A stretch of 64,000 nt of DNA from contig NZ_BBJX01000001.1 in NCBI RefSeq assembly GCF_000739995.1, positions 124,001-188,000 on the forward strand, read 5' to 3'. Under the pieces are notes generated by a model. It was not told the DNA's origin and ran no database searches. It saw only the letters and a list, made by a program, of their open reading frames with translations. The position numbers and the translations under genes are program-made. This DNA comes from Comamonas granuli NBRC 101663. Its GTDB lineage: Bacteria; Pseudomonadota; Gammaproteobacteria; Burkholderiales; Burkholderiaceae_C. Below, piece by piece: positions 1 to 64,000 of the stretch. Positions within the stretch are counted from its first letter, which is position 1. Each line of letters begins with the position of its first letter.

Positions 1-47
1 GCACGCAGCCACTGCACGGCCTGGGAGGCATCGGTCAGGATGTGCAT
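1..47 (-). CDS. murE: MurE, N-terminal fragment (cut by window edge)
   Basis: Only the first 15 codons are inside the window. Reading leftward from 47 the frame begins MHILTDASQAVQWLR and runs off the edge. The A of its ATG is also the last base of the ftsI stop codon, so the two genes are translationally coupled. In the dcw cluster the gene after ftsI is normally murE, which adds the third amino acid to UDP-MurNAc-dipeptide in the cytoplasm. The identification rests on this position; the visible residues are too few to prove it. Confidence 0.7.
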   Translation of the reverse strand, partial: MHILTDASQAVQWLR

Positions 48-1789
48 CACAGCGGCTCCTCCACGTCGGCGACGATCTGCGGCTTGACGTCCATGTCGGG
101 CTGCACGCCCATCATGCGCAGCGTCTGCTGCACCACCTCGCTGAACACGGGCGCGGCCACGGCGCCGCCGTAGTACACGCCGTTGCTGGGCTCGTCGATC
201 ATCACGGCGACGATGATGCGCGGCTTGTCGATGGGCGCCATGCCGGTGAACCAGGCGCGGTACTTGCCGGACGAATAGCTCTTGCCCACCTGCTTGCGCG
301 CCGTGCCCGACTTGCCGCCCACGGAGTAGCCCAGGGTCTGCGCCTTCTGGCCCGTGCCGCCGGGGCCGGCCGCCATTTGCAGCATCTTGCGCACGGCGGC
401 GGCCGTCTGCGGCGAAATCACGGGCACGCCCGCGGCGGGCTGGTCCGTCTTGAGCATGGTGGCGGGGATGATCTGGCCGTCGTGCGCGAACACGGTGTAG
501 GAGCGCGCCATCTGGAACAGGCTGGCCGAGAGGCCGTAGCCATACGACATGGTGGCCTGCTCGATGGGCCGCCAGGTCTTGTAGGGCCGCAGGCGCCCGC
601 TCACGCTGCCGGGAAAGTCGATCTGCGGCTTCTGCCCGAAGCCCGCGGCCGAGAAGGTCTCCCACATCTCGCGCGCGGGCATTTGCATGGCGATCTTGGT
701 GGTGCCCACGTTGCTCGATTTCTGGATCACGCCCTCGACCGTGAGCACGCCGTAGTTGTGCGTGTCGGAGATCGTCGAGCCCGTGATGGTGAGCCGCCCC
801 GGCGTGGTGTCGATCACGGTGTTCGGCTTGACGCGCCCCGTCTCCAGCGCCAGGGCGATGGTGAAGGGCTTCATGGTCGAGCCGGGCTCGAAGGTGTCGG
901 TCAGCGCGCGGTTGCGCAACTGCTCGCCCGAGAGGTTTTGCCGCTTGTCGGGCACATAGCTGGGGTAGTTGGCCAGCGCCAGGATTTCGCCCGTGATGGC
1001 GTCGAGCACCACCACGCTGCCCGCCTTGGCCTTGTGCGCGGCGACCTGGTCGCGCAGCTTCTGGTAGGCGAAGAACTGCACCTTGCTGTCGATGGACAGC
1101 TGCATGTCGCGCCCATCCACGGGCGGCACGACCTCGCCCACGCCCTCGACCACGCGGCCCAGGCGGTCCTTGATGACGCGGCGCGAGCCGGGCTTGCCGG
1201 CCAGCAGGCGGTTGAAGGCCAGCTCCATGCCCTCCTGGCCCTGGTCCTCTACGTTGGTGAAGCCGACGACGTGCGCGGCCGACTCGCCCTCGGGGTACTG
1301 GCGCTTGTACTCCTTGCGCTGGTAAATGCCCTTGATGTTCAGGGCCGCGATCTTCTGGCCCAGATCCCAGTCGAGCTGGCGCTTGATCCAGACGAAGGTC
1401 TTGTCCTCGTCGGCCAGGCGCGCCTGCAGGTCGGCCAGCGGCATGGACAGCAGCTTGGCCAGCTCCTTGAGCTTGGCACGCACCTCGGCGTCGTCCTGGT
1501 CCACGTCCTCGGGAATGGCCCAGATGCTCGCGGCGGGCACGCTGGAGGCGAGGATCAGGCCGTTGCGGTCGAGCAGGCGCCCGCGGTTGGCCGGCAGCTC
1601 CAGGGTGCGGGCAAAGCGCACCTCGCCCTGGCGCTGAAAGAAGTCATTGCCCACCACCTGCACGTAGGCGGCGCGCAGCGCCAGTACCGCAAAGCCCAGG
1701 GCGAACATGGCGACGATGAAGCGGCTGCGCCACACCGGCGTCTTGCTCGCCAGCAGCGGGCTCGTCGCGTACTGCACGCTGCGGCTCAT
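47..1789 (-). CDS. ftsI: Peptidoglycan transpeptidase FtsI (PBP3)
   Basis: 580-residue class B penicillin-binding protein that cross-links septal peptidoglycan in the divisome. One N-terminal membrane anchor is seen at about residues 25-43 (FIVAMFALGFAVLALRAAYV). A PBP dimerisation domain follows, then the transpeptidase domain with all three active-site motifs: STMK near residue 303 (acylated Ser), SSN near 358 and KSGT near 491. Length matches the FtsI family. The start ATG overlaps the ftsL stop (ATGA), and the stop shares a base with the murE start, so ftsL-ftsI-murE are coupled. Expression is expected to be driven from the mraZ promoter. Confidence 0.96.
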   Translation of the reverse strand: MSRSVQYATSPLLASKTPVWRSRFIVAMFALGFAVLALRAAYVQVVGNDFFQRQGEVRFARTLELPANRGRLLDRNGLILASSVPAASIWAIPEDVDQDDAEVRAKLKELAKLLSMPLADLQARLADEDKTFVWIKRQLDWDLGQKIAALNIKGIYQRKEYKRQYPEGESAAHVVGFTNVEDQGQEGMELAFNRLLAGKPGSRRVIKDRLGRVVEGVGEVVPPVDGRDMQLSIDSKVQFFAYQKLRDQVAAHKAKAGSVVVLDAITGEILALANYPSYVPDKRQNLSGEQLRNRALTDTFEPGSTMKPFTIALALETGRVKPNTVIDTTPGRLTITGSTISDTHNYGVLTVEGVIQKSSNVGTTKIAMQMPAREMWETFSAAGFGQKPQIDFPGSVSGRLRPYKTWRPIEQATMSYGYGLSASLFQMARSYTVFAHDGQIIPATMLKTDQPAAGVPVISPQTAAAVRKMLQMAAGPGGTGQKAQTLGYSVGGKSGTARKQVGKSYSSGKYRAWFTGMAPIDKPRIIVAVMIDEPSNGVYYGGAVAAPVFSEVVQQTLRMMGVQPDMDVKPQIVADVEEPL

Positions 1790-2085
1790 GGGCGCGGCTC
1801 CTGGACGGCGCCCGGTGCAGGCAGGGGGGTGGTCACGTACTGCGTGATGGCCGGGGTGGCCGTGTGCATCTGCAGGCGCGCGCGCGCGAGCTGCTCCACG
1901 CGCAGCGGCGTGGCCTGGGCGCGCTTTTGCACCTGCAGGCGCTGGTATTCGATCTGCAGACGGCGCGCCTCGGCATTGGCCTGGTCCAGCTCGGTGTACA
2001 GGCGGCGCGAGGCGTACTGCGTCTGCACCAGATAGAGCGCGCTGGCGATGAGCGCAAGCAGCAGCACGGCGTTCAGGCGGGTCAT
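1786..2085 (-). CDS. ftsL: Cell division protein FtsL
   Basis: 99-residue bitopic protein: a very short cytoplasmic end, one membrane helix at about residues 4-24, then a heptad-like region rich in Leu, Gln, Arg and Glu that would form the periplasmic coiled coil with FtsB. FtsL belongs to the FtsQLB complex that licenses FtsWI activity. Sequence conservation in this family is weak; the call rests on size, topology and position between rsmH and ftsI. The start overlaps the rsmH stop by four bases and the stop overlaps the ftsI start by four bases. Confidence 0.88.
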
Positions 2086-3011
2086 GCCGGCACCTCCGTG
2101 CGCTCGGCCACGCGCATCACGGCGCTGCGCGCGCGCGGGTTGGCCGCCACTTCGGCGGCGCCCGGCTTGATGCGGCCCAGCGCCTTGAGCCGCATGGGCT
2201 GGGGCGCGGCGAAGGGCGCGCGGCGGTCGAACACCTCCTTGGAATGCTGGGCGATAAACTGCTTGACGATGCGGTCCTCCAGCGAGTGGAAGCTGATGAC
2301 CACCAGCCGCCCGCCGGGCGCGAGCACCGTCAGGCAGGCCTCTAGCGCCTGTTGCAGTTCTTCAAGTTCGGCGTTGATGAAAATCCGTAGAGCCTGAAAT
2401 GTGCGCGTTGCAGGGTTCTGGCCTGGCTCGCGGGTCTTGACCGCGCCAGCCACGAGATCGGCCAGCTCTGCGGTGCGCTCGAGAGGGCCTCTCTCCTGCC
2501 GCCGAGCAACAATCGCCTTTGCAATGGGGCCAGCAAACCGTTCTTCACCGTATTCACGTATCACCTCCGCAATCTGTGCCACGTCGGCATGGGCCAGCCA
2601 GTCGGCCGCGCTCTGGCCGCGCGTGGTGTCCATGCGCATGTCCAGCGGTCCGTCAAACCGGAAACTGAAACCCCGCTCCGGGGCGTCGATCTGGGGCGAG
2701 CTCACGCCCAGGTCCATGAGCACACCCGCCACGCTGCCCGCGGGCAGTTCGGTCAGGTGGCGGAAACCCGCGTGCCGGATGCAAAAGCGCGCATCCTGGA
2801 TGCGCGCTGCTTCTTCGATGGCCTGGGGGTCCTTGTCGAATGCCAGCAAGCGCCCCTGCGGTGACAGCCGGGAGAGAATGCGCCGCGTGTGCCCGCCGCG
2901 CCCGAAGGTGGCATCCACCCACAGGCCCGCGGGCGCCTCGCCCGCCCGCTCCAGCAGGGCATCGACTGCCTCGTCCAGCAGCACGGTGCGGTGTTCTCCA
3001 GCGTGTGCCAC
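2082..3011 (-). CDS. rsmH: 16S rRNA (cytosine1402-N4)-methyltransferase RsmH
   Basis: 309 residues, SAM-dependent, modifies the ribosomal P site. The first residues ([16 protein letters not shown]) match the family start; I chose the GTG at 3011, seven bases after the mraZ stop, rather than a longer upstream ATG, because everything upstream overlaps mraZ in another frame and looks like shadow coding. The SAM-binding loop reads [14 protein letters not shown]. Later family segments such as [20 protein letters not shown] and [14 protein letters not shown] are intact. Length is normal (about 310). Second gene of the mraZ operon. Confidence 0.93.
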
Positions 3012-3018
3012 GGGCGCC

Positions 3019-3447
3019 TCAGAAAGAGAAGTCCTTGAACACATCGGGCATCTCGGCCTGCATGGCCTGGGCCTCCTGTGCCTCGTAGGTGGCCTTGTCC
3101 CAGAGCTCGAAGTGCCGGCCCATGCCGAGCAGCATGGCGTCCTTGGTGATGCCGGCGGCCTGGCGCAGTTCGGGGGCGATGAGCACGCGGCCCGTGGCGT
3201 CCATGTCCACATCCATGGCATTGCCCAGGAAGATGCGCTTCCACCACTGGGCGGACATGGGCAGCTCGGCGATGCGCTCGCGGAAGGTCTCCCACTCGGG
3301 GCGCGGAAAGACCATCAGGCAGCCATGCGGGTGCTTGGTGATGGTGAGCTGGCCTGCCGCTGCCTGGCTCAGGGCGTCACGATGCCGGGTCGGCACGGAA
3401 AGCCGACCCTTCGCATCCAGACTGAGCGAAGACGCCCCTTGAAACAC
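3019..3447 (-). CDS. mraZ: Transcriptional regulator MraZ
   Basis: 142-residue protein with two SpoVT/AbrB-like (MraZ) folds. The first repeat carries [15 protein letters not shown] and the second [15 protein letters not shown], the duplicated DxxGRxxxP signature of the family. In E. coli MraZ binds direct repeats in front of its own gene and represses the dcw operon. Four matching repeats lie about 60 bases upstream of this start. It is the first gene of the operon and is followed after seven bases by rsmH. Confidence 0.95.
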
Positions 3448-3505
3448 TGCGCGGACCCCTCATAGACCGGCCACGGCGCCCGCGTGCGGTACGCGGGCTG
3501 TCATG

Positions 3506-3540
3506 GCACTTTTCACCACTTAATTGCACTTTTTTGCACT
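3506..3540 (-). promoter_or_regulatory. MraZ box: four AGTGN direct repeats, 10-bp period
   Basis: Read on the minus strand toward mraZ, AGTGN occurs at 3540-3536, 3530-3526, 3520-3516 and 3510-3506, exactly ten bases apart each time. The variable bases are C, C, G and C. Spaced direct repeats with a GTG/TGGG core upstream of mraZ are the known binding pattern for MraZ. The array lies 58 bases before the mraZ ATG. That MraZ binds here is inferred from position and spacing. Confidence 0.8.
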
Positions 3541-3565
3541 GTAGCAGGAAAAGCCACCACTGCAA
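3538..3565 (-). promoter_or_regulatory. Candidate dcw promoter overlapping the MraZ box
   Basis: On the minus strand a -35-like TTGCAG (3565-3560) is followed after 16 bases by a -10-like TACAGT (3543-3538). The -10 runs into the first MraZ repeat, so bound MraZ would block RNA polymerase, which fits autorepression. The match to consensus is only moderate; another promoter further upstream is possible. Confidence 0.35.
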
Positions 3566-3625
3566 GGAGGATTGCTACAACTTCTTGCAATGAAATCAAG
3601 GACTTAGGCACGACAGGGCCGGCCT

Positions 3626-3754
3626 GCAAACGGCAAAAACCGTTGTGCAGGAAGCAGTTAGGTGCGTCAATGAAAGTAACACCTGAGGGGGTGCGCACCC
3701 CCAGGACCGCCCGCCCGCCAGGGCGGCGCGGGCCTGGCGGTGCGGGGGGCGGGC
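3626..3754 (-). terminator. Hairpin-rich hslU-mraZ spacer, terminator candidates
   Basis: Between the hslU stop and the mraZ promoter there are three dyads: a stem with CTGCA and CCGTT arms around 3628-3655, a perfect 16-bp GC-rich palindrome at 3687-3702 (GGGGGTGCGCACCCCC), and a GC-rich stem-like stretch around 3712-3738. None is followed by a strong T tract on the minus strand, so these are possible weak or Rho-assisted ends for hslVU. I see no credible gene here. Confidence 0.35.
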
Positions 3755-5077
3755 TCAGAGGATGAAGCGCGAGAGGTCTTCGTCCTGCGCGAGCGCCTGC
3801 AGGCGCTCGTCCACGTAGGCAGCGTCTATGGCCACGGTCTGGCCGCTGCGGTGGGCCGCATCGAAGCTGATGTCGTCGAGCAGGCGTTCCATCACGGTGG
3901 CGAGGCGGCGTGCGCCGATGTTCTCCGTGCGTTCGTTGACCTCGTAGGCGATGCGCGCCAGGCGCGTGATGCCTTCGGGGGTGAATTGCAGCGTGACGCC
4001 TTCGGTTTCCAGCAGCGCCTGGTACTGCTTGACCAGGCTGGCGTGGGTCTGCGTGAGAATGGCCTCGAAGTCCTGCACCGAGAGCGAGCCCAGCTCCACG
4101 CGGATGGGAAAACGCCCCTGCAGCTCGGGAATCAGGTCGCTGGGCTTGGCAAGGTGGAAGGCGCCCGAGGCGATGAACAGGATGTGGTCGGTCTTGACCA
4201 TGCCGTACTTGGTGTTCACCGTGGTGCCCTCGACCAGCGGCAGCAGGTCGCGCTGCACGCCCTGGCGCGAGACGTCGGCGCCGCCCGTTTCCTGGCGCGC
4301 GGCGACCTTGTCGATCTCGTCGATGAAGACGATGCCGTTCTGCTCGGCGCTGTGCACGGCGCGCTGCTTGATTTCTTCCTCGTTCACCAGCTTGGCGGCC
4401 TCCTCTTCGATGAGCAGGCGGCGCGCCTCGGCGATGGCGAGTTTGCGCGTCTTGCGCTTGCCCTGGCCGATCTGGCTGAACATGCCGCGCAGCTGCTCGG
4501 CCATGTCCTCCATGCCCGCGGGGCCCATGATCTCCAGTTGCGGGCGGGCGTCGGCCACGTCGATTTCTATTTCCTTGTCGTCGAGCTGGCCCTCGCGCAG
4601 CTTCTTGCGGAACACCTGGCGTGCCGTGCTGTCGGGCGCGGGCTCGCTGCCCGGGGTGCGCGCGGTGGGGATGAGCACGTCGAGGATGCGCTCCTCGGCC
4701 GCGTCCTCGGCGCGCGTGCGCACCAGGCGCATCTGCGCCTCGCGCTCCTGCTTGACGGCCACTTCCAGCAGGTCGCGGATGATGGCGTCCACGTCCTTGC
4801 CCACATAGCCCACCTCGGTGAACTTGGTGGCCTCGACCTTGATGAAGGGCGCGTCGGCCAGGCGCGCCAGGCGGCGCGCGATCTCGGTCTTGCCCACGCC
4901 CGTGGGGCCGATCATGAGGATGTTCTTGGGCGTGATCTCGCGGCGCAGGGGCTCGCTCACCTGCTGGCGGCGCCAGCGGTTGCGCAGGGCGATGGCCACG
5001 GCACGCTTGGCTCCGGCCTGGCCGACGATGTGGCGGTCGAGTTCGGAGACGATTTCCTGGGGGGTCATGGAGGACAT
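3755..5077 (-). CDS. hslU: ATP-dependent protease ATPase subunit HslU
   Basis: 440-residue AAA+ unfoldase that feeds substrates into the HslV peptidase in the cytoplasm. Visible are the N-terminal [12 protein letters not shown], Walker [16 protein letters not shown], Walker [13 protein letters not shown], and the C-terminal tail ending LSRFIL that docks into HslV. An inserted I domain lies between the Walker motifs. I chose ATG 5077 (MSSMTPQE), six bases inside a TTG start. The gap to hslV is filled by a short repeat copy. hslV precedes it, as in other proteobacteria. Confidence 0.95.
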
Positions 5078-5082
5078 ATTCA

Positions 5083-5141
5083 AAGCAGAATCAGGCTCCA
5101 GCCCTTATGTAGTAAGCGCTGGCAGCTATCAAAAACAAAGT
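5083..5141 (-). repeat. Short intergenic repeat (SIR) copy 1
   Basis: On the minus strand this reads TGATAGCTGCCAGCGCTTA, then a spacer, then GGGCTGGAGCC: the core of the roughly 60-bp repeat found about ten times in this window. It fills almost the whole hslV-hslU spacer and ends just before the hslU ATG, so it is transcribed between the two genes. Confidence 0.75.
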
Positions 5142-5152
5142 AGCCGAAACGC

Positions 5153-5716
5153 TCAGAGCGTCTCGACCGTGTGGTGCATGTTGGTGTAGATGCACAGCTC
5201 GCCGGCAATCGCCAGCGACTTGCGCACGATGTCCTCGGCACCCAGGTCGGTGTTGGCCAGCAGCGCCTGGGCGGCCGCCTGCGCGTAGGCGCCGCCGGAA
5301 CCGATGGCGACGATGCCCTGCTCGGGTTCCAGCACGTCGCCGTTGCCCGTGATGATGAGCGAGGCGCTGGCGTCGGCCACGGCGAGCATGGCCTCCAGGC
5401 GGCGCAGCACGCGGTCGGTGCGCCAGTCCTTGGTGAGCTCGATGGCGGCGCGCGTGAGGTGGCCCTGGTGCTTTTCCAGCTTGGCCTCGAAGCGCTCGAA
5501 CAGCGTGAAGGCGTCGGCCGTGGCGCCGGCAAAGCCGGCCAGCACCTTGCCATGGTGGAGCTTGCGCACCTTGCGCGCCGTGCCCTTGACGACGATGTGG
5601 CCCAGTGTGACCTGGCCGTCGCCGCCCAGGGCGACCTGCACGCCTGCCGCGGTCTGGCGACGCACGCTGAGGATGGTGGTGCCGTGGAACACCGGGGATT
5701 CGTTGGATGCGGTCAT
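5153..5716 (-). CDS. hslV: ATP-dependent protease peptidase subunit HslV
   Basis: 187-residue proteasome-like threonine peptidase, partner of HslU. The mature N terminus TTILSVRR starts at residue 13, after a 12-residue leader ending FHG. Thr13 would be the nucleophile after processing, as in other betaproteobacterial HslV proteins that carry a short propeptide. Conserved segments include [23 protein letters not shown] and the family C-terminal region around [11 protein letters not shown]. The ATG at 5716 was chosen because upstream extensions are low-complexity. No clear ribosome-binding site precedes it. Confidence 0.95.
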
Positions 5717-5725
5717 AGGGCGTCT

Positions 5726-5753
5726 AGGTGGGGGCGCCAACCGCCATTGCAAG
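5726..5753 (-). promoter_or_regulatory. Candidate sigma-32-type promoter before hslV
   Basis: The minus strand carries CTTGCAA (5753-5747), 12 bases, then CCCCCACCT (5734-5726). This resembles the heat-shock consensus CTTGAAA-N11-16-CCCCATnT, and hslVU is a classic heat-shock operon. The difficulty is that it ends only about ten bases before the hslV ATG, which would make the message nearly leaderless. Confidence 0.3.
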
Positions 5754-5802
5754 TGCGTTCGCCATGGCGCATCGAGCGACCCAGCACGCAGGAAACTGTC
5801 AC

Positions 5803-5851
5803 GGCCCAGGCCAGGGCTCCCGCGCAAGGCCCGCAGGGCCTCAGGGGGGGA
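5803..5851 (+). repeat. Internally deleted copy of the long repeat
   Basis: The left end (GGCCAGGGCTCCCGCGCAAGG) and the right end (CCCGCAGGGCCTCAGGGGGG) of the long repeat are present, but the middle with the CCCCCTGCCC hairpin is missing. Compare the full copy at 49755-49872, which has the same right end. It lies directly after the gene at 5857-7599. Confidence 0.6.
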
Positions 5852-5856
5852 GCATG

Positions 5857-7599
5857 CTAGTTCTTGCGCGGCAGCACCCAGGCGTGTTCGTTCACGCCCA
5901 GCACGTTGAAGAGCACGGCCACGAGCCGGTGCAGGTTGTGGAACTGCACCTCGCGGCCCTGGGCCTGCTGGTGCGCGGCCCAGTTGAGCACCGAACCGGC
6001 CGCCGTGAAGTCGATGCGGATGAGCTTGTCGCAGGCAATGGCCAGCGGCTGGCCCGCAGGCACCTGGTCCTGCACGCCCTCGAGCAGGTGCGCGGCATCG
6101 CCCTCGATGTGGCCGGACAGGCCGGCCATGGCGGGCACGGAGTCGCCAAAGCCGGTGAGCGTGCTGTGGGTGATGCTGTCCTTCCAGGGCGGCCGGGCCA
6201 CGAGGTCCTGCACAGGCGCGGGAGCGCTGGGCGGCGGTTCGCCTGCAGCATCGCTGCTGTAGCCGCAGCGCGGCGTCGCCCAGGAGGGCGGGGAGACCTC
6301 GTAGGTGACGCAGTAGTCCAGGGCCACCATCTCGAACTCGTCGGGCTGGCCCATGAGGCGCAGCAGCGCCATGCGCAGGCGCCACCACTCGGGGTTGCTC
6401 TCGCGCACGCCGGACTGGGTGTGCTCCTGCAAGAGCGCCTGCAGGGCCTGCGCGCCGGCAAACACGAACTGGCCGGGCAGGTCGGCCCAGCGGGAAAACT
6501 CGTTCGCCAGCGCGGTGAGGGCGGCGTCCTCGATGGACTTCAGGCGCGTCCAGGTCAGCGTCCAGGGGGAGGCCGAGCGGTTGATGGACGCCTGCAGCGC
6601 TGCCACCGACTGCAGGGTGACGGCCGCCGGGGCGTTCCAGCTGAATTCGCGCCGGGGCACGGCCGGCTCTTCCTGCACGGTCGCCTGCAGGCCCAGTTGC
6701 TCGGGCAGGGAGAACCACAGCGGCGCCGAGCGCGAGAAGCGGGCGGCGAAGTCGATGGCCAGGGCGTCGAAGCGGTCCTGCTGGCCCGTGGCGCGGTACA
6801 GGTCGAACAGCGTCATCCAGATCTCGAACTGCGCATCGGGGTCGTCCGCGCTGTGGCGTTCGAGCACCTCCAGCAGCCCGGCTTCGGCGCCCGCGTAATC
6901 GCCGTTGGCAAAGCGGATGGCAGCTTCTTCGAGGTCGGGTTCGTGCACGAATCTCTCCATGGCTGGTGCGGCCTGCGCCACGGGGGCCGCGCCCAGGCTC
7001 CAGGGCGCGCCGCCCGGCTCCTCGGGGGGCAGCATGCCCGGCCCGTCCGGGGCACTGAGGCTTTCGCCGGAAAACAGCGGCTCGGGCGCGCCCTGCGTGC
7101 CCGGCAGCGCCGCCCCCAGAGGCAGGGGCGCCGTGGGCGCGTAGGCGTCGGGAGCGGCAGGGGCCGTCTGGACCTGCGTGGGGACATCGGGAGGCGGCAG
7201 GGTTTCGGCTGCGTCAGCGCCCTGCTTGCCCTTCCACCACTGCATGGACATCTGCGCCTCGATCTCGTCGATCTTCTTGATCGTGACGGCGCGTTCGCCG
7301 GGCGAGGTGAGGCTGCTCTGGAAGAACGAGGGCCGTGCGGCGGGGTCGGCGGTGCGCTGGCCGCTCAGGGCGTCGCGCTGGCGCAGCTTGCGCAACTGAT
7401 CGAACTCGCGACGGCGCACGAAGTCGTTGCGCCGCTTGCGCTCGATCATTTCCTTGAGCATCTGCTTGCTGTACTGGCTCTCCTTGTCCTCCTGGATGGA
7501 GTCGAGTTCGGACCAGTTGACCGTGGGGTTGCGCACGAACCGCACCACCTTGGAGAGGAGGCCTCCGCCGGAGGAGGGGGTATCGTCGTCCTTGCTCAT
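5857..7599 (-). CDS. TPR-like / STAS-like domain protein, function unknown
   Basis: 580 residues, no signal peptide, so cytoplasmic. Parts in order: a charged, probably coiled-coil segment at about residues 35-75 ([20 protein letters not shown]); a Pro/Ala-rich linker to about 210; a TPR-like stretch around 215-285 ([35 protein letters not shown]), reminiscent of the FimV C-terminal repeats; a long middle region; and a C-terminal STAS-like domain, about 490-575 ([14 protein letters not shown]). It lies 38 bases after dksA on the same strand, so the two may be cotranscribed. No enzyme motif is seen; a scaffold or regulatory role is a guess. Confidence 0.75.
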
Positions 7600-7638
7600 G
7601 GTCGCCAGGGTGCGCTGCAGCGGCTGCGGCCAGGGCCC

Positions 7639-8322
7639 TCAGTCGCCGAACATCTTCTGCTTGAGCTCGCGGCGCTGCTGCGCTTCGAGCGAGAGCGTGG
7701 CCGTGGGGCGCGCCAGCAGGCGGCCCACGCCGATGGGCTCGCCCGTCTCGTCGCAGTAGCCGTAGTCGCCGGCGTCGATGCGCGCGATGGACTGCTCGAT
7801 CTTCTTGAGGAGCTTCCTCTCGCGGTCGCGCGTGCGCAGCTCCAGGGCGTGCTCCTCTTCGATGGTGGCGCGGTCGGCCGGATCGGGCACGACCACGGTG
7901 TCCTCGCGCAGGTGCTCGGTGGTTTCGCCCGCGTTGTTCAGCATGTCCTGCTTGAGCTGCACCAGCTTGCGGCGGAAGAAGGCCATCTGCACGTCGTTCA
8001 TGTATTCGCTGTCGGGCATGGCCAGCATGTCGGCGTCGATCAGCTCCTCCAGGGGCCGGGTCTTCCAGTGGTTGGCCCGCTTGGGGTCTTTCTTGGGGGC
8101 CGTAGCGGGCGAGGCTTGCAGGGTCGTGGACATGGTATTCGTATAGCTCGCTTTGGCGGCCGTGGATGCGACGGCCTGTTCCATGGATGGTACGGTCAAT
8201 TGCTCCCGTCGGGAAGAAGACCGTGCGCCGCGTGCGGTACCCGGCGCGGCAGTCTGGCCAGCACGGGTCCCGCCGGGTGCGGCCGGGGCTGGCGCCTGGG
8301 GTTTGCGCGGTGCAGCGTTCAT
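7639..8322 (-). CDS. dksA: RNA polymerase-binding protein DksA, extended N terminus
   Basis: DksA binds the RNA polymerase secondary channel and works with ppGpp. The last 150 or so residues match E. coli DksA: the coiled coil, including a DPADRATIEEE tip that carries the DxxDxA motif, and the globular end. Of the four zinc cysteines only the first remains (YGYCDETGEP; the later positions read TLSLEA), so this is a zinc-independent type, which is common in alpha- and betaproteobacteria. I chose ATG 8322 because GAGGAGACAGGAG directly precedes it. This gives 227 residues with an Ala/Pro-rich extension of about 75. Internal ATGs at 8179 or 8131 lack a ribosome-binding site but cannot be excluded. 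Confidence 0.88.
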   Translation of the reverse strand: MNAAPRKPQAPAPAAPGGTRAGQTAAPGTARGARSSSRREQLTVPSMEQAVASTAAKASYTNTMSTTLQASPATAPKKDPKRANHWKTRPLEELIDADMLAMPDSEYMNDVQMAFFRRKLVQLKQDMLNNAGETTEHLREDTVVVPDPADRATIEEEHALELRTRDRERKLLKKIEQSIARIDAGDYGYCDETGEPIGVGRLLARPTATLSLEAQQRRELKQKMFGD

Positions 8323-8408
8323 CTCCTGTCTCCTCGCTTGGGGGGGCGGCCCGCTGCCGCAGGGGATGGGAGTCACCGGCAGAAGCGGGGGAAGGGGTCC
8401 CGAGGGCA

Positions 8409-8437
8409 CCCCGGTCTTTTACCGGGGCGCGATTGTA
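8409..8437 (-). promoter_or_regulatory. Candidate dksA -10 element and leader hairpin
   Basis: On the minus strand TATACAAT (TACAAT at 8437-8432) could be a -10 element about 110 bases before the dksA start. Immediately downstream is a perfect 7-bp stem, CCCCGGT/ACCGGGG, with a 5-base loop (8427-8409), which would form at the 5' end of the message. It could instead be a weak terminator for the upstream GTPase gene, although it lacks a T tract. Confidence 0.35.
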
Positions 8438-8494
8438 TAGATACCTGCTGACTTGGGGGGTGCGTTGTGCTTTCCCCACAAACCCGGTGCCGGA

Positions 8495-9586
8495 TCAGGC
8501 CGCCAGGCACTGGTCCAGGCCCTGCTGGAAGATGTCCTGCGGCAGGTCGATGCCGATGAACACCATGCGGCTCTGGCGCGGCTCGCCCTCGGCCCACTGC
8601 GGCCCCAGGTCGCTGCCCATGAGCTGGTGCACGCCCTGGAAGATCACCTTGCGGTCGGTGCCCTGCATGTGCAGCACGCCCTTGTAGCGCAGCATGCGCG
8701 GGCCGTAGATGTTGACGATGGCGCCCAGGAAGTCCTCCAGCCTGGCCGGGTCGAAGGCGCGCTCGGCGCGGTAGACGAAGCTCTTGACGTCGTCGTCATG
8801 GTGGTGGTGGCGGCCGTGCTGGTGCGAGGGGTGGTCGCAGTGCGCGCCGTGCTCATGGCCATGGTGGTGGTGTCCGTGGTCGTGCTCGCCATGCCCGTGG
8901 TCATGGTCGCAGTGGCTATGGTCGTCCTCGTCCTGGAGGAAGTCGGGGTCGATGTCCAGCTTGGCGTTGAGATTGAAGCCGCGCAGGTCCAGCACCTCGG
9001 AGAGCGGCACCTCGCCGAAGTGCACGGCCTTGATGGGCGCGCGCGGGTTCATGTGCTTGAGGCGATGGGTGAGCGCGTCCACGTCGTCTGCGCTGACCAG
9101 ATCGGTCTTGGAGAGGAAGATCTGGTCCGCAAAGCCCACCTGGCGGCGCGCCTCCTGGCGGTCGTCGAGTTGCTGCTGGGCGTGCTTGGCGTCCACCAGG
9201 GTGAGGATGGAGTCCACCAGGTAGGTCTCGGCGATCTCGTCGTCCATGAAGAAGGTCTGCACCACGGGGCCGGGGTCGGCCAGGCCCGTGGTCTCGATGA
9301 CCACGCGCTCGAAATCGAGCAGGCCCTTGCGGCGCTTGGCGGCCAGCAGTTGCAGCGTCTCGCGCAGGTCCTCGCGGATGGTGCAGCAGATGCAGCCGTT
9401 GCTCATCTGCACGATCTGCTCCTGGCTGTCGGTGACGAGGATGTCGTTGTCGATGTTCTCCTCGCCGAATTCGTTTTCGATCACGGCGATCTTCTGGCCA
9501 TGGGCCTCGGAGAGCACGCGCTTGAGCAAGGTGGTCTTGCCCGCGCCCAGGAAGCCGGTGAGGATGGTGGTGGGAATCAGAGACAT
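8495..9586 (-). CDS. COG0523 (CobW/YjiA-type) GTPase with His-rich loop
   Basis: 363-residue G3E GTPase. Walker A is GFLGAGKTTLL; the metal-binding CxCC motif is NGCICCTIRED; the switch segment is IETTGLADPGP. Between about residues 218 and 262 there is a His/Asp/Glu-rich stretch (for example HCDHDHGHGEHDHGHHHHGH), a likely metal reservoir, before the C-terminal CobW_C domain. Family members are metallochaperones or metal insertases, often for zinc. The metal cannot be read here and I found no convincing Zur site upstream. The neighbouring DksA lacks zinc ligands, which may or may not be related. Confidence 0.9.
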   Translation of the reverse strand: MSLIPTTILTGFLGAGKTTLLKRVLSEAHGQKIAVIENEFGEENIDNDILVTDSQEQIVQMSNGCICCTIREDLRETLQLLAAKRRKGLLDFERVVIETTGLADPGPVVQTFFMDDEIAETYLVDSILTLVDAKHAQQQLDDRQEARRQVGFADQIFLSKTDLVSADDVDALTHRLKHMNPRAPIKAVHFGEVPLSEVLDLRGFNLNAKLDIDPDFLQDEDDHSHCDHDHGHGEHDHGHHHHGHEHGAHCDHPSHQHGRHHHHDDDVKSFVYRAERAFDPARLEDFLGAIVNIYGPRMLRYKGVLHMQGTDRKVIFQGVHQLMGSDLGPQWAEGEPRQSRMVFIGIDLPQDIFQQGLDQCLAA

Positions 9587-9702
9587 GGGAATACCTTGGA
9601 ACCGGCGCCGCTACCGCAGCCCCGGCACAGGGACTGCAGCACGGGCGCCACAGACATGGGGCGACTGTACCGGAGGCCGCATGCTCGGGATTGCCGCATG
9701 TG

Positions 9703-9771
9703 TATTTGATGCATTTTTGGCATCTAGCGCCGATGGAACAAGCGCAAGCAGCTCTGTTATTTGTAGCTTGA
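9703..9771 (-). repeat. Short intergenic repeat (SIR) copy 2
   Basis: Diverged copy. On the minus strand it reads AGAGCTGCTTGCGCTTGTTCC followed by CATCGGCGCTAGATGCC and an A-rich end. The AGCTGC, GCGCTT and GGCGCTAGA blocks are those of the family. Confidence 0.6.
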
Positions 9772-9843
9772 TCCTGCCATTCCAGGCAGCGGGGTCAGGG
9801 GAGCAGGGGAACGGGAAGCAGCGCGCCGCGGATCGGAAGGTGC

Positions 9844-9871
9844 TTGACGCGCGGCCCTGCATACCTAAAAT
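9844..9871 (+). promoter_or_regulatory. Candidate sigma-70 promoter for the chemoreceptor
   Basis: TTGACG (9844-9849), a 16-base spacer and TAAAAT (9866-9871). Transcription would begin near 9878, giving a leader of about 230 bases before the ATG at 10112. It is the best promoter-like sequence in this spacer. Confidence 0.5.
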
Positions 9872-10111
9872 CTATTACGTTTGTTTACACAATTGCCGTG
9901 TCCTGGCGTTCACGCCAGCCAGCCCCGTTCCCGCTGCGCACACTGCACCACCCATCGCGGCCCGCCGCGCCTGCCCTCCATGCAGGCCCGTCCATTGGCC
10001 CGCGTCGCCTTCATTGCGCAGCCCTGGCCCCTCCCCCGCCCATGGCTGAAAGAAGTTTCGCACCGGCCCCTTGCGCGCCGGTGTACAGCGCTTTCGTCAA
10101 GGACTCGACAA

Positions 10112-11866
10112 ATGAATCAGTGGTTGAACCAAATTTCCATGCGGGCCAAGCTCGGTCTGCTGGCCCTGGCCGGCATGGTGGGCCTGCTGCTCATCGCCAT
10201 GTTCCTGGTGCATGAGCAATACCAGTACAGCCTGCTGCAGCGCCAGGCGCAGGTGCGCCAGGCGGTGGAAACGGCCAGCGGCGTGCTGGCCTGGGCCCAG
10301 CAGCAGGAGGCCAGCGGCGCCCTGCCGCGCGAGCAGGCACAGGCCATGGCCCAGGCGGCCATCGCCAAGATGCGCTACGGCAACAACGAGTACTTCTGGA
10401 TCAACGACCTGCAGGGAACCATGCTCATGCACCCCATCAAGCCGGAGCTGCAGGGCAAAGGGGGCGACACCATCCGCGACCCCAATGGCCTGCTGGTCAC
10501 CATGGAGGCGGCCAGGCTGGGACGCAATGGTGGCCATGGGTTTTTCCACTACCTCTGGCCCAAGCCGGGCAAGGACCAGCCGGTCGGCAAGATTTCCTAC
10601 GTGCAGGGGTTCCAGCCCTGGGGCTGGGTGGTGGCGTCCGGCCTGTACATCGATGACTTGCGCGAGGACTTCCTGGCCAATGTGGGCAAGGTGGCCGCGG
10701 GCATCGGTGTGCTGCTGCTGATCGTGGGCTGGATGGCCTACGCCATCTCCACCTCCATCGTGCGGGGTGTGCATCGCGCCGTGAAGGCGCTGGACGCCAT
10801 GGCCCAGGGCGACCTGTCCGTTCCCATCCGCATTAATGGCAAGGACGAAATCAGCGTGCTGCTGCAGACCCTGAGCCGCATGCAGGCGCAACTGGCGTCG
10901 GTGGTGTCCTCCGTGCGCCAGGGCTCGGAGAGCGTGGCGCTGGCCAGCGCCGAGATCGCCCAGGGCAACCAGGACCTCTCGGCGCGCACCGAGAGCCAGG
11001 CCAGCGCCCTGGAAGAGACCGCCGCCTCCATGGAGCAGCTCAATTCCACCGTGCGCCAGAACGCCGACAACGCCCGCCAGGCCAATCAGCTCGCCCAAAG
11101 CGCCTCTTCCGTCGCCTCCCAGGGCGGCGAGGTGGTGCAGGACGTGGTGCGCACCATGAAGGAGATCAACGAGAGCTCAACACGCATCGCCGACATCATC
11201 GGGGTCATTGACTCCATTGCCTTCCAGACCAATATCCTGGCCCTCAACGCAGCCGTGGAGGCCGCGCGTGCCGGCGAGCAGGGCCGGGGCTTTGCCGTCG
11301 TCGCCTCCGAGGTGCGCGCCCTGGCCGGCCGTTCGGCCGAGGCCGCGCGCGAGATCAAGGGCCTGATCGGCGCCAGCGTCGAGCGTGTGGAGGCGGGCAC
11401 GGTTCTGGCGGACCGCGCCGGCCAGACCATGGTCGAGGTGGTGCAGTCCATCCAGCGCGTGACCGACATCATGGGCGAGATCAGCGCAGCCAGCAGCGAG
11501 CAAAGCCGCGGCGTCGATCAGGTGAACGAGGCCGTCACGCAGATGGACCAGACCACGCAGCAGAACGCCGCCCTGGTCGAAGAGATGGCCGCTGCCGCCT
11601 CCAGCCTCAACGCCCAGGCGCAGGAGCTGGTCAGCACGGTGGCCGTGTTCCAGCTCGGCGCGCAGGGCGCCGGGGCGGGCAGCCGCCCGCCCGCGCCCAG
11701 GCCCCCGGCGGCGGCGCCCAAGGTGTCCGCCACCCAACCCGTGCCCCAGGCCGCACCCCGGCCCGCCGCCCCACCCGCGCTGCGCCGCCCGGCGCTGACG
11801 CCCCAGACGCCGCCCGCCAGGCCCGCGACCCGCGCCCCCGAGAACGACGACTGGGAGAGTCTCTGA
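10112..11866 (+). CDS. Methyl-accepting chemotaxis protein, single-Cache type
   Basis: 584-residue inner-membrane chemoreceptor. TM1 at about residues 12-34; a periplasmic single-Cache domain with the typical [15 protein letters not shown] and [12 protein letters not shown] segments; TM2 near 190-212; HAMP; then the methyl-accepting signalling hairpin with the near-invariant tip ([20 protein letters not shown]). The tail is Pro/Ala-rich and ends DDWESL, close to the NWETF tether that recruits CheR/CheB. The start [14 protein letters not shown] puts charged residues just before TM1, as usual; longer upstream reading looks non-coding. The ligand is unknown; related Cache domains often bind small organic acids. 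Confidence 0.93.
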
Positions 11867-11898
11867 CCGTCCCGGCGCGGACGCGCCGGGACGCACGC

Positions 11899-12129
11899 TC
11901 AGGTGCGCCAGTAATTGTTCGCCGCAGCCACGGTCTGGAAGTTCAGGGCGATGACCTGCGAGGCGGCGGTGAGCGCCTGGTGGTCGTTGGCGTACTCGGG
12001 GCGCAGCTTGTGCAGCACCTCGGAGTCCGGCTGGGTGTACTTGACGCCGCGCCGGCTCAGCGTGATGGCGAGCTCAAAGCCCTCCTGGGGCGTTGCCGTG
12101 ATGAGGGTGGGAAGCCAGGTATCGGCCAT
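11899..12129 (-). CDS. Small conserved-looking hypothetical protein, 76 aa
   Basis: Begins MADTWLPTLITATPQEG and ends AAANNYWRT. A good ribosome-binding site (AAGGAG six bases before the ATG at 12129) fixes the start. There is no signal peptide, no membrane helix and no Cys. The composition is ordinary and soluble, predicted mostly helical. I do not recognise the family. It lies 122 bases after the DUF2149 gene on the same strand, so it could be read through from the CobN-like operon, but nothing else links it to that operon. Confidence 0.6.
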   Translation of the reverse strand: MADTWLPTLITATPQEGFELAITLSRRGVKYTQPDSEVLHKLRPEYANDHQALTAASQVIALNFQTVAAANNYWRT

Positions 12130-12251
12130 GCGGTACTCCTTGCATCGAGAAGGGAACGGCCATTCTGCCGAACAGGCCAATGCCCTGATGGCAGTGCCGT
12201 TTCCATCCCCGCCTGGCGGAGCGCACACGCCCCCTGCGGCCCCGCCCGCGG

Positions 12252-12611
12252 CTAGGGCCGCGCAGCAGCGCCGCCGTCCGGAGCCTCGGGCACGTAGACC
12301 ATGCTGCCATCCTTCATGCGGTAGGCCACCCCGGCCTTCATGCCCTGGCCTTCGCCAATCTGGCCCGAGGACTGGTACTGCTTGAGCTCGTTGCCCTCCT
12401 TGACCAGCATTTCCATGTTGGGCTTGCCCGCGTTCTTGATGACCACCACGTCCTGCGAGGCGAAGGGGTTGAGCGGGTTCTCGGCCACGGCGATGAGCAG
12501 CACGGCAATCACCACCAGGAACACGTCGATGATGTTGACCACGCTGAGGATGGGATCGTCCTCGTCGGAGTCGCCCAGGATGTCGATGCGCATGCGGCGG
12601 GATTCAGCCAT
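12252..12611 (-). CDS. DUF2149 protein, ExbD/TolR-like single-pass partner
   Basis: 119 residues. After an acidic N terminus (DSDEDDPILSV) comes one membrane helix, NIIDVFLVVIAVLLIAV, with an Asp at about residue 29. This copies the ExbD layout (VVPLVDVMLVLL in the ExbD encoded at 18141-18515), where that Asp lies in the proton path. The remainder would be periplasmic and ends in an Ala/Pro tail. I chose ATG 12611, which overlaps the preceding channel gene by eight bases; ATG 12593 is the alternative. In Bacteroidota hmu operons a DUF2149 gene (hmuV) follows an ExbB-like gene and a CobN-like gene, the same order as here. Confidence 0.82.
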   Translation of the reverse strand: MAESRRMRIDILGDSDEDDPILSVVNIIDVFLVVIAVLLIAVAENPLNPFASQDVVVIKNAGKPNMEMLVKEGNELKQYQSSGQIGEGQGMKAGVAYRMKDGSMVYVPEAPDGGAAARP

Positions 12612-13167
12612 GGGCCAGCTCCCGGGTGGCGCGCGAGGGCACCGCATCGTGTGCATGGCCGTGCGCAGGCGTTGGCACGGCCACGGGCGCAGCGTCCAGG
12701 CCGATGAGCAGCACATTGAGCTCCTCCATGAGCCAGCGCTTGCGCAGCGTCTGCACCACAAAGGTAATGGCGGCCGCCAGCAGCGCCACGATCACGGCGG
12801 CAAAGGCCACCACCAGGTTCTGCGCCATGCCCTGCGTGTTGCCTGCAGCCACGGCCACCAGGGCCGGGCCCATGGGGATCATGGTGGCCACCAGCCCCAG
12901 CAGCGGCGCCACGCGGCTGACGATGCGCTGGAGTTCGAGCTGCTTGAGCACGTACAGTTCCAGCCCGTCGCTGCCCAGGTGGGCATGGCGCTGCCAGTAG
13001 CGGTGCAGGGGCTGCAGGCCCAGCGGCTGGCGCGCACGCACCAGGGCCTCGACCAGGACCTGGCCCAGGCTGAACAGCGCATAGACAAACATCAGGCACA
13101 ACAGCACCAGCACCGGGGTGAGAAAGAACTTGGAGATCTCGTAAAGGAAGCTTTCAAGGGCGTTCAT
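12604..13167 (-). CDS. MotA/TolQ/ExbB-type proton channel protein
   Basis: 187 residues with three membrane segments (about residues 13-36, 86-108 and 120-142). The family core is visible in VSRVAPLLGLVATMIPMGPAL and the following AFAAVIVALLAAAITFVV. The C-terminal tail is His-rich (HGHAHD). The start overlaps the stop of the CobN-like gene (ATGA). It differs clearly from the ExbB encoded at 18512-18937 in the same operon, so the operon carries two proton-channel proteins. Position next to the CobN-like and DUF2149 genes suggests a dedicated motor, as proposed for HmuU. Confidence 0.85.
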   Translation of the reverse strand: MNALESFLYEISKFFLTPVLVLLCLMFVYALFSLGQVLVEALVRARQPLGLQPLHRYWQRHAHLGSDGLELYVLKQLELQRIVSRVAPLLGLVATMIPMGPALVAVAAGNTQGMAQNLVVAFAAVIVALLAAAITFVVQTLRKRWLMEELNVLLIGLDAAPVAVPTPAHGHAHDAVPSRATRELAHG

Positions 13168-16100
13168 GCGGAGGCTTTCAAAGAAAGGGACGAAGGAATG
13201 CGGTTGCGGCGCACGCGCCAGGCCTGCCAGGCCATGCCCGCCAACACGACGGCGCCCAGCAGCCAGGCGTAGGCCCAGATGAGCTGCTGCACGGGGGTGT
13301 CGCGCAGCACTTCGCGCAGCTCCTGGCCGCGCACCACCGGGGGCGGCGCGGGCGGCTCTGGTTCCGGTGCGGGCGGTTGCTGCTGCAGTGCTGTCTGGGG
13401 CGGCGCAGCAGCGGCGCTGGGCGCGGCCTGGGCAGGCGCGGGCTGCGGGCCAATGCCAAAGCCTTGCGCCAGCTCGGCCACGTAGGCCTTGAAGGTTTCG
13501 TTGCTGGTGTGCACATCGTGGCGCGCGGCCAGGTCCTGGTAGGTGGCCACCAGCTCACGCTTCGTACGCTCATCGGCCTGCCAGTAGTCCTTGCGGATGG
13601 CTTCGAGCATGCGCTCGGCCACCTGCGCCAGGGCCGTGGGGTTGTTCTTCTCAAACCACGCGCGCGTGCCCAGCTTGTGGCGGTCATTCACATAGGCCTC
13701 ATGGAACTCCTGCCACTGGTCGTCGCGCACCACGTTGCGGTCCATCACCTGCCAGCCCCAGAAGTTGTTGACGGTGTTGAGCATCTGCAGCGTGCCGCTG
13801 TAGCCCTCCTGCATCATCTCCTTCATCCAGTTCGGGTGCTGGTAGACGCTGCGCAGCTCGGTGGCCATGAACTTCTCGGCCGTCTGCAGGCGCGCGCGGT
13901 TCGGGTCGCGCATGTTGGAGATGTAGAGCTGCGGGTTCTTGCCATCCAGGTGTTTGACGGCCAGCGAGATGCCGCCGAGGTATTCAAACGGGTGGTCGGT
14001 ATCGAGCAGGCCGCGCAGGTTGGACGAGCGCGAGAACACGGCCGCACTGGTGCCGCGCAGGTGCTCGGCGTAGGTGTTGATCTCGCGCCCCGTGGGGTCG
14101 GCCAGCTTGCGGCTCCAGTGCGCGGTGTTGGGGCCATAGGCCCAGGACATGCGCGAGAGGTAGAGCTTTTCAAGCTTGCCGTCGCCCTCTTCCCACATGT
14201 CGGAGGCGAGCGAGGCGTCGGTCAGCTTGGTGCTGTAGTCGCCGCTTTCGTTGCCGAAGATGCGTGTCAGGGCAAACTCGCGCGCCTCCTGCGCGGGCAC
14301 GCCCTGCGCCCGCAGCGCGGCCTCGATGCGCTCGGTATTGGCGCGCACGAAATTCTTCTCACGCGGCTCGGGCTGCGCGGCGAGCAACTGGATGGCCTCG
14401 TTGAAGCGCTCCATCACGTTGGGGAACTGGTCGCGGTACAGGCCGGTGAGCGAGATCACCGTGTCGATGCGCGGGCGCCCCAGCTCCTGCAGGGGAATCA
14501 CCTCCATGCCCACCACGCGCCCGCCCTCGTCCCAGCGCGGTTTCACGCCCATGGCGTAGAGGATCTGCGCCTCCAGCATGCCCAGGTGGCGCAGGGTTTC
14601 GGTGCTCCACATGCTGAAAGCCAGCTTCTCGGGGAATTTGCCATGCTCGGCCTGGTAGGACTGGATCAGCGTCTGCACCGCCTCCTTGCCCGCCTCGTAG
14701 GCGGCGCGCGTGGGGATGCGCGCAGGGTCGAAGCCGTACATGTTGCGCCCGGTGTGCAGCGCGTCCGGGTTGCGGATCGGGTCGCCGCTGTAGGACGGGT
14801 CGATCCAGCGCGCCGACAGGCCCTGCAGCACGCCCTCCACCTCCCAGGCAGCGCGCAGCATAACCAGGAAGCGCCGCCCCTTCTCGGCCAGCACGCGCAG
14901 TTGCGGATCGTCGAGCTCACGCAGCGGGCGTTCGCTGAAGACCCAGTCGTCCACAAAGCGGTAGGGCGCGGTCTGGGGCAAATCCTTGTAGTCGCCCTTG
15001 AACGCGGCCTTGGCGCTCTTCACGCCCGTGGCCTCGTAGAGCGGCTGGCCCAGCATCTGCATCACGTTGCTGACGAGGTGAGCGCGCTCGGCGTCCAGGC
15101 CCAGAGTGTGCAGGCCCAGCGGCTGCTGGGCCGCACCCAGGTCTTCGAGGTAGTCCTCCAGGTCACGCAGGAACTTGTCGAAATCACGCTCCAGCTCGGC
15201 CACCTTCCACTTCAGGTCCTTGTGGATGTTCATCTTCACCGCCTGCGCCACGATGAGCTTGCGGTTGTTGTCCTTGACCAGGCCAGAATCGAGCGACTGG
15301 TATTCGCGGATCAGGTCGTTGATGCGCACGAAGTCTTCCGACAGGCCCGCGGGAGCGAACGCCGGGGTCTGGTGGCTCACGATCACGCCGCGCCCGCGCC
15401 GCTTGACGTGCAGCGCCTCGCCGATGTTGTCCACGATGTACGGGTACACCACCGGCGTGTTGCCCACCAGCAGGTTGGGCTCGTCGTAGGCCCACAGGCC
15501 GCGCTCCTTGCCGGGCGTCCACTCCTGCGTGCCGTGCGTGCCGAAGTGCACGATGGCGTGCGCGGCATGCTGCTCGCGCGCCCACAGGTAGGTGGCCAGG
15601 TAGAAGTGGTTGAGCGGCACCTTGGTGTCGTGGAACAGCTTTTTCTCGTCGTGGTGGCTCGCCGCCGTTTCGCTGCGCATGGGCTGGGGCAGCACCACGA
15701 GCTGGCCCAGTTTCATGCGCGGGATGACAAAGCCCTGCTGCCCCTGGTGGCGCACCACCCAGGGGCTCTTGGTGGGCTCGCCCCAGAAGGTGGTGATGCG
15801 CTGGCGCACCTCGGCGGGCAGGCCCTGAAGCCAGCGCTCGTAGCGCGCCAGGGGTAGAAAGTCCCAGTGCGGCGTCTTCATGAGTTCGCCCAGCGTGCCG
15901 GGTCGGTACGACGGGCGCAGCAGGGTAGCCACGGTGGCGATGATGTCCTGCTCGGTGGTGGCGTCTATGCGGTAGCCTTCGGCGCGCAGGCGCTGCACCA
16001 GGTGCTCCAGCGAGCGCGGCACATTGAGGTTGGAGGCCCCCTGGTTCTTCTCGCCCGGCGGGTGGTTCCAGAAGAACAGCGCCAGGCGCTTGTCGGCATT

Positions 16101-17402
16101 GGGCGTGGACTGCAGGCGCGCCAGGTTCACGGCCTTGCCCACGAGCAGGTCCATCTGCTCGGGCATGGGCACCAGCTCGCCGCCCTCGTTGGCGCTGACG
16201 ACCACCGGGTCCTGCAGGCCGATGTATTCGGCATTGGTCAGCGCAAACGGCAGGTTGAAACTGCTCACGCCCACGGTGTCGCGCAGGTAGTCGGCGCGCG
16301 TGCCCTGGCGGTAGGACAGCATGTTGATGACCGGCACGCCCATGGCGCGGTGCCAGGCCTTGCGCGCATCGGGGTTGATGCCCAGGAAGGTGTTGACCAG
16401 CAGCACCTGGGGCAGCACCTTGCCGTCCAACGTGATGATGGGTTCGTCCACCTCCACCGGCGCCAGCTCCTGGGGGTTGGGAAAGCCCGGCCCCGCGTAC
16501 ACCCCGGCAGCAATGTCGGCCGTCTGCACCGGTCGCCCGCCAGGGGCAGCCATGGCGCCTGCGGGCGCACCACCCCGGCCCGACGGCGCTCCCCCTGCCC
16601 CGGCCGGAGGTCCACCCCCCCCCGGCCGGGTCGCTGCCGTTGCAGCTTGCGCATCGGCGGCCGCACGGGCCACACGGCTGCTGCGGTAGAACACCAGCGG
16701 CAGCGCACCGCGTGCTTCCAGCGCGGCAATGGTTTCGTCGAGCACACGGGTCTGCCCGTCGGACAGGTAACTGGACGACATCTCCATGCCCACCACCGGC
16801 GCGCCCTGGGCCGCACTGCCCTGGCGCGCCTGCCACCAGGCCAGGTAGCTGCGCAGGTCGGCAAACACGCCCTTGTCGTAGGCCGGGTGGTAGATGCCGC
16901 CATTGGGCAGTGCCACCGGCGCGGGCACGGTGGCGGGGTCGGTGCCCTGCAGCACGGCACGCAGGTACTGGAACAGGCGCTCGTGGTTCACGCGCATGCC
17001 GCCCACGTAGTAGTCGAACACGCGCTGGGCCTGCGCCGACGACAGGCCCATGGGGCGCAGGCGCACGGGCGGGCTCATCACATGGATGCCCACGCCCGGC
17101 AGCCGGGCGGCGCGGATTTGCGCCCCGGCCACACGCTCGATCAGCGCCTGGTCGTCGGAGCGCGGCGCATCCACCAGCACCAGGCGTGCGCCATCGAGCA
17201 CACGCGCCACGCCTTTTTCACCCTCGGCATCGACCTGCGTCCAGGCCAGCTCCACGCCCTGGGCGCGCGCGGCCTCCTGCATGAGCTTGAACTTGCGCTC
17301 CAGCACCATGGTGCTGCTGATCAGGGCCACCTTGTCCGCCGCTGCGGCGGGAGCCACCAGCGCGCAGCACAGGGCTGCCACCATCCATATCCAGCGTGCC
17401 AT
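13164..17402 (-). CDS. Exported, membrane-anchored CobN-like chelatase/dechelatase (HmuS-like)
   Basis: 1412 residues, homologous to CobN, the large subunit of cobalt chelatase, and to the BchH/ChlH group. Signature segments include HFGTHGTQEWTPGK (near residue 620), RGVIVSHQTPAFAPAGL and GRNMYGFDPARIPT (near 880). Unlike cytoplasmic CobN it starts with a signal peptide (about residues 1-22, ending APAAAA) and ends with a Pro-rich linker (about 1310-1350), one membrane helix (about 1371-1391) and an Arg-rich tail (WRVRRNR). The catalytic body should therefore be periplasmic. A Gly/Pro/Ala-rich insert lies at about 255-290. The ATG at 17402 is two bases from the tonB stop. No CobS/CobT or ChlI/ChlD ATPase gene is in the window. 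Bacteroidota HmuS, a CobN relative reported to remove iron from haem, is the best functional analogue. Metal insertion is the alternative; direction and substrate are unknown. Confidence 0.85.
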   Translation of the reverse strand: MARWIWMVAALCCALVAPAAAADKVALISSTMVLERKFKLMQEAARAQGVELAWTQVDAEGEKGVARVLDGARLVLVDAPRSDDQALIERVAGAQIRAARLPGVGIHVMSPPVRLRPMGLSSAQAQRVFDYYVGGMRVNHERLFQYLRAVLQGTDPATVPAPVALPNGGIYHPAYDKGVFADLRSYLAWWQARQGSAAQGAPVVGMEMSSSYLSDGQTRVLDETIAALEARGALPLVFYRSSRVARAAADAQAATAATRPGGGGPPAGAGGAPSGRGGAPAGAMAAPGGRPVQTADIAAGVYAGPGFPNPQELAPVEVDEPIITLDGKVLPQVLLVNTFLGINPDARKAWHRAMGVPVINMLSYRQGTRADYLRDTVGVSSFNLPFALTNAEYIGLQDPVVVSANEGGELVPMPEQMDLLVGKAVNLARLQSTPNADKRLALFFWNHPPGEKNQGASNLNVPRSLEHLVQRLRAEGYRIDATTEQDIIATVATLLRPSYRPGTLGELMKTPHWDFLPLARYERWLQGLPAEVRQRITTFWGEPTKSPWVVRHQGQQGFVIPRMKLGQLVVLPQPMRSETAASHHDEKKLFHDTKVPLNHFYLATYLWAREQHAAHAIVHFGTHGTQEWTPGKERGLWAYDEPNLLVGNTPVVYPYIVDNIGEALHVKRRGRGVIVSHQTPAFAPAGLSEDFVRINDLIREYQSLDSGLVKDNNRKLIVAQAVKMNIHKDLKWKVAELERDFDKFLRDLEDYLEDLGAAQQPLGLHTLGLDAERAHLVSNVMQMLGQPLYEATGVKSAKAAFKGDYKDLPQTAPYRFVDDWVFSERPLRELDDPQLRVLAEKGRRFLVMLRAAWEVEGVLQGLSARWIDPSYSGDPIRNPDALHTGRNMYGFDPARIPTRAAYEAGKEAVQTLIQSYQAEHGKFPEKLAFSMWSTETLRHLGMLEAQILYAMGVKPRWDEGGRVVGMEVIPLQELGRPRIDTVISLTGLYRDQFPNVMERFNEAIQLLAAQPEPREKNFVRANTERIEAALRAQGVPAQEAREFALTRIFGNESGDYSTKLTDASLASDMWEEGDGKLEKLYLSRMSWAYGPNTAHWSRKLADPTGREINTYAEHLRGTSAAVFSRSSNLRGLLDTDHPFEYLGGISLAVKHLDGKNPQLYISNMRDPNRARLQTAEKFMATELRSVYQHPNWMKEMMQEGYSGTLQMLNTVNNFWGWQVMDRNVVRDDQWQEFHEAYVNDRHKLGTRAWFEKNNPTALAQVAERMLEAIRKDYWQADERTKRELVATYQDLAARHDVHTSNETFKAYVAELAQGFGIGPQPAPAQAAPSAAAAPPQTALQQQPPAPEPEPPAPPPVVRGQELREVLRDTPVQQLIWAYAWLLGAVVLAGMAWQAWRVRRNRIPSSLSLKASA

Positions 17403-17403
17403 T

Positions 17404-18144
17404 TCAGGATTCCGTGAGTTCATAAACAATGGGGATGCGCAGATCAGCCGCGCGGCCCGGCGCCATCTGTGCAGCCAGTGCCTGGGCCACGCTGCGCACC
17501 AGTTGCTCGGCAGCGTGGTCGAGCGCCTTGAAGCCCGAGGAGTGGTGCAGCGTGCAGTGCTGCAGGCTGCCGTCGGCACCTACGCGCAGGTGCACCACCA
17601 CGGTGCCGCTCTGGCCCATGCGGCGCGCGCTGGCCGGGTAGCGCTTGCCCTGCTGCAAGGCCTGCTCCAGCCGGGCGCGCCACTGCTGGTAGCTCTGGTC
17701 GTCCTGCGGTGCAGGGGGTGCGGCGGCGCTCGGGGGCGCTGGCGGGGCCACCGCCGCCACTGCGCGCGGCGCTTCGGCGGCCGCGGCAGCGGCGACCGGC
17801 GTGGCCACGGTGGACTCGGAGCGCAGGGGCTCGGCCTGGGGCTGCGGCGCCTGCACCGGCACCTGGGGAACCGGGGTGGGACGGGGCGCAGCCACGGCGC
17901 GCGGGCGCGGGGCCGGTGCGGGCTGCGGCGCGGGGGGCGCGGGCGCCACCTGCGGGGGCTGCGGCGCGGGCGCTGGGGGCGCAGCCCAGCGCACGGCCAC
18001 CTCCAGGCGCTCCACGGCAGGCGCCTGTTCCAGGCCCCACCACAGCGCCAAGCCCAGCAGGCCTGCGTGCAAAAGAAGCGATGGCCCCCAGTCGCGCGCA
18101 GCCATGCGCGCAGGGGCGCTCATCGTGAGGGTGGGCGCGCTCAT
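17404..18144 (-). CDS. tonB: TonB-family energy transducer
   Basis: 246 residues. One N-terminal membrane helix (about 22-40, SLLLHAGLLGLALWW), a long Pro/Ala-rich periplasm-spanning region (about 50-150) and a C-terminal TonB domain with GKRYPASARRMGQSGTV and VVVHLRVGADGSL. It couples the ExbB/ExbD motor to the outer-membrane receptor. The ATG at 18144 overlaps the exbD stop (ATGA), and the stop is directly before the CobN-like start, so receptor energisation and the CobN-like enzyme are made together. Confidence 0.9.
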   Translation of the reverse strand: MSAPTLTMSAPARMAARDWGPSLLLHAGLLGLALWWGLEQAPAVERLEVAVRWAAPPAPAPQPPQVAPAPPAPQPAPAPRPRAVAAPRPTPVPQVPVQAPQPQAEPLRSESTVATPVAAAAAAEAPRAVAAVAPPAPPSAAAPPAPQDDQSYQQWRARLEQALQQGKRYPASARRMGQSGTVVVHLRVGADGSLQHCTLHHSSGFKALDHAAEQLVRSVAQALAAQMAPGRAADLRIPIVYELTES

Positions 18145-18515
18145 GTGCGACGCACCTCCAGCGCCACCTTCTCGAAGCCCAGCGCCTTCACGCGGTCCAC
18201 CAGGTCCACAAAGTCGGTCAGCGCCAGGGCGCCGTCGGCGCGCACGGTGACGGGCTGGGCGCGCTCGAAGCGGGCCAGGGCGGGCGCCAGATCGTCCACA
18301 CGCACGTCGTTGAGGTACAGCACCTTGTGGCTGGTGAGCGTGAGCACCACGGGCGCAGGCTGGGTGGGTGCCGCCTGCGCGGCCTGCGCCAGATCCACAG
18401 GGATGCGCCCGGTGACCACGAAGGTGGCCGTGGTGAGCACGATGGTGAGCAGCACCAGCATCACATCGACCAGCGGCACGACGTTGATGGAGTCGATGTC
18501 CTCGTCCATGCTCAA
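18141..18515 (-). CDS. exbD: ExbD biopolymer transport protein
   Basis: 124 residues: a short acidic N terminus (MDEDIDSINVVP), one membrane helix with the essential Asp (PLVDVMLVLLTIVL, about residue 17) and a periplasmic domain of about 80 residues (LTLTSHKVLYLNDVRVDDL). Forms the proton-driven motor with ExbB. The start overlaps the exbB stop by four bases. A start at the second Met (two residues in) is equally possible. Confidence 0.92.
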   Translation of the reverse strand: MSMDEDIDSINVVPLVDVMLVLLTIVLTTATFVVTGRIPVDLAQAAQAAPTQPAPVVLTLTSHKVLYLNDVRVDDLAPALARFERAQPVTVRADGALALTDFVDLVDRVKALGFEKVALEVRRT

Positions 18516-18937
18516 CCTCCCTGGGCTTCGTCAAACTCGGCCAGCTTGACGCGCACCACGCGGCGCAGCGCGTTGTTCAGCCCCACACAGGGAATGGCCA
18601 CGCCAATGCCCACGGCCGTGGCCTTGAGCGCCAGGGCCAGGCCAACCATGATGGTTTTCACATCCATGGCGCCGCTGTGGCCCAGGGCCTCGAAGGTCAG
18701 CATGATGCCCAGCACCGTGCCCAGCAGGCCGATGTAGGGCGCGTTGGCCGCCACCGAGCCGATCACGCCCAGGCGCTGGGTGAGTTCGGTCTCCAGCCGC
18801 ACGCGGCTGCGGTAGCTTTGCACCTGCACCTGGCGGTAGAAGCGCCAGCGTTCCAGCGCCACGGCCACGGCCCAGGCGCTCAGGGACAGGAGCAGGCCGA
18901 TCACGCCCCACTCCACGACGGATTTGAAGTCCTGCAT
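18512..18937 (-). CDS. exbB: ExbB/TolQ-family proton channel protein
   Basis: 141 residues, a short ExbB with three membrane segments (about 10-28, 62-84 and 100-122). Core motifs: GSVAANAPYIGLLGTVLGIM and ALKATAVGIGVAIPCVGLNN, both highly typical of ExbB/TolQ. First gene after the receptor (15-base gap) and overlapped by exbD, so the receptor, ExbB, ExbD and TonB form one expression unit. Confidence 0.93.
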   Translation of the reverse strand: MQDFKSVVEWGVIGLLLSLSAWAVAVALERWRFYRQVQVQSYRSRVRLETELTQRLGVIGSVAANAPYIGLLGTVLGIMLTFEALGHSGAMDVKTIMVGLALALKATAVGIGVAIPCVGLNNALRRVVRVKLAEFDEAQGG

Positions 18938-18952
18938 GGCGTGCTCCGGTGC

Positions 18953-21232
18953 TCAGAACTGCAGGCTCAGGCCCAGGCGCCAGGTGCGGCCGGGGTCCAC
19001 CACGATGGAGGGGTCCTGGCTGTTGTAGCGGCCGTCCATGTTGGAGTCGCCTGCGCCGCGCGCCGTGAGGTAGTAGCGCTTGTCGAACAGGTTTTCCACG
19101 CGCACGTAGGCGCTCAGGCGCGCGCCGGGCCAGGCCGGGAGCTTGGTGCTGTACTGCGCCGTGAGGTGCAGCAGGGTGCGGCCGGGGAGCTTTTCCTGGT
19201 TGACCTCATCGGCCCAGGCGGCGGCCTTGGCGTCGATCTCGCCGCTGAGCGTCCAGCCCGGTGCGGGCAGGTAGTTGGCGCGCAGGTTGAACTGGTGCGG
19301 CGGGGTGCGCGGGATCTTCTTGCCCGTGTTGTCGTAGCGCTGCACCGTGAAGTTGCTTTGCCAGAAACCGGGGTTGGCACGCTGCGCCGCCGTGGGGCTG
19401 GCGACATAGGTGCCGTTGGCGTTGCCATAGGTCTGGTAGTAGCTGTCATAGCGCGTGAACCAGGAATCCAGGTAGGTGTAGGCGGCATCGAACGACCACT
19501 GGCGGTGCGGCTGGGTGCGCAGCTCCAGCTCCAGGCCGCGGCTGCGCGCGCCGCCGATGTTGCGGAACTGCGAGCCCCCGCCCGCCGGGTTGTTGCTGCC
19601 CGCGTACTGGCCATTGCTGTCCAGGATGAAGTCCTTGCGGTCCACCTGGAACAGCGCCGCGTTCAGGCTGGACGGCCAGCCCGCCAGTTGCAGCTGGCGC
19701 TTGAGGCCGATCTCGAAGCTGGTGGCCTTTTCCGGCTGGAGGTCGGGGTTGCCCTGCACCAGGGTGTTGGTGGTGGTCTGCCCGCGGTAGAGCTGCTCGG
19801 CCGTGGGCGCGCGGAAGCCCGTGGACACGGCGGCGTGCAGTGTGGTGTCCTTGTCCAGCGCATGGGTCAGCCCCAGGCGGTAGCTGTTCACGTCGAAGTC
19901 CTTGCGCTCGGCCACCGTGCGGTTGCCGTTGCCCGCCACCGGCAGGGCGTTGAAGCGCACGCCCAGGCGGTCGTGGCGCAGGTTGAAGGTGGCCGCCGTC
20001 TTGTCGCTCAGGCCGAGCTTGGCCTCGCCGTACAGCGCCTGGTTGGTTTCCACGGTGTCGTCGTCGCTCATCACCATGCCCGCCGGGGTGACCGGGCCGG
20101 TGGGGCGCGCACGGTAGCTGTTGAGCGTGGAGACGCGGTTGTCGAAGCTGTTGCGCTTGACCTCCAGCCCGCCCATCAGCGCCAGGCGGTCGCGGTGGGT
20201 GCGGTACTCGGTCTTGAAGCCGCGCTGCACCTGCGTGTAGTCGTTGAGCAGGCTGTAGTGGTCGATGCCCGTGGTGGGCGCACCCGTGGCCGTGAAGCGC
20301 ATGGGGTTGGCCCAGAAGGTGGTGTCGTCCTGGTACTGGTACACCACGGCCAGCAGGTTGCTGCGTTCGTCCAGGTCGTTGGAGTAGGTCAGGTTGATGC
20401 GCGCGAGGTCCACGTCGAAATTGCGGCTGTAACCGCGCCCGCCGTTGATGCCCTGGGGGTCGGTCAGGGCGTTGTCCACCCCGGTGACGCTGCCCTCGCG
20501 GTCACGAAAGCGCTGGGACTTCTCGAACCCCAGGCTCAGGTCGCTGCCGGCCGTGAGCGCGTACTTCAGGTTGCCCGACAAGGTCTTGCTGTAGGTGCGC
20601 GAGAGGAAGTAGTAGCCATCCTGGTCGCGGTCGCTGTACTGGATGTGGCCCGAGAGCTCATCGAGCGCAAAGCCCGCGCGCACCATGGCGCGGCGGTAGC
20701 CGAAAGCGCCCGCATCCGCCTCGGCCTTGGCGCCGCGCTGGCTGGCGCCGCGCTTGGTGGTGATGACCACCGCCCCGGCCAGCGCATCCTCGCCATAGAG
20801 GTAGGAGGCGCCGCCCTTGATGACCTTGATGGACTCGATGTTGTCGATGTCGATGTTGACCTTGCCCGTGCGCTCGTACACGGGCACACCGTCGATGATG
20901 ATGGCCACGCCGGGCTTCTCGCCCATGTAGCGCTGGTTCTCCACGCCGCGCAGCTTGATCTTGACGGTTTCGCCGTCGCCCTGCAGGTCGGCCGTGATGC
21001 CGCTGACGGCGCGCAGCACTTCGATCAGGTTCTTGGCGTGCTGCTCCTCGATCTGCTGGCGGCCGATGGTGACGGACGACACCGGATCGGTGGCGCTGGA
21101 CAGGAAGCGGTCGTCAATGGCCGAGCCGGTGATGGTGATGGGGGCCAGCGCATCGCTGGTCTGTGCCCAGCCCGGGGCAGCAACGCCACAGGCCAGCAGA
21201 CAGGCCAGGGCAACGGTGGAGTGACGCAACAT
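18953..21232 (-). CDS. TonB-dependent outer-membrane receptor
   Basis: 759 residues. Signal peptide of about 23 (ALACLLACGVAAPGWA), plug domain (VAIIIDGVPVYERTGKVNID, IESIKVIKGGASYLYGEDAL), then a 22-strand-type barrel ending in Phe (LRLGLSLQF-like terminus GLSLQF). Barrel segments GFRAPTAEQLY and GNPDLQPEKATSFE are the FRAP and NPxL boxes found in haem receptors, but no His lies between them, where haem receptors usually have one. AGAGGA spacing (AGAGGAAACACG before ATG 21232) supports the start. The cargo is unknown; the downstream CobN-like gene points to a tetrapyrrole or metal complex. Confidence 0.92.
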   Translation of the reverse strand: MLRHSTVALACLLACGVAAPGWAQTSDALAPITITGSAIDDRFLSSATDPVSSVTIGRQQIEEQHAKNLIEVLRAVSGITADLQGDGETVKIKLRGVENQRYMGEKPGVAIIIDGVPVYERTGKVNIDIDNIESIKVIKGGASYLYGEDALAGAVVITTKRGASQRGAKAEADAGAFGYRRAMVRAGFALDELSGHIQYSDRDQDGYYFLSRTYSKTLSGNLKYALTAGSDLSLGFEKSQRFRDREGSVTGVDNALTDPQGINGGRGYSRNFDVDLARINLTYSNDLDERSNLLAVVYQYQDDTTFWANPMRFTATGAPTTGIDHYSLLNDYTQVQRGFKTEYRTHRDRLALMGGLEVKRNSFDNRVSTLNSYRARPTGPVTPAGMVMSDDDTVETNQALYGEAKLGLSDKTAATFNLRHDRLGVRFNALPVAGNGNRTVAERKDFDVNSYRLGLTHALDKDTTLHAAVSTGFRAPTAEQLYRGQTTTNTLVQGNPDLQPEKATSFEIGLKRQLQLAGWPSSLNAALFQVDRKDFILDSNGQYAGSNNPAGGGSQFRNIGGARSRGLELELRTQPHRQWSFDAAYTYLDSWFTRYDSYYQTYGNANGTYVASPTAAQRANPGFWQSNFTVQRYDNTGKKIPRTPPHQFNLRANYLPAPGWTLSGEIDAKAAAWADEVNQEKLPGRTLLHLTAQYSTKLPAWPGARLSAYVRVENLFDKRYYLTARGAGDSNMDGRYNSQDPSIVVDPGRTWRLGLSLQF

Positions 21233-21407
21233 CGTGTTTCCTCTTGGGTGATTTCGAGACGGAGCGCTGCAACGCACGGCCGGGCCGTGGGCAGTGCAGG
21301 CAAACCGGCGCGCGCGCAGGGCGGCGCAAACCGGTCAACAGGCAGAAAAAAGCGAAGGGAGCGAACGGCGCGGGCCGCCTGACAGCGTCAGGCGCGCGCG
21401 GGCACGA

Positions 21408-21800
21408 TCAGCCGCGCAGGGCGGGCGGGGCGCGCGTGAGGGCGCCCAGCCAGACGGCGGGCCGGGGTCCGGCGCGGTAGAACGCAACCGGCATGTCCTG
21501 CGCGCAGCGCAGCAAGGGCAGCGCCGCTTGCGTGGCAGGCGGTGCGGCCACGGCGTGCATGCTGCACCAGGTACAGGGTTTCTTGAGATCGGCCAGGGTG
21601 CTGCTGCCCTCGTCGGGCAGCACATCGCCATCGGCCTGCACCCACAGCATGCCCGATGCGGTACAGACCATCACAGCGCCCTCGGGGGCTGCGCCCCCGG
21701 ACACCACGGCCTGCGCCAGGGTGGGCGCCAGTGCACCAAATGCCACAGCCAGCATGGCCAGCAAGGCAATGCAGCGGCGGTACAGGCGCAGGGTGAACAT
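21408..21800 (-). CDS. DUF2946-like small exported protein
   Basis: 130 residues: signal peptide at about 1-31 (IALLAMLAVAFGALAPTLAQA), a segment around Cys46 (VMVCTASGM), and a possible metal-binding CxxCxxH at 76-82 (CTWCSMH). This layout fits the DUF2946 family, whose genes often sit beside TonB-dependent receptors for metals or metal complexes. I chose ATG 21800 because the hydrophobic signal starts right after it. It lies 175 bases upstream of the receptor on the same strand and may be the first gene of the operon. Function unknown. Confidence 0.7.
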   Translation of the reverse strand: MFTLRLYRRCIALLAMLAVAFGALAPTLAQAVVSGGAAPEGAVMVCTASGMLWVQADGDVLPDEGSSTLADLKKPCTWCSMHAVAAPPATQAALPLLRCAQDMPVAFYRAGPRPAVWLGALTRAPPALRG

Positions 21801-21860
21801 CGCGGCAGTGTAACCAAACGCTCGGCACCCACCTTTGCGCCAGCGCAAGAGCCTGCGGTG

Positions 21861-22811
21861 CTATTTGCGCCGCGCCCGCGGGTGTGCCTGGTCGTACACC
21901 TTGGCCAGATGCTGGTAGTCGAGCCGGGTATAGACCTGCGTGGTGGTGATGCTGGCATGCCCCAGCAGCTCCTGCACGGCGCGCAGGTCGCCGCTGGACT
22001 GCAGCAGGTGGCTGGCAAACGAGTGGCGCAGCATGTGCGGGTGCACCGGCGTGGTCAGCCCCGCCCGCTGGCTGCGCTGGCGCAGGCGCAGCCAGATGGA
22101 CTGGGCCGACAGGCGCGCGCCGCGCTGGCCCACGAACAGCGCGGCGTCCAGCCGGCCGGGCGCAAACGGCGTGGCGCGCTGCGCCAGCCAGGCCTGCAGC
22201 GCCTGCAGCGCCGCCGCACCCAGCGGCAGGCTGCGGCGCTTGCTGCCCTTGCCGCGCACATGCACTTCGGCGGCCTGCAGATCGATCCAGCCGCGCCCCA
22301 GGCGCTCGGTGTCGGGGCCAGGGGCGACGTCCAGGCCGGCCAGCTCGCCCACGCGCAGGCCGCAGCCGTAGAGCAGCTCGACCATGGCGGCGTCGCGCGC
22401 CTCCAGCCAGGGGTCGGCGCCCTCCGCGGCATGCTCGGCCAGGCGCACGGCGTCGTCCACGCCCAGGGCCTTGGGCAGGGGCTTGGGTGCCTTGGGCGCG
22501 CGCACGCCCTGCACGGGGTTGTGCCCGGTCAGCCCCTGGCGCGCCGCCCACAGGTAAAAGCCGCGCCATCCCGAGAGGATGAGCGCAATGCCCCGCCCGC
22601 TGCGCCCCGCGGCGTGCATCTGCGCCACGGCGCGGCGGATGTGCGCCGCCTGCAGTTGCAGCAGGGGCAGGCCCGCCTGCGCGGCCACCTGCTGCAGGCG
22701 CTGCAGGTCCAGCGTGTAGAGGGTGACGGTGCGCGCGGCCAGGCGCTTTTCCACGCGCACATGCTCCAGGTAGCGCAGGGCTTCGGGGGGCAGCGGCGCG
22801 GGGGCGGTCAT
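21861..22811 (-). CDS. xerC: Site-specific tyrosine recombinase XerC
   Basis: 316 residues. Works with XerD at dif to resolve chromosome dimers. The catalytic set is complete: Arg in GCGLRVGELAGLD, Lys in VRGKGSKRRSLPL, His-x-x-Arg in PHMLRHSFASHLL, His in LLGHASITTTQ, and Tyr in VYTRLDYQHLAKVY. The N-terminal SAM-like core-binding domain occupies about 1-105. The ATG at 22811 is chosen by homology. It follows dapF and the DUF484 gene, the same order as in E. coli, with a long repeat copy in between. Confidence 0.93.
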   Translation of the reverse strand: MTAPAPLPPEALRYLEHVRVEKRLAARTVTLYTLDLQRLQQVAAQAGLPLLQLQAAHIRRAVAQMHAAGRSGRGIALILSGWRGFYLWAARQGLTGHNPVQGVRAPKAPKPLPKALGVDDAVRLAEHAAEGADPWLEARDAAMVELLYGCGLRVGELAGLDVAPGPDTERLGRGWIDLQAAEVHVRGKGSKRRSLPLGAAALQALQAWLAQRATPFAPGRLDAALFVGQRGARLSAQSIWLRLRQRSQRAGLTTPVHPHMLRHSFASHLLQSSGDLRAVQELLGHASITTTQVYTRLDYQHLAKVYDQAHPRARRK

Positions 22812-22857
22812 GCGTGGACCGCTTTGCGCGCCACCCACAGCCCATGAAACCGGCGCT

Positions 22858-22976
22858 GCCCAAACCAGCGGCCACCGCGCAAGGGCCGCCCCGCCGCGCT
22901 GGTGGCGTCCCCCTGCCCGCATCGCGCAGCGATGCGAGAGCGGGGGGAAGGCGCAAAGCGCCACAGGGGGGTGGTC
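22858..22976 (+). repeat. Long intergenic repeat, full copy B
   Basis: Begins with ACCGCGCAAGGGCCGCCCCG, continues through GCGCTGGTGGCGTCCCCCTG, then a hairpin whose arms are CCCCCTGCCCGC and GCGGGGGGA around a variable loop (TCGCGCAGCGATGCGA), and ends ACAGGGGGGTGG. It lies directly after the DUF484 stop on that gene's strand and before xerC, so it is transcribed as part of the dapF-DUF484-xerC unit. Confidence 0.8.
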
Positions 22977-22979
22977 ACA

Positions 22980-23705
22980 TCACCTCAAGCGCAGCAGCGC
23001 TGCGCTCGCCAGTTCGGCCATGCGCGCCAGGAAGTCGGTGCCCATGGTGGCGTCGAAGCGCTGCGGGTCGGGCGAGCCCAGCACCAGCAGGCCGAAGGCC
23101 GGTGTGGCGCTGTCGATGGGGCCTTCACGCAGCGGCAGCAGGGCCACGGACTGCGCACCCTGCGCCACGCTCTCGCCTCCGTCCTCGGGCAGGACCAGGG
23201 CCGGGGGCAGCCACTGCGCGGGCTCGAAGCCCAGGTTGGGGCCGCAAAAAGGCATGGTCAGCGAGCTGGCGAAGGCCTGCGCGTCTTCGCTGGCATCGAG
23301 CGCAAAGTCGCAGTCGATGTAGGGCCCCGCCACGCCCCACACGCGCACGGCGGCCTGGGGCACGTCGAACAGGGCGCAGATGCTGTCGGTCAGCGCCAGC
23401 GGCAGGTCGATGGGGTCGCGCACGGCGAGCAGGCGGCCCGTCCACTGGTGCACCTTCTGCGCGATGGCGGCATTCTCGGTGCCGTGGCGCACCATCTCGA
23501 TGATGCGCTGCTCCAGGCCCTTGATCTTCTCGCGCAGCATCTCAGCCTGGCGCTCCTGCAGGCTCACGGCGCGCTGGCCGTGCGGGCTGGTGAGCTGCAC
23601 GCCGGCCAGCACCTCGGCGTGGCGCTCGAAGAAGCCGGGCGTGGCGAGCAGGTAGTCGGCGATGTCGTCTTCGGTGATGGGGGGGATGTGGGTGCTGGAG
23701 CTCAT
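22980..23705 (-). CDS. DUF484 family protein
   Basis: 241 residues. DUF484 proteins (E. coli YigA) are GAF-like and lie between dapF and xerC; their biochemical role is unknown. Visible: N-terminal [20 protein letters not shown], the family opening; a heptad-rich helix ([20 protein letters not shown], about 48-67); and a GAF-like domain to the end. The ATG overlaps the dapF stop (ATGA). Cytoplasmic, no membrane helix. Confidence 0.88.
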
Positions 23706-24580
23706 GGTGCGTCGGGGAGGTCGATCTGGCCTTCGAACACGGTGGTGGCCGGGCCGGTCAGGAACACGGAGTCGGCCTCCTGGCCGCTCCAGGCGATGGT
23801 GAGCAGGCCGCCGCGCGTCTGCACGTCCACCCGGGTGTCGAGCAGCCCCAGGCGGATGCCGGCGGCCACGGCGGCGCAGGCGCCGGTGCCGCAGGCCAGG
23901 GTTTCGCCCGCGCCGCGCTCGTACACGCGCAGGCGCACCTGGCCGCGGTCCACGATCTGCAGGTAGCCGGCGTTCACGCGCTGCGGAAAGCGTGCGTGGC
24001 GCTCGATCAGCGGGCCGGTCTGCGCCACGGGGGCGCTGTCCACCTGGTCCACCAGTTGCACGGCGTGCGGGTTGCCCATGGACACGACCGCTACCAAAAC
24101 AGTAGCTGCTGGCGCTTGCCCATCCAGCGCTAGAGGCCATTTTTGCCCAAAACCCTGGGCCACGGGCACCAGGCCCGCGGCGTCGAAAGGCACGCGCGCC
24201 GGGTCGAACTGCGGCCTGCCCATGTCCACGGTGACGCGGCCGTCGGGCGTGAGCTGGGGCTCGATGACGCCCGCGAGCGTCTGCACGCGCAGGCGGTCTT
24301 TCGCCGTCAGGCCCTTGTCGCGCACGTAGCGCGCAAAGCAGCGCGCGCCGTTGCCGCACTGCTCCACCTCGCCGCCGTCGGCGTTGTGGATCACGTACTC
24401 GAAGTCCAGGCCCGGCGCGGGCGCAGGCCGCACGCTCAGGATCTGGTCCGCGCCCACGCCGAAGTGGCGGTCGGCCAGGAAGCGGTACTGCGCGGCCGTG
24501 AGCCCGAGGCGGCCCTGGGTCTCGTCGAGCACGACGAAGTCATTGCCCGCACCCTGCATCTTGGTAAAGCGGATCTGCAT
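23702..24580 (-). CDS. dapF: Diaminopimelate epimerase DapF, with repeat-derived insert
   Basis: 292 residues. Converts LL- to meso-diaminopimelate for lysine and peptidoglycan. Both catalytic Cys are present: Cys75 in [10 protein letters not shown] and the second in [11 protein letters not shown]. The start [16 protein letters not shown] is canonical. Residues of about 143-164 (ending [10 protein letters not shown], just before the conserved VSMGNPHAV) are encoded by a copy of the short intergenic repeat read in frame. The family average is about 275, so this copy may account for the extra length. The frame is intact and all active-site segments are normal, so the enzyme is probably active. 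Confidence 0.94.
24090..24152 (+). repeat. Short repeat (SIR) copy 3, inside dapF coding sequence
   Basis: Reads AGTAGCTGCTGGCGCTTGCC, then CATCCAGCGCTAGAGGCC, then a T-rich end (ATTTTTGCCCAAAA), a clear member of the family. It lies wholly within dapF, antisense to it, and is translated without a stop as about 21 residues. Confidence 0.85.
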
Positions 24581-24639
24581 GGCTTGGATTATCGTCGCAG
24601 GCACCGCGCACCGCGCATCCCCTGCAAGGAGTTCCTGCC

Positions 24640-25344
24640 ATGTCCGACCTGAGCCATTTCCCCATCACGCGCAAATGGCCCGCGCACCACCCCGAGCGCA
24701 TCCAGCTCTATTCCCTGCCCACGCCCAACGGCGTGAAGGTGTCCATCCTGCTGGAGGAAACCGGCCTGCCTTACGAGCCGCACCTGGTGAGCTTCGAGAC
24801 CAACGACCAGCTCTCGCCCGAGTTCCTCTCGCTCAACCCGAACAACAAGATCCCCGCGATCATCGACCCCGACGGACCGGGCGGCGCGCCGCTGGCGCTG
24901 TTCGAGTCCGGCGCCATCCTCTGGTACCTGGCCGAGAAGACCGGGCGCTTTCTGCCGCTGGACGCCAGCGCGCGCTACGAGACGCTGCAATGGCTGATGT
25001 GGCAGATGGGCGGCCTGGGGCCCATGTTCGGCCAGCTCGGCTTCTTCCACAAGTTCGCGGGCAAAGACTACGAAGACAAGCGCCCGCGTGACCGTTACGT
25101 GGCCGAATCGAAGCGCCTGCTCGGCGTGCTCGAGCAGCGCCTGACGGGCCGCCGCTGGGTGATGGGCGAGGAGTACACCATCGCCGACATCGCCATCTTC
25201 CCCTGGGTGCGCAACCTCGTGGGCTTCTATGGCGCGGGCGCACTGGTCGAATTCGACCACTTCCCGCAGGTGCAGCGCGCGCTGGCGGCCTTCGTGGAGC
25301 GCCCCGCCGTGCAGCGCGGGCTGGCGATTCCCGCACGAGACTGA
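24640..25344 (+). CDS. yfcG: Glutathione S-transferase, Nu class (YfcG-like)
   Basis: 234 residues. The thioredoxin-like N domain carries [17 protein letters not shown] with the Thr/Asn pair that YfcG uses in place of a catalytic Tyr/Ser/Cys; then [30 protein letters not shown] and [16 protein letters not shown], all close to E. coli YfcG, which has disulfide-bond reductase activity with glutathione. The C-terminal helical domain carries [12 protein letters not shown]. Divergent from dapF with a 59-base spacer. A ribosome-binding site (AAGGAG) lies about nine bases before the ATG. Confidence 0.92.
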
Positions 25345-25391
25345 ATCCGCCCGTCGACACGCATCGTCCACGACGCATGCAACCGGCGCGC

Positions 25392-25508
25392 GCCCCAGGC
25401 CAGGGCCGCCGTGCAAGGGCCGCCCCGCCGCACTGGCGGCGTCCCCCTGCCCGCCTCGCAACGCGAGGCGAGAGCGGGGGGAAGCGGCGCAGCCGCTCAG
25501 GGGGGTGC
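25392..25508 (+). repeat. Long intergenic repeat, full copy C
   Basis: Same order of blocks as copy B: GCAAGGGCCGCCCCGCCGC, GGCGGCGTCCCCCTGCCCGC, a variable loop (CTCGCAACGCGAGGC), GAGAGCGGGGGGAAGCGGCG, CAGCCGCTCAGGGGGGTG. It occupies the spacer between the GST gene and the NUDIX fusion gene, ending 13 bases before the latter's ATG. Confidence 0.8.
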
Positions 25509-25521
25509 TCATAATGCAGGC

Positions 25522-27183
25522 ATGACACGCCCCAGCCAGCTCCTGCACCCGCCCCGCCCACCCGTCCCCGCCCTGCCCGCCGCCACCGTGCTGCTGCTGC
25601 GCGATGGCGCGCAGGGGCTGGAGGTGCTGATGACGCGCCGCTCGACGCAAGCCAGTTTCGCGCCCGGTGCCTATGTGTTCCCTGGCGGCGGCATCGACGC
25701 GCTGGACGCGCAATCGCACGGTGCCGCCGCGCGCCGCGCCACGCAAAGCGACACGCAGCTCACCCAGGCCATCGCCGCCATCCGCGAGAGCTTCGAGGAG
25801 CTGGGCGTGCTGCTGGCGCGCCATGCCGATGGCCGCTGGGCCGGTGCCGACGACATCGCCCAGCTCGACCGCCAAGCCCCCTTCGCCGCACAGTGCCAGG
25901 CGCGGGGCCTGCAGCTGGCGGCCGACGGCGTATTCACGCTCGCGCGCTGGATCACCGACCGCGACCTGCCCAAGCGCTTCGACGTGCCCTTTCTCGTGGC
26001 GCGCATGCCCGAGGGCCAGACGCCCGTGGCCGACGAGGCCGAGCAGTTCGAGCCCCAGTGGGTGCGCCCGCAGGAGGCCCTGGAGCGCCATGCGGCTGGC
26101 GGCTTCTTCATGATCTTCCCGACCATCCGCACGCTGCAGCGCCTGGCGCCCTTTGCGCGCGTGGACGATGTGCTGGCCGCCTGCGCCAGCGAAGCGCCGC
26201 TGTGGACGAGCTGCCCGCGCGCCGGCCTGCTGGCCGGCAAGGAGGCGCGCTACATGGAGGACGAAATGCCCTTCGGCGAGCTGGCCCTGGTCTGCCCCGA
26301 CGGGCAGATCGCCCACCCGCTCGATTGGCAGAGCGAGCGCGCCGTGCCGCTGCTGAAGAACGTGCAGCGCCTCACCGCTCCCAACCCCGGCGTGATGACC
26401 GGCCCTGGCACCAACAGCTACCTCGTGGGCGACCCGGCCACGGGCTACATCGCCATCGACCCCGGCCCGGCGGACACCGAGCACCTGGAGCGCCTGTGGC
26501 GCGCGGCGGGCGGCGACATCCGCATGATCGTCTGCACGCACTCGCACCCCGACCATTCCCCCGGCGCCGCGCCGCTGCAGCAGATGTGCGCGCGCGCAGG
26601 GCGCGCCGCGCCGCCCGTGCTGGGCCTGCCCTCGGCCCCCACGGCGCGCGCCGACAGCCAGTTCACGCCCGACCGGTCGCTATCGAATGATGAGCTGCTC
26701 ACGCTCACCGGCAAAGGGCTGGATGGCGAAATCACCCATACCCTGCAGGTGGTGCACACGCCCGGCCACGCGGCCAACCATGTGTGCCTGCTGCTGGTGG
26801 AAGACGGCCTGCTGTTCTCCGGCGACCACATCCTCAACGGCAGCACCACCATCATCAACCCGCCCGACGGCAACATGGCCGACTACCTCGACGCGCTCGA
26901 CCGGCTCGATGCGCTGTGCGCCGAACACGGCGTGGCGTTCATCCTGCCCGCGCACGGCCATGTGCTGGGCGAGGCGCGCGCCGCCATCGCCCAGCTCAAG
27001 GGCCACCGCCTGGCGCGCGAGGCCAAGGTCATCGCCGCCATGCAGGCACTGCCCGAGGGCACGGTGGAGCAATGGGTGGAGCTGGCCTACGCCGACGTGC
27101 CGCCACGCATGTGGCCGCTGGCGCAGCGCTCGCTGATCGCGCACGTCGAGCGCATCCGCGCCCAAGGCCCGGGCAATGACTGA
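25522..27183 (+). CDS. NUDIX hydrolase / metallo-beta-lactamase-fold hydrolase fusion
   Basis: 553 residues, two enzymes in one chain. Residues of about 20-235 form a NUDIX domain of the NUDT19/RP2 type: VFPGGGIDALD, then, after an insertion, AIRESFEELGVLL (RExxEExGU). Residues of about 280-550 form an MBL-fold domain like LACTB2: THSHPDHSPGA (HxHxDH), VHTPGHAANHV, LFSGDHIL and ILPAHGHVL supply the metal ligands. NUDT19-type enzymes hydrolyse CoA derivatives; LACTB2-type enzymes are hydrolases or nucleases. The joint substrate is unknown. The start at 25522 is the first ATG after a long repeat; no strong ribosome-binding site is visible. Confidence 0.88.
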   Translation: MTRPSQLLHPPRPPVPALPAATVLLLRDGAQGLEVLMTRRSTQASFAPGAYVFPGGGIDALDAQSHGAAARRATQSDTQLTQAIAAIRESFEELGVLLARHADGRWAGADDIAQLDRQAPFAAQCQARGLQLAADGVFTLARWITDRDLPKRFDVPFLVARMPEGQTPVADEAEQFEPQWVRPQEALERHAAGGFFMIFPTIRTLQRLAPFARVDDVLAACASEAPLWTSCPRAGLLAGKEARYMEDEMPFGELALVCPDGQIAHPLDWQSERAVPLLKNVQRLTAPNPGVMTGPGTNSYLVGDPATGYIAIDPGPADTEHLERLWRAAGGDIRMIVCTHSHPDHSPGAAPLQQMCARAGRAAPPVLGLPSAPTARADSQFTPDRSLSNDELLTLTGKGLDGEITHTLQVVHTPGHAANHVCLLLVEDGLLFSGDHILNGSTTIINPPDGNMADYLDALDRLDALCAEHGVAFILPAHGHVLGEARAAIAQLKGHRLAREAKVIAAMQALPEGTVEQWVELAYADVPPRMWPLAQRSLIAHVERIRAQGPGND

Positions 27184-27193
27184 ATTGAAGTAC

Positions 27194-27303
27194 AACCCCC
27201 TGTGGCGCTGCGCGCCTTCCCCCTTCTCTGGCATTGCTGCGCAATGCGGAAGGGGGACACCCCCAGCGCGGCGGGGCGGCCCTTGCGCGGGGGCCGCTGA
27301 CCA
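27194..27303 (-). repeat. Long intergenic repeat, full copy D
   Basis: Inverse orientation on the plus strand: ACCCCCTGTGGCGCTGCGCG, TTCCCCCTTCTCT, a loop, GCGGAAGGGGGACACC, GCGGCGGGGCGGCCCTTGCG. Starts 11 bases after the stop of the NUDIX/MBL gene. Confidence 0.8.
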
Positions 27304-27356
27304 GAGTCACGCCCCTCTTTCACACCATGGATAGTGCGCAGCACGGTGCACCTCCT

Positions 27357-28145
27357 ATGCAAAAACACCCCCACCCCCCCGAAACGACGATCCGCCTGGC
27401 CAAGCGCCTGGCGGCCGAGCACGGCCTCTCGCGCAGCACCGCCGAGCAGTACATCGAGGGCGGCTGGGTCAGCGTGGACGGCCAGGTGGTCGAGCTGCCC
27501 GGCGCGCGCGTCGCGCCGCAGCAGCGCGTGACACTGGCGCCGGACGCCAGCCTGCTGGAGCTCACCCCCGTCACCCTGCTGCTGCACAAGCCGCCGGGCT
27601 ACGAGGCCGGACTGGGGCTGGAAGCCGGCGCGGCCGCGCACGGCAGCCGCAGCCAGGGCGCGCCCTCGGCGCTCACGCTGCTGAACGCGCAAAGCCACCT
27701 GCCCGAGGACGCCGCCGGCATCCGTGTGCTGCTGCGCCACTTCAAGCAACTGGAATGCTTCACGCCGCTGCCCACGCCGGCCAGCGGTCTCGTGGTCTAC
27801 ACGCAGGACCGGCGCATCGCGCGCAAGCTGCAAGAGGACATCGAGACGCTGGAGCAGGAATGCATCGTCGAGGTGGCGGGCCAGATCGCCGAGGGCGGTC
27901 TGCAAAAGCTTTGCCACGGCCTGAGCTTCAACGGCCGGCCGCTGCCGCCCATCAAGGTGAGCTGGCAGAACGAAACGCGCCTGCGCTTCGCGCTCAAGGG
28001 CATACGCCCCGGCCAGATCCCGGCCATGTGCGAGGCCGTGGGCCTGCAGGTGCGGGCCCTCAAGCGCATCCGCATCGGCCGCGTGCCGCTGGCCAAGGTG
28101 CCCGAGGGGCAGTGGCGCTACCTGCAGCCCTGGGAGAGGTTTTGA
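27357..28145 (+). CDS. RsuA/RluF-type pseudouridine synthase homologue lacking the catalytic Asp
   Basis: 262 residues: an S4 RNA-binding domain at the N terminus (TIRLAKRLAAEHGLSRSTAEQYIEGG from about residue 11, shown here only to locate it) and a RsuA/RluB/E/F-like catalytic fold. Active members have GRLDxxTSGLLLLT, where Asp is the nucleophile; here the aligned stretch reads CFTPLPTPASGLVVYTQD, so RLD is replaced by PLP. The Ser-Gly-Leu following it and the later ALKGIRPGQIPAMCEAVGLQ and LKRIRIGRVPL (typical of RluF/RluB) are kept. It may bind rRNA without modifying it. ATG 27357 chosen; ATG 27327 would add ten residues. Neither has a clear ribosome-binding site. Confidence 0.8.
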   Translation: MQKHPHPPETTIRLAKRLAAEHGLSRSTAEQYIEGGWVSVDGQVVELPGARVAPQQRVTLAPDASLLELTPVTLLLHKPPGYEAGLGLEAGAAAHGSRSQGAPSALTLLNAQSHLPEDAAGIRVLLRHFKQLECFTPLPTPASGLVVYTQDRRIARKLQEDIETLEQECIVEVAGQIAEGGLQKLCHGLSFNGRPLPPIKVSWQNETRLRFALKGIRPGQIPAMCEAVGLQVRALKRIRIGRVPLAKVPEGQWRYLQPWERF

Positions 28146-28156
28146 GAATCGCTTGC

Positions 28157-28216
28157 ACCATCAAAAATGATAGCTGCCAGCGCTTTATCTACGGGCGCCA
28201 GAGCCATTTTTGACCT
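28157..28216 (+). repeat. Short intergenic repeat (SIR) copy 4, near-consensus
   Basis: One of the best copies: TGATAGCTGCCAGCGCTTTA, TCTACGGGCGCCAGAGCC, ATTTTTGACC. It lies between the RsuA-like gene and the 3' end of rnpB (convergent). Confidence 0.85.
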
Positions 28217-28227
28217 AAAAAAAGTGT

Positions 28228-28563
28228 GAAGCGTGCCGATAAGCCGGATTCTGTGCACTGCGGTTGCCCGCAGCGTGACCGCCATTACTCTGGGCCGGGG
28301 GTCGCCCACCCGGCTCGGTGCTACCTACCCGCCAGCTCTGCGGAACCACATCAACGCTGGCCTACTTGGTATTGCTGCGCGTAGAGATTGCCCGTTTCAC
28401 CCCCAGTGGTCTACCTTGCGGCACTCCCCCGGGACTCGTCTCTGTTGCTCTGATCCTCACCTCACGGTGGGCAGCCGTTAGCTGCTACGCTGTCCTGTGC
28501 AGTCCGGACGTTCCTCCAGTGCCTGGTTTCCCAGATTGCACCAGCGGCGGTCTGGCATGCTTC
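28228..28563 (-). ncRNA. rnpB: RNase P RNA (M1 RNA)
   Basis: On the minus strand the RNA begins GAAGCATGCCAGACCGCC and ends ATCCGGCTTATCGGCACGC. Diagnostic segments are GGAGGAACGTCCGGACT near the 5' end, ACAGAGACGAGTCCC, the GGTGAAACGGGCAATCTC region and the 3' CACAGAATCCGGCTTAT, which together form the conserved P4 and loop elements of bacterial type A RNase P RNA. Length of about 336 fits. A run of seven T (28223-28217) follows the 3' end. It lies antisense between two plus-strand genes, divergent from the methyltransferase gene. Confidence 0.95.
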
Positions 28564-28572
28564 ACGGGCGTG

Positions 28573-28581
28573 ATTATCCCA
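28573..28581 (-). promoter_or_regulatory. Extended -10 promoter element of rnpB
   Basis: On the minus strand TGGGATAAT (GATAAT at 28578-28573 with TG one base upstream) lies seven bases before the inferred RNA 5' end near 28566-28563. No good -35 is seen at the expected distance, which is usual for extended -10 promoters. Confidence 0.5.
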
Positions 28582-28617
28582 GACCCCGGCCCTTCGCTGT
28601 TTTGCCATGCAGACACC

Positions 28618-29226
28618 ATGACCACCGCCTCCACCGCGCATTTCGACAGCGCCGCCCGCGACTGGGACCAGCGCCCCCTGTCGCAGCAACTGGCCGCCCT
28701 GCCCCCCCTTGTGCTCGCCCGGCTGCCGCTGGCGGCGACCGACCAGGTGCTGGACTTCGGCGCGGGCACCGGCCTGCTGGCCACCGCCATCGCGCCGCAC
28801 GTGGCGCAGGTCACGGCGCTGGACATGTCCGCGGCCATGCTGCAGGTGCTCGACGCCAAGGGCTTTGCCAACATCGTCACGCGCCAGGGCGACATCTTCG
28901 ACGGCCTGCCCGGGCGCTACCACGCCATCGTGAGCTGCATGGCCCTGCACCATGTGGCGGACACCGCCGCGCTGCTGCGCACCTTCGCCGCGGCGCTGCA
29001 CCCGGGCGGGCGCATCGCGCTGGTGGACCTGTACGCCGAGGACGGGAGCTTTCACGGCGACAACGCCGCCAAGGGCGTGCAGCATTTCGGCTTTGCCCCC
29101 GCGGCCCTGCAGGCGCTGGCACAGGCAGCGGGCCTGACCGACATCGGGTGCAGCGACATCCTGCGCCTGCGCCACCGCAACGGCCGGGACTACCCGCTGT
29201 TCCTCCTGACGGGCCGCAAGCCTTGA
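28618..29226 (+). CDS. Class I SAM-dependent methyltransferase
   Basis: 202 residues. Motif I is VLDFGAGTGLLATAIAP, followed by VTALDMSAAMLQVL (acidic end of beta 2), the motif near IVSCMALHHVAD (motif IV region) and HPGGRIALVDLYAEDGSFH. This is a Methyltransf_11/25 type, small-molecule or quinone methylase-like; the substrate cannot be told. ATG 28618 was chosen because the protein start (MTTASTAHFDSAARDWD) resembles other family members; the upstream reading frame overlaps rnpB and is not credible. Divergent from rnpB. Confidence 0.88.
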   Translation: MTTASTAHFDSAARDWDQRPLSQQLAALPPLVLARLPLAATDQVLDFGAGTGLLATAIAPHVAQVTALDMSAAMLQVLDAKGFANIVTRQGDIFDGLPGRYHAIVSCMALHHVADTAALLRTFAAALHPGGRIALVDLYAEDGSFHGDNAAKGVQHFGFAPAALQALAQAAGLTDIGCSDILRLRHRNGRDYPLFLLTGRKP

Positions 29227-29320
29227 GCGCGGTGCGCCGGCATAACCATATGGCCGATGCTGTAGAACAGCTGGTTCAGAATGCCAGCTACCGTTTTTCT
29301 TCGGCCCTACAGGAGAAGCC

Positions 29321-30241
29321 ATGAAAGTTGACAACGTTCTGCAGACCATAGGCAATACGCCGCACATCCGCATCAACCGCCTGTTCGGCGCGCAGGCCCA
29401 GGTGTGGATCAAGTCCGAGCGCAGCAACCCCGGCGGCTCGATCAAGGACCGCATCGCGCTGTCCATGGTGGAAGACGCCGAGAAGTCCGGCGCGCTCAAG
29501 CCCGGCGGCACCATCATCGAGCCCACCAGCGGCAACACTGGCATCGGCCTGGCGCTGGTGGCCGCCGTCAAGGGCTACAAGCTCATCCTCGTGATGCCCG
29601 ACAGCATGAGCCTGGAGCGCCGCCGCCTGATGCTCGCCTACGGCGCGCAGTTCGACCTCACGCCGCGCGAGAAAGGCATGAAGGGCGCCATCGCCCGCGC
29701 CGAGGAGCTGGCCGCGCAGACGCCCGGCGCCTGGATTCCGCAGCAGTTCGAGAACCCCGCCAACGCCGACGTGCACGCGCGCACCACGGCGCAGGAAATC
29801 CTGGCCGACTTCCCCGACGGGCTGGACGCGCTCATCACCGGCGTGGGCACGGGCGGGCACCTCACGGGTTGCGCGCGCGTGCTCAAGCAGCATTTCCCGC
29901 AGCTCAAGGTCTACGCCGTGGAGCCCACGCTCTCGCCGGTGATCTCGGGCGGCCAGCCCGGCCCCCACCCCATCCAGGGCCTGGGCGCGGGCTTCATCCC
30001 CAAGAACCTCGACACCCGCCTGCTCGACGGCGTGATCACCATCGACGCCGAGCCCGCGCGCGAATACGCCCGCCGCGCCGCGCGCGAGGAAGGCCTGCTC
30101 GTGGGCATCTCCTCGGGCGCCACGCTGGCGGCCATTGCGCACAAGCTGCCCGAGCTGCCCGCAGGCGCGCGCGTGCTGGGCTTCAACTACGACACGGGCG
30201 AGCGCTACCTGTCGGTCGAGGGCTTCCTGCCCACCGCTTGA
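29321..30241 (+). CDS. cysK: Cysteine synthase A (O-acetylserine sulfhydrylase)
   Basis: 306-residue PLP enzyme forming cysteine from O-acetylserine and sulfide. The PLP lysine is in [11 protein letters not shown]; the substrate loop is [11 protein letters not shown]; the phosphate-binding loop is [10 protein letters not shown]. Segments [15 protein letters not shown] and [10 protein letters not shown] are closer to CysK than to CysM, although the length (306) is nearer CysM. AGGAG lies eight bases before the ATG (ACAGGAGAAGCC). Convergent with ald, 13 bases between stops. Confidence 0.92.
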
Positions 30242-30254
30242 GAGCGCGCCGGGC

Positions 30255-31370
30255 TCACGCCAGCACGGCGTGCGCCGGCACGCAGTCCAGCCCCAGGGCG
30301 TGCGCCACGGCCGCGTGGGTGATGTGCCCGCGGGCCACCTGCAGGCCCTGGCGCAGGTGCGGGTCGTCGCGCATGGCCTGCTGCCAGCCTTGGTCGGCCA
30401 GGGCCAGAACATGCCGCAGCGTGGCGTGGTTCAGCGCCTGGGTGGCGGTGCGCGCCACCGCCCCCGGCATATTGGCCACGCAGTAGTGCAGCACGCCATC
30501 GACCAGGAAGGTGGGCTCGGCATGCGTGGTCGGGCGCGAAGTCTCGAAGCAGCCGCCCTGGTCTATGGCCACATCGACCAGCACTGCGCCCTTCTTCATG
30601 CGCGCCACCAGCGCGCGCGACACCAGCCGGGGCGCGCGCGCTCCGGGGACCAGCACGCTGCCGATCACCAGGTCGGCGCCCAGGACGGCCTCCTCGATGT
30701 TCTGGGCATGCGAGAACAGCGTGTGCACGCGGTTGCCCCACACCAGGTCGAGCTGGCGCAGGCGGTCCACGCGGGTGTCGAGCACCGTGACCAGCGCGCC
30801 CAGGCCCGCGGCCATCTGCGCCGCCTGGGTTCCCACGGTGCCGGCCCCCAGGATGACCACCTGCGCCGGCGCAACCCCGGGGACGCCGCCCAGCAGCACG
30901 CCCATGCCGCCCTGGGACTTCTGCAGGTAGAAGGCACCGGCCTGGACGGCCAGACGCCCGGCAACCTCGCTCATGGGAGCGAGCAGGGGCAGCTCACCGC
31001 CCGGGCCGGTGACGGTCTCGTAGGCAATGCCTATGGTGCCCGCTTGCTGCAGTGCAGCGGCCAGCGCCGGATCGGCCGCCAGGTGCAGGTAGGTGAAGAG
31101 GATCTGCCCCGCGCGCAGCAGCGCCTGCTCGGACGGCTGGGGTTCCTTGACCTTGACGAGCAGGTCGCAGGCGGCAAAGACCTCGGCCGCGTCCGGCACG
31201 ATCTGCGCGCCGGCCGCCTGGTACTGGCCGTCGCCCAGGCCTGCGGCCTCGCCCGCGCCCGCCTGTACCCGCACCGTGTGCCCGCGCGCCGTGAGCTCGC
31301 GCACGCTGGCGGGCGTGAGCCCCACGCGGTATTCGTGGTTCTTGATTTCCTTGGGTACACCGATGCGCAT
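30255..31370 (-). CDS. ald: Alanine dehydrogenase
   Basis: 371 residues, the normal Ald length. Catalyses NAD-dependent reversible deamination of L-alanine to pyruvate and ammonia. The start MRIGVPKEIKNHEYRVGLTP is canonical; catalytic Lys and His lie in VKVKEPQ and TYLHLAAD; the Rossmann loop reads VVILGAGTVGTQAA; DVAIDQGGCFETS and the following H-x-x-P region are also kept. Single gene; the 104-base spacer upstream carries no obvious regulator site. Confidence 0.95.
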   Translation of the reverse strand: MRIGVPKEIKNHEYRVGLTPASVRELTARGHTVRVQAGAGEAAGLGDGQYQAAGAQIVPDAAEVFAACDLLVKVKEPQPSEQALLRAGQILFTYLHLAADPALAAALQQAGTIGIAYETVTGPGGELPLLAPMSEVAGRLAVQAGAFYLQKSQGGMGVLLGGVPGVAPAQVVILGAGTVGTQAAQMAAGLGALVTVLDTRVDRLRQLDLVWGNRVHTLFSHAQNIEEAVLGADLVIGSVLVPGARAPRLVSRALVARMKKGAVLVDVAIDQGGCFETSRPTTHAEPTFLVDGVLHYCVANMPGAVARTATQALNHATLRHVLALADQGWQQAMRDDPHLRQGLQVARGHITHAAVAHALGLDCVPAHAVLA

Positions 31371-31474
31371 ACATCCCCCGCTGGAGCAGTCAGGCCAGTG
31401 CACAGTGTGCGCAGCTTGGCCGGCGGGGGCAAGCGGCGCCTGGCCGGCCGGCATGCCGCCCCGGGGGCCGCTGG

Positions 31475-32332
31475 CTACGCCACCCAGCAGCCGCTGAGCA
31501 GCCCGGCGGGGCGCTCGCTGGCGCACACCTGGGCGCTGGCCTCCCAGGCGTCGCGCTGCACGTTCAGGCCCGCGTAGACGCCGTAGCCCTGGCCCGCGCG
31601 GATCACGCCGCCGGCCACCAGGCTCTCGCCCGCCTTGATCGCGCCCTGGGCGACGATGTCGTGCGCGGCACGTATGCCCCAGCCCGCCTCGATGTGGCCC
31701 GCGCCCGTGAGCGCCCCCCCGGCGACGATGCCGTGGCCCGCGCGCAGGTCGCCGCCGCAGTCGATCTGGCCGCCCACCCGCAGGCCCTTGCCGCAGGCCA
31801 CGCCCGCGTGCGCCCACAGGTCCTGGCCCACCAGGGCGTGGCCTGCCAGCACCAGAGGACCATGGCACAGTAGGTCCCAGGCCACGCGCGCATCGCCGCC
31901 GCCCGTGCAGGCGCCGTGCACCTCTGCGCCCCAGGCGCAGCGCAGGTCGCCGCCCACCTGCAGCGCGCCCTGGCAGACCAGGGCGCCTTCTGCGCGCAGG
32001 TCCTCGCCCACGCCCAAGGGGCCGTGCACGCGCAGGCCCGCACCGGCGCGCACCGAGCGGCCCACGCGCAGCCGGCCTGCCTCGATGGGGCCGCGCACCA
32101 CCAGCGTGCCGGCAAACACCAGGGCCTCGGCGTCGAGCGCCTCCAGCGTGAGCACCTCGTTGGTGGGGCCGAACTGCTCCAGCAGCCAGCAGGCATCGTC
32201 CACCCGCCCGGCGGCCACCAGGGTGTCGAGCGCCTGCTGGTAGCCGCCGCCGTCCTGCACGTGGCGCGAGAACCAGCGGAAGCCGTCGGCGCAGGGGCTC
32301 TTGGCCCGCAGAAAACGCTTGGTGAACTCCAT
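31475..32332 (-). CDS. Predicted beta-solenoid (bactofilin-like repeat) protein
   Basis: 285 residues. The first 55 or so are ordinary globular sequence (FRWFSRHVQDGGGYQQALD). From about residue 70 to 265 the chain is a regular run of short Gly/Ala/Leu-rich units of the G-x-L-x-A/V-G-x-x type (for example LRVGGQIDCGGDLRAGHGI), which is how right-handed beta-helices and bactofilins look. There is no signal peptide or membrane helix. Start: GAGAGG lies seven bases before the ATG at 32332, whereas the ATG six bases upstream would overlap it, so 32332 is preferred. I cannot name the family; it is unlike the bactofilin encoded at 49882-50421. Confidence 0.7.
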   Translation of the reverse strand: MEFTKRFLRAKSPCADGFRWFSRHVQDGGGYQQALDTLVAAGRVDDACWLLEQFGPTNEVLTLEALDAEALVFAGTLVVRGPIEAGRLRVGRSVRAGAGLRVHGPLGVGEDLRAEGALVCQGALQVGGDLRCAWGAEVHGACTGGGDARVAWDLLCHGPLVLAGHALVGQDLWAHAGVACGKGLRVGGQIDCGGDLRAGHGIVAGGALTGAGHIEAGWGIRAAHDIVAQGAIKAGESLVAGGVIRAGQGYGVYAGLNVQRDAWEASAQVCASERPAGLLSGCWVA

Positions 32333-32755
32333 TGCCATACCTCTCTATGCCCGGCATGCGTGCCAGGCCCGGCGTGGCCTGCTGTGCCGGGCCGCGCCAA
32401 GAAACCAGGCCGCTGCCGGGCGGGCAGGCGGCCACCATCGCGCGGGGCATGGGGCCCGGCGATGCAAGTGACTGCGCGAATCAGAGGGAGGGGTGGGATC
32501 GCCGGGCCGAGGAATGTGCAACCGGCTTGTGCAGCCAGCGCGCCGCGCACCCGGCCGGCGGGCGGCGGCACGCCCCGGGGGGGCAGACAATGGTCAAGAT
32601 GGGCACGGGCGCAGCGATGGGGGTTGGACGTCCAGGGCGCGCATGGTAGCCGCAGGGCCTTGTCGCACGCAAGCGCGGGGCCATCGCGGCCAGGCGACGC
32701 CCTAAAATCGGCATCCCCCCGCACTGATTGCCCGATGACCACGGGCCTGCATGCC
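32333..32755. other. Divergent intergenic region without a credible gene
   Basis: About 420 bases between the beta-solenoid gene (minus) and the FAD oxidoreductase gene (plus). Reading frames here have no ribosome-binding site and low-complexity translations. A TAAAAT hexamer at 32703-32708 could be a -10 element for the oxidoreductase gene. I saw no member of either repeat family. Confidence 0.5.
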
Positions 32756-34489
32756 ATGATCCGCCTGTCCGAACTGCGGCTGCCGCTGTCTGCGCTGCCC
32801 ACCGACCCCGAGCAACACCCCGTCGACGCGCTGCGCGCCCTGGCCGCGCAGACCCTGGGTACGCCCCCCGAGGCGATCGCGCAGGTGCATGTGCACAAGC
32901 GCAGCTTCGATGCGCGCAAGGCCGATCTGCTGGCCGTGTACATCGTCGATCTGACGCTGACTGGCCCCGCCCAGGAAAGCGCCCTGCTCGCACGGCACGC
33001 GGGCCAGCCGCACATCCAGCCCACGCCCGACATGGCCTGGCGCCCCGTGGGCCAGGCCCCGGCCGGCCTGCGCGAACGCCCGGTGGTGGTGGGCTTTGGC
33101 CCCTGCGGCATCTTCGCGGCGCTGGTGCTCGCGCAGATGGGCCTGCGGCCCATCGTGCTCGAGCGCGGCAAGGCGGTGCGCGAGCGCACCCAGGACACCT
33201 GGGGCCTGTGGCGCAAGCGCGAGTTGAACCCCGAGAGCAATGTGCAGTTCGGCGAGGGCGGCGCGGGCACCTTCTCCGACGGCAAGCTCTACAGCCAGAT
33301 CAAGGACCCGCGCCACCTGGGCCGCAAGGTGATGGAGGAGTTCGTGCAGGCCGGCGCGCCGCCCGAGATCCTGTACGTGGCGCACCCGCACATCGGCACC
33401 TTCAAGCTCGTCAAGGTGGTGGAAACCTTGCGCGAGCAGATCATCGCGCTGGGCGGCGAGGTGCGCTTCCAGCAGCGCGTGACCGACGTGCTCATCGAGC
33501 AGGACGGCGCCGGCCAGCGCCGGCTGCACGGCCTGCGCGTGCTCGACCAGGCCACGGGCGAGACCCACGAGCTGGAGGCGCGCCACGTGGTGATGGCCCT
33601 GGGCCACAGCGCGCGCGACACCTTCGCCATGCTGCACGAGCGCGGCGTGCACATGCAGGCCAAGCCGTTCTCGGTGGGCTTTCGCATCGAGCACCCGCAG
33701 GGCGTGATCGACCGCGCGCGCTGGGGCCGCCACGCCGGCCACCCGCTGCTGGGTGCGGCCGACTACAAGCTGGTGCACCACGCCAGCAACGGCCGCACGG
33801 CCTACAGCTTCTGCATGTGCCCCGGCGGCACCGTGGTGGCGGCGACCAGCGAGAGCGGCCGCGTGGTGACCAACGGCATGAGCCAGTATTCGCGCAACGA
33901 GCGCAATGCCAACGCCGGCATGGTGGTAGGCATAGACCCGCAGGACTACCCCACCGACCCGGCCGCGTTCGAGGCCCAGCTCGGCGCCACCTACGGCGTG
34001 GAAGCGCTGAAGGACGGCGCACACCACCCCCTGTCGGGCATCGTGCTGCAGCGCCAGTTGGAGTCCAACGCCTACCTGCTGGGCGGCAGCAACTACAACG
34101 CGCCGGCCCAGCTCGTGGGCGATTTTCTGGCGGGCCGGGCCTCGCAGGCGCTGGGCAGCGTGGAGCCCTCGTACAAGCCCGGCGTGACGCCCTGCGACCT
34201 GCGCGCGGCCCTGCCCGGCTACGCCACCGAGGCGCTGCGCGAGGCCCTGCCCGCCTTCGGCCGCAAGATCAAGGGCTTCGACATGCACGACGCCGTGCTC
34301 ACCGGCGTGGAGACGCGCACCTCCTCACCGCTCAAGATCGGCCGGGGCGAGGACTTCCAGAGCCTCAACACTTCGGGCCTGTACCCGGCGGGCGAAGGAG
34401 CGAGCTACGCCGGCGGCATTCTCTCGGCCGGCGTGGACGGCATCAAGGTGGGCGAGGCCGTGGCACGAACAATGCTCACAACCCCCTGA
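32756..34489 (+). CDS. FAD-dependent oxidoreductase, COG2509 family
   Basis: 577 residues. An N-terminal domain (MIRLSELRLPLSALP, then HVHKRSFDARK) precedes a Rossmann FAD-binding motif (VVVGFGPCGIFAALVLAQMG, about residue 105). NVQFGEGGAGTFSDGKLYSQ is the hallmark of the COG2509 dehydrogenases; a second dinucleotide-contact region lies around VVMALGHSARDTFAML. C-terminal GLYPAGEGASYAGGILSAG closes the FAD site. The reaction is not established for the family. I preferred ATG 32756 (as in homologues) over 32735. No neighbour suggests a pathway. Confidence 0.85.
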   Translation: MIRLSELRLPLSALPTDPEQHPVDALRALAAQTLGTPPEAIAQVHVHKRSFDARKADLLAVYIVDLTLTGPAQESALLARHAGQPHIQPTPDMAWRPVGQAPAGLRERPVVVGFGPCGIFAALVLAQMGLRPIVLERGKAVRERTQDTWGLWRKRELNPESNVQFGEGGAGTFSDGKLYSQIKDPRHLGRKVMEEFVQAGAPPEILYVAHPHIGTFKLVKVVETLREQIIALGGEVRFQQRVTDVLIEQDGAGQRRLHGLRVLDQATGETHELEARHVVMALGHSARDTFAMLHERGVHMQAKPFSVGFRIEHPQGVIDRARWGRHAGHPLLGAADYKLVHHASNGRTAYSFCMCPGGTVVAATSESGRVVTNGMSQYSRNERNANAGMVVGIDPQDYPTDPAAFEAQLGATYGVEALKDGAHHPLSGIVLQRQLESNAYLLGGSNYNAPAQLVGDFLAGRASQALGSVEPSYKPGVTPCDLRAALPGYATEALREALPAFGRKIKGFDMHDAVLTGVETRTSSPLKIGRGEDFQSLNTSGLYPAGEGASYAGGILSAGVDGIKVGEAVARTMLTTP

Positions 34490-34592
34490 GGCGCTGTGCG
34501 CCTTCCCCCTTCTCTCGGCTTCGCCGGGAAGGGGGACGCCACCAGCGCGGCGGGGCGGCCCTTGCGCGGTGGCTGCTGGCCTGGGCCGCGCC
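34483..34592 (-). repeat. Long intergenic repeat, full copy E
   Basis: Inverse orientation: ACCCCCTGAGGCGCTGTGCG, CTTCCCCCTTCTCTCGGCTT, CGCCGGGAAGGGGGACGCC, GCGGCGGGGCGGCCCTTGCG. Its first bases supply the last proline codon and the TGA of the oxidoreductase gene, so the repeat starts inside the coding sequence. Confidence 0.8.
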
Positions 34593-34626
34593 AGCAGCAT
34601 TCACCGCAGAGGGTGCAGAGCCCCGT

Positions 34627-34662
34627 GAAAAAAGCGCCAGAGGCCGAAGCCACCTGGCGCTT
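34627..34662 (-). terminator. Rho-independent terminator of htpX
   Basis: On the minus strand a 9-bp stem AAGCGCCAG/CTGGCGCTT closes a 13-base loop and is followed directly by a T run (34633-34628). It lies about 30 bases after the htpX stop. Confidence 0.8.
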
Positions 34663-34691
34663 GTGAGGTTACCGGAGCGGCCGGGCCGCGA

Positions 34692-35573
34692 TCAGCCCTG
34701 GCTTTGCATGTTTTGCAGCGCAGCAATGCGCTCTTCGATGGGCGGATGGGTGCTGAACAGCTTGCCGATGCCCCCGGCAATGCCCATGGCCGCCATGCTC
34801 TTGGGCAGTTCGGCCGGGTGCACGCCGCCCAGGCGCGCCAGGGCATTGATCATGGGCTGGCGGCGCCCCATGAGCTGGGCAGCACCGGCGTCGGCGCGGA
34901 ACTCGCGCTGGCGCGAAAACCAGGCCACGATGATGGCGGCCAGGAAGCCCAACACGATGTCGAGCACCACGGTGGTGACCATGTAGCCGATGCCGGGGCC
35001 GCTGTCGCGGTCGTCGCCCTTGCGCAGGAAGCTGTCCACGGCGTAGCCGATGACGCGCGAGAGGAAGACCACGAAGGTGTTCATCACGCCCTGGATCAGC
35101 GTCATGGTCACCATGTCGCCGTTGGCGATGTGCGCGACCTCGTGGCCGATCACGGCCTCGACCTCCTCGTGCGTCATGCTCTGCAGCAGGCCGGTGGAGA
35201 CGGCCACCAGGGCCGAGTTCTTGAACGCGCCGGTGGCGAAGGCATTGGGGTCGCCCTCGAAGATGCCGACCTCGGGCATGCCGATGCCGGCCTTGTCGGC
35301 GAACTTGCGCACGGTCTCGACGATCCAGGCCTCATCGGCACTGCGCGGCTGGTCGATGATTTGCACGCCCGCGCTCCACTTGGCCATGGGCTTGCTGATG
35401 AGCAGCGAGATGATGGCGCCGCCAAAGCCCATGACGAAGGCGAAGCCCAGCAGCGCGCCCAGGTTCAGCCCGTTGGCGGTGAGATAGCGGTTCACGCCGA
35501 GCAGGCTGGCAACAATGCCCAGCACGGCCACCACGGCGATGTTGGTCAACAGGAACAGAACGATGCGTTTCAT
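34692..35573 (-). CDS. htpX: Membrane zinc metalloprotease HtpX
   Basis: 293 residues. Inner-membrane quality-control protease. Two N-terminal membrane helices (about 4-26 and 33-55), the zinc motif [13 protein letters not shown] near residue 140, two further helices (about 155-175 and 190-215), then the third ligand region [14 protein letters not shown]. Its active site faces the cytoplasm in E. coli. Length matches. The start is fixed by [15 protein letters not shown]. Single gene with its own terminator. Confidence 0.95.
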
Positions 35574-35736
35574 GGCTCTCCACGGAAAAGTGGTGGGTTG
35601 TCAGAACGGGAAGCGACTACATGGGGACGCCCAGGCGCTCCTTCAAGCCGCGCCCGGCCAAAGCCGGGGGGCGGACTGCGAGAGAGTCATCATAGAAGCA
35701 AAAGGTTCGCCGCGGGCACGCCCGGTCTTGGCCTGC

Positions 35737-35799
35737 GCTATCTATTCAATAGCTTGCAGCGCTTTATGCATGCGCCTTGCAGCCCTATTTTGCTCAAAC
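35737..35799 (+). repeat. Short intergenic repeat (SIR) copy 5
   Basis: Diverged copy: CAATAGCTTGCAGCGCTTTA, TGCATGCGCCTTGCAGCC, CTATTTTGCTCAAA. Its right end overlaps the last bases of pyrC, including the stop codon (35796-35794). Confidence 0.65.
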
Positions 35800-36843
35800 T
35801 CCGGGCACCAGCCGCCACGGCAGCGCCTCGCCCGCGCGCAGCGGCTTGAGCTCGGCCGCGCCAAAGGCAAAGCTGTCGGGCGGCGTCCAGGCCTCGCGGC
35901 GCAGGGTGATGGTGCCGCGGTTGCGCGGCAGGCCGTAGAAGGCCGGGCCGTGGAAGCTGGCGAAGGCTTCGAGCTTGTCGAGCGCCCCGGCCTTGTCGAA
36001 GGCCTCGGCATACATCTCCATGGCTGCGTGCGCGGTGTAGCAGCCGGCACAGCCGCTGGCATGCTCCTTGAGGTGCGCGGGGTGCGGCGCGCTGTCGGTG
36101 CCGAGGAAGAACTTGGGGCTGCCGCTGGTGGCCGCCTGCACCAGCGCCTGGCGGTGCACTTCGCGCTTCAGGACCGGCAGGCAGTAGTAATGCGGGCGGA
36201 TGCCGCCGGTGAAGATGGCGTTGCGGTTGTAGAGCAGGTGGTGCGCGGTGAGCGTGGCGGCGGTGAAGCGGTCGGCCTCCTGCACGTACTGCGCGGCTTC
36301 CCGGGTGGTGATGTGCTCGAACACGATCTTCAGCTCGGGGAAGTCGCGGCGCAGCGGAATGAGCTGCTGCTCGATGAACACGGCCTCGCGGTCGAACAGG
36401 TCGATGTCGGGGCTGGTCACCTCGCCGTGCACCAGCAGCAGCAGGCCGGCCTTCTGCATGGCCTCCAGGGTCGGGTAGATCTTGCGGATGTCGGTCACGC
36501 CGGCGTCGCTGTTGGTCGTGGCGCCCGCGGGGTAGAGCTTGCAGGCGACCACGCCGGCTTCCTGGGCCCGGGCGATTTCCTCGGGCGGCAGCCTGTCGGT
36601 GAGGTACAGCGTCATCAGCGGCTCGAACGCCAGGCCGGCGGGCACGGCGGCGAGGATGCGCTGCTTGTACTCCAGCGCCTGCTGCGCCGTGGTCACGGGC
36701 GGGCGCAGGTTGGGCATGATGATGGCGCGGCCGAACTGCGCGGCGGTGTGCGGCACGACGGTGTGCAGAGGCTCGCCGTCGCGCACGTGCAGGTGCCAGT
36801 CGTCCGGGCGGGTGAGCGTGAGGGTGTCGGGGGTGGCGGTCAT
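35794..36843 (-). CDS. pyrC: Dihydroorotase PyrC (class II)
   Basis: 349 residues. Cyclises carbamoyl-aspartate to dihydroorotate in pyrimidine synthesis. Metal ligands: HxH in [10 protein letters not shown], the carboxylated Lys in [13 protein letters not shown], His in LLVHGEV, His in VFEHITT and Asp in FLGTDSAPH. Length and motifs fit the E. coli type. Start ATG 36843 ([16 protein letters not shown]); ATG 36852 would add three residues. Both flanks carry short-repeat copies. Confidence 0.95.
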
Positions 36844-36872
36844 GGGCTGCATTGTCCCATCCACCCGCCGAC

Positions 36873-36930
36873 TTCCAAAACCATAGCGTCTAGCGCTTGC
36901 TGCATGGACATTGCAGGCCAAAAAGGCATG
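36873..36930 (+). repeat. Short intergenic repeat (SIR) copy 6, diverged
   Basis: Weak member: CATAGCGTCTAGCGCTTGCT, GCATGGACATTGCAGGCC, AAAAAGGCATG. The TAGCG..AGCGCTTG block and the GCAGGCC block match the family, but the middle differs. It lies 30 bases before the pyrC start. Confidence 0.5.
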
Positions 36931-36953
36931 AAAAAAGCGCCCGAAAGCGCTTT
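36931..36953 (-). terminator. Terminator downstream of gltL
   Basis: On the minus strand the stem AAAGCGC/GCGCTTT with a 6-base loop is followed by T (36936-36931). It would end transcripts coming from the glt operon, after the long repeat copy. The stem is short, so strength is uncertain. Confidence 0.6.
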
Positions 36954-36983
36954 GGATAGCTGGCGGCCTCATTGATCGCGCGG

Positions 36984-37090
36984 CCCAGACCAAGGCCACC
37001 GCGCAAGGGCCGCCCCGCCGCGCTGGTGGCGTCCCCCTTCCCGGCGATAGCCGAGAGAAGGGGGAAGCGGCGCAGCCGCTCAGGGGGTTG
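36984..37090 (+). repeat. Long intergenic repeat, full copy F
   Basis: Blocks as in the other copies: GGCCACCGCGCAAGGGCCGC, GCTGGTGGCGTCCCCCTTCC, loop (CGGCGATAGCCG), AGAGAAGGGGGAAGCGGCGC, CGCTCAGGGGGTTG. It starts six bases after the gltL stop (on the gltL strand), inside the probable glt transcript. Confidence 0.8.
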
Positions 37091-37096
37091 CCCCTA

Positions 37097-37834
<738 letters not shown>

Positions 37835-37860
37835 GGTTCACATTCCTCTGGCGCGCGCCA

Positions 37861-38532
37861 TCAGCGGATGATGGCAATTTTCTGGTGCAGGCGTTTGACG
37901 GCATACGACAGCGCATAGCACAGCACGAAATAGACGACGGCGGCCGCAAGATAGGCCTCGATGGGGCGGCCGAAGTTCTTGCCCGCGACCTCGAAGCCCT
38001 TGAGCATGTCGTAGGCGCCGATGGCGTAGACCAGCGAGGTGTCCTGGAACAGGATGATGGTCTGCGTGAGCAGCACAGGCAGCATGTTGCGGAAGGCCTG
38101 CGGCAGGATCACGAGCTTCATGTTCTGGCCATAGGTCATGCCCAGGGCCTGGCCCGCGAACACCTGCCCGCGCGGGATGGACTGAATGCCCGCGCGCATG
38201 ATCTCGCTGAAGTAGGCCGCCTCGAAGGCAACGAAGGTGATCACGGCCGAACTCTCGGCGCCAATGGGCCGGCCGATGAGCACCGGCACCAGCAGGAAGA
38301 ACCACAGGATCACCATCACCAGCGGAATGGAGCGCATGCCGTTGACGTAGACGGTGGCCGGCAGCTCCAGCCAGCGCTTGCCCGACAGGCGCATGAGCGC
38401 CAGCAGGGTGCCAAAGAACACGCCGCCCAGCGTGGCCACCAGCGTGAGCAGCAGGCTGAAGACCAGGCCCTTGGCAACGAAGTTGCTGATCAGGTCCCAG
38501 TTGTAGAAGGAAAAATCGAGCGCGAGATTCAT
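37861..38532 (-). CDS. gltK: Glutamate/aspartate ABC importer, permease GltK
   Basis: 223 residues of the HisM/GltK permease family with about five membrane helices (the first at about 17-42, GLVFSLLLTLVATLGGVFFG). The coupling EAA-like loop is present: EAAYFSEIMRAGIQSIPRGQ. The ATG at 38532 is one base after the gltJ stop. Pairs with GltJ in the membrane. Confidence 0.92.
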   Translation of the reverse strand: MNLALDFSFYNWDLISNFVAKGLVFSLLLTLVATLGGVFFGTLLALMRLSGKRWLELPATVYVNGMRSIPLVMVILWFFLLVPVLIGRPIGAESSAVITFVAFEAAYFSEIMRAGIQSIPRGQVFAGQALGMTYGQNMKLVILPQAFRNMLPVLLTQTIILFQDTSLVYAIGAYDMLKGFEVAGKNFGRPIEAYLAAAVVYFVLCYALSYAVKRLHQKIAIIR

Positions 38533-38533
38533 G

Positions 38534-39289
38534 TCAGTGCCCTCCCGCGCCACCGGCGGCGACCATGCCCGGCACGCGCAGGCGCTTCTCGATGAAGGCC
38601 ATGATGCGGTTGATGGCGAAGGCCGAGACGATGTACAGGCCGGTGACGGCCAGGTACACCTCGACGCCGCGTGCCGTCTCCTCCTGCGCCTGCATGGCGA
38701 ACATGGTCAGCTCGGCCACCGACACGGCGAAGGCCACCGACGAGTTCTTGAAGATGTTCATGGTCTCGCTGGTGAGCGGCGGAATGATGATGCGAAACGC
38801 CATGGGCAGGAGCACGTAGCGGTAGGTCTGGAAGGTGGTGAACCCCACAGCCATGCCCGCGTAGCGCTGCCCGCGCGGCAGCGCCTGGATGCCCGAGCGC
38901 ACCTGCTCGGCAATGCGCGCCGAGGTGAAGAAGCCCAGGGCGAACACCACCAGCACGAAACCCGGCAGCGACTTGAGCGCCGGGAAGATGGCGGGGATCA
39001 CGTGGTACCACAGGAAAATGTGGACCAGCAGCGGAATATTGCGGAAGAACTCCACCCAGGCATTGCCCAGACGCACCACCCAGGGGCGGTCCGGCAAGGT
39101 GCGCAAGGTGCCGATGATGGAGCCCACCACCAGCGCGATCAGGAGCGACAGCAGGGAGACGGACACCGTCCAACCCCAGGCCGACAGCAGCCAGTCGAGG
39201 TAGGTGATGTCGCCGTTCTTGCCGAAGCACCCGGCAACGGCTTGCTGTTCTATGGTGTCCTGGCAGAACACCTGCCAATCCCAGGTCAT
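38534..39289 (-). CDS. gltJ: Glutamate/aspartate ABC importer, permease GltJ
   Basis: 251 residues, HisM/GltJ permease family. It opens with the typical cytoplasmic or periplasmic lead MTWDWQVFCQDTIEQQ, then about five membrane helices; the coupling loop reads SARIAEQVRSGIQALPRGQ. Start ATG 39289 with GAGGTGAG six bases upstream (other start at 39337 lacks this). It is separated from gltI by a hairpin with a T tract, so its expression is probably lower than that of the binding protein. Confidence 0.93.
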   Translation of the reverse strand: MTWDWQVFCQDTIEQQAVAGCFGKNGDITYLDWLLSAWGWTVSVSLLSLLIALVVGSIIGTLRTLPDRPWVVRLGNAWVEFFRNIPLLVHIFLWYHVIPAIFPALKSLPGFVLVVFALGFFTSARIAEQVRSGIQALPRGQRYAGMAVGFTTFQTYRYVLLPMAFRIIIPPLTSETMNIFKNSSVAFAVSVAELTMFAMQAQEETARGVEVYLAVTGLYIVSAFAINRIMAFIEKRLRVPGMVAAGGAGGH

Positions 39290-39337
39290 GGGCTCACCTC
39301 TCAAAATAAGGAATACCGGGCTGCGCGGGCAACCCAC

Positions 39338-39372
39338 AAAAAAGCCCCTTCAAACCCCGGGTCTGAAGGGGC
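39338..39372 (-). terminator. Attenuating terminator between gltI and gltJ
   Basis: On the minus strand GCCCCTTCA pairs with TGAAGGGGC across an 11-base loop and is followed by T (39343-39338). It lies 15 bases after the gltI stop. Partial termination here would give more binding protein than permease, a common arrangement in ABC importer operons. Confidence 0.8.
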
Positions 39373-39387
39373 GCAAGTCATACCGGC

Positions 39388-40290
39388 TTACTTGGCCTGG
39401 TAGTCTTCCATGGGCTTGTCGTTGGGGTGTTCCCAAGCGTTCTTGGTGGCCTCGGACAGAGGCAGACCGACCTTCTGGTTGGCCGGCGGGATGGGCTGCA
39501 TGAACCACTTGTCATAGGACTTGGCGAGCGTGCCGTCCTTGATCTGGCGCACGATGGAGTCGTCCACGGCCTTCTTGAAGGCAGCGTCGTCCTTGCGCAG
39601 CATGCAGGCGATGGGTTCGACCGACAGCACTTCGCCCACGATCTTGAAATCGCTGGGGTTCTTGGACTTGGAGATATTGCCCGCGAGGATGGAGCCGTCC
39701 ATGATGAAGGCGTCGGCGCGGCCCGTCTCCAGCATCAGGAAGCTGTCGGCGTGGTCCTTGCCCATGACTTCCTTGAAGGTCAGGCCCTCGGCGCGCTTGT
39801 TCTTGCGCAGGGTCTGCACCGAGGTCGTGCCGGTGGTGGTTACCAGGGTCCGGCCGTTCAGGTCCTTGATGCCGGTAATGCCCGAGTTGGCCTTGGTGGC
39901 GATGCGCACCTCTTCCACGTAGGTGGTGACGGCAAAGCTCACTTCCTTCTGGCGTGCCAGGTTGTTGGTGGTGGAGCCGCACTCCAGGTCCACGGTGCCG
40001 TTGGTCACCAGCGGAATGCGGTTCTGCGAGGTCACGGGCTGGTACTTGACTTCCATCTTGGCCAGGCCCAGCTGCTTCTGGATGTCGTGCGCGATGCGCT
40101 CGGCCATTTCGGTGTGGAAACCCACGTACTTGCCGTCGCCCAGGGTGTAGGCCAGCGCGCCCGAGGATTCGCGCACGCCCAGCGTGATGGTGCCGGAGGA
40201 CTTGATCTTGGCCAGGGTGTCGTTCGCCTGGGCCATGGCGGTGCCTGCAGCCAGAACGGTGATGGCGGCTGCCAGCAGTGTTTTCTTCAT
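39388..40290 (-). CDS. gltI: Glutamate/aspartate periplasmic binding protein GltI
   Basis: 300 residues. Signal peptide at 1-20 (LLAAAITVLAAGTAMA|QA), then a type II periplasmic binding fold: LGVRESSGALAYTLGDGKYV, VDLECGSTTNN, and LVTTTGTTSVQTLRKNKRAE. The pattern is that of E. coli GltI, which binds glutamate and aspartate. Delivers ligand to GltJK. A Shine-Dalgarno (AGGAGACAAGT) precedes the ATG. The neighbouring gene at 40411-41295 encodes a second binding protein of the same type. Confidence 0.93.
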   Translation of the reverse strand: MKKTLLAAAITVLAAGTAMAQANDTLAKIKSSGTITLGVRESSGALAYTLGDGKYVGFHTEMAERIAHDIQKQLGLAKMEVKYQPVTSQNRIPLVTNGTVDLECGSTTNNLARQKEVSFAVTTYVEEVRIATKANSGITGIKDLNGRTLVTTTGTTSVQTLRKNKRAEGLTFKEVMGKDHADSFLMLETGRADAFIMDGSILAGNISKSKNPSDFKIVGEVLSVEPIACMLRKDDAAFKKAVDDSIVRQIKDGTLAKSYDKWFMQPIPPANQKVGLPLSEATKNAWEHPNDKPMEDYQAK

Positions 40291-40410
40291 ACTTGTCTCC
40301 TTGTGGTCAACGAAAAAGAAGGGATGGATAGCAACGGCACGCCCCGAGTACGGCTTGCACGGCTCGCGCGATGGTAACCGCTGTTGCGTGGGGCTTGCAG
40401 TGGGGAATGC

Positions 40411-41295
40411 TCACAGCGGCACGAAGTCGGTCGGGTACTTCCAGAAATCGCGCAGCAGATAGCTCGCGGGCATGTTCAGCGCCGTGCCCTTGGGGGCGAT
40501 GGGGCGCAGAAACCATTTGTCGTAGATGTCGTAGATCTCGCGGCTGGCGATCAGGCGACGCATCTCCTCGTCCACGAGCTTCTTGAAAGCGGCATCGCCC
40601 TTGGGCAGCATGATGGCCAGGGGCTCGGTGGTCAGGAAGCGCCCGACCACCTTGAGCGCCTTGGGATCGGCGCGGTTGGCCGCCAGCCCGAAGAGCAGCA
40701 CGTCGTCCATGAGAAAGGCATCGGCCTCGCCGCGCTCGACCATCTCCACGGCCTTGGCGTGGTCCGGCGCGGTCAGGATGCTCAGGCCCAGCAGGCGCTC
40801 GCGGTTGGCCTGCTCCACCGCCTTGAGCGGGGTGGTGCCCTGGGTGGACACCAGCTTCTTGCCCGTGAGGTCTTCGATGCGCTCGACGGAACTGCCGGCC
40901 TGCACCAGCAGGCGCGCGCCGGTGATGAAGTGCGGGATGGTGAAGGCCACCTTCTGGCGGCGCTCGGCATTGTTCGTCGTGGAGCCGCACTCCAGATCGG
41001 CCTGGCCCTGCTCCACCACCTGCACCCGGTTGGCCGGCGTGACCTGCAGGAACTCCACGGCCAGGTCCTTCTGCCCGGTCTTCCGGCGCACGGCATCGGC
41101 CAGGCGCAGGCACAGGTCCACCGCATAGCCCATGGGCTTGCCGTCCACCACGTAGGAGAACGGCACGGACGATTCGCGGTGCGCCACCACCAGCTTGCCG
41201 CCGGCGGCGATGCGCTCGAGCACCGTCTGCGCCCACGGGGCAGCGGCGCTGCACAGCAGCGCCAGACACACGGCGAGGTTTCTCAATGCGGTCAT
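40411..41295 (-). CDS. Second GltI-like amino acid binding protein
   Basis: 294 residues. Signal peptide at about 1-22 (LAVCLALLCSAAAPWAQ). It has the same landmark segments as GltI: VDGKPMGYAVDLCLRLADAV, ADLECGSTTNNAERRQKVAF and LVSTQGTTPLKAVEQ, so it arose by duplication or is a related specificity. It lies 120 bases upstream of gltI on the same strand and may share the GltJKL permease. Start ATG 41295 (MTALRNLAV) was chosen by the signal peptide. Confidence 0.88.
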   Translation of the reverse strand: MTALRNLAVCLALLCSAAAPWAQTVLERIAAGGKLVVAHRESSVPFSYVVDGKPMGYAVDLCLRLADAVRRKTGQKDLAVEFLQVTPANRVQVVEQGQADLECGSTTNNAERRQKVAFTIPHFITGARLLVQAGSSVERIEDLTGKKLVSTQGTTPLKAVEQANRERLLGLSILTAPDHAKAVEMVERGEADAFLMDDVLLFGLAANRADPKALKVVGRFLTTEPLAIMLPKGDAAFKKLVDEEMRRLIASREIYDIYDKWFLRPIAPKGTALNMPASYLLRDFWKYPTDFVPL

Positions 41296-41416
41296 GCGGG
41301 TCTCCAGGCAGGGCGCCGGCACGGTCAGGCATGCACGATGCCGTGGCGCAGTGCGGGGTTGCTTTCCACAAGATGGAAAGCGATCGCCAAGGCGCGGAAT
41401 GTTAGCCGCCGCGGCA

Positions 41417-41433
41417 CGGCATTTCCAATGCCG
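41417..41433. repeat. Perfect 7-bp inverted repeat, operator candidate
   Basis: CGGCATT-TCC-AATGCCG. It lies 122 bases upstream of the second binding protein gene and beyond the end of the LysR gene. It could be a regulator-binding dyad for the glt operon; nothing identifies the regulator. Confidence 0.4.
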
Positions 41434-41507
41434 AATCAGCGCGCAGTCATGAAAATAATGTATGGCAGCGCCAAACCCGCCCCGCGCGCCCTGCCTGGGG
41501 ATGCGCG

Positions 41508-41528
41508 CCGCACCAGGGCCTGGTGCGG
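41508..41528 (-). terminator. 21-bp palindrome after the LysR gene, terminator-like
   Basis: CCGCACCAGG-g-CCTGGTGCGG, a perfect 10-bp dyad directly after the LysR stop (41536). It has no T tract, so termination would be inefficient or Rho-dependent; it could also be protein-bound. Confidence 0.4.
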
Positions 41529-41535
41529 CCCGGTC

Positions 41536-42477
41536 CTACACGGCGGCGCCGCTGCCGGCCTGCGTCTGCAGGTATTCCCACAGCGCCTGCGCGGTGCCCT
41601 TGGGCGGCTCCTTGCCGGTGGGCTTTTCGCGGTAGGCGCGCACGTCCATGACCATCTCCAGCGGTGCGCCGCCCGGGGGCACGGCGCTGACCAGGCGGCG
41701 CGCCTTGAGCTCCTTCTTCACCGCGCTGTAGGGCAGGAAGGCCACGCCCTGCCCTTCCAGCGCCATGGCCTTGAGGCCCTCGGCCATGTCGGTCTCGTAC
41801 ACGCGGTCGAGGTGGATGGGCGTGCTCGACTGCTTGAGGATGAGCTCGGTGATGCGCCCGAGGTAGGCGCCCGGCGCGTAGCCCAGGTAGGGCAGCGGCT
41901 CACTGGGCTTGCCCGGCAGGCAGTACAGGGGGCGGCCCTCGGCGTCGGGCTTGCTGTAGGGGGCCAGGGGCTCCTTGCCCAGGCTGACCATCTCGTAGCG
42001 GTCGGCGCCGAGCTGGAAGGGCTGCGAGTCGTGGTGGTAGGTGATGAGCAGGTCGCAACTGCCCTCGACCAGGCGCATGAGCGCGTCGTGCACGTTGAGC
42101 GCGATGAGCCGGCTCTTGAAGGGGCCGAACTTGTCGCGCAGGCCCGCCACCCAGTTGGGGAAGAAGGTGAACGCCAGCGTGTGCGGCACGGCGAACTCGA
42201 TCATGTCCTGGCTGGTGGTGCCGTGCGTGCGCAGCATGGCGCGCGTGTTCTGCAGGGCCTGCAGGATTTCCAGCGACTGGTCGTACAGCGTCTTGCCGGC
42301 CGCCGTCAGGTGCGTGGGGTAGGAGCTGCGGTCCACCAGGTCCGTGCCCGCCCAGGCCTCCAGCGCCTGGATGCGGCGCGAGAACGCCGGCTGCGTGACG
42401 TGGCGCAACTGGGCGGAGCGGCTGAAGCTGCGCGTTTCGGCCAGGCTGACAAAATCCTCAAGCCATTTGGTTTCCAT
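41536..42477 (-). CDS. LysR-family regulator, HypT (YjiE)-like
   Basis: 313 residues. N-terminal winged helix: ETKWLEDFVSLAETRSFSRS, HVTQPAFSRRIQALEAWAG, typical LysR. The ETKWL opening, the GAYLGRITELIL stretch and the overall length resemble E. coli HypT (YjiE), a hypochlorite-responsive regulator. The effector domain runs from about residue 90. Transcribed divergently from the TRAP genes with 150 bases between, so control of the TRAP operon is the first guess. The ATG at 42477 gives the standard LysR N terminus. Confidence 0.88.
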   Translation of the reverse strand: METKWLEDFVSLAETRSFSRSAQLRHVTQPAFSRRIQALEAWAGTDLVDRSSYPTHLTAAGKTLYDQSLEILQALQNTRAMLRTHGTTSQDMIEFAVPHTLAFTFFPNWVAGLRDKFGPFKSRLIALNVHDALMRLVEGSCDLLITYHHDSQPFQLGADRYEMVSLGKEPLAPYSKPDAEGRPLYCLPGKPSEPLPYLGYAPGAYLGRITELILKQSSTPIHLDRVYETDMAEGLKAMALEGQGVAFLPYSAVKKELKARRLVSAVPPGGAPLEMVMDVRAYREKPTGKEPPKGTAQALWEYLQTQAGSGAAV

Positions 42478-42627
42478 CGGCGAATTATCACTCCGCCGCG
42501 CCGCCGGCCGCCGGCGCCGCGCATGGGAAATCCCCGGGAACGCGCGCACGCCGCACCCCGCATAATGCGCTGTCGCCCTGCCTGGGCGGCCGGGCGCTGC
42601 GCCCGTGGCCGAGTACCCCCCGATCCC

Positions 42628-43206
42628 ATGTCCCACGCCCCTGCCCCGGGTTCCGATCCCGACGACTGCGCCCCCGTGGCGCCCGAGCCCACTGCCGAAC
42701 CGCGCTCGCTGCGCCTGGAAGACGCACTCACCGCTGGCGCCATGGCGCTGCTGGCGCTGATCACCTTCGCCAACGTCATCGTGCGCTATTTCACCGACTC
42801 CTCGTTCGCCTGGACGGAGGAGCTCTCGGTCTTTCTGATGATCGTGCTCGCGCTGGTGGGCGGCTCCTCGGCCGTGGCGCGCGACCGGCATATCCGCATC
42901 GAGCTCTTCTGCGCCAGCGGCACGGCGCGGCGGCGCCGGCGCCTGGCGCAACTGGGCGCGGCCCTGGTGGCCCTGCTGTTCGCCCTGATCGCGGTGGTGA
43001 GCGTGCGCGTGGTCTGGGACGACTGGCGCTTCGAGGAGACCTCGCCCGGCATCGGCGTGCCGCAGTGGTGGTATTCGGCCTGGCTGCCGGTGCTCGCAGC
43101 GCTGATCGCCTGGCGCGCCGTGGGCCTGTTCCTGCAGCGCACGCGCCAGCCCGACGCCGCCTACCTCGCGGACGAGGCCGCGCCCGCACCGGAGCGCCAG
43201 CCATGA
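42628..43206 (+). CDS. dctQ: TRAP transporter small permease (DctQ)
   Basis: 192 residues with four membrane helices (about 34-56, 68-86, 107-130, 150-170). The DctQ landmarks FANVIVRYFTDSSFAWTEEL and AVARDRHIRIELF are present. Forms the membrane complex with DctM. The stop overlaps the dctM start (ATGA). The start ATG 42628 gives a Pro/Ala/Glu-rich cytoplasmic lead of about 30 residues. Confidence 0.9.
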   Translation: MSHAPAPGSDPDDCAPVAPEPTAEPRSLRLEDALTAGAMALLALITFANVIVRYFTDSSFAWTEELSVFLMIVLALVGGSSAVARDRHIRIELFCASGTARRRRRLAQLGAALVALLFALIAVVSVRVVWDDWRFEETSPGIGVPQWWYSAWLPVLAALIAWRAVGLFLQRTRQPDAAYLADEAAPAPERQP

Positions 43207-44501
43207 TCGCCACGCTGCTGTTTGCCGCCTTCGCCGTGCTGATGTTCCTGGGCGTGCCCATTGGCGCGGCCCTGGGCCTGGCGGGCGCCACGGCCATCGG
43301 CCTGGCCAATGCCGAGTCGCAGTGGTTCGGCCTGCTGGCCGTGCCGCAGAACTTCTATGCCGGCCTGGGCAAGTACCCGCTGCTGGCCATCCCCATGTTC
43401 GTGCTGGTGGGCTCCATCTTCGACCGCTCGGGCGTAGCGCTGCGCCTGGTGAACTTTGCCGTGGCCATCGTCGGGCGCGGCCCGGGCATGCTGCCGCTGG
43501 TGGCCATTGCCGTGGCCATGTTCATGGGCGGCATCTCGGGCTCGGGCCCGGCCACGGCGGCGGCCGTGGGCGGCGTGATGATCGCCGCCATGGCGCGCGC
43601 AGGCTATCCGGCGGCGTTCTCGGCCGCCGTGGTCGCCGGCGCCGCGGCCACCGACATCCTGATCCCGCCCTCGGTGGCCTTCATCGTGTACTCGGTGCTC
43701 GTGGCGGGCGCCTCGGTGCCCGCGCTGTTCGCCGCGGGCATGTTCCCCGGCGTGCTGGCCGGGCTGGCGCTGGTCATCCCCGCCGTGTGGCTGGCGCGGC
43801 GCCACCACATGGGCCACCTGGAGGCCGACCTGCCGCGCCCGCCGTTCTGGCGCAGCCTGCGCGAGGCCGCCTGGGGGCTGGCCGCGCCCGTGGTCATCCT
43901 GGGCGGCATGCGCATGGGCTGGTTCACGCCCACCGAGGCCGCCGTCGTCGCCGTGTTCTACGGCCTGTTCGTGGGCATGGTGGTGCACCGCACCATCCGC
44001 GTGCGCGATCTGTTCGAGATCCTGCGCGAGGCGGGCGAGCTCTCGGCCGTGATCCTGGTCGTGGTCTCGCTCGCCGGCATCTTCGCGTTCTCGCTCTCCA
44101 CGCTGGGCGTGATCGACCCCGTCACGCGCGCCATCGTGGACTCGGGCCTGGGCGAGGCGGGCACCCTGGCCGTGCTGCTGGTGCTGCTGCTCGTCATGGG
44201 CATGTTCCTCGACGGCATCTCCATCATGCTGATCTTCGTGCCTCTGGTGCTGCCGCTGGTGCAGCACTACCAGTGGGACGTGGTGTGGTTCGGCACGGTG
44301 CTGGTGCTCACCATCGCCATCGGCCAGTTCACACCGCCCATGGCCGTGAACCTGATGGTGGCCTCCAAGATCGCCCAGGTGCGCATGGAGGCGACCACGC
44401 GCTGGGTGCTCTGGTTGGTGCTGGCCATGTGCGTGGCCATGCTGCTCGTCGTCGTCTTCCCGCCCATTGCCCTGTGGCTGCCGGCCCGCCTGGGGTATTG
44501 A
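43203..44501 (+). CDS. dctM: TRAP transporter large permease (DctM)
   Basis: 432 residues, about 12 membrane segments. DctM landmarks: [74 protein letters not shown] and [14 protein letters not shown]. Carries out sodium-driven uptake of an organic acid handed over by DctP. Four-base overlap with dctQ. Confidence 0.94.
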
Positions 44502-44561
44502 TGTTTTGTGGCTCCAGTGCTTGATGGGCAAGCGCTGGCAGCTTCTTTTTCTGTAGCAAAC
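44500..44561 (-). repeat. Short intergenic repeat (SIR) copy 7
   Basis: On the minus strand AGAAGCTGCCAGCGCTTGCC, CATCAAGCACTGGAGCC, ACAAAACATCAA. It fills the spacer between dctM and dctP, starting at the dctM stop, so it is transcribed between two transporter genes. Confidence 0.75.
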
Positions 44562-44577
44562 CAAGGAGACCTGAACC

Positions 44578-45612
44578 ATGCAACTGCGCACCTTCCTCAC
44601 TGCCACCGCGGCCGCCGCCACGCTGCTGACCCTGGGCCTGGGCACCGCCCAGGCCCAGGCCTACAAGAGCGAATACCGCATGTCGCTGGTCGTGGGCACG
44701 GCCTTCCCCTGGGGCAAGGGCGGCGAGATCTGGGCCCACAAGGTCAAGGAGAAGACCCAGGGCCGCATCAACATCAAGCTCTACCCCGGTGTGTCGCTGA
44801 TCCAGGGCGACCAGACGCGCGAGTTCTCGGCCCTGCGCCAGGGCGTGATCGACATGGCCGTGGGCTCGACCATCAACTGGTCGCCCCAGGTCAAACAGCT
44901 CAACCTGTTCTCCCTGCCCTTTCTCATGCCGGACTACGCCGCCATCGACGCGCTGACCCAGGGCGAGGTGGGCAAGCAGCTCTTTGCCACGCTGGACAAG
45001 GCCGGCGTCGTGCCCCTGGCCTGGGGCGAGAACGGCTACCGCGAGCTCTCCAACTCCAAGCACGCGGTCAAGAGCCCAGCCGACATGAAGGGCCTGAAGA
45101 TCCGCGTGGTGGGCTCGCCGCTGTTTGTGGACACCTTCACCGCCCTGGGCGCCAACCCCACACAGATGAGCTGGGCCGACGCCCAGCCCGCCTTTGCCAG
45201 CGGTGCCGTCGATGGGCAGGAAAACCCCATGAGCATCTTCACCGCCGCCAAGCTGCACAACGTGAACCAGAAATACCTCACGCTGTGGGGCTATGTGGCC
45301 GACCCGCTGGTGTTCGTGGTGAACAAGGAGGTCTGGAACTCCTGGACGCCCGCCGACCGCGAGGCCGTGCGCCAGGCCGCCATCGAGGCAGGCAAGGAGC
45401 AGATCGCCATCGCGCGCAAGGGCCTGGTCGAGCCCGGCCAGCCGCTGTTCAAGGACATCGAGGCCAATGGCGTGACCGTCACGCGCCTGTCGCCACAGGA
45501 GCGCGAGGCCTTCGTCAAGGCCACCCGCCCGGTGTACGCCAAGTGGAAGGCGCAGATCGGCGCCGACCTGGTGGACAAGGCGGAGAAGGCCATCGCAGCG
45601 CGCAAGCCCTGA
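44578..45612 (+). CDS. dctP: TRAP transporter solute-binding protein (DctP)
   Basis: 344 residues. Signal peptide at about 1-27 (TAAAATLLTLGLGTAQAQA). DctP fold landmarks: GTAFPWGKGGEIWAHKVKEK, the Arg-containing MKGLKIRVVGSPLF that contacts the carboxylate, and ASGAVDGQENP. The ligand is likely a carboxylate but cannot be specified. AAGGAG lies nine bases before the ATG. Third gene of the TRAP operon, separated from dctM by a repeat copy. Confidence 0.92.
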   Translation: MQLRTFLTATAAAATLLTLGLGTAQAQAYKSEYRMSLVVGTAFPWGKGGEIWAHKVKEKTQGRINIKLYPGVSLIQGDQTREFSALRQGVIDMAVGSTINWSPQVKQLNLFSLPFLMPDYAAIDALTQGEVGKQLFATLDKAGVVPLAWGENGYRELSNSKHAVKSPADMKGLKIRVVGSPLFVDTFTALGANPTQMSWADAQPAFASGAVDGQENPMSIFTAAKLHNVNQKYLTLWGYVADPLVFVVNKEVWNSWTPADREAVRQAAIEAGKEQIAIARKGLVEPGQPLFKDIEANGVTVTRLSPQEREAFVKATRPVYAKWKAQIGADLVDKAEKAIAARKP

Positions 45613-45654
45613 GAAGGTGTGAACGAACCCACCATGCCCGCTCATCCCGCCAAA

Positions 45655-45745
45655 ACACACCCGCTCGGCGTTGCAAATGCTCGCCATAGCACGCGCTATG
45701 GCTGCGCTTTGCGCCTTGATCGGCCGCGTTGTGACGGCCTGCTCG
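45655..45745 (+). repeat. Candidate third repeat element (single copy here)
   Basis: GGCGTTGCAAATGCTCGCC, a 7-bp inverted repeat CCATAGC-ACGC-GCTATGG, then GCTGCGCTTTGCGCCTTGAT and CGGCCGCGTTGTGACGGCC. I recall similar sequence from other Burkholderiales spacers, but only one copy is in this window, so the repeat nature is not shown here. It lies after dctP and could act as its 3' hairpin. Confidence 0.4.
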
Positions 45746-45836
45746 GGCACGCCGGATTCATTCATACCTTCTGAGCATGCCTGCGGGCCGCCCCGGGCGG
45801 CGGCCCTGGCGCCGCGCGCCCAGGCGGCGCCCTCAA

Positions 45837-45897
45837 CAGCTATTATTTCAATAGCTGGCAGCGCTTGATGGATCAGCGCTAGGGGCTTTTTTCCCCA
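45837..45897 (+). repeat. Short repeat (SIR) copy 8, overlaps the exporter stop codon
   Basis: CAATAGCTGGCAGCGCTTGA, TGGATCAGCGCTAGGGGC, TTTTTTCCCC. The last 19 bases lie inside the ABC exporter gene (minus strand) and encode its final residues and TAG stop. Confidence 0.8.
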
Positions 45898-47705
45898 TTG
45901 TTTTGCTGCAGCGCCCACATGCGCGCATAGCGCCCGCCGGCGGCCAGCAGCGCGGCGTGCGTGCCGCGCTCGGCGATGCGGCCGGCCTCCATCACCAGGA
46001 TTTCGTGCGCATCGACCACGGTGGAGAGGCGGTGCGCGATCACCAGCGTGGTCTTGCCCTGCGCCACGGCGCGCAGTTCGGCCTGGATGGCGCGCTCGTT
46101 CTGCGAGTCCAGGGCGCTGGTGGCCTCGTCGAAGACCAGGATGGGCGGGTTCTTGAGCAGCGTGCGCGCAATGGCCACGCGCTGCTTCTCGCCGCCCGAG
46201 AGCTTGAGGCCGCGCTCGCCCACCATGGTCGCGTAGCCCAGGGGCTGGGCGGCGATGAAATCGTGGATGTGCGCGGCGCGCGCGGCCTGCTCCACCTCGG
46301 CCTGGGTGGCGCTGGTGCGGCCGTAGGCGATGTTGTAGGCCACGGTGTCGTTGAACAGCACGGTGTCCTGCGGCACGATGCCGATGGCGCGGCGCAGGCT
46401 CTCCTGCGTGACGGCGCGGATGTCCTGCCCGGCGATGGTGATGCGCCCGCCCTGCACGTCGTAGAAGCGAAACAGCAGGCGCGCCAGCGTGCTCTTGCCC
46501 GCGCCCGAGGGGCCGACCACGGCCACCGTGCGGCCCGCCGGGATCTCGAAGCTCACGCCCTGCAGGATGGGCCGCGCCGGGTCGTAGGCGAAGTGCACGT
46601 CCTCGAAGCGCACGCTGGGCTGCTGCAGGCCCTGCAGGGCCGGGGCGCCCGGCGCGTCGGCCACTTCCTGCGGCCGGTCCATCAGGGTGAACATCTTGTC
46701 GAGGTCGGTGAGGCTTTGCTTGATCTCGCGGTAGATCACGCCGAGAAAGTTCAGCGGGATGTAGATCTGGATCATGAAGGCGTTGACCATGACCAGGTCG
46801 CCCAGCGTCAGGCGGCCGGCGGCCACGCCCTCGGTGGCGCGCCAGAGCATGGCCACCAGCCCCACGGCGATGATGCACTGCTGCCCGGTGTTGAGCAGCG
46901 AGAGCGAACTGCGGCTCTTGAGCTGCGCCAGGCGCAGGCGCTCGAGGCTCTCGTCGTAGCGGTGCGCCTCGAACTGCTCGTTGTTGAAGTACTTGACGGT
47001 CTCGTAGTTCAGCAGCGAGTCGATGGCCTTGCTGTGCGCGGCCGAGTCGAACTGGTTGGCCTGGCGGCGAAACTGGATGCGCCACTCCGTCACGCCCACG
47101 GTGAAGGCGATGTACAGCGCCAGCGCCGTGAGCGTGATCACGGCAAAGCCCGCGTCGAAGCGGCTGCCCAGCACGGCCAGCACGAGCAGCACCTCGACCA
47201 GCGTGGCCGCGATGTTGAACAGCGCGAACGACACCAGCGACTCGATGCCGCGCACGCCGCGCTCGATGTCGCGCGTCATGCCGCCGGTCTGGCGCTCCAG
47301 GTGAAAGCGCAGCGACAGGCCGTGCAGGTGCTCGAAGGTGCGCAGCGCAATGCTGCGCGCCGCGCCGTGCGTGGCCTTGGCGAACACCAGCTCGCGCAGC
47401 TCGTTGAACAGCGAGGTGCACAGGCGCAGCCCCCCATAGGCCAGCAGCAGGCCCACGGGCACCACGAGCAGCGCGGTGGCGGCGCCCGGTGGCGGCGCCA
47501 TGGTGTCAACAAGCTGCTTGAGCAGCAGCGGCACGCCCACGTTGGCCAGCTTGGCCCCCACCATGAAGGCGATGGCGGCCAGCACGCGCCCGCGGTACTG
47601 CCAGAGGTAGGGCAGCAGGCGGCCGAGCGTGCTCCAGTCGGAATGCGTGCGCGCCGTCTCGACGGCGGCGGGGGAGGAGGAATCGCCGTGGCGGCGCATG
47701 GTCAT
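45879..47705 (-). CDS. Atm1/ABCB7-type ABC exporter
   Basis: 608 residues: six membrane helices (about 30-310) and a nucleotide-binding domain (Walker [15 protein letters not shown], signature [18 protein letters not shown], Walker [15 protein letters not shown], His in VIAHRLSTV). [15 protein letters not shown] is a hallmark of the Atm1/HMT1 branch, whose members export glutathione-linked or metal-containing compounds. The last residues (EKSP) and stop come from a short repeat copy. Two ATGs six bases apart (47705, 47699) are possible starts. Divergent from the thioesterase gene, 35 bases between ATGs. Confidence 0.9.
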
Positions 47706-47740
47706 AATGCCTGTTGCAAACCAAACCCGAGATCGTACCC

Positions 47741-48151
47741 ATGTCCCTGGATTCCAGCCGTCCCCCCGCCGATTTGCCCACCGACAAGGAACTGGTGCTC
47801 AAGGTCATTCCCATGCCCGCGGACACCAATGGCAACGGCGACATCTTCGGCGGCTGGGTCATGGCCCAGGTGGACCTGGCCGGCTCGGTGCTGCCCGCGC
47901 GGCTGGCGCAGGGGCGCATGGCCACGGTGGCGGTCAACGAGTTCATCTTCAAGCACCCGGTGCGCGTGGGCGACATCCTGTCGCTCTACGCCGGCATCAC
48001 GCGCGTGGGGCGCACCTCCATCACCGTGGAGGTGGAGGTCTTTGCCGAGCGCTTTGCCCAGCAGGGGGAGTACGCCAAGGTGACCGAGGCGCGCCTGACC
48101 TATGTGGCCATAGACGCCGACGGCCGCCCGCGCCCGCTGCCGGCGCGCTGA
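47741..48151 (+). CDS. yciA: Acyl-CoA thioesterase, YciA type
   Basis: 136-residue single hotdog domain. The YciA/BACH signature is visible: MPADTNGNGDIFGGWVMAQVD (N..GDIFGG, with catalytic Asp following) and VNEFIFKHPVRVGDILSLYA. Hydrolyses a broad range of acyl-CoAs in the cytoplasm, probably as a hexamer. ATG 47741 is used; an in-frame TTG at 47714 is less likely. Convergent with the enoyl-CoA hydratase gene (18 bases between stops). Confidence 0.9.
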   Translation: MSLDSSRPPADLPTDKELVLKVIPMPADTNGNGDIFGGWVMAQVDLAGSVLPARLAQGRMATVAVNEFIFKHPVRVGDILSLYAGITRVGRTSITVEVEVFAERFAQQGEYAKVTEARLTYVAIDADGRPRPLPAR

Positions 48152-48169
48152 GCGCAGCGCCCCCGTCCC

Positions 48170-48943
48170 TCAAAAGCGCGCGAAGTCCGGCGCGCGCTTT
48201 TCGATGAAGGCCGTCACCGCCTCGGCCAGCTCGGGCGACTGCAGGCTCGCCTGCAGCGCCTCGCCCTCGGCCGCCAGCGCCGCCTGCAGCGCCGCCGCAT
48301 GGCCCTGGCGCAGCAGGCGCTTGGCCGCGGCCACCGGGGCGGGCGCGAGCTGCGCCAGCGCCTCGGCCGTCTGGCGCGCATGCGCCAGGGCCTGGCCCTC
48401 GGGCGTCACCTGCGTCACCAGGCCGGCGCGCAAGGCGGTTTCGGCGTCGAAAGGCTCGCCCAGCAGCACGATCTGGCTCGCCAGGCGCATGCCCGCGCTC
48501 AGCGGCAGCAGGTAGCTGGAGCCGAACTCGGGCACCAGGCCCAACCGTGCGAACGGCAACTGGAAGCGCGTGCCCTGCGCGGCGTACACGAAGTCGCAGT
48601 GCAGCAGCAGCGTGCTGCCGCCGCCGATGGCCAGCCCATGCACGGCAGCCACCAGGGGCTTGCCAAAGCGCGTGAGGCGCTGCAGCAGCCGTGACAGGGC
48701 GGACTTGTCGTAGCCTTCGGCGAGCAGGCCGTGCTGCACGCTCTTGAGGTTGGCGCCGGCGCAGAACGCATCGCCCTCGGCGCTCAGCAGCACCACGCGC
48801 ACGGCGGGGTCGGCGTCGGCCTGGGCCAGGTGCGCCTCCAGGGCATCGAACCAGGCGTCGTCCATGAGGTTGCGCAGGCCCGGCTGGCCAAAGCGCAGGT
48901 GCAGCACCTTGTTCTGGATTGCGGAATGGAAGGTGGGGGTCAT
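48170..48943 (-). CDS. Enoyl-CoA hydratase/isomerase family protein (ECI2-like)
   Basis: 257-residue crotonase fold. Oxyanion-hole segments: DAFCAGANLKSV and VAAVHGLAIGGGSTLLLHCD. The active-site loop LPFARLGLVPEFGSSYLLP matches delta3,delta2-enoyl-CoA isomerases (PECI type: Glu in PE, and Phe where hydratases have their first Glu), so isomerase is a better guess than hydratase. The ATG overlaps the stop of the TetR gene (ATGA), so both are one operon and probably controlled by that TetR. Confidence 0.87.
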   Translation of the reverse strand: MTPTFHSAIQNKVLHLRFGQPGLRNLMDDAWFDALEAHLAQADADPAVRVVLLSAEGDAFCAGANLKSVQHGLLAEGYDKSALSRLLQRLTRFGKPLVAAVHGLAIGGGSTLLLHCDFVYAAQGTRFQLPFARLGLVPEFGSSYLLPLSAGMRLASQIVLLGEPFDAETALRAGLVTQVTPEGQALAHARQTAEALAQLAPAPVAAAKRLLRQGHAAALQAALAAEGEALQASLQSPELAEAVTAFIEKRAPDFARF

Positions 48944-49617
48944 CAAGCGGTCTCCATGAAAACGGGGGGCGGCGGGCCGAGGAACAGGGCCAGGGCCTGC
49001 TCCGCCAGGGCATCGGGCGGCAACGGCCCCTCGGGCCGGTACCACTGCACGGTCCAGTTGAGCGCGCCCAGGATGAACAGGCGCGCCAGGCGCGGCTCGG
49101 CGCGCAGCAGGCCGGCGGCGTGCAGGGCCTGCAGCACGGGCATCCAGGGCGCCTCGTACGCGGTCTTCAGGCGCGCAATGGCACTGCGCTGCGCGGGCGA
49201 GAGCGCGCGCCACTCGTACAGCATCACGGGGATGAAGTCGCCCTCGGGGCCGAACAGGACTTGCATGTGGTGGCGCACCAGCGCCGCCAGGCGTGCATGC
49301 GCCGGCGCATCGGCCGGCAAGGCCTGAAGCAGGGCGTCCTGGCTGCGCACGGCCTGCTCCAGGCCCTCGTGCACCACGGCGTGCAACAGCGCGCTCTTGC
49401 TCTCGAAATGGTAGAACGGCGAGCCGCTGCGCATGCCGGCAGCAGCGGCGATGTCGCGCGTGCTCACGGCGGCGAAGCCGCGGCTGCGGAACAGGCGCGC
49501 GGCGCTGCGCACCAGCTCGCGGCGGCGGTTGCCTTCGTCGCGCGCCTCGGGGGGCTTGCGCGGACGCCCGCGCGCACGCCGAGGCGCGTCAGCGGCAGCG
49601 GTGTCGTGCACGTCCAT
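48943..49617 (-). CDS. TetR-family transcriptional regulator
   Basis: 224 residues. After a basic lead (RRARGRPRKPPEARDEGNRR) the HTH reads AAVSTRDIAAAAGMRSGSPFYHFESK, standard TetR (motif around residues 48-72). The ligand domain is unremarkable. Overlaps the crotonase gene that follows; an acyl-CoA or related effector is plausible. ATG 49617 preferred; a GTG at 49626 would add three residues. Confidence 0.88.
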   Translation of the reverse strand: MDVHDTAAADAPRRARGRPRKPPEARDEGNRRRELVRSAARLFRSRGFAAVSTRDIAAAAGMRSGSPFYHFESKSALLHAVVHEGLEQAVRSQDALLQALPADAPAHARLAALVRHHMQVLFGPEGDFIPVMLYEWRALSPAQRSAIARLKTAYEAPWMPVLQALHAAGLLRAEPRLARLFILGALNWTVQWYRPEGPLPPDALAEQALALFLGPPPPVFMETA

Positions 49618-49754
49618 GCACCGCACGATAGCCGGGCTTCAGGTTTTTAGCAAGCGCTTGCTTGGTGAATATACCGGGCGGGCGCGGCACCCCGGAGGTA
49701 TTTGACTTCCGTGGCCCATGCTGCAGGCAACACCCACAGCACATGCAACGGGCG

Positions 49755-49872
49755 CGGCCAGACCAGCGGCCGCCGCGCAAGGGCAGCCCCGCCGCGCTGG
49801 CGGCGTCCCCCTGCCCGCAGCGCACAGCGCTGCGAGAGCGGGGGGAAGGCCCGCAGGGCCTCAGGGGGGTGT
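49755..49872 (+). repeat. Long intergenic repeat, full copy G
   Basis: AGCGGCCGCCGCGCAAGGGC, CGCGCTGGCGGCGTCCCCCT, loop (CCGCAGCGCACAGCGCTGCG), AGAGCGGGGGGAAGGCCCGC, CAGGGCCTCAGGGGGGTGTT. It lies between the TetR gene and the bactofilin stop (9 bases from the latter), on the bactofilin transcript. Confidence 0.8.
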
Positions 49873-49881
49873 TCTATTTCT

Positions 49882-50421
49882 TCAAGCCGGGACGGCAACC
49901 GCCTCTGCCGGCCGGCTGGCGCGCGCTGCCGTGCCCACCTCGACCTCGCCGCTGAGCTGGCCGCCCTCCTCGATCACGAGCTTGCCGTAGCGCACCTTGC
50001 CGCTGACCCGGCCTGTGCCGTGGATGACCAGCTTCTGGCGCGCCGTGAGCGTGCCGCTGAACTCGCCGTGGATCTCGGCGATGTCGATCTCGGCGGCGCC
50101 GCGGAAGGCCCCCTGCTCGGCAATCTGGATCACGCGCGAATCCATGGTCGCCTCGACCGTCCCCTCGACCACCAGCGTATCGCAGTCGGTGATCTCGACC
50201 CCCTTGAGCTTGATGTTGGGCCCCACGGTGAGCTTGCTGCCCGTGGTCTCGGGCACCGCCTTGGGCGCGGCGGCGGCGGCCTGCGCTGCGGCTGCGCTGC
50301 TGGCGGCGGCCTGGGCCGCGGCGTGGGACGTGCCCGCGGCATGCGGCAGCACGGCGGACGAGGAACGGGGGGCGAGCGCATCGGGTTCGCGCCGGCCAAA
50401 GAAGGGGTTTTGCACGGCCAT
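49882..50421 (-). CDS. Bactofilin (polymer-forming cytoskeletal protein)
   Basis: 179 residues. N-terminal disordered Ala-rich segment (about 1-60), then a bactofilin domain of beta-solenoid repeats: TVGPNIKLKGVEITDCDTLV, EGTVEATMDSRVIQIAEQG, EIDIAEIHGEFSGTLTARQK. Bactofilins polymerise without nucleotide and act in cell shape or polarity. CAGGAGAACCG before the ATG at 50421 fixes the start. Single gene; no neighbouring M23 peptidase. Confidence 0.88.
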   Translation of the reverse strand: MAVQNPFFGRREPDALAPRSSSAVLPHAAGTSHAAAQAAASSAAAAQAAAAAPKAVPETTGSKLTVGPNIKLKGVEITDCDTLVVEGTVEATMDSRVIQIAEQGAFRGAAEIDIAEIHGEFSGTLTARQKLVIHGTGRVSGKVRYGKLVIEEGGQLSGEVEVGTAARASRPAEAVAVPA

Positions 50422-50561
50422 CGGTTCTCCTGAGGACAAAAAGCCCATGGTAGGAGCCGTGCCCGCGCCAAACACCCTGCATTGCGCAAGATCGGTAACC
50501 AGGTGGTTCAACCGTTGCATGCGCTTGCAGTCTTTGCAAAGGCCCACAGGCCCGCGCGGTC

Positions 50562-51044
50562 TCAGGACACGATGTAGGCGGCCGCCCCGGCGGACATGAG
50601 CTTGCCGTCGGGGCCGAGGAACTCCATGCGCGTGGTGGCCACGCGCGAGCCCAGGCGCAGCACCTCGGCGCGCAGCTCGAAGTGGCTGCCGATGCCGGGG
50701 CGCAGGTAGTCGATGCGCAGGTCGATGGTGCCCAGCTTGGCGAAGCGGTGCAGGCGCTGCAGGGGCTCTTCGTCCATGTGGCGCGCGCCGATGGCGGCCA
50801 TGACCGCCAGGCCGCCCATGGCATCCAGCCCGGCGCTGATGACGCCGCCGTGGATGCGGTTGTAGGCGAAGTGGCCCACGAGCTCGGGCTTCATGGCGAT
50901 GCGGCCCACGACCCCGTCGGCCTGCAGGCGCTCGATCTTCAGGCCCAGCACCTGGTTGAAGGCGATGCGCTCCTCGAAGATGGCCTTGAGCCCGGCGACG
51001 AACTCGGGCTCGAAGGGCGGCGGCGGTGCGGAGGACTTGCTCAT
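50562..51044 (-). CDS. Hotdog-fold thioesterase, YigI-like
   Basis: 160 residues, single hotdog domain resembling E. coli YigI (a medium-chain acyl-CoA thioesterase): NRIHGGVISAGLDAMGGLAV carries the catalytic HGGv-type loop, and LGTIDLRIDYLRPGIG and AEVLRLGSRVATTRMEF are family segments. CAGGAG six bases before the ATG at 51044 fixes the start. Lies in the acyl-CoA region after a short repeat copy. Confidence 0.88.
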   Translation of the reverse strand: MSKSSAPPPPFEPEFVAGLKAIFEERIAFNQVLGLKIERLQADGVVGRIAMKPELVGHFAYNRIHGGVISAGLDAMGGLAVMAAIGARHMDEEPLQRLHRFAKLGTIDLRIDYLRPGIGSHFELRAEVLRLGSRVATTRMEFLGPDGKLMSAGAAAYIVS

Positions 51045-51074
51045 GGGACTCCTGGGCTGGGCGGGCGCTGCGCC

Positions 51075-51140
51075 CAAAAGCTATGAATCTTATAGCTGCT
51101 AGCGCTCTGTTCAAGAGCGCCAGAGCCTATTTTCATCCCA
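51075..51140 (+). repeat. Short intergenic repeat (SIR) copy 9, near-consensus
   Basis: AAGCTATGAATCTTATAGCTG, CTAGCGCTCTGTTCAAGAGC, GCCAGAGCCTATTTTCATCC. It fills the spacer between the YigI-like gene and the next crotonase gene. Confidence 0.8.
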
Positions 51141-51146
51141 AACCCA

Positions 51147-51923
51147 TCAGCATTGGCTGAAGTCTGGCTTGCGTTTTTGCATGAAGGCGGTGAAGGCTTC
51201 GCGCGCGGCGGGTTCGCCCAGCATGCGGCCAAAGCTCGCACCTTCGGTGGCCATGCGTTCGAGCACGGGCGCAGTCTGCCCGAGCTTCATCAGGCGCTTG
51301 GTCTCCACCAGGGCGGACAGCGGCTTGGCCGCGAGCTTGCGCGCCTGGGCCTGGGCCACGGCATTGCATTCGGTGGGCGGCACCACGCGGTTGACCAGAC
51401 CCACCTCCAGCGCCGCCTCGGCCATGAAGGGCTCGCCCAGCAAGAGCGCCTCGGCCGCGCGGTGGTAGCCCAGCATCTGCGGCAGCAGCAGGCTGGAGGC
51501 CGCCTCGGGGCACAAACCCAGGTTGACGAAGGGCATGGAGAACGCGGCGTTGTCGCCCGCGTAGACCAGGTCGCAGTGCAGCAGCAGGGTGGTGCCTATG
51601 CCCACGGCCGGCCCGCAGACGGCGGCGACCACGGGTTTGGGAAAGCTGGCGATGGCGCGCAGGAAGCGGAACACCGGCGAATCCTGCGAGGCCGGCGGCT
51701 GCTGCAGGAAGTCGCCGATGTCGTTGCCGGCGCTGAAGACCGTGGGGTCGCCCTGGATCACGACCACGCGCACGCTGTCGTCCTGCGCGGCGGCTTCCAG
51801 GGCGTCGGCCAGCGCGGCGTACATGGCGCGGGTGATGGAGTTCTTCTTGTCCACGCGGTGGAAGGTCAGCGTGGTGATGCCGCCTTCGGCGTGCACGAGG
51901 ATGTCGGTCTGCGGTTCGCTCAT
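51147..51923 (-). CDS. Enoyl-CoA hydratase/isomerase family protein (ECI2-like)
   Basis: 258-residue crotonase. Oxyanion segments TVFSAGNDIGDF and VCGPAVGIGTTLLLHCDLVY; active-site loop MPFVNLGLCPEAASSLLLP with the PE Glu as in the crotonase encoded at 48170-48943. Same isomerase-like features. First or second gene of an acyl-CoA group; the ATG at 51923 is 34 bases after the next gene's stop (51958). Substrate unknown; unsaturated fatty acid breakdown is plausible. Confidence 0.87.
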   Translation of the reverse strand: MSEPQTDILVHAEGGITTLTFHRVDKKNSITRAMYAALADALEAAAQDDSVRVVVIQGDPTVFSAGNDIGDFLQQPPASQDSPVFRFLRAIASFPKPVVAAVCGPAVGIGTTLLLHCDLVYAGDNAAFSMPFVNLGLCPEAASSLLLPQMLGYHRAAEALLLGEPFMAEAALEVGLVNRVVPPTECNAVAQAQARKLAAKPLSALVETKRLMKLGQTAPVLERMATEGASFGRMLGEPAAREAFTAFMQKRKPDFSQC

Positions 51924-51957
51924 GGGAGATCCTGGGGGTGTGCGAGGGCGCGGGCCC

Positions 51958-52785
51958 TCATTCCTTGTAGTAGACGATCTGGTGGCTGGTGGCGAGCATG
52001 GTGCCCGCCTCGTTCCACAACTGCGCGGTCTGGTCGAAGAAGCCGTTGCGGAACTCCTGCGCACGTGCCTGCCCGAGCACGAAGCCCGTGCCGGTGGCCT
52101 GCAGTTGCGCGGCGCTGGCGTGGAAGTACACGGTGATGGACACCGTGCCCGCGGGCACCTGCACCGCACGGCGCAGCCACACGCGCGGGAAGAACACGTC
52201 GGCCAGCGCGGCGAGCGCGCAGAAATCCAGCGGCCGCTCGGGCGTGTCGCGGATCCACAGTTGCGTGAGGCTGCTGTCGCCCTGGCCGTTCCAGCGCTGC
52301 GGCAGCGCGCCCGCGACGGGGCGCAATTCGTAGCGGTTGAACCACTCCACGCCGCCCACCGGGCCGATGCGCTCCAGCGCCTCGGGCTGGGGCACGGCGG
52401 GCATGGGCTGATCCGACAGGCTCCAGGTCTCGCGCCGCGCGGCCGTCACGGCCGTGGCCGTGGTCGTGACCACGCTGGCGCCCTGGGCGTCGGTCTGCAG
52501 CAGCGAGACCGTCCAGTGCTGCGTGGAGCGGTTGGTGCGCACCGGCACGGCCTGCACGGTGAACGGCCCCGTGGACAGCGCCGCGGCGTAGTTCACGGTG
52601 AGCGACAGCGGATCGCCCAGGCGCTCGGGGTGCAGCAGGATGGCCTGCAGCAGCGTCGCGGCCGTGATGCCGCCGAACGGCCCGACCATGTTCCAGTACG
52701 CTGCGTGGGTGTGCCCGCGGTAGTGGCCCGGCGCCGTGGCTTCGAGCGCGAGGGCCTGATCGAAGGGGTGGTGGTGTGTGCTCAT
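51958..52785 (-). CDS. Tandem-hotdog acyl-CoA thioesterase (TesB-like)
   Basis: 275 residues, two hotdog halves. The first half carries the HAAYWNMVGPFGGITAATLL region (GG loop); the second half runs ERPLDFCALAALADVFFPRV through ITVYFHASAAQLQATGTGFV. This layout fits the thioesterase-like superfamily (Acyl-CoA_thio_N/C). Upstream by 28 bases is an alpha/beta hydrolase gene, downstream by 34 a crotonase gene, all minus strand, so a small operon of acyl-CoA metabolism is likely. Confidence 0.82.
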   Translation of the reverse strand: MSTHHHPFDQALALEATAPGHYRGHTHAAYWNMVGPFGGITAATLLQAILLHPERLGDPLSLTVNYAAALSTGPFTVQAVPVRTNRSTQHWTVSLLQTDAQGASVVTTTATAVTAARRETWSLSDQPMPAVPQPEALERIGPVGGVEWFNRYELRPVAGALPQRWNGQGDSSLTQLWIRDTPERPLDFCALAALADVFFPRVWLRRAVQVPAGTVSITVYFHASAAQLQATGTGFVLGQARAQEFRNGFFDQTAQLWNEAGTMLATSHQIVYYKE

Positions 52786-52813
52786 GGTGCCGAGTGTGCC
52801 GCGAATCCGCGCA

Positions 52814-53695
52814 TCATGCCGTCGTGCCGGCGACTGGCGTGCCGGTGTGCGCCAGCCCCTGTAGCTGCGCCACCGCGCGCGGCCACAGCGTCTGGCGGAA
52901 CTGCTCGCGGAAGAAACCGAAATGCCCGATGCGCAGTGCCTTCACGTCCTGCGGCGCGATGCGCTCGACGCGCGTGGGCGCGTTGCTGTAGAGATTGACC
53001 AGGGCGTGCGTGCCGCGCAGCGTCATGAGTTCGTCGTCGCTCATGGACAGCGCCAGCACCGGAAAGCGCACCGCGCCGTAGCTCTGCGCCACGGCCGGCC
53101 CCTCGGCGCCCACGCTGTAGGTGGGGCTCAGGCACCAGCGGCGCCACTGCAGGATCACGCCGGCCGGCAGGTCACCCACCTTGCGCAGCTTGCGGCCGGG
53201 GAAGTAGCCGCACAGGCGCGTGGCCAGCGGCACCAGCACCCACCAGAAGTACGGAACCATGCGCTTCAAGCGCGGCGCGTTGTCGCGCCAGTAGCCGCTG
53301 CCGGCGGCCACGCTGAGCAGGCCGTCCACCTGACTGGGGTCACGCAGCAGGCCGGGCAGCTGCGCGCCCAGGCTGTGGCCCAGCAGGTACAGCGGTTGCT
53401 GCGGCAGCGCCGCGCGGGCGGCCGCGATCACGGCCTCGTAGTCGCGCGCCCAGTCGAACAGGTCGGCGCGCACCTCGCGCATCGGGCCCACGAGCGAATC
53501 GCCATGACCCCGGTAATCGAACGTGGTGACGCGAAAGCCCTGCTGCGCCAGCCACTGCGCGAACGAGGCGTAGTAATCCTGCCGCACCCCCATGGCCCCG
53601 CCGATGACCACGCTGGCGCGCGCCGCGCCCTCGGGCTCGAACACGCACAGCGCCACGCTGACACCTTCATCGACCCGCAAGGTCTGCTTGTTCAT
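52814..53695 (-). CDS. Alpha/beta hydrolase (COG4757 type)
   Basis: 293 residues. Nucleophile elbow YLLGHSLGAQLPG (Ser in GHSLG), oxyanion/lid region IGGAMGVRQDYYASFA, Asp in LSMSDDELM and His near RIGHFGFFRE. Looks like the predicted esterases of COG4757; substrate unknown. CAGGAGACAGGC before ATG 53695 fixes the start. Precedes the TesB-like and crotonase genes and probably heads that small operon. Confidence 0.87.
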   Translation of the reverse strand: MNKQTLRVDEGVSVALCVFEPEGAARASVVIGGAMGVRQDYYASFAQWLAQQGFRVTTFDYRGHGDSLVGPMREVRADLFDWARDYEAVIAAARAALPQQPLYLLGHSLGAQLPGLLRDPSQVDGLLSVAAGSGYWRDNAPRLKRMVPYFWWVLVPLATRLCGYFPGRKLRKVGDLPAGVILQWRRWCLSPTYSVGAEGPAVAQSYGAVRFPVLALSMSDDELMTLRGTHALVNLYSNAPTRVERIAPQDVKALRIGHFGFFREQFRQTLWPRAVAQLQGLAHTGTPVAGTTA

Positions 53696-53756
53696 GCCTG
53701 TCTCCTGTCCATCATGCCGATCTGCGTCGACTTGAGTTTCAGAACACTCCGCCCTC

Positions 53757-53893
53757 AAGAAAGGGCCTGCACCCCGCCCTCAAGGGCGTAGCGAGCGGGA
53801 TGGGCTGCTAGGCGGACGGAGCGCAGCAACCGGAGCGTACTTGCGGTACGCGAGGATTGCGAGCACCGCCCAACGACGCAGACCGCCCGCGCA
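53757..53893 (+). repeat. Candidate fourth repeat element (single copy here)
   Basis: CCGCCCTCAAGGGCG, GGGCTGCTAGGCGGACGGAG, CGCAGCAACCGGAGCG, a 6-bp stem GCGTAC-TTGCG-GTACGC, GAGGATTGCGAGCACCGCCC, CCGCCCGCGCAGTAGC. I recall closely similar sequence from spacers in other Comamonadaceae, but this is the only copy in the window. It ends six bases after the thiolase stop (minus strand). Confidence 0.45.
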
Positions 53894-53899
53894 GTAGCC

Positions 53900-55093
53900 T
53901 TACACCGCCTCGAAGATGCCGGCGGCGCCTTGGCCTGTGCCCACGCACATCGTCACCATGCCGTACTTCAGCTTGTGGCGGCGCAGCGCGTGCACCACCG
54001 TGGCGGCGCGGATGGCGCCCGTGGCGCCCAGCGGGTGGCCCAGGGCGATGGCGCCGCCCATGGGGTTGACCTTGGCCGGGTCCAGGCCCAGCGTGTTGAC
54101 CACGGCGAGCGACTGGGCGGCAAAGGCTTCGTTGAGCTCGAACCAGCCGATGTCCTCGTGCTTGAGGCCGGCGTAGCGCAGCGCGGCGGGAATGGCCTCG
54201 ATGGGGCCGATGCCCATGATCTCGGGCGGCACGCCGCGCGCGGCGTAGCTCACGAAGCGCGCCAGCGGCGTCAAGCCGAACTGCTTGACGGCCTTCTCGC
54301 TCGCCAGGATCAGCGCGCCCGCGCCGTCGCTGGTCTGCGAGCTGTTGCCGGCCGTGACGCTGCCGCGCGCGGCGAACACGGGCTTGAGCTTGGCCAGGCC
54401 TTCGAGCGAGGTGTCGGGGCGCGGACCTTCGTCCAGGTTCACGGTGCGGGTCTTGATCCTGACTTCACCGGTGGCCAGGTCGGGCGTGCGCTCGACCACG
54501 TCGATGGGCGTGATTTCGTCGGTGAACTCGCCGGCCTTCTGCGCCTTGAGGGCGCGCAGGTGGGATTCGAGCGCAAAGGCGTCCTGCATCTCGCGCGTTA
54601 CCTTCCACTGCTGGGCCACCTTCTCGGCCGTCAGGCCCATGCCGTAGGCGATGCCGACGTTCTCGTCACGGGCGAACACCTCGGGGTTGAACGAGGGCTT
54701 GTTGCCGCCCATGGGCACCATGCTCATGGATTCGGCGCCACCGGCGATCAGCACGTCGGCCTCGCCCACGCGGATGCGGTCGGCGGCCATCTGGATGGCC
54801 GTGACGCCCGAGGCGCAGAAGCGGTTGACGGTGACGCCGCCCACGGGGTGGTCGAACGCCAGGCCCATGGCGATGCGGGCCATGTTCATGCCCTGCTCGC
54901 CCTCGGGGAAGGAGCAGCCGATGATGGCGTCTTCGATCGCCTTGGGGTCCAGCGTGGGGACCTGCAGCATGGCGCTCTTGATGGCGGCCACCAGCAGGTC
55001 GTCGGGGCGGGTGTTGCGGAAGTAGCCGCGGCCCGAGCGCCCGATGGGCGTGCGCGTGGCGGCAACGATGTAGGCGTCTTGGACTTGTTTCAT
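53900..55093 (-). CDS. fadA: Acetyl-CoA C-acyltransferase (thiolase, FadA/FadI type)
   Basis: 397 residues, normal thiolase length. Nucleophilic Cys in NRFCASGVTAIQMAAD (about residue 92), His in GHPLGATGA and the second Cys in MVTMCVGTGQGAAGIFE; the substrate loop NEAFAAQSLAV. Cleaves 3-ketoacyl-CoA with CoA. Last gene of the beta-oxidation group, 30 bases after the DUF4442 gene. Confidence 0.94.
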   Translation of the reverse strand: MKQVQDAYIVAATRTPIGRSGRGYFRNTRPDDLLVAAIKSAMLQVPTLDPKAIEDAIIGCSFPEGEQGMNMARIAMGLAFDHPVGGVTVNRFCASGVTAIQMAADRIRVGEADVLIAGGAESMSMVPMGGNKPSFNPEVFARDENVGIAYGMGLTAEKVAQQWKVTREMQDAFALESHLRALKAQKAGEFTDEITPIDVVERTPDLATGEVRIKTRTVNLDEGPRPDTSLEGLAKLKPVFAARGSVTAGNSSQTSDGAGALILASEKAVKQFGLTPLARFVSYAARGVPPEIMGIGPIEAIPAALRYAGLKHEDIGWFELNEAFAAQSLAVVNTLGLDPAKVNPMGGAIALGHPLGATGAIRAATVVHALRRHKLKYGMVTMCVGTGQGAAGIFEAV

Positions 55094-55123
55094 GATGAGA
55101 TCCTTACCTTGAGAGGTTGGGGC

Positions 55124-55693
55124 CTAGGCCCGCTGCTTGGCTGCGGCGTTGGGTCCCGCAACGGCACTGGTGGTTTTCTTGGCCGAGGGCACCCAGGCCC
55201 AGATGAATTCGCATTCGACCGGCTGCGCGCCCGATTCGTCGCTCACCTGCACGGCCACGGTGACTTCGCCCTTGTCGCTTTGCTGCATGAGCGCACGCTG
55301 CTCGTCGGTCAGCGTGGCCACGGCGCGCAGGGCGCCCTGGGCACGCCGCTTGAAGGCGACGCGCAACTCCTTGGCCAACGGCAGGCAGTCGTCGCGCACG
55401 TTCATGCCCACCACCATGCCGGTGGCCGTTTCGGCCAGCAGTGTCATGGCGGCGGCGTGCACGCCGTGGATATGGTTCTGCACGCGGCGCTGGTTGGCCA
55501 CGGCGATCTCCACGCGCTGCGGCGTCAGCGCCACGTACTGCAGGCCAGCCGTGCCGGTGAACGGTACGGCGCGGCGCAGCACCCAGTTGCGCGCCCAGGG
55601 GCGGGCGAACGCGGGCACCCGGTCGAGCTGGCCCAGGGTGCGGGCCAGACGGTTGGGGCGCGCGAACGCGCTGGCGGCGGGAGCGGCGTTCAT
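55124..55693 (-). CDS. DUF4442 hotdog-fold protein
   Basis: 189 residues. The hotdog loop QNHIHGVHAAAMTLLAETATG matches the DUF4442 family of putative acyl-CoA thioesterases. The C-terminal part (VEIAVQVSDESGAQPVECEF-like strand, then a short Lys/Ala-rich tail) is ordinary. The ATG at 55693 is one base after the stop of the FadN-like gene. Thioesterase activity is inferred; in an operon with thiolase and a FadN-type enzyme it may recycle CoA. Confidence 0.8.
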   Translation of the reverse strand: MNAAPAASAFARPNRLARTLGQLDRVPAFARPWARNWVLRRAVPFTGTAGLQYVALTPQRVEIAVANQRRVQNHIHGVHAAAMTLLAETATGMVVGMNVRDDCLPLAKELRVAFKRRAQGALRAVATLTDEQRALMQQSDKGEVTVAVQVSDESGAQPVECEFIWAWVPSAKKTTSAVAGPNAAAKQRA

Positions 55694-55694
55694 G

Positions 55695-58094
55695 TCAGTT
55701 GCGCACGGGCTTGCCGGTGGACAGCATGCCCATGATGCGTTCCTGGGTCTTGGGGTGGTCGAGCAGGCTGCAGAAGGCCTTGCGCTCCAGGGCCATGAGG
55801 TACTCCTCGCTGACCAGGGTGCCGGCATCCACCTCGCCGCCGCACACCACGCCCGCGATCAGGCTGGCGATGTGGAAGTCGTGCGCGCTGATGAAGCCGC
55901 CGTCACGCATGTTGACGAGCTGCGCCTTGATGGTGGCAATGCCGCTGCGGCCCGCCACGGGGAACAGGCGCTTGTGCGGTGCACGGTAGCCGCTGGCAAA
56001 CATGGCCTTGGCCTCGTTGATGGCAACGAACAGCAGTTCGTCCTTGTGCGCCACGACCACGTCGCTCTCGAGCAGGTAGCCGAGCTTGCGCGACTCCAGC
56101 GCGCTGGTGCCCACCTTGGCCATGGCGGCGGCGGTGAAGCCTTCGGTCAGGAAGGGCAGCACGTCCTTGGAGGTGGATAGCTGCATGTTCTCGGCCGCGC
56201 GGCGGGCGATGTAGGTCAGGCCGCCCGCGCCGGGCACCAGGCCCACGCCGACTTCGACCAGGCCGATGTAGCTTTCCATGGCCGCCACGCGCTTGCTCGA
56301 ATAGATGGCCAGCTCACAGCCACCGCCCAGGGCGATGCCGCGGATGGCGGACACCACGGGCACGTTGGAGTAGCGCAGCGCCAGCATGGCTTTCTGCAGT
56401 TCGGCCTCGGCGCCTTCCACGGCCTTGGCGCCGCCCATCATGAAGGCGGGCAGCATGGACTGCAGGTCGGCGCCGGCAGAGAACATCTCGTCGGGCGACC
56501 AGACCACCAGGCCCTGGTAGCGCTCCTCGGCCATGGCCTGGGCCTTGAGCAGGCCCTCGATCACACCGCCGCCGATGGCGTGCATCTTGGTCTTGATGGA
56601 GGCGATGAGCACCTGCTCGTCCAGCGTCCACAGGCGGATGGACTCGTCCTCGAACAGCGTGGTGCCCGCCGTCTTGGCGCTGGGGGCGTTGGCGCCCAGC
56701 ACGCTCTCGGGGAAATGCTGGCGCGCATACACGGGCAGGCTGCGCGGGGGCACGAACTGGCCGGTGGTGGGGTTGAACGAGCCTTCGGGCTGGTGCACAC
56801 CGCCGCGCTCGGCCACGGGGCCCTTGAACACCCACTCGGGCAGCGGTGCCTTGCACAGCGCCTTGCCGGCGTCGATGTCTTCCTGGACCATCTGGGCGAC
56901 TTCCAGCCAGCCTGCTTCTTGCCACAGCTCGAAGGGGCCCTGCTTCATGCCAAAGCCCCAGCGCATGCAGAAGTCCACATCGCGGGCGTTGTCGGCGATC
57001 GATGCCAGGTGCACGGCGGCGTAGTGGAAGCTGTTGCGCAGGATGGCCCACAGGAACTGGCCTTGCGCGCCTTCGGCATTGCGCAGGAGCTTGAGGCGCT
57101 CGGCCGCGGGCTTCTTGAGCATGCGGGCATAGACCTCGTCGGCCTTCTGGCCTGCGGGCACATAGTCCTTGCTCGCCAGGTCGAAGCGCAACACGTCGCG
57201 GCCCACCTTCTTGAAGAAGCCAGCCTTGGTCTTCTGGCCCAGGTGGCCCATGTCCAGCAGGGTCTTGAGCACTTCGGGCGTGGCGAAGCTGGCGTAGAAG
57301 GGGTCGGTCTCGATGGACAGCGTGTCCTGCAGCGTCTTGATGACGTGGGCCATGGTGTCCAGGCCCACCACGTCGGCGGTGCGGAAGGTGCCGCTCGAGG
57401 CGCGGCCCAGCTTCTTGCCGGTGAGGTCATCGACCACGTCGTAGCTCAGGCCGAAGTTCTCGACCTCTTTCATGGTGGCCAGCATGCCGGCGATGCCCAC
57501 GCGGTTGGCGATGAAGTTGGGCGAGTCCTTGGCGCGCACCACGCCCTTGCCCAGCGTGCTGGTGACAAAGGCTTCGAGCGCGTCGAGGTAGCGCGCCTCG
57601 GTCGTAGGGGTGTTGATCAGCTCCACCAGCGCCATGTAGCGCGGCGGGTTGAAGAAGTGGATGCCGCAGAAGCGCGGCTTGATGGCGTCGGGCAGCGCCT
57701 CGGAGAGCTGGGTGATCGACAGGCCCGAGGTGTTGGACGCCACGATGGCGTGAGGCGCGACGTGCGGCGCGATCTTCTGGTACAGGTCGAGCTTCCAGTC
57801 CATGCGCTCGGCGATGGCCTCGATGACGAGGTCGCATTCCTTGAGCAGGTCCATGTGCTCTTCGTAGTTGGCCTGCTGGATCAGCGCGGCGTCCTCCGCC
57901 ACGCCCAGGGGCGCGGGCTTGAGCTTCTTGAGGTTGTCGACGGCGCGGGTGACGATGCCGTTCTTGGCACCTTCCTTGGCCGGCAGGTCGAACAGCACCA
58001 CGGGCACCTTGACGTTGACCAGGTGCGCAGCGATCTGCGCGCCCATCACGCCAGCGCCGAGCACGGCGACTTTCTTCACTTGAAATCGGGACAT
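55695..58094 (-). CDS. FadN-type 3-hydroxyacyl-CoA dehydrogenase / enoyl-CoA hydratase fusion
   Basis: 799 residues. Domain order is dehydrogenase then crotonase, as in Bacillus FadN and unlike FadB. NAD loop VAVLGAGVMGAQIAAHL (about residue 10); dehydrogenase His in FCGIHFFNPPRYM; KDSPNFIANRVGI and the C-terminal dehydrogenase domain follow; then SAGADLQSML, GIALGGGCELAIYSSKRVA and VGLVPGAGGLTYIARR of the crotonase (about 510-700). Carries out the two middle beta-oxidation steps. Start MSRFQVKKVAVLG. Follows a DUF2147 gene and precedes DUF4442 and thiolase. Confidence 0.93.
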   Translation of the reverse strand: MSRFQVKKVAVLGAGVMGAQIAAHLVNVKVPVVLFDLPAKEGAKNGIVTRAVDNLKKLKPAPLGVAEDAALIQQANYEEHMDLLKECDLVIEAIAERMDWKLDLYQKIAPHVAPHAIVASNTSGLSITQLSEALPDAIKPRFCGIHFFNPPRYMALVELINTPTTEARYLDALEAFVTSTLGKGVVRAKDSPNFIANRVGIAGMLATMKEVENFGLSYDVVDDLTGKKLGRASSGTFRTADVVGLDTMAHVIKTLQDTLSIETDPFYASFATPEVLKTLLDMGHLGQKTKAGFFKKVGRDVLRFDLASKDYVPAGQKADEVYARMLKKPAAERLKLLRNAEGAQGQFLWAILRNSFHYAAVHLASIADNARDVDFCMRWGFGMKQGPFELWQEAGWLEVAQMVQEDIDAGKALCKAPLPEWVFKGPVAERGGVHQPEGSFNPTTGQFVPPRSLPVYARQHFPESVLGANAPSAKTAGTTLFEDESIRLWTLDEQVLIASIKTKMHAIGGGVIEGLLKAQAMAEERYQGLVVWSPDEMFSAGADLQSMLPAFMMGGAKAVEGAEAELQKAMLALRYSNVPVVSAIRGIALGGGCELAIYSSKRVAAMESYIGLVEVGVGLVPGAGGLTYIARRAAENMQLSTSKDVLPFLTEGFTAAAMAKVGTSALESRKLGYLLESDVVVAHKDELLFVAINEAKAMFASGYRAPHKRLFPVAGRSGIATIKAQLVNMRDGGFISAHDFHIASLIAGVVCGGEVDAGTLVSEEYLMALERKAFCSLLDHPKTQERIMGMLSTGKPVRN

Positions 58095-58147
58095 GTTATG
58101 CGTTCCTTGTTGAATGGCCTTGCCGCGCGCGGGCAAGGCGGCAGGCC

Positions 58148-58585
58148 TTACTGGACCCGGATCCAGGTCTGCGTGCGGCCGAAGGGGCCGATGGAGCCGC
58201 GCACTTCGAGCTTCTTGCCGCCCTCGACGGGCGTGAGGCGCAGGGTGTAGTTGCGGCCGTTCTCGGGGTCGAGGATCTTGCCGCCCTCCCACACATCCTT
58301 GCCATCGGCCTTCTTGGCGTTGCGGATGATCTCCAGGCCCAGCAGCGGCTTGTCCTTGCGGTCGTCGCTGCACTCCTTGCACAGGTCGTCGGGCTTGGCG
58401 TCCTTGGTCAGGCGCCTTTCGAGCAGGCCGCTGAGCACGCCCTGGCCGTCGGCCTTGATGCGGATCTCGGCCTTGGCCTCACCGGTCTTGTCGTCCACGT
58501 TGCGCCACAGGCCCTCGGGCGTCATCTGGGCCCACGAAGGGGCGGCAATCACTATGGAAACGATAGCTGCTAGCGCTTTATTCAT
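58148..58585 (-). CDS. DUF2147 exported protein with repeat-derived signal peptide
   Basis: 145 residues. The first 12 residues (MNKALAAIVSIV), including the ATG, are encoded by a copy of the short repeat; cleavage is expected after APSWA (about residue 19). The mature part is DUF2147 (TPEGLWRNVDDKTGEAKAEI, then CKECSDD with two Cys, WEGGKILDPENGRNY, GPFGRTQTWIRV). DUF2147 proteins are periplasmic and of unknown function. It lies between the acyl-CoA dehydrogenase and FadN-like genes on the same strand. Confidence 0.85.
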   Translation of the reverse strand: MNKALAAIVSIVIAAPSWAQMTPEGLWRNVDDKTGEAKAEIRIKADGQGVLSGLLERRLTKDAKPDDLCKECSDDRKDKPLLGLEIIRNAKKADGKDVWEGGKILDPENGRNYTLRLTPVEGGKKLEVRGSIGPFGRTQTWIRVQ

Positions 58586-58611
58586 GGGCGTTCCAGTGCA
58601 AAAAGACTTGA
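58550..58611 (+). repeat. Short repeat (SIR) copy 10, overlaps the DUF2147 start
   Basis: GAAACGATAGCTGCTAGCGCT, TTATTCATGGGCGTTCCAG, TGCAAAAAGACTTG. The family block read backward (minus strand) contains ATGAATAAAGCGCTAGCAGC, which is the start of the DUF2147 gene. Confidence 0.8.
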
Positions 58612-58632
58612 AATCGGTGGGCCATGGGCTGG

Positions 58633-60429
58633 TTACGCCAGCACCAGGTCGGTGTCCATCAGCGCCTTGGCGCCGGTGCGGGCGGTGCGCATCAGCGTCG
58701 CCGTCTCGGGGAAGAGCTTGGCGAAGTAGAAGCGCGCCGTCTGCAGCTTGGCCTGGTAGAACGGGTCGGTGCTGCCCTCGGCGATCTTGCGCAGCGCCAC
58801 CTGCGCCATGCGGGCAAAGAAGTAGCCGAACACCAGGTGGCCGGCCACGCGCAGGTAGTCCACGGCGGCAGCGCCCACTTCGTCGGGGTTCTGGAAGCCC
58901 TTGAAGCCGATCTCGGTGGTGAACTTGGTCATCTGGTCGCCGAGCACGGCGATGGGGTTGATGAACTCGGCCATCTTCTCGTTCACGCCCTCCTCCTCCA
59001 CCAGCTTGGCGACGAGCTTGCCGAACTTGCGCAGCGTGGCGCCGTTGTTCGACAGCACCTTGCGGCCCAGCAGGTCCAGCGACTGCACGGTGTTGGTGCC
59101 TTCATAGATCATGTTGATGCGGTTGTCGCGCACGTACTGCTCCATGCCCCATTCCTTGATGTAGCCATGGCCGCCGAAGACCTGCATGCAGGCATTGGTG
59201 GCGATGTGGCCGTTGTCGGTCAGGAAGGCCTTGGCGATGGGCGTGAGCAGCGCAAGCAGGTCGCCGCTGTCCTTGCGCACCTTCTCGTCGGGGTGGTGGT
59301 GCTCCTTCTCCAGCAGCATGGCGCAGAAGGCCTCCAGCGCACGGCCGCCGTCGGCGTAGGCCCGGGCGGTGAGCAGCATCTTGCGCACGTCGGGGTGCAC
59401 GATGATGGGGTCGGCGGGCTGGTCCTTGGCCTTGGGGCCGCTGAGCGAGCGCATCTGGATACGGTCCTTGGCGTAGGCCAGGGCGTTCTGGAAGGCCACC
59501 TCGGTCAGGCCCAGGGACTGGTTGCCCACGCCCAGGCGCGCGGCGTTCATCATCACGAACATGCCCTGCATGCCCTTGTTGGGCTGGCCGACCATGGTGC
59601 CCACGGCGCCTTCGAGCGTCATCTGGCAGGTGGCGCTGGCCTTGATGCCCATCTTGTGCTCCAGGCCGGAGCAGTAGATGCCGTTGCGCTCACCCAGGGA
59701 GCCGTCCTTGTTCACATGGAACTTGGGCACGATGAACAGGCTGATGCCCTTGATGCCGGGGGGCGCATCGGGCAGGCGGGCGAGCACCAGGTGGATGATG
59801 TTCTCGGCCATGTCGTGCTCGCCGGCGCTGATGAAGATCTTGTTGCCGGTGATCTTGTAGGTGCCGTCGGCCTGGGGCTCGGCCTTGGTGCGCATCAGGC
59901 CCAGGTCGGTGCCGCAGTGGGGCTCGGTCAGGCACATGGTGCCGGTCCACTCGCCGCTGGTCATCTTGGGCAGGTAGGTCTGCTTCTGCTCGGGCGTGCC
60001 GTGCGCTTCCAGCGCGGCATAGGCGCCGTGCGTGAGGCCGGGGTACATGGTCCAGGCCTGGTTGGCGCTGTTGAGCATCTCGTAGAACATGGTGTTGACC
60101 ACGTAGGGCAGGCCCTGGCCGCCGTACTCGGGGTCGCAGCCCAGCGCCGCCCAGCCGCCCTCGATGTACTGGGCGTAGGCTTCCTTGAAGCCCTTGGGCG
60201 TGGTCACGCTGTGGTGCACCGGGTCCAGCGTGCAGCCCTCGGCGTCGCCCGAGGCATTGAGCGGGAAGGCCACCTCGGCGGCGAATTTGCCGCCCTCTTC
60301 GAGCACCGCATTGATGGTGTCGGCGTCGATGTCGGCGTGCTTGGGCACCTGCTTGAGCTCATCCACGACGTTGAACACTTCGTGGAGCACAAACTGCATG
60401 TCGCGCAATGGCGGCGTGTAGGAAGGCAT
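58633..60429 (-). CDS. Acyl-CoA dehydrogenase, 598-aa type
   Basis: 598 residues. A long acyl-CoA dehydrogenase like those annotated DmdC or FadE-related: N-terminal helical domain, TGTMCLTEPHCGTDLGLMRT (FAD contact), NKIFISAGEHDM, the substrate loop, and the catalytic Glu in INMIYEGTNTVQSLDL near residue 440, followed by a C-terminal extension of about 140. Performs the first, FAD-dependent step of beta-oxidation. Four bases after the TetR gene stop, so cotranscribed. Confidence 0.9.
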   Translation of the reverse strand: MPSYTPPLRDMQFVLHEVFNVVDELKQVPKHADIDADTINAVLEEGGKFAAEVAFPLNASGDAEGCTLDPVHHSVTTPKGFKEAYAQYIEGGWAALGCDPEYGGQGLPYVVNTMFYEMLNSANQAWTMYPGLTHGAYAALEAHGTPEQKQTYLPKMTSGEWTGTMCLTEPHCGTDLGLMRTKAEPQADGTYKITGNKIFISAGEHDMAENIIHLVLARLPDAPPGIKGISLFIVPKFHVNKDGSLGERNGIYCSGLEHKMGIKASATCQMTLEGAVGTMVGQPNKGMQGMFVMMNAARLGVGNQSLGLTEVAFQNALAYAKDRIQMRSLSGPKAKDQPADPIIVHPDVRKMLLTARAYADGGRALEAFCAMLLEKEHHHPDEKVRKDSGDLLALLTPIAKAFLTDNGHIATNACMQVFGGHGYIKEWGMEQYVRDNRINMIYEGTNTVQSLDLLGRKVLSNNGATLRKFGKLVAKLVEEEGVNEKMAEFINPIAVLGDQMTKFTTEIGFKGFQNPDEVGAAAVDYLRVAGHLVFGYFFARMAQVALRKIAEGSTDPFYQAKLQTARFYFAKLFPETATLMRTARTGAKALMDTDLVLA

Positions 60430-60433
60430 GGGG

Positions 60434-61141
60434 CTACTCCTTGGGGGTTGGGGTGGAAACGGGGGAGGAAACCGCCGCGGGCACAGGGGCGCCGTAGCGG
60501 GCGAGAATGTTGTCGAAGCCGGTGACGGCGCGCGCGATGGAGCCGGGGCTCTTGAGGAAGCGCGCCTCGTAGTGCAGCGCCAGGATCAGGCCGTGGATCT
60601 CGAACAGGATCTGGTCCTCATCCACCTGGGCCTGCAATTGGCCCAGCTCCTTGGCCTGGGTGATGGCACGGCGCATCGCGGCCAGCCAGGTGAGCACCGA
60701 CTGCGCCAGGGCGTCGCGCACCGGGCCGGTGCGCTCGTCGAACTCCACGGCGCCGCTGATGTAGATGCAGCCCGAGTCGATCTCGACCGAGGTGCGCTTC
60801 ATCCAGTTGCCGAACAGGGCCCGCAGGCGCGGAATTCCGCGCGGCTCGGACATGGCGGGGTAGAACACCTCCTGCTCGAAGCAGTGGTGGTATTCGCGGA
60901 TCACGGAGACCTGCAGCTCCTCGCGCGAGCCGAAGTGCGCAAACACGCCGGACTTGCTCATGCCCATCACGTCGGCCAGGGCGCCGATGGACAGCCCCTC
61001 CAACCCGATGTGCGTGGCCAGGCCCAGGGCGGCCTCGATGATGGCCTGTTTGGTTTGCTGCCCCTTCTGCAGCACGCGGCTGCTCGCCGTGCGCGCACGG
61101 CTGGCACGGGACGGGGCGAGGGGGGATCCGGAGGCTGGCAT
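60434..61141 (-). CDS. TetR-family regulator of the beta-oxidation operon
   Basis: 235 residues. HTH at about residues 36-80 (AALGLATHIGLEGLSIGALA, GMSKSGVFAHFGSREELQ), a standard TetR/AcrR head; C-terminal domain to about 215, Pro/Ser-rich tail. First gene of the group that follows (acyl-CoA dehydrogenase, DUF2147, FadN-like, DUF4442, thiolase). An inverted-repeat operator candidate lies 16 bases upstream, so autoregulation by fatty acyl-CoA, as for other TetR fatty-acid repressors, is a reasonable inference. Confidence 0.88.
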   Translation of the reverse strand: MPASGSPLAPSRASRARTASSRVLQKGQQTKQAIIEAALGLATHIGLEGLSIGALADVMGMSKSGVFAHFGSREELQVSVIREYHHCFEQEVFYPAMSEPRGIPRLRALFGNWMKRTSVEIDSGCIYISGAVEFDERTGPVRDALAQSVLTWLAAMRRAITQAKELGQLQAQVDEDQILFEIHGLILALHYEARFLKSPGSIARAVTGFDNILARYGAPVPAAVSSPVSTPTPKE

Positions 61142-61156
61142 AGGGCTTACAAAAAC

Positions 61157-61168
61157 GAACGGTCGTTC
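61157..61168. promoter_or_regulatory. TetR operator candidate
   Basis: GAACG-GT-CGTTC, 5-bp arms around a 2-base centre, embedded in AACGAACGGTCGTTCT. Directly upstream (15 bases) of the TetR ATG at 61141. Similar ACGAACGnnCGTTC dyads are bound by TetR-type fatty-acid repressors in other proteobacteria. Confidence 0.6.
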
Positions 61169-61260
61169 TATTTTGCAGCAATTTCCTACCAGTGCCTACC
61201 CCACCCCCAAAAATAGAGAGGCACCTCCAAATTGGCGTTGCACGCGTGCCACCGCCGCGC

Positions 61261-61905
61261 TCACAGCATGCGCGCCAGGCTTTCCTGCAGGTGCTCGGTC
61301 GGCAGGCGCTCGCCCGTGCGCACGAAACGGTGCAGCCGCCCCAGGGCAAAGGCCATGAGCATGCTGGCCCCCACTTGCGCATCGACGCTGGGCGTCGCCG
61401 ATCCCGCCGCGCCCGCGGCCGTGCGCAGGCACTGGCGCAGGCTCGATTCGATGCGCTCGAAAAACCGGTTCATGCGCGCCTGCAACCGCTCGTGCTCCAG
61501 CACCAGGGCGTCGCCCGCCATCACGCGCGCCAGGCCCGGGTTGCGCTCGCCAAACTGCAGCAGCAGCGCCACCACGCGCGCCGCCTGCGCCACGCCGCCC
61601 TCCTCGGGCAGGGCGCTGGCCTCCTGCGCAGGCTCGCCCTCGCGCCCCACGATCTGGGCCACGCGCGAGAACACCGCGTCCTCGATGAAGTCGATCAAGG
61701 CCTCGAACATCTGCGCCTTGCTGGCAAAGTGCCGGTACAGCGCCGCCTCGCTCACCTGCAGCCGCGCCGCCAGCGCCGCCGTGGTGATGCGCTCCGCACC
61801 CGGCTGCTCCAGCATGGCGGCCAGCGCCTGCAGGATCTGCTCGCGCCGCTCGCCCGGCCGCGGCCGGCGCCGCGGGGCTGGGGGGAGCCGGGTGGCGTCG
61901 TCCAT
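61261..61905 (-). CDS. slmA: Nucleoid occlusion factor SlmA
   Basis: 214 residues, TetR fold. N-terminal Pro/Arg-rich lead, then RREQILQALAAMLEQ and the HTH ITTAALAARLQVSEAALYRHF, which matches SlmA closely. SlmA binds SBS sites and blocks FtsZ assembly over the nucleoid. The ATG at 61905 is one base after the argB stop (TGACATG), so the two genes are coupled, an arrangement I recall from other Betaproteobacteria. Confidence 0.9.
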   Translation of the reverse strand: MDDATRLPPAPRRRPRPGERREQILQALAAMLEQPGAERITTAALAARLQVSEAALYRHFASKAQMFEALIDFIEDAVFSRVAQIVGREGEPAQEASALPEEGGVAQAARVVALLLQFGERNPGLARVMAGDALVLEHERLQARMNRFFERIESSLRQCLRTAAGAAGSATPSVDAQVGASMLMAFALGRLHRFVRTGERLPTEHLQESLARML

Positions 61906-61906
61906 G

Positions 61907-62803
61907 TCAATGGCTCTTGATCATGGTGCCGTAGGCCTGGTCGGTCAGGATCTCCAGCAGCATGGCATGGGGCACGCGCCCATCGACGATGTGCACCGCC
62001 TTCACGCCCGCCCGGGCCGCGTCGATCGCCCCGGCCAGCTTGGGCAGCATGCCGCCCGAGATCGTGCCGTCCTGCACGAGCGCATCAACCTCGCGCGGCG
62101 TCAGCTCGGTGATCAGCTGCCCCTGCTTGTCGAGCACGCCGGGGATGTTGGTGAGCAGCAGCAGCTTTTCCGCCCGCAGCACCTCGGCCAGCTTGCTCGC
62201 CACCACGTCGGCATTGATGTTGTAGCTCTCGTTGTTCTCGCCGAAGCCGATGGGGCTGACCACGGGAATGAAGGCGTCGTCCTGCAGCGCCTTGACCACG
62301 CTGGGGTCTATGGCCACGATGTCGCCCACCTGGCCCACGTCGTGCTCCAGCGCGGGGTCCTTGTGGTCCAGCAGCTTGAGCTTCTTCGCGCGGATCAGGC
62401 CGCCATCGCGCCCCGTCAGGCCCACGGCCTTGCCACCCGCCTGGTTGATCAAACCCACGATGTCCTGCTGCACCTCGCCGGCCAGCACCCATTCGACCAC
62501 TTCCATGGTCTCGGCGTCCGTCACGCGCATGCCCTGGATGAACTGGCCCTGCTTGCCCAGGCGCTTCAGGGCCGTCTCGATCTGCGGACCGCCGCCGTGC
62601 ACCACCACCGGGTTCATGCCCACGAGCTTGAGCAGCACCACGTCCTCGGCGAAGTCCTGCTGCAGCTCCGGGTCGGTCATGGCGTTGCCGCCGTACTTGA
62701 TGACCAGGGTCTTGCCGTGGAACTTGCGGATGTAGGGCAGCGCCTGCGCAAGGATCTCGGCCTTGTCGCGCGGGGCAATGGAGAGAAGGGCTTCAGTGGT
62801 CAT
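61907..62803 (-). CDS. argB: Acetylglutamate kinase ArgB
   Basis: 298 residues. Second step of arginine synthesis; phosphorylates N-acetylglutamate. ATP/substrate loops KYGGNAMTD and [11 protein letters not shown] are intact, as is the [14 protein letters not shown] region and the late ISGGMLPKL. Canonical length and start ([17 protein letters not shown]). Probably the first gene of an argB-slmA unit. Confidence 0.95.
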
Positions 62804-62867
62804 GGAACGGGGCACAAAGGCGCGAAAACTCAGGAATCCGCAAATTGTGCCGCATTCCACCGCGGGC

Positions 62868-63968
62868 TCAGCGCCGCAGCCAGGCCGGCACCTTGAAGCG
62901 CACAATGGCCAGGTAAGCCGCCACGTAGGTCACCACGAACAGGGCACAAAAGGCCATGAGCACCCAGGTGTTGTTCCAGAACAGCACCGCCGGCACCACT
63001 GTGAGCAGCGTGAACCCCCACAGATAGGGCGAGGTGCGGTTGTTGCGCATCAGCATGCGGCGCGAGGCATCGTCATGGAACACGCTGCGCACGATGCGCC
63101 GGTAGATGAGCTGGTGGAAATGCAGCGCATCGGCCACCCCCGGCGAGACGCCGCGCACCCATTTGCGGTACATGGAGAACACCGTCTCCCACACCGGGTA
63201 GATGAGCAGCAGCATCGGGAACCAGGGCGAGACCTGCGCATTGCGCTGCACCAGCGACACGCTGGCCAGCGCAATCACCACGCCCCACACATAGGCCCCA
63301 CCATCGCCGGCGAACAGCATGCCGCGCGGGTAGTTCCAGAGCAGAAAGCCCCCCGTGGCCGCCGCCGTGGACACCAGCAGCGCCGCCAGCGCCCGGTCCC
63401 CCACCTGCAGCGCCACATGCGCCAGCGCCAGGCACACGATGACGGCCACCATGCCCGCCAGGCCGTTGTAGCCGTCGATGATGTTGAAGGCATGGGGCAG
63501 GCCGGCGATGGCGAGCAGCGCCAGGGCCATGCCGATCCAGGGCGCGCCCGCCCACAGCCAGTCCAGCCAGGGCAGGTCCAGGCGCGGCACCGCCAGGCCC
63601 AGCAACAGCACGGCCAGCAGGCCCGAGACCGCCGTCAGGCCCAGGCGGTAGCGCACGGTGAGCCGCTGGGTCAAATCCTCCGCGATACCACCGGCCGCTG
63701 CCGGCAGCAGGGTCAGCAGCCACAGGGCCACCCAGCCGCCCAGCCGCAGCGAGCCCACATCTCCCAGCCAGGACTGCGCCATGCCCAGCCCCCAGGCGGC
63801 CATGGTCCCCAGCAGCACCGCCAGGCCGCCCAGGCGCGGAACATCGCCATGGTGAAAGCGCTGCGGCATGCCCTCGCTGTAGTTGGCGGCGTGGCTGCGC
63901 ATCCAGCGCACGATGAAGCCCGCAGCCAGTGCTGCGACGACAAAAGCCACCACGGACAGGAGAATCAT
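62868..63968 (-). CDS. Glycosyltransferase family 4 (MraY/WecA type)
   Basis: 366 residues, about ten membrane helices. Belongs to the polyprenyl-phosphate sugar-1-phosphate transferase superfamily: [18 protein letters not shown], the acidic [11 protein letters not shown] site, the [13 protein letters not shown] loop (family NxxDGxNG motif) and [11 protein letters not shown], corresponding to the HxH region. Closest to WecA-like members that start O-antigen, capsule or other glycan synthesis. The sugar is unknown. Only 31 bases of upstream sequence are in the window. Confidence 0.88.
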
Positions 63969-64000
63969 GGAGCGCCGATGTTACCCGTGCCGGTACCACG

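Follow-up and report, generated by a model that had tools for sequence, protein, structure and literature searches.

An operon of Comamonas granuli centred on an exported CobN-family protein may serve copper uptake

The CobNST and ChlHID chelatases are cytosolic and use AAA+/VWA partners. Exported relatives of CobN are common in the genomes that we sampled, where they are annotated as cobaltochelatases, and the one branch for which we found a tested function acts on haem. In Bacteroidota, the hmuYRSTUV operon encodes HmuS, an exported, anchored class I chelatase, together with a receptor, an ExbB-like protein and a DUF2149 protein (PMC12583661, PMC13227078). An operon with a receptor, a CobN-like protein, a proton-channel-family protein (there called ExbD) and a DUF2149 protein (PA1925) is also already published for Pseudomonas aeruginosa as PA1921-PA1925 (PMC4542158, PMC8531726, PMC9431628, PMC11761036). 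On the regulatory side, the Bordetella pertussis cruR-bfrG-bp2921 operon starts with CruR, a copper-sensing DUF2946 upstream ORF with a CXXC motif and a C-terminal RAPP motif ~45 residues apart, followed by a 162-nt intergenic region and a TonB-dependent receptor gene (PMC9426467). The words CobN, chelatase, ExbB and DUF2149 do not appear in the main text of that report.

In the window (the whole 64,000-nt stretch of Comamonas granuli NBRC 101663 analysed here), frames, gaps and Pfam matches bear out the anatomy given in an earlier note: seven packed genes with a DUF2946 gene 175 nt upstream, each a single open frame on the minus strand. The DUF2946 ORF (21408..21800; 130 aa; PF11162, 52 bits against a cut-off of 23.7) and the intergenic region (21233..21407) are followed by genes for a TonB-dependent receptor (18953..21232; 759 aa; Pfam Plug/barrel), an exbB2-type ExbB (18512..18937; 141 aa; Pfam ExbB), ExbD (18141..18509; 122 aa; Pfam ExbD), TonB (17404..18144; 246 aa; Pfam TonB_C), the exported, membrane-anchored CobN-like protein (13164..17402; 1412 aa; Pfam CobN, 974 bits), a proton-channel protein of the MotA/TolQ/ExbB family (12604..13167; 187 aa; PF01618, 23.7 bits against a cut-off of 22.9), and a DUF2149 protein (12252..12593; 113 aa; Pfam DUF2149). 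From DUF2946 to DUF2149, the gaps are 175, 15, 2, -4, 1, -4, and 10 nt. A search of relatives, proposed in the same note, recovered the full order from Acidovorax sp. 210-6 and a Burkholderiales MAG; Giesbergeria has it through cobN, where the contig stops; because the order recurs, we do not regard the arrangement as chance. A sigma-70 promoter scan found no promoter. A gene for an HTHP haem protein (11899-12129) lies 122 nt downstream of the operon and is present at no other genome's locus compared. We also considered a link to CobW (8495-9586) and rejected it: beyond CobW are dksA and hslU (the latter identified by eye), and its other side is flanked by a tyrosine recombinase that we take to be XerC, so CobW appears to be a housekeeping neighbour.

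Sequence and position together give good support for the DUF2946 ORF as CruR-like, the proposed copper sensor of the operon, and hence for copper control. The ORF contains a CXXC (CTWC), then 43 residues, RAPP, and 4 residues to the C-terminus, and it fits the position of CruR as the first gene, with a long intergenic region before the receptor. As regards the C-over-G bubble of a Rho site, C exceeds G near the end of cruR and into the intergenic region: between 21492 and 21432, C minus G in 78-nt windows is mostly 0.17-0.19, with one window at 0.12 (over the operon, the 95th percentile is 0.167 and the 99th 0.218). The only other DUF2946 gene in the genome also sits just before a receptor. 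Among 54 loci with the window's CobN type, a CruR-like ORF lies immediately 5' of the receptor in 14, from both beta- and alphaproteobacteria, with a gap of 8-197 nt in the 12 where it was measured (L113 and L125 were counted without a measured gap), compared to 0/63 control stretches. A Fisher test of 15/54 versus 0/63, in which the 15 include L139 with its ORF 1.4 kb upstream, gives p = 3e-6. In 40/54 loci, including those titled Nitrosomonas, Marinobacterium and methanotroph genera, no CruR immediately precedes the receptor; these counts are limited by the 12/54 contigs that end near the operon start. Four of the 14 CruR-like ORFs (L154, L155, L158, L169) have no CXXC, and a CruR-like ORF also occurs near the receptor of one locus of a sister type (L071), where it is on the opposite strand. 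CutF-like proteins are described as not all being copper sensors (PMC9973294). Among a chosen set of 117 neighbour ORFs, the two commonest families are DUF2946 (six) and PCu(A)C (five), and certain relatives also carry PCu(A)C, PepSY_TM or SCO1. In Hydrogenophaga taeniospiralis, the order is CruR-SCO1-PCuAC-CruR-regulator-receptor-receptor-ExbB-ExbD-TonB-CobN-MotA-DUF2149 (L136). Altogether, CruR at the operon head points to copper. The earlier note, which had missed this identity, took the hmu operon as its closest parallel; haem iron as the leading case is less well supported.

The CobN-like protein, which NCBIfam names a CobN equivalog, was predicted to have a signal peptide and a C-terminal membrane helix, and hydropathy agrees: in a plain Kyte-Doolittle window, the hydrophobic peaks are 2.7 at the N-terminus and 2.1 at the C-terminus. 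The same thresholds are passed at the N-terminus by 43/47 and at the C-terminus by 45/47 same-type rows longer than 1200 aa, compared to 0/4 cytosolic CobN. HmuS had been named as the closest parallel, and it is indeed the closest solved structure by sequence and by fold, in the latter narrowly ahead of CobN. A model of the 984-aa CobN body (pLDDT 80, pTM 0.59) had HmuS as its top match, followed at nearly equal E-values by CobN and ChlH; these matches span the whole length at a TM of about 0.4 and an rmsd of about 25 Å, with only the domains well placed. The catalytic pair H623 and H1137/E1140 corresponds to HmuS H538 and H1209/E1212. The HmuS motif HFG(T/A)HG is present as HFGTHG, with H623, and the second motif, LSLDHxxEFMGG, reads DHPFEYLGG, which keeps the His and Glu with different flanks (LLDT before, YL for FM). 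Missing from the protein are the second haem site of HmuS, formed by Met-79 and His-254 (HGR), and its Met-rich insertion. The HGR haem-ligand motif, present in 3/3 HmuS-clade rows, is absent; the Met-79 position is taken by the Pro of DAPR, in a weak N-terminal alignment; and in place of the Met-rich insertion (domain IV) there are 66 residues with 1 Met between the flanking columns, compared to 233 residues with 30 Met in Prevotella HmuS, 317 with 10 in Aureibacter, and 320 with only 3 in the HmuS-clade row L074. A FastTree phylogeny of 69 rows places the window protein in a 28-row clade (support 100), with the three HmuS rows outside. Residues 1137/1140 are H/E in 28/28 rows of this clade and D/Q in 29 sister rows, a contrast that we judge on the tree, discounting the invariance count because the groups were chosen by that pair. 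The H/E pair is not a mark of copper, as it is also found in the HmuS rows and in an Azospirillum homologue beside NikR. As the earlier note had claimed, no ChlI/ChlD partner lies near the operon by a PF01078 search of the genome, which gave one strong match, a 571-aa frame on another contig (presumably ComM, given its size), and three weak ones, and the only match on the operon's contig is about 110 kb away. The Pfam matches of the operon include no cob genes, and a role in handling metal rather than making cobalamin is supported.

We propose that this is a copper uptake operon induced by copper starvation, in which the periplasmic CobN-family protein frees copper from an imported chelate, and we give this reading an even chance. 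At low copper, ribosomes would stall on the RAPP of the CruR ORF and the operon would be read; with copper available, the metal would bind to the CXXC of the nascent peptide, the stall would be relieved, and Rho would terminate transcription before the receptor gene. This mechanism is reported for B. pertussis CruR (PMC9426467) and is carried over here by likeness of sequence. The receptor, powered by its own ExbB-ExbD-TonB, would admit copper to the periplasm in chelated form, the chelate most likely being a tetrapyrrole or a macrocycle of similar kind. There, the anchored CobN-family protein would hold the chelate in its class I chelatase cleft, with H623 on one side and H1137/E1140 on the other. 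Cu(II) would probably first be reduced to Cu(I), and protonation of the ligand would free the metal. A second proton-driven unit, made up of the MotA/ExbB-like and DUF2149 proteins, would act on the chelatase, replacing the cytosolic AAA+ motor. The gene order, the CruR features, the copper-type neighbours of some relatives, the catalytic residues and, by hydropathy, the export signals can be read from the sequences; we infer the metal, substrate class, reaction direction, reduction step and coupling of MotA/DUF2149 to CobN. At four loci, three of which bear the title of a methanotroph genus or family, CobN has as neighbours a polyferredoxin-like protein, an HGD-D protein, a BcrAD-type ATPase and DsbD_2, which could plausibly supply electrons. 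Removing the metal from copper(II) porphyrins is difficult, which counts against copper, as does the Zur-regulated zinc operon of like kind in P. aeruginosa.

Two alternatives concern the metal. The operon could import haem and release its iron in the periplasm as HmuS does, merely under copper control. In favour, the core gene set equals that of hmuRSUV, no solved structure is a better match than HmuS in sequence or fold (in fold narrowly), and the catalytic residues coincide. Against the NCBIfam haemin family, the receptor also reaches 160 bits, though below the cut-off of 317; it is likewise below the NCBIfam cut-off for the siderophore family (163 vs 224 bits). The copper receptor family TIGR01778 is not among the 25 of 29 receptor matches listed, which counts against copper; overall, the receptor families are not decisive. 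Yet the window protein falls in a clade of its own (full local support), the HmuS haem site and Met-rich insertion described above are missing, the operon has no HmuY or HmuT, and CruR stands at its head. In the window, neither Fur nor Zur matches rise above shuffles. Haem/Fur control was rejected, as neither the window nor the 34/54 loci whose receptor upstream region could be read gave anything clear; the Fur threshold is reached in 5/34 loci of the window's type vs 1.25 expected, a count that speaks against copper. Haem iron fits less well than copper, and we consider it unlikely. Uptake of zinc, or of cobalt or nickel, in the manner of P. aeruginosa PA1922-PA1925 is very unlikely. Related modules do lie beside NikR, hyp genes and cobalamin riboswitches, and sister CobN types often have Fur boxes, with cobalamin riboswitches in one clade. 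However, the best Zur match in the window has 8 of 16 positions of the consensus, under the shuffle mean of 9.15, and the genome has a single FUR-family gene. Zinc/Zur control, at 1/34 loci vs 0.75 expected, was rejected, as was cobalamin control, with riboswitches only at L020, L022 and L076 and none in the window or at 13 loci of its type; CruR again argues for copper.

Other alternatives concern the machinery. The MotA/ExbB-like protein is the counterpart of HmuU by gene place, and the DUF2149 protein of HmuV/PA1925. They might be a spare ExbB-ExbD for the receptor with no role on CobN, given the membership of the MotA_ExbB family and the assignment of HmuU/HmuV to energising the receptor in the HmuS paper (PMC12583661). 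DUF2149 also shares a membrane helix and Asp motif with ExbD in hhalign (only 20 columns, pairwise E 6e-4, probability 28%); its D23 is invariant in 34 aligned sequences within a predicted membrane helix at 14-38, and a low-confidence AlphaFold2 model (pLDDT 64.5) has a single helix, then a small beta domain. Against this, MotA and DUF2149 are near CobN in 45/54 relatives, and 19/54 carry both proton-channel pairs, in three gene orders, which argues that MotA/DUF2149 probably serves the chelatase and not TonB, a coupling suggested by gene linkage. The archaeon Methanosarcina acetivorans, which lacks an outer membrane, has matches to CobN, DUF2149 and MotA_ExbB (present in the genome, irrespective of adjacency). 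We consider a spare pair rather unlikely. Proton power, the energy source named in the earlier note, is supported as likely by inference. That note had also thought two pairs plus an own tonB not well described in Betaproteobacteria; this is only partly so, since the similar Zur-regulated PA1922-PA1925 is published and the two pairs recur as above. Finally, the CobN-family protein could insert metal, or only store or shuttle a chelate without catalysis. Its relatives CobN and ChlH insert metals, and we know of no measured activity for the window's CobN type, but the operon is of an uptake type, and the catalytic His is the one whose H538A substitution is reported to abolish HmuS activity (PMC12583661), which makes this quite unlikely.

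If the copper reading is true, this branch would be an extra route of copper uptake; organisms titled as Nitrosomonas or as methanotroph genera, which need much copper, would have it too. Operons with both pairs allow the two jobs to be separated genetically and so would help to explain the role of MotA/DUF2149. More tentatively, and on balance doubtfully, the window may represent a new class of machine: a class I chelatase outside the cytoplasm, driven by MotA/ExbB-like and DUF2149 proteins in place of an AAA+ motor, with receptor and regulator swapped per metal, here copper. Under this reading, the regulators might be matched metal by metal, also a doubtful point: CruR for copper, Fur for iron, Zur for zinc, a cobalamin riboswitch for cobalt, and NikR or a hyp context for nickel. 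The copper member would then be the first dechelatase for copper, and it would give the first sign of bacteria mining copper macrocycles.

Compared to CobNST and ChlHID, the window protein has a homologous large subunit and fold, but four cytosolic CobN rows do not have its His/Glu pair (D/Q in three, D/A in one). A second paralogue in the same genome (L004, contig C17) is alike in its receptor, exported CobN, MotA and DUF2149; the two CobN proteins are 48% identical over about 1081 residues, and L004, at which no CruR was found, has the D/Q pair and lies alongside an ABC permease and ATPase, an NMT1-like protein and NnrS. P. aeruginosa PA1921-PA1925, compared here by its published description rather than by CobN type, differs in being Zur-regulated and concerned with zinc (PMC4542158, PMC9431628). 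The hmuYRSTUV operon shares the exported, anchored chelatase with its His pair and Glu, the fold, the receptor, and the ExbB-like and DUF2149 proteins (PMC12583661, PMC13227078), whereas the window protein is in a different clade, without the HGR/Met haem site, Met-rich insertion, HmuY or HmuT, and its operon has its own ExbB-ExbD-TonB and CruR at the head. With cruR-bfrG-bp2921, the window shares the DUF2946 upstream ORF with CXXC and RAPP, the long intergenic region and the TonB-dependent receptor next in order, and the two part at the third gene, which in B. pertussis encodes a PepSY_TM protein (PMC9426467).

The operon anatomy proposed in the earlier note was borne out: every gene is a single open frame, and intergenic gaps run from -4 to 15 nt, except that DUF2946 is followed by 175 nt. 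The CobN-family protein (1412 aa, ATG at 17402) begins with a hydrophobic stretch of the kind seen in signal peptides, and its C-terminus has a hydrophobic segment followed by arginines, consistent with the exported, membrane-anchored protein that had been described; its NCBIfam name, cobaltochelatase subunit CobN, is silent on a location outside the cytoplasm. A gene for a hexameric tyrosine-coordinated haem protein (PF11534; 11899-12129, minus strand) lies 122 nt after DUF2149 and was found in none of the other genomes' loci compared. The window also encodes a class A RNase P RNA (28224-28563, minus strand).

The DUF2946 gene had been placed correctly upstream of the receptor, but its published copper-sensing function had been missed. 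One study (PMC9426467) describes CruR of Bordetella pertussis as a DUF2946 upstream ORF that senses copper via CXXC during synthesis; the ribosome stalls at RAPP without copper, and with copper Rho stops transcription. In the window ORF, CTWC and RAPP are separated by 43 residues and only four residues come after RAPP, and its distance to the TonB receptor (175 nt) resembles that from CruR to BfrG (162 nt). One other DUF2946 gene in the genome, with CXXC-RGPP, likewise stands just before a receptor; Pfam identified no copper family among the genes after that receptor.

To see whether this placement is due to chance, loci of the window's CobN type were compared with others; a collection scan found 466 relatives, of which the best 80 were kept. 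Of these, 49 carry H/E at window CobN positions 1137/1140 and match the window protein best; five more match it best, with the site missing or the gene in pieces, giving 54 window-type loci. The remaining 26, the sister loci, carry D/Q instead, and their best match is the paralogue L004. The 37 controls are further stretches from the window's genus and family, mostly D/Q types, and include an HmuS-like locus (L074) and two without a labelled CobN (L075, L078). The L074 protein (2286-6806, minus strand) falls in the HmuS clade and comes from the window's own family. Window-type CobN is split over several frames in L140 and L146, one copy being from Nitrosomonas europaea and the other from a Burkholderiales MAG; another N. 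europaea copy (L109) is in a single frame.

Among these best 80 of 466, a profile search places a CruR-like ORF directly before the receptor in 14/54 window-type loci. The profile derives from 11 of these loci and the window, and matches there therefore depend on it. In 12 of the 54, the contig runs out less than 450 nt from the first labelled gene. The profile search found no such ORF directly before the receptor in the 26 sister loci or 37 controls, where the receptor upstream region was readable in 23 and 30, respectively. A plain motif search without the profile matched 13/54 window-type loci vs 2/26 sister and 3/37 control loci, and none of these last five matches stands before a receptor. 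In L139 the CruR-like ORF lies 1.4 kb before the receptor, and in L136 and L177 it is farther upstream and precedes an additional receptor gene. Of the 14 ORFs, 10 keep CXXC; those lacking it are the one in L154 and three out of four from alphaproteobacteria. In L071, a CruR-like ORF (2818-3780, minus strand; E 3e-7, CXXC, RAPP) lies beside a sister-type operon, on the opposite strand, and points away from its receptor.

The batch of 117 neighbour ORFs was unevenly sampled: 106 were drawn from a short list numbering 153 and 11 were hand-added, including four from L136 and one, in L150, previously known as PCu(A)C. Of the 139 families matched in this batch, DUF2946 (6) and PCu(A)C (5) were the commonest, followed by PepSY_TM, DsbD_2, TonB_C, TetR_N, and DUF4198 (3 each). 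In Hydrogenophaga taeniospiralis (L136) the operon extends upstream through CruR, PCu(A)C, SCO1, and a second CruR; for its second receptor, the copper receptor family gives 115 bits, against a cut-off of 472, and haem families give more. PepSY_TM and PCu(A)C occur upstream in L177, and PepSY_TM in L121. A full-text literature search, judged by titles and abstract openings and with subscription papers mostly outside its reach, returned no copper-linked CobN operon.

Sister types carry regulatory signals for other metals. Where the sequence upstream of the receptor could be read, Fur-like boxes occur at 11/23 named sister loci (0.4 expected from shuffles), 5/30 family controls (0.25 expected), and 5/34 window-type loci (1.25 expected); a Fisher test of 5/34 against 11/23 gives p 0.015. 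Of seven stretches scanned for cobalamin riboswitches, three have them: at the receptor's head in L020 (16326-16564) and L076 (13859-14097), and about 5 kb beyond CobN in L022 (2723-2913), where another lies beyond the opposite end. All three CobNs fall in the clade with MotA-DUF2149-CobN order, MotA and DUF2149 being unlabelled in L020; the other four stretches are of the paralogue type. No cobalamin riboswitch was found at 13 window-type loci scanned or in the window. The CobN-MotA-DUF2149 module sits inside hyp (hydrogenase maturation) genes on a Runella plasmid (L193) and beside NikR on an Azospirillum plasmid (L201), likely a nickel branch. Three Pseudomonas aeruginosa papers (PMC4542158, PMC8531726, PMC9431628) place a like operon under Zur, in which gene order suggests that PA1924 is MotA. 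The shared thread is metal acquisition, and the regulator indicates the metal. The genome's second exported CobN system, L004 (contig C17, 5000-24900), comprises receptors, an NMT1-like protein, CobN (D/Q), MotA, DUF2149, an ABC permease and ATPase, and NnrS.

CobN has MotA and DUF2149 nearby in 45/54 window-type loci (from the best 80 of 466), with seven further contigs ending too early, and in 22/26 sister loci; neither is within 3 kb of CobN in L120 or L121. ExbB with ExbD nearby is found in 22/54 window-type vs 2/26 sister loci, and both proton-channel pairs in 19/54 window-type loci, in three gene orders. For two cytosolic CobNs sited among cob genes (Halobaculum, Deinococcus), the feature tables, which are incomplete, list ATPase or VWA genes and neither MotA nor DUF2149 within 6 kb. 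This linkage suggests that MotA/DUF2149 serves CobN rather than the receptor, to which the HmuS authors (PMC12583661) assign HmuU/HmuV. Because window-type operons can hold a full ExbB-ExbD-TonB besides MotA/DUF2149, that assignment becomes testable.

HmuS requires its haem in the reduced state (PMC12583661, PMC13227078). Beside window-type CobN in L110 (16237-21275), L111 (4650-9800), L115 (11380-16342), and L148 (996-5987), titled Methylobacter, Methylococcaceae, Gammaproteobacteria, and Methylomonas, are genes for polyferredoxin-like, HGD-D, BcrAD-type ATPase, DsbD-like (DsbD_2), and DUF4198-like proteins. The first four, with families assigned by Pfam on one representative each and otherwise via BLAST clusters, are collinear with the CobN genes and would suit ATP-driven delivery of electrons to the periplasm; none of these four is in the window operon.

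HmuS, the parallel drawn earlier, is the nearest solved structure by sequence and fold. In a FastTree of 69 rows, the window protein falls in a 28-row clade (support 100) in which every row is H/E; D/Q is found in 29 sister rows, and the three HmuS rows are H/E and outside the window clade. The tree shows at least three changes of this pair. H/E is present too in the NikR-linked Azospirillum protein, so it marks catalytic type, not metal. The window protein retains the equivalent of His-538, which the HmuS report (PMC12583661) gives as required for haem demetallation, and also the second His with its Glu; the HGR/Met haem site and Met-rich insertion, hallmarks of HmuS, are absent. With the catalytic residues kept and these hallmarks missing, the protein probably works like HmuS yet is not HmuS.
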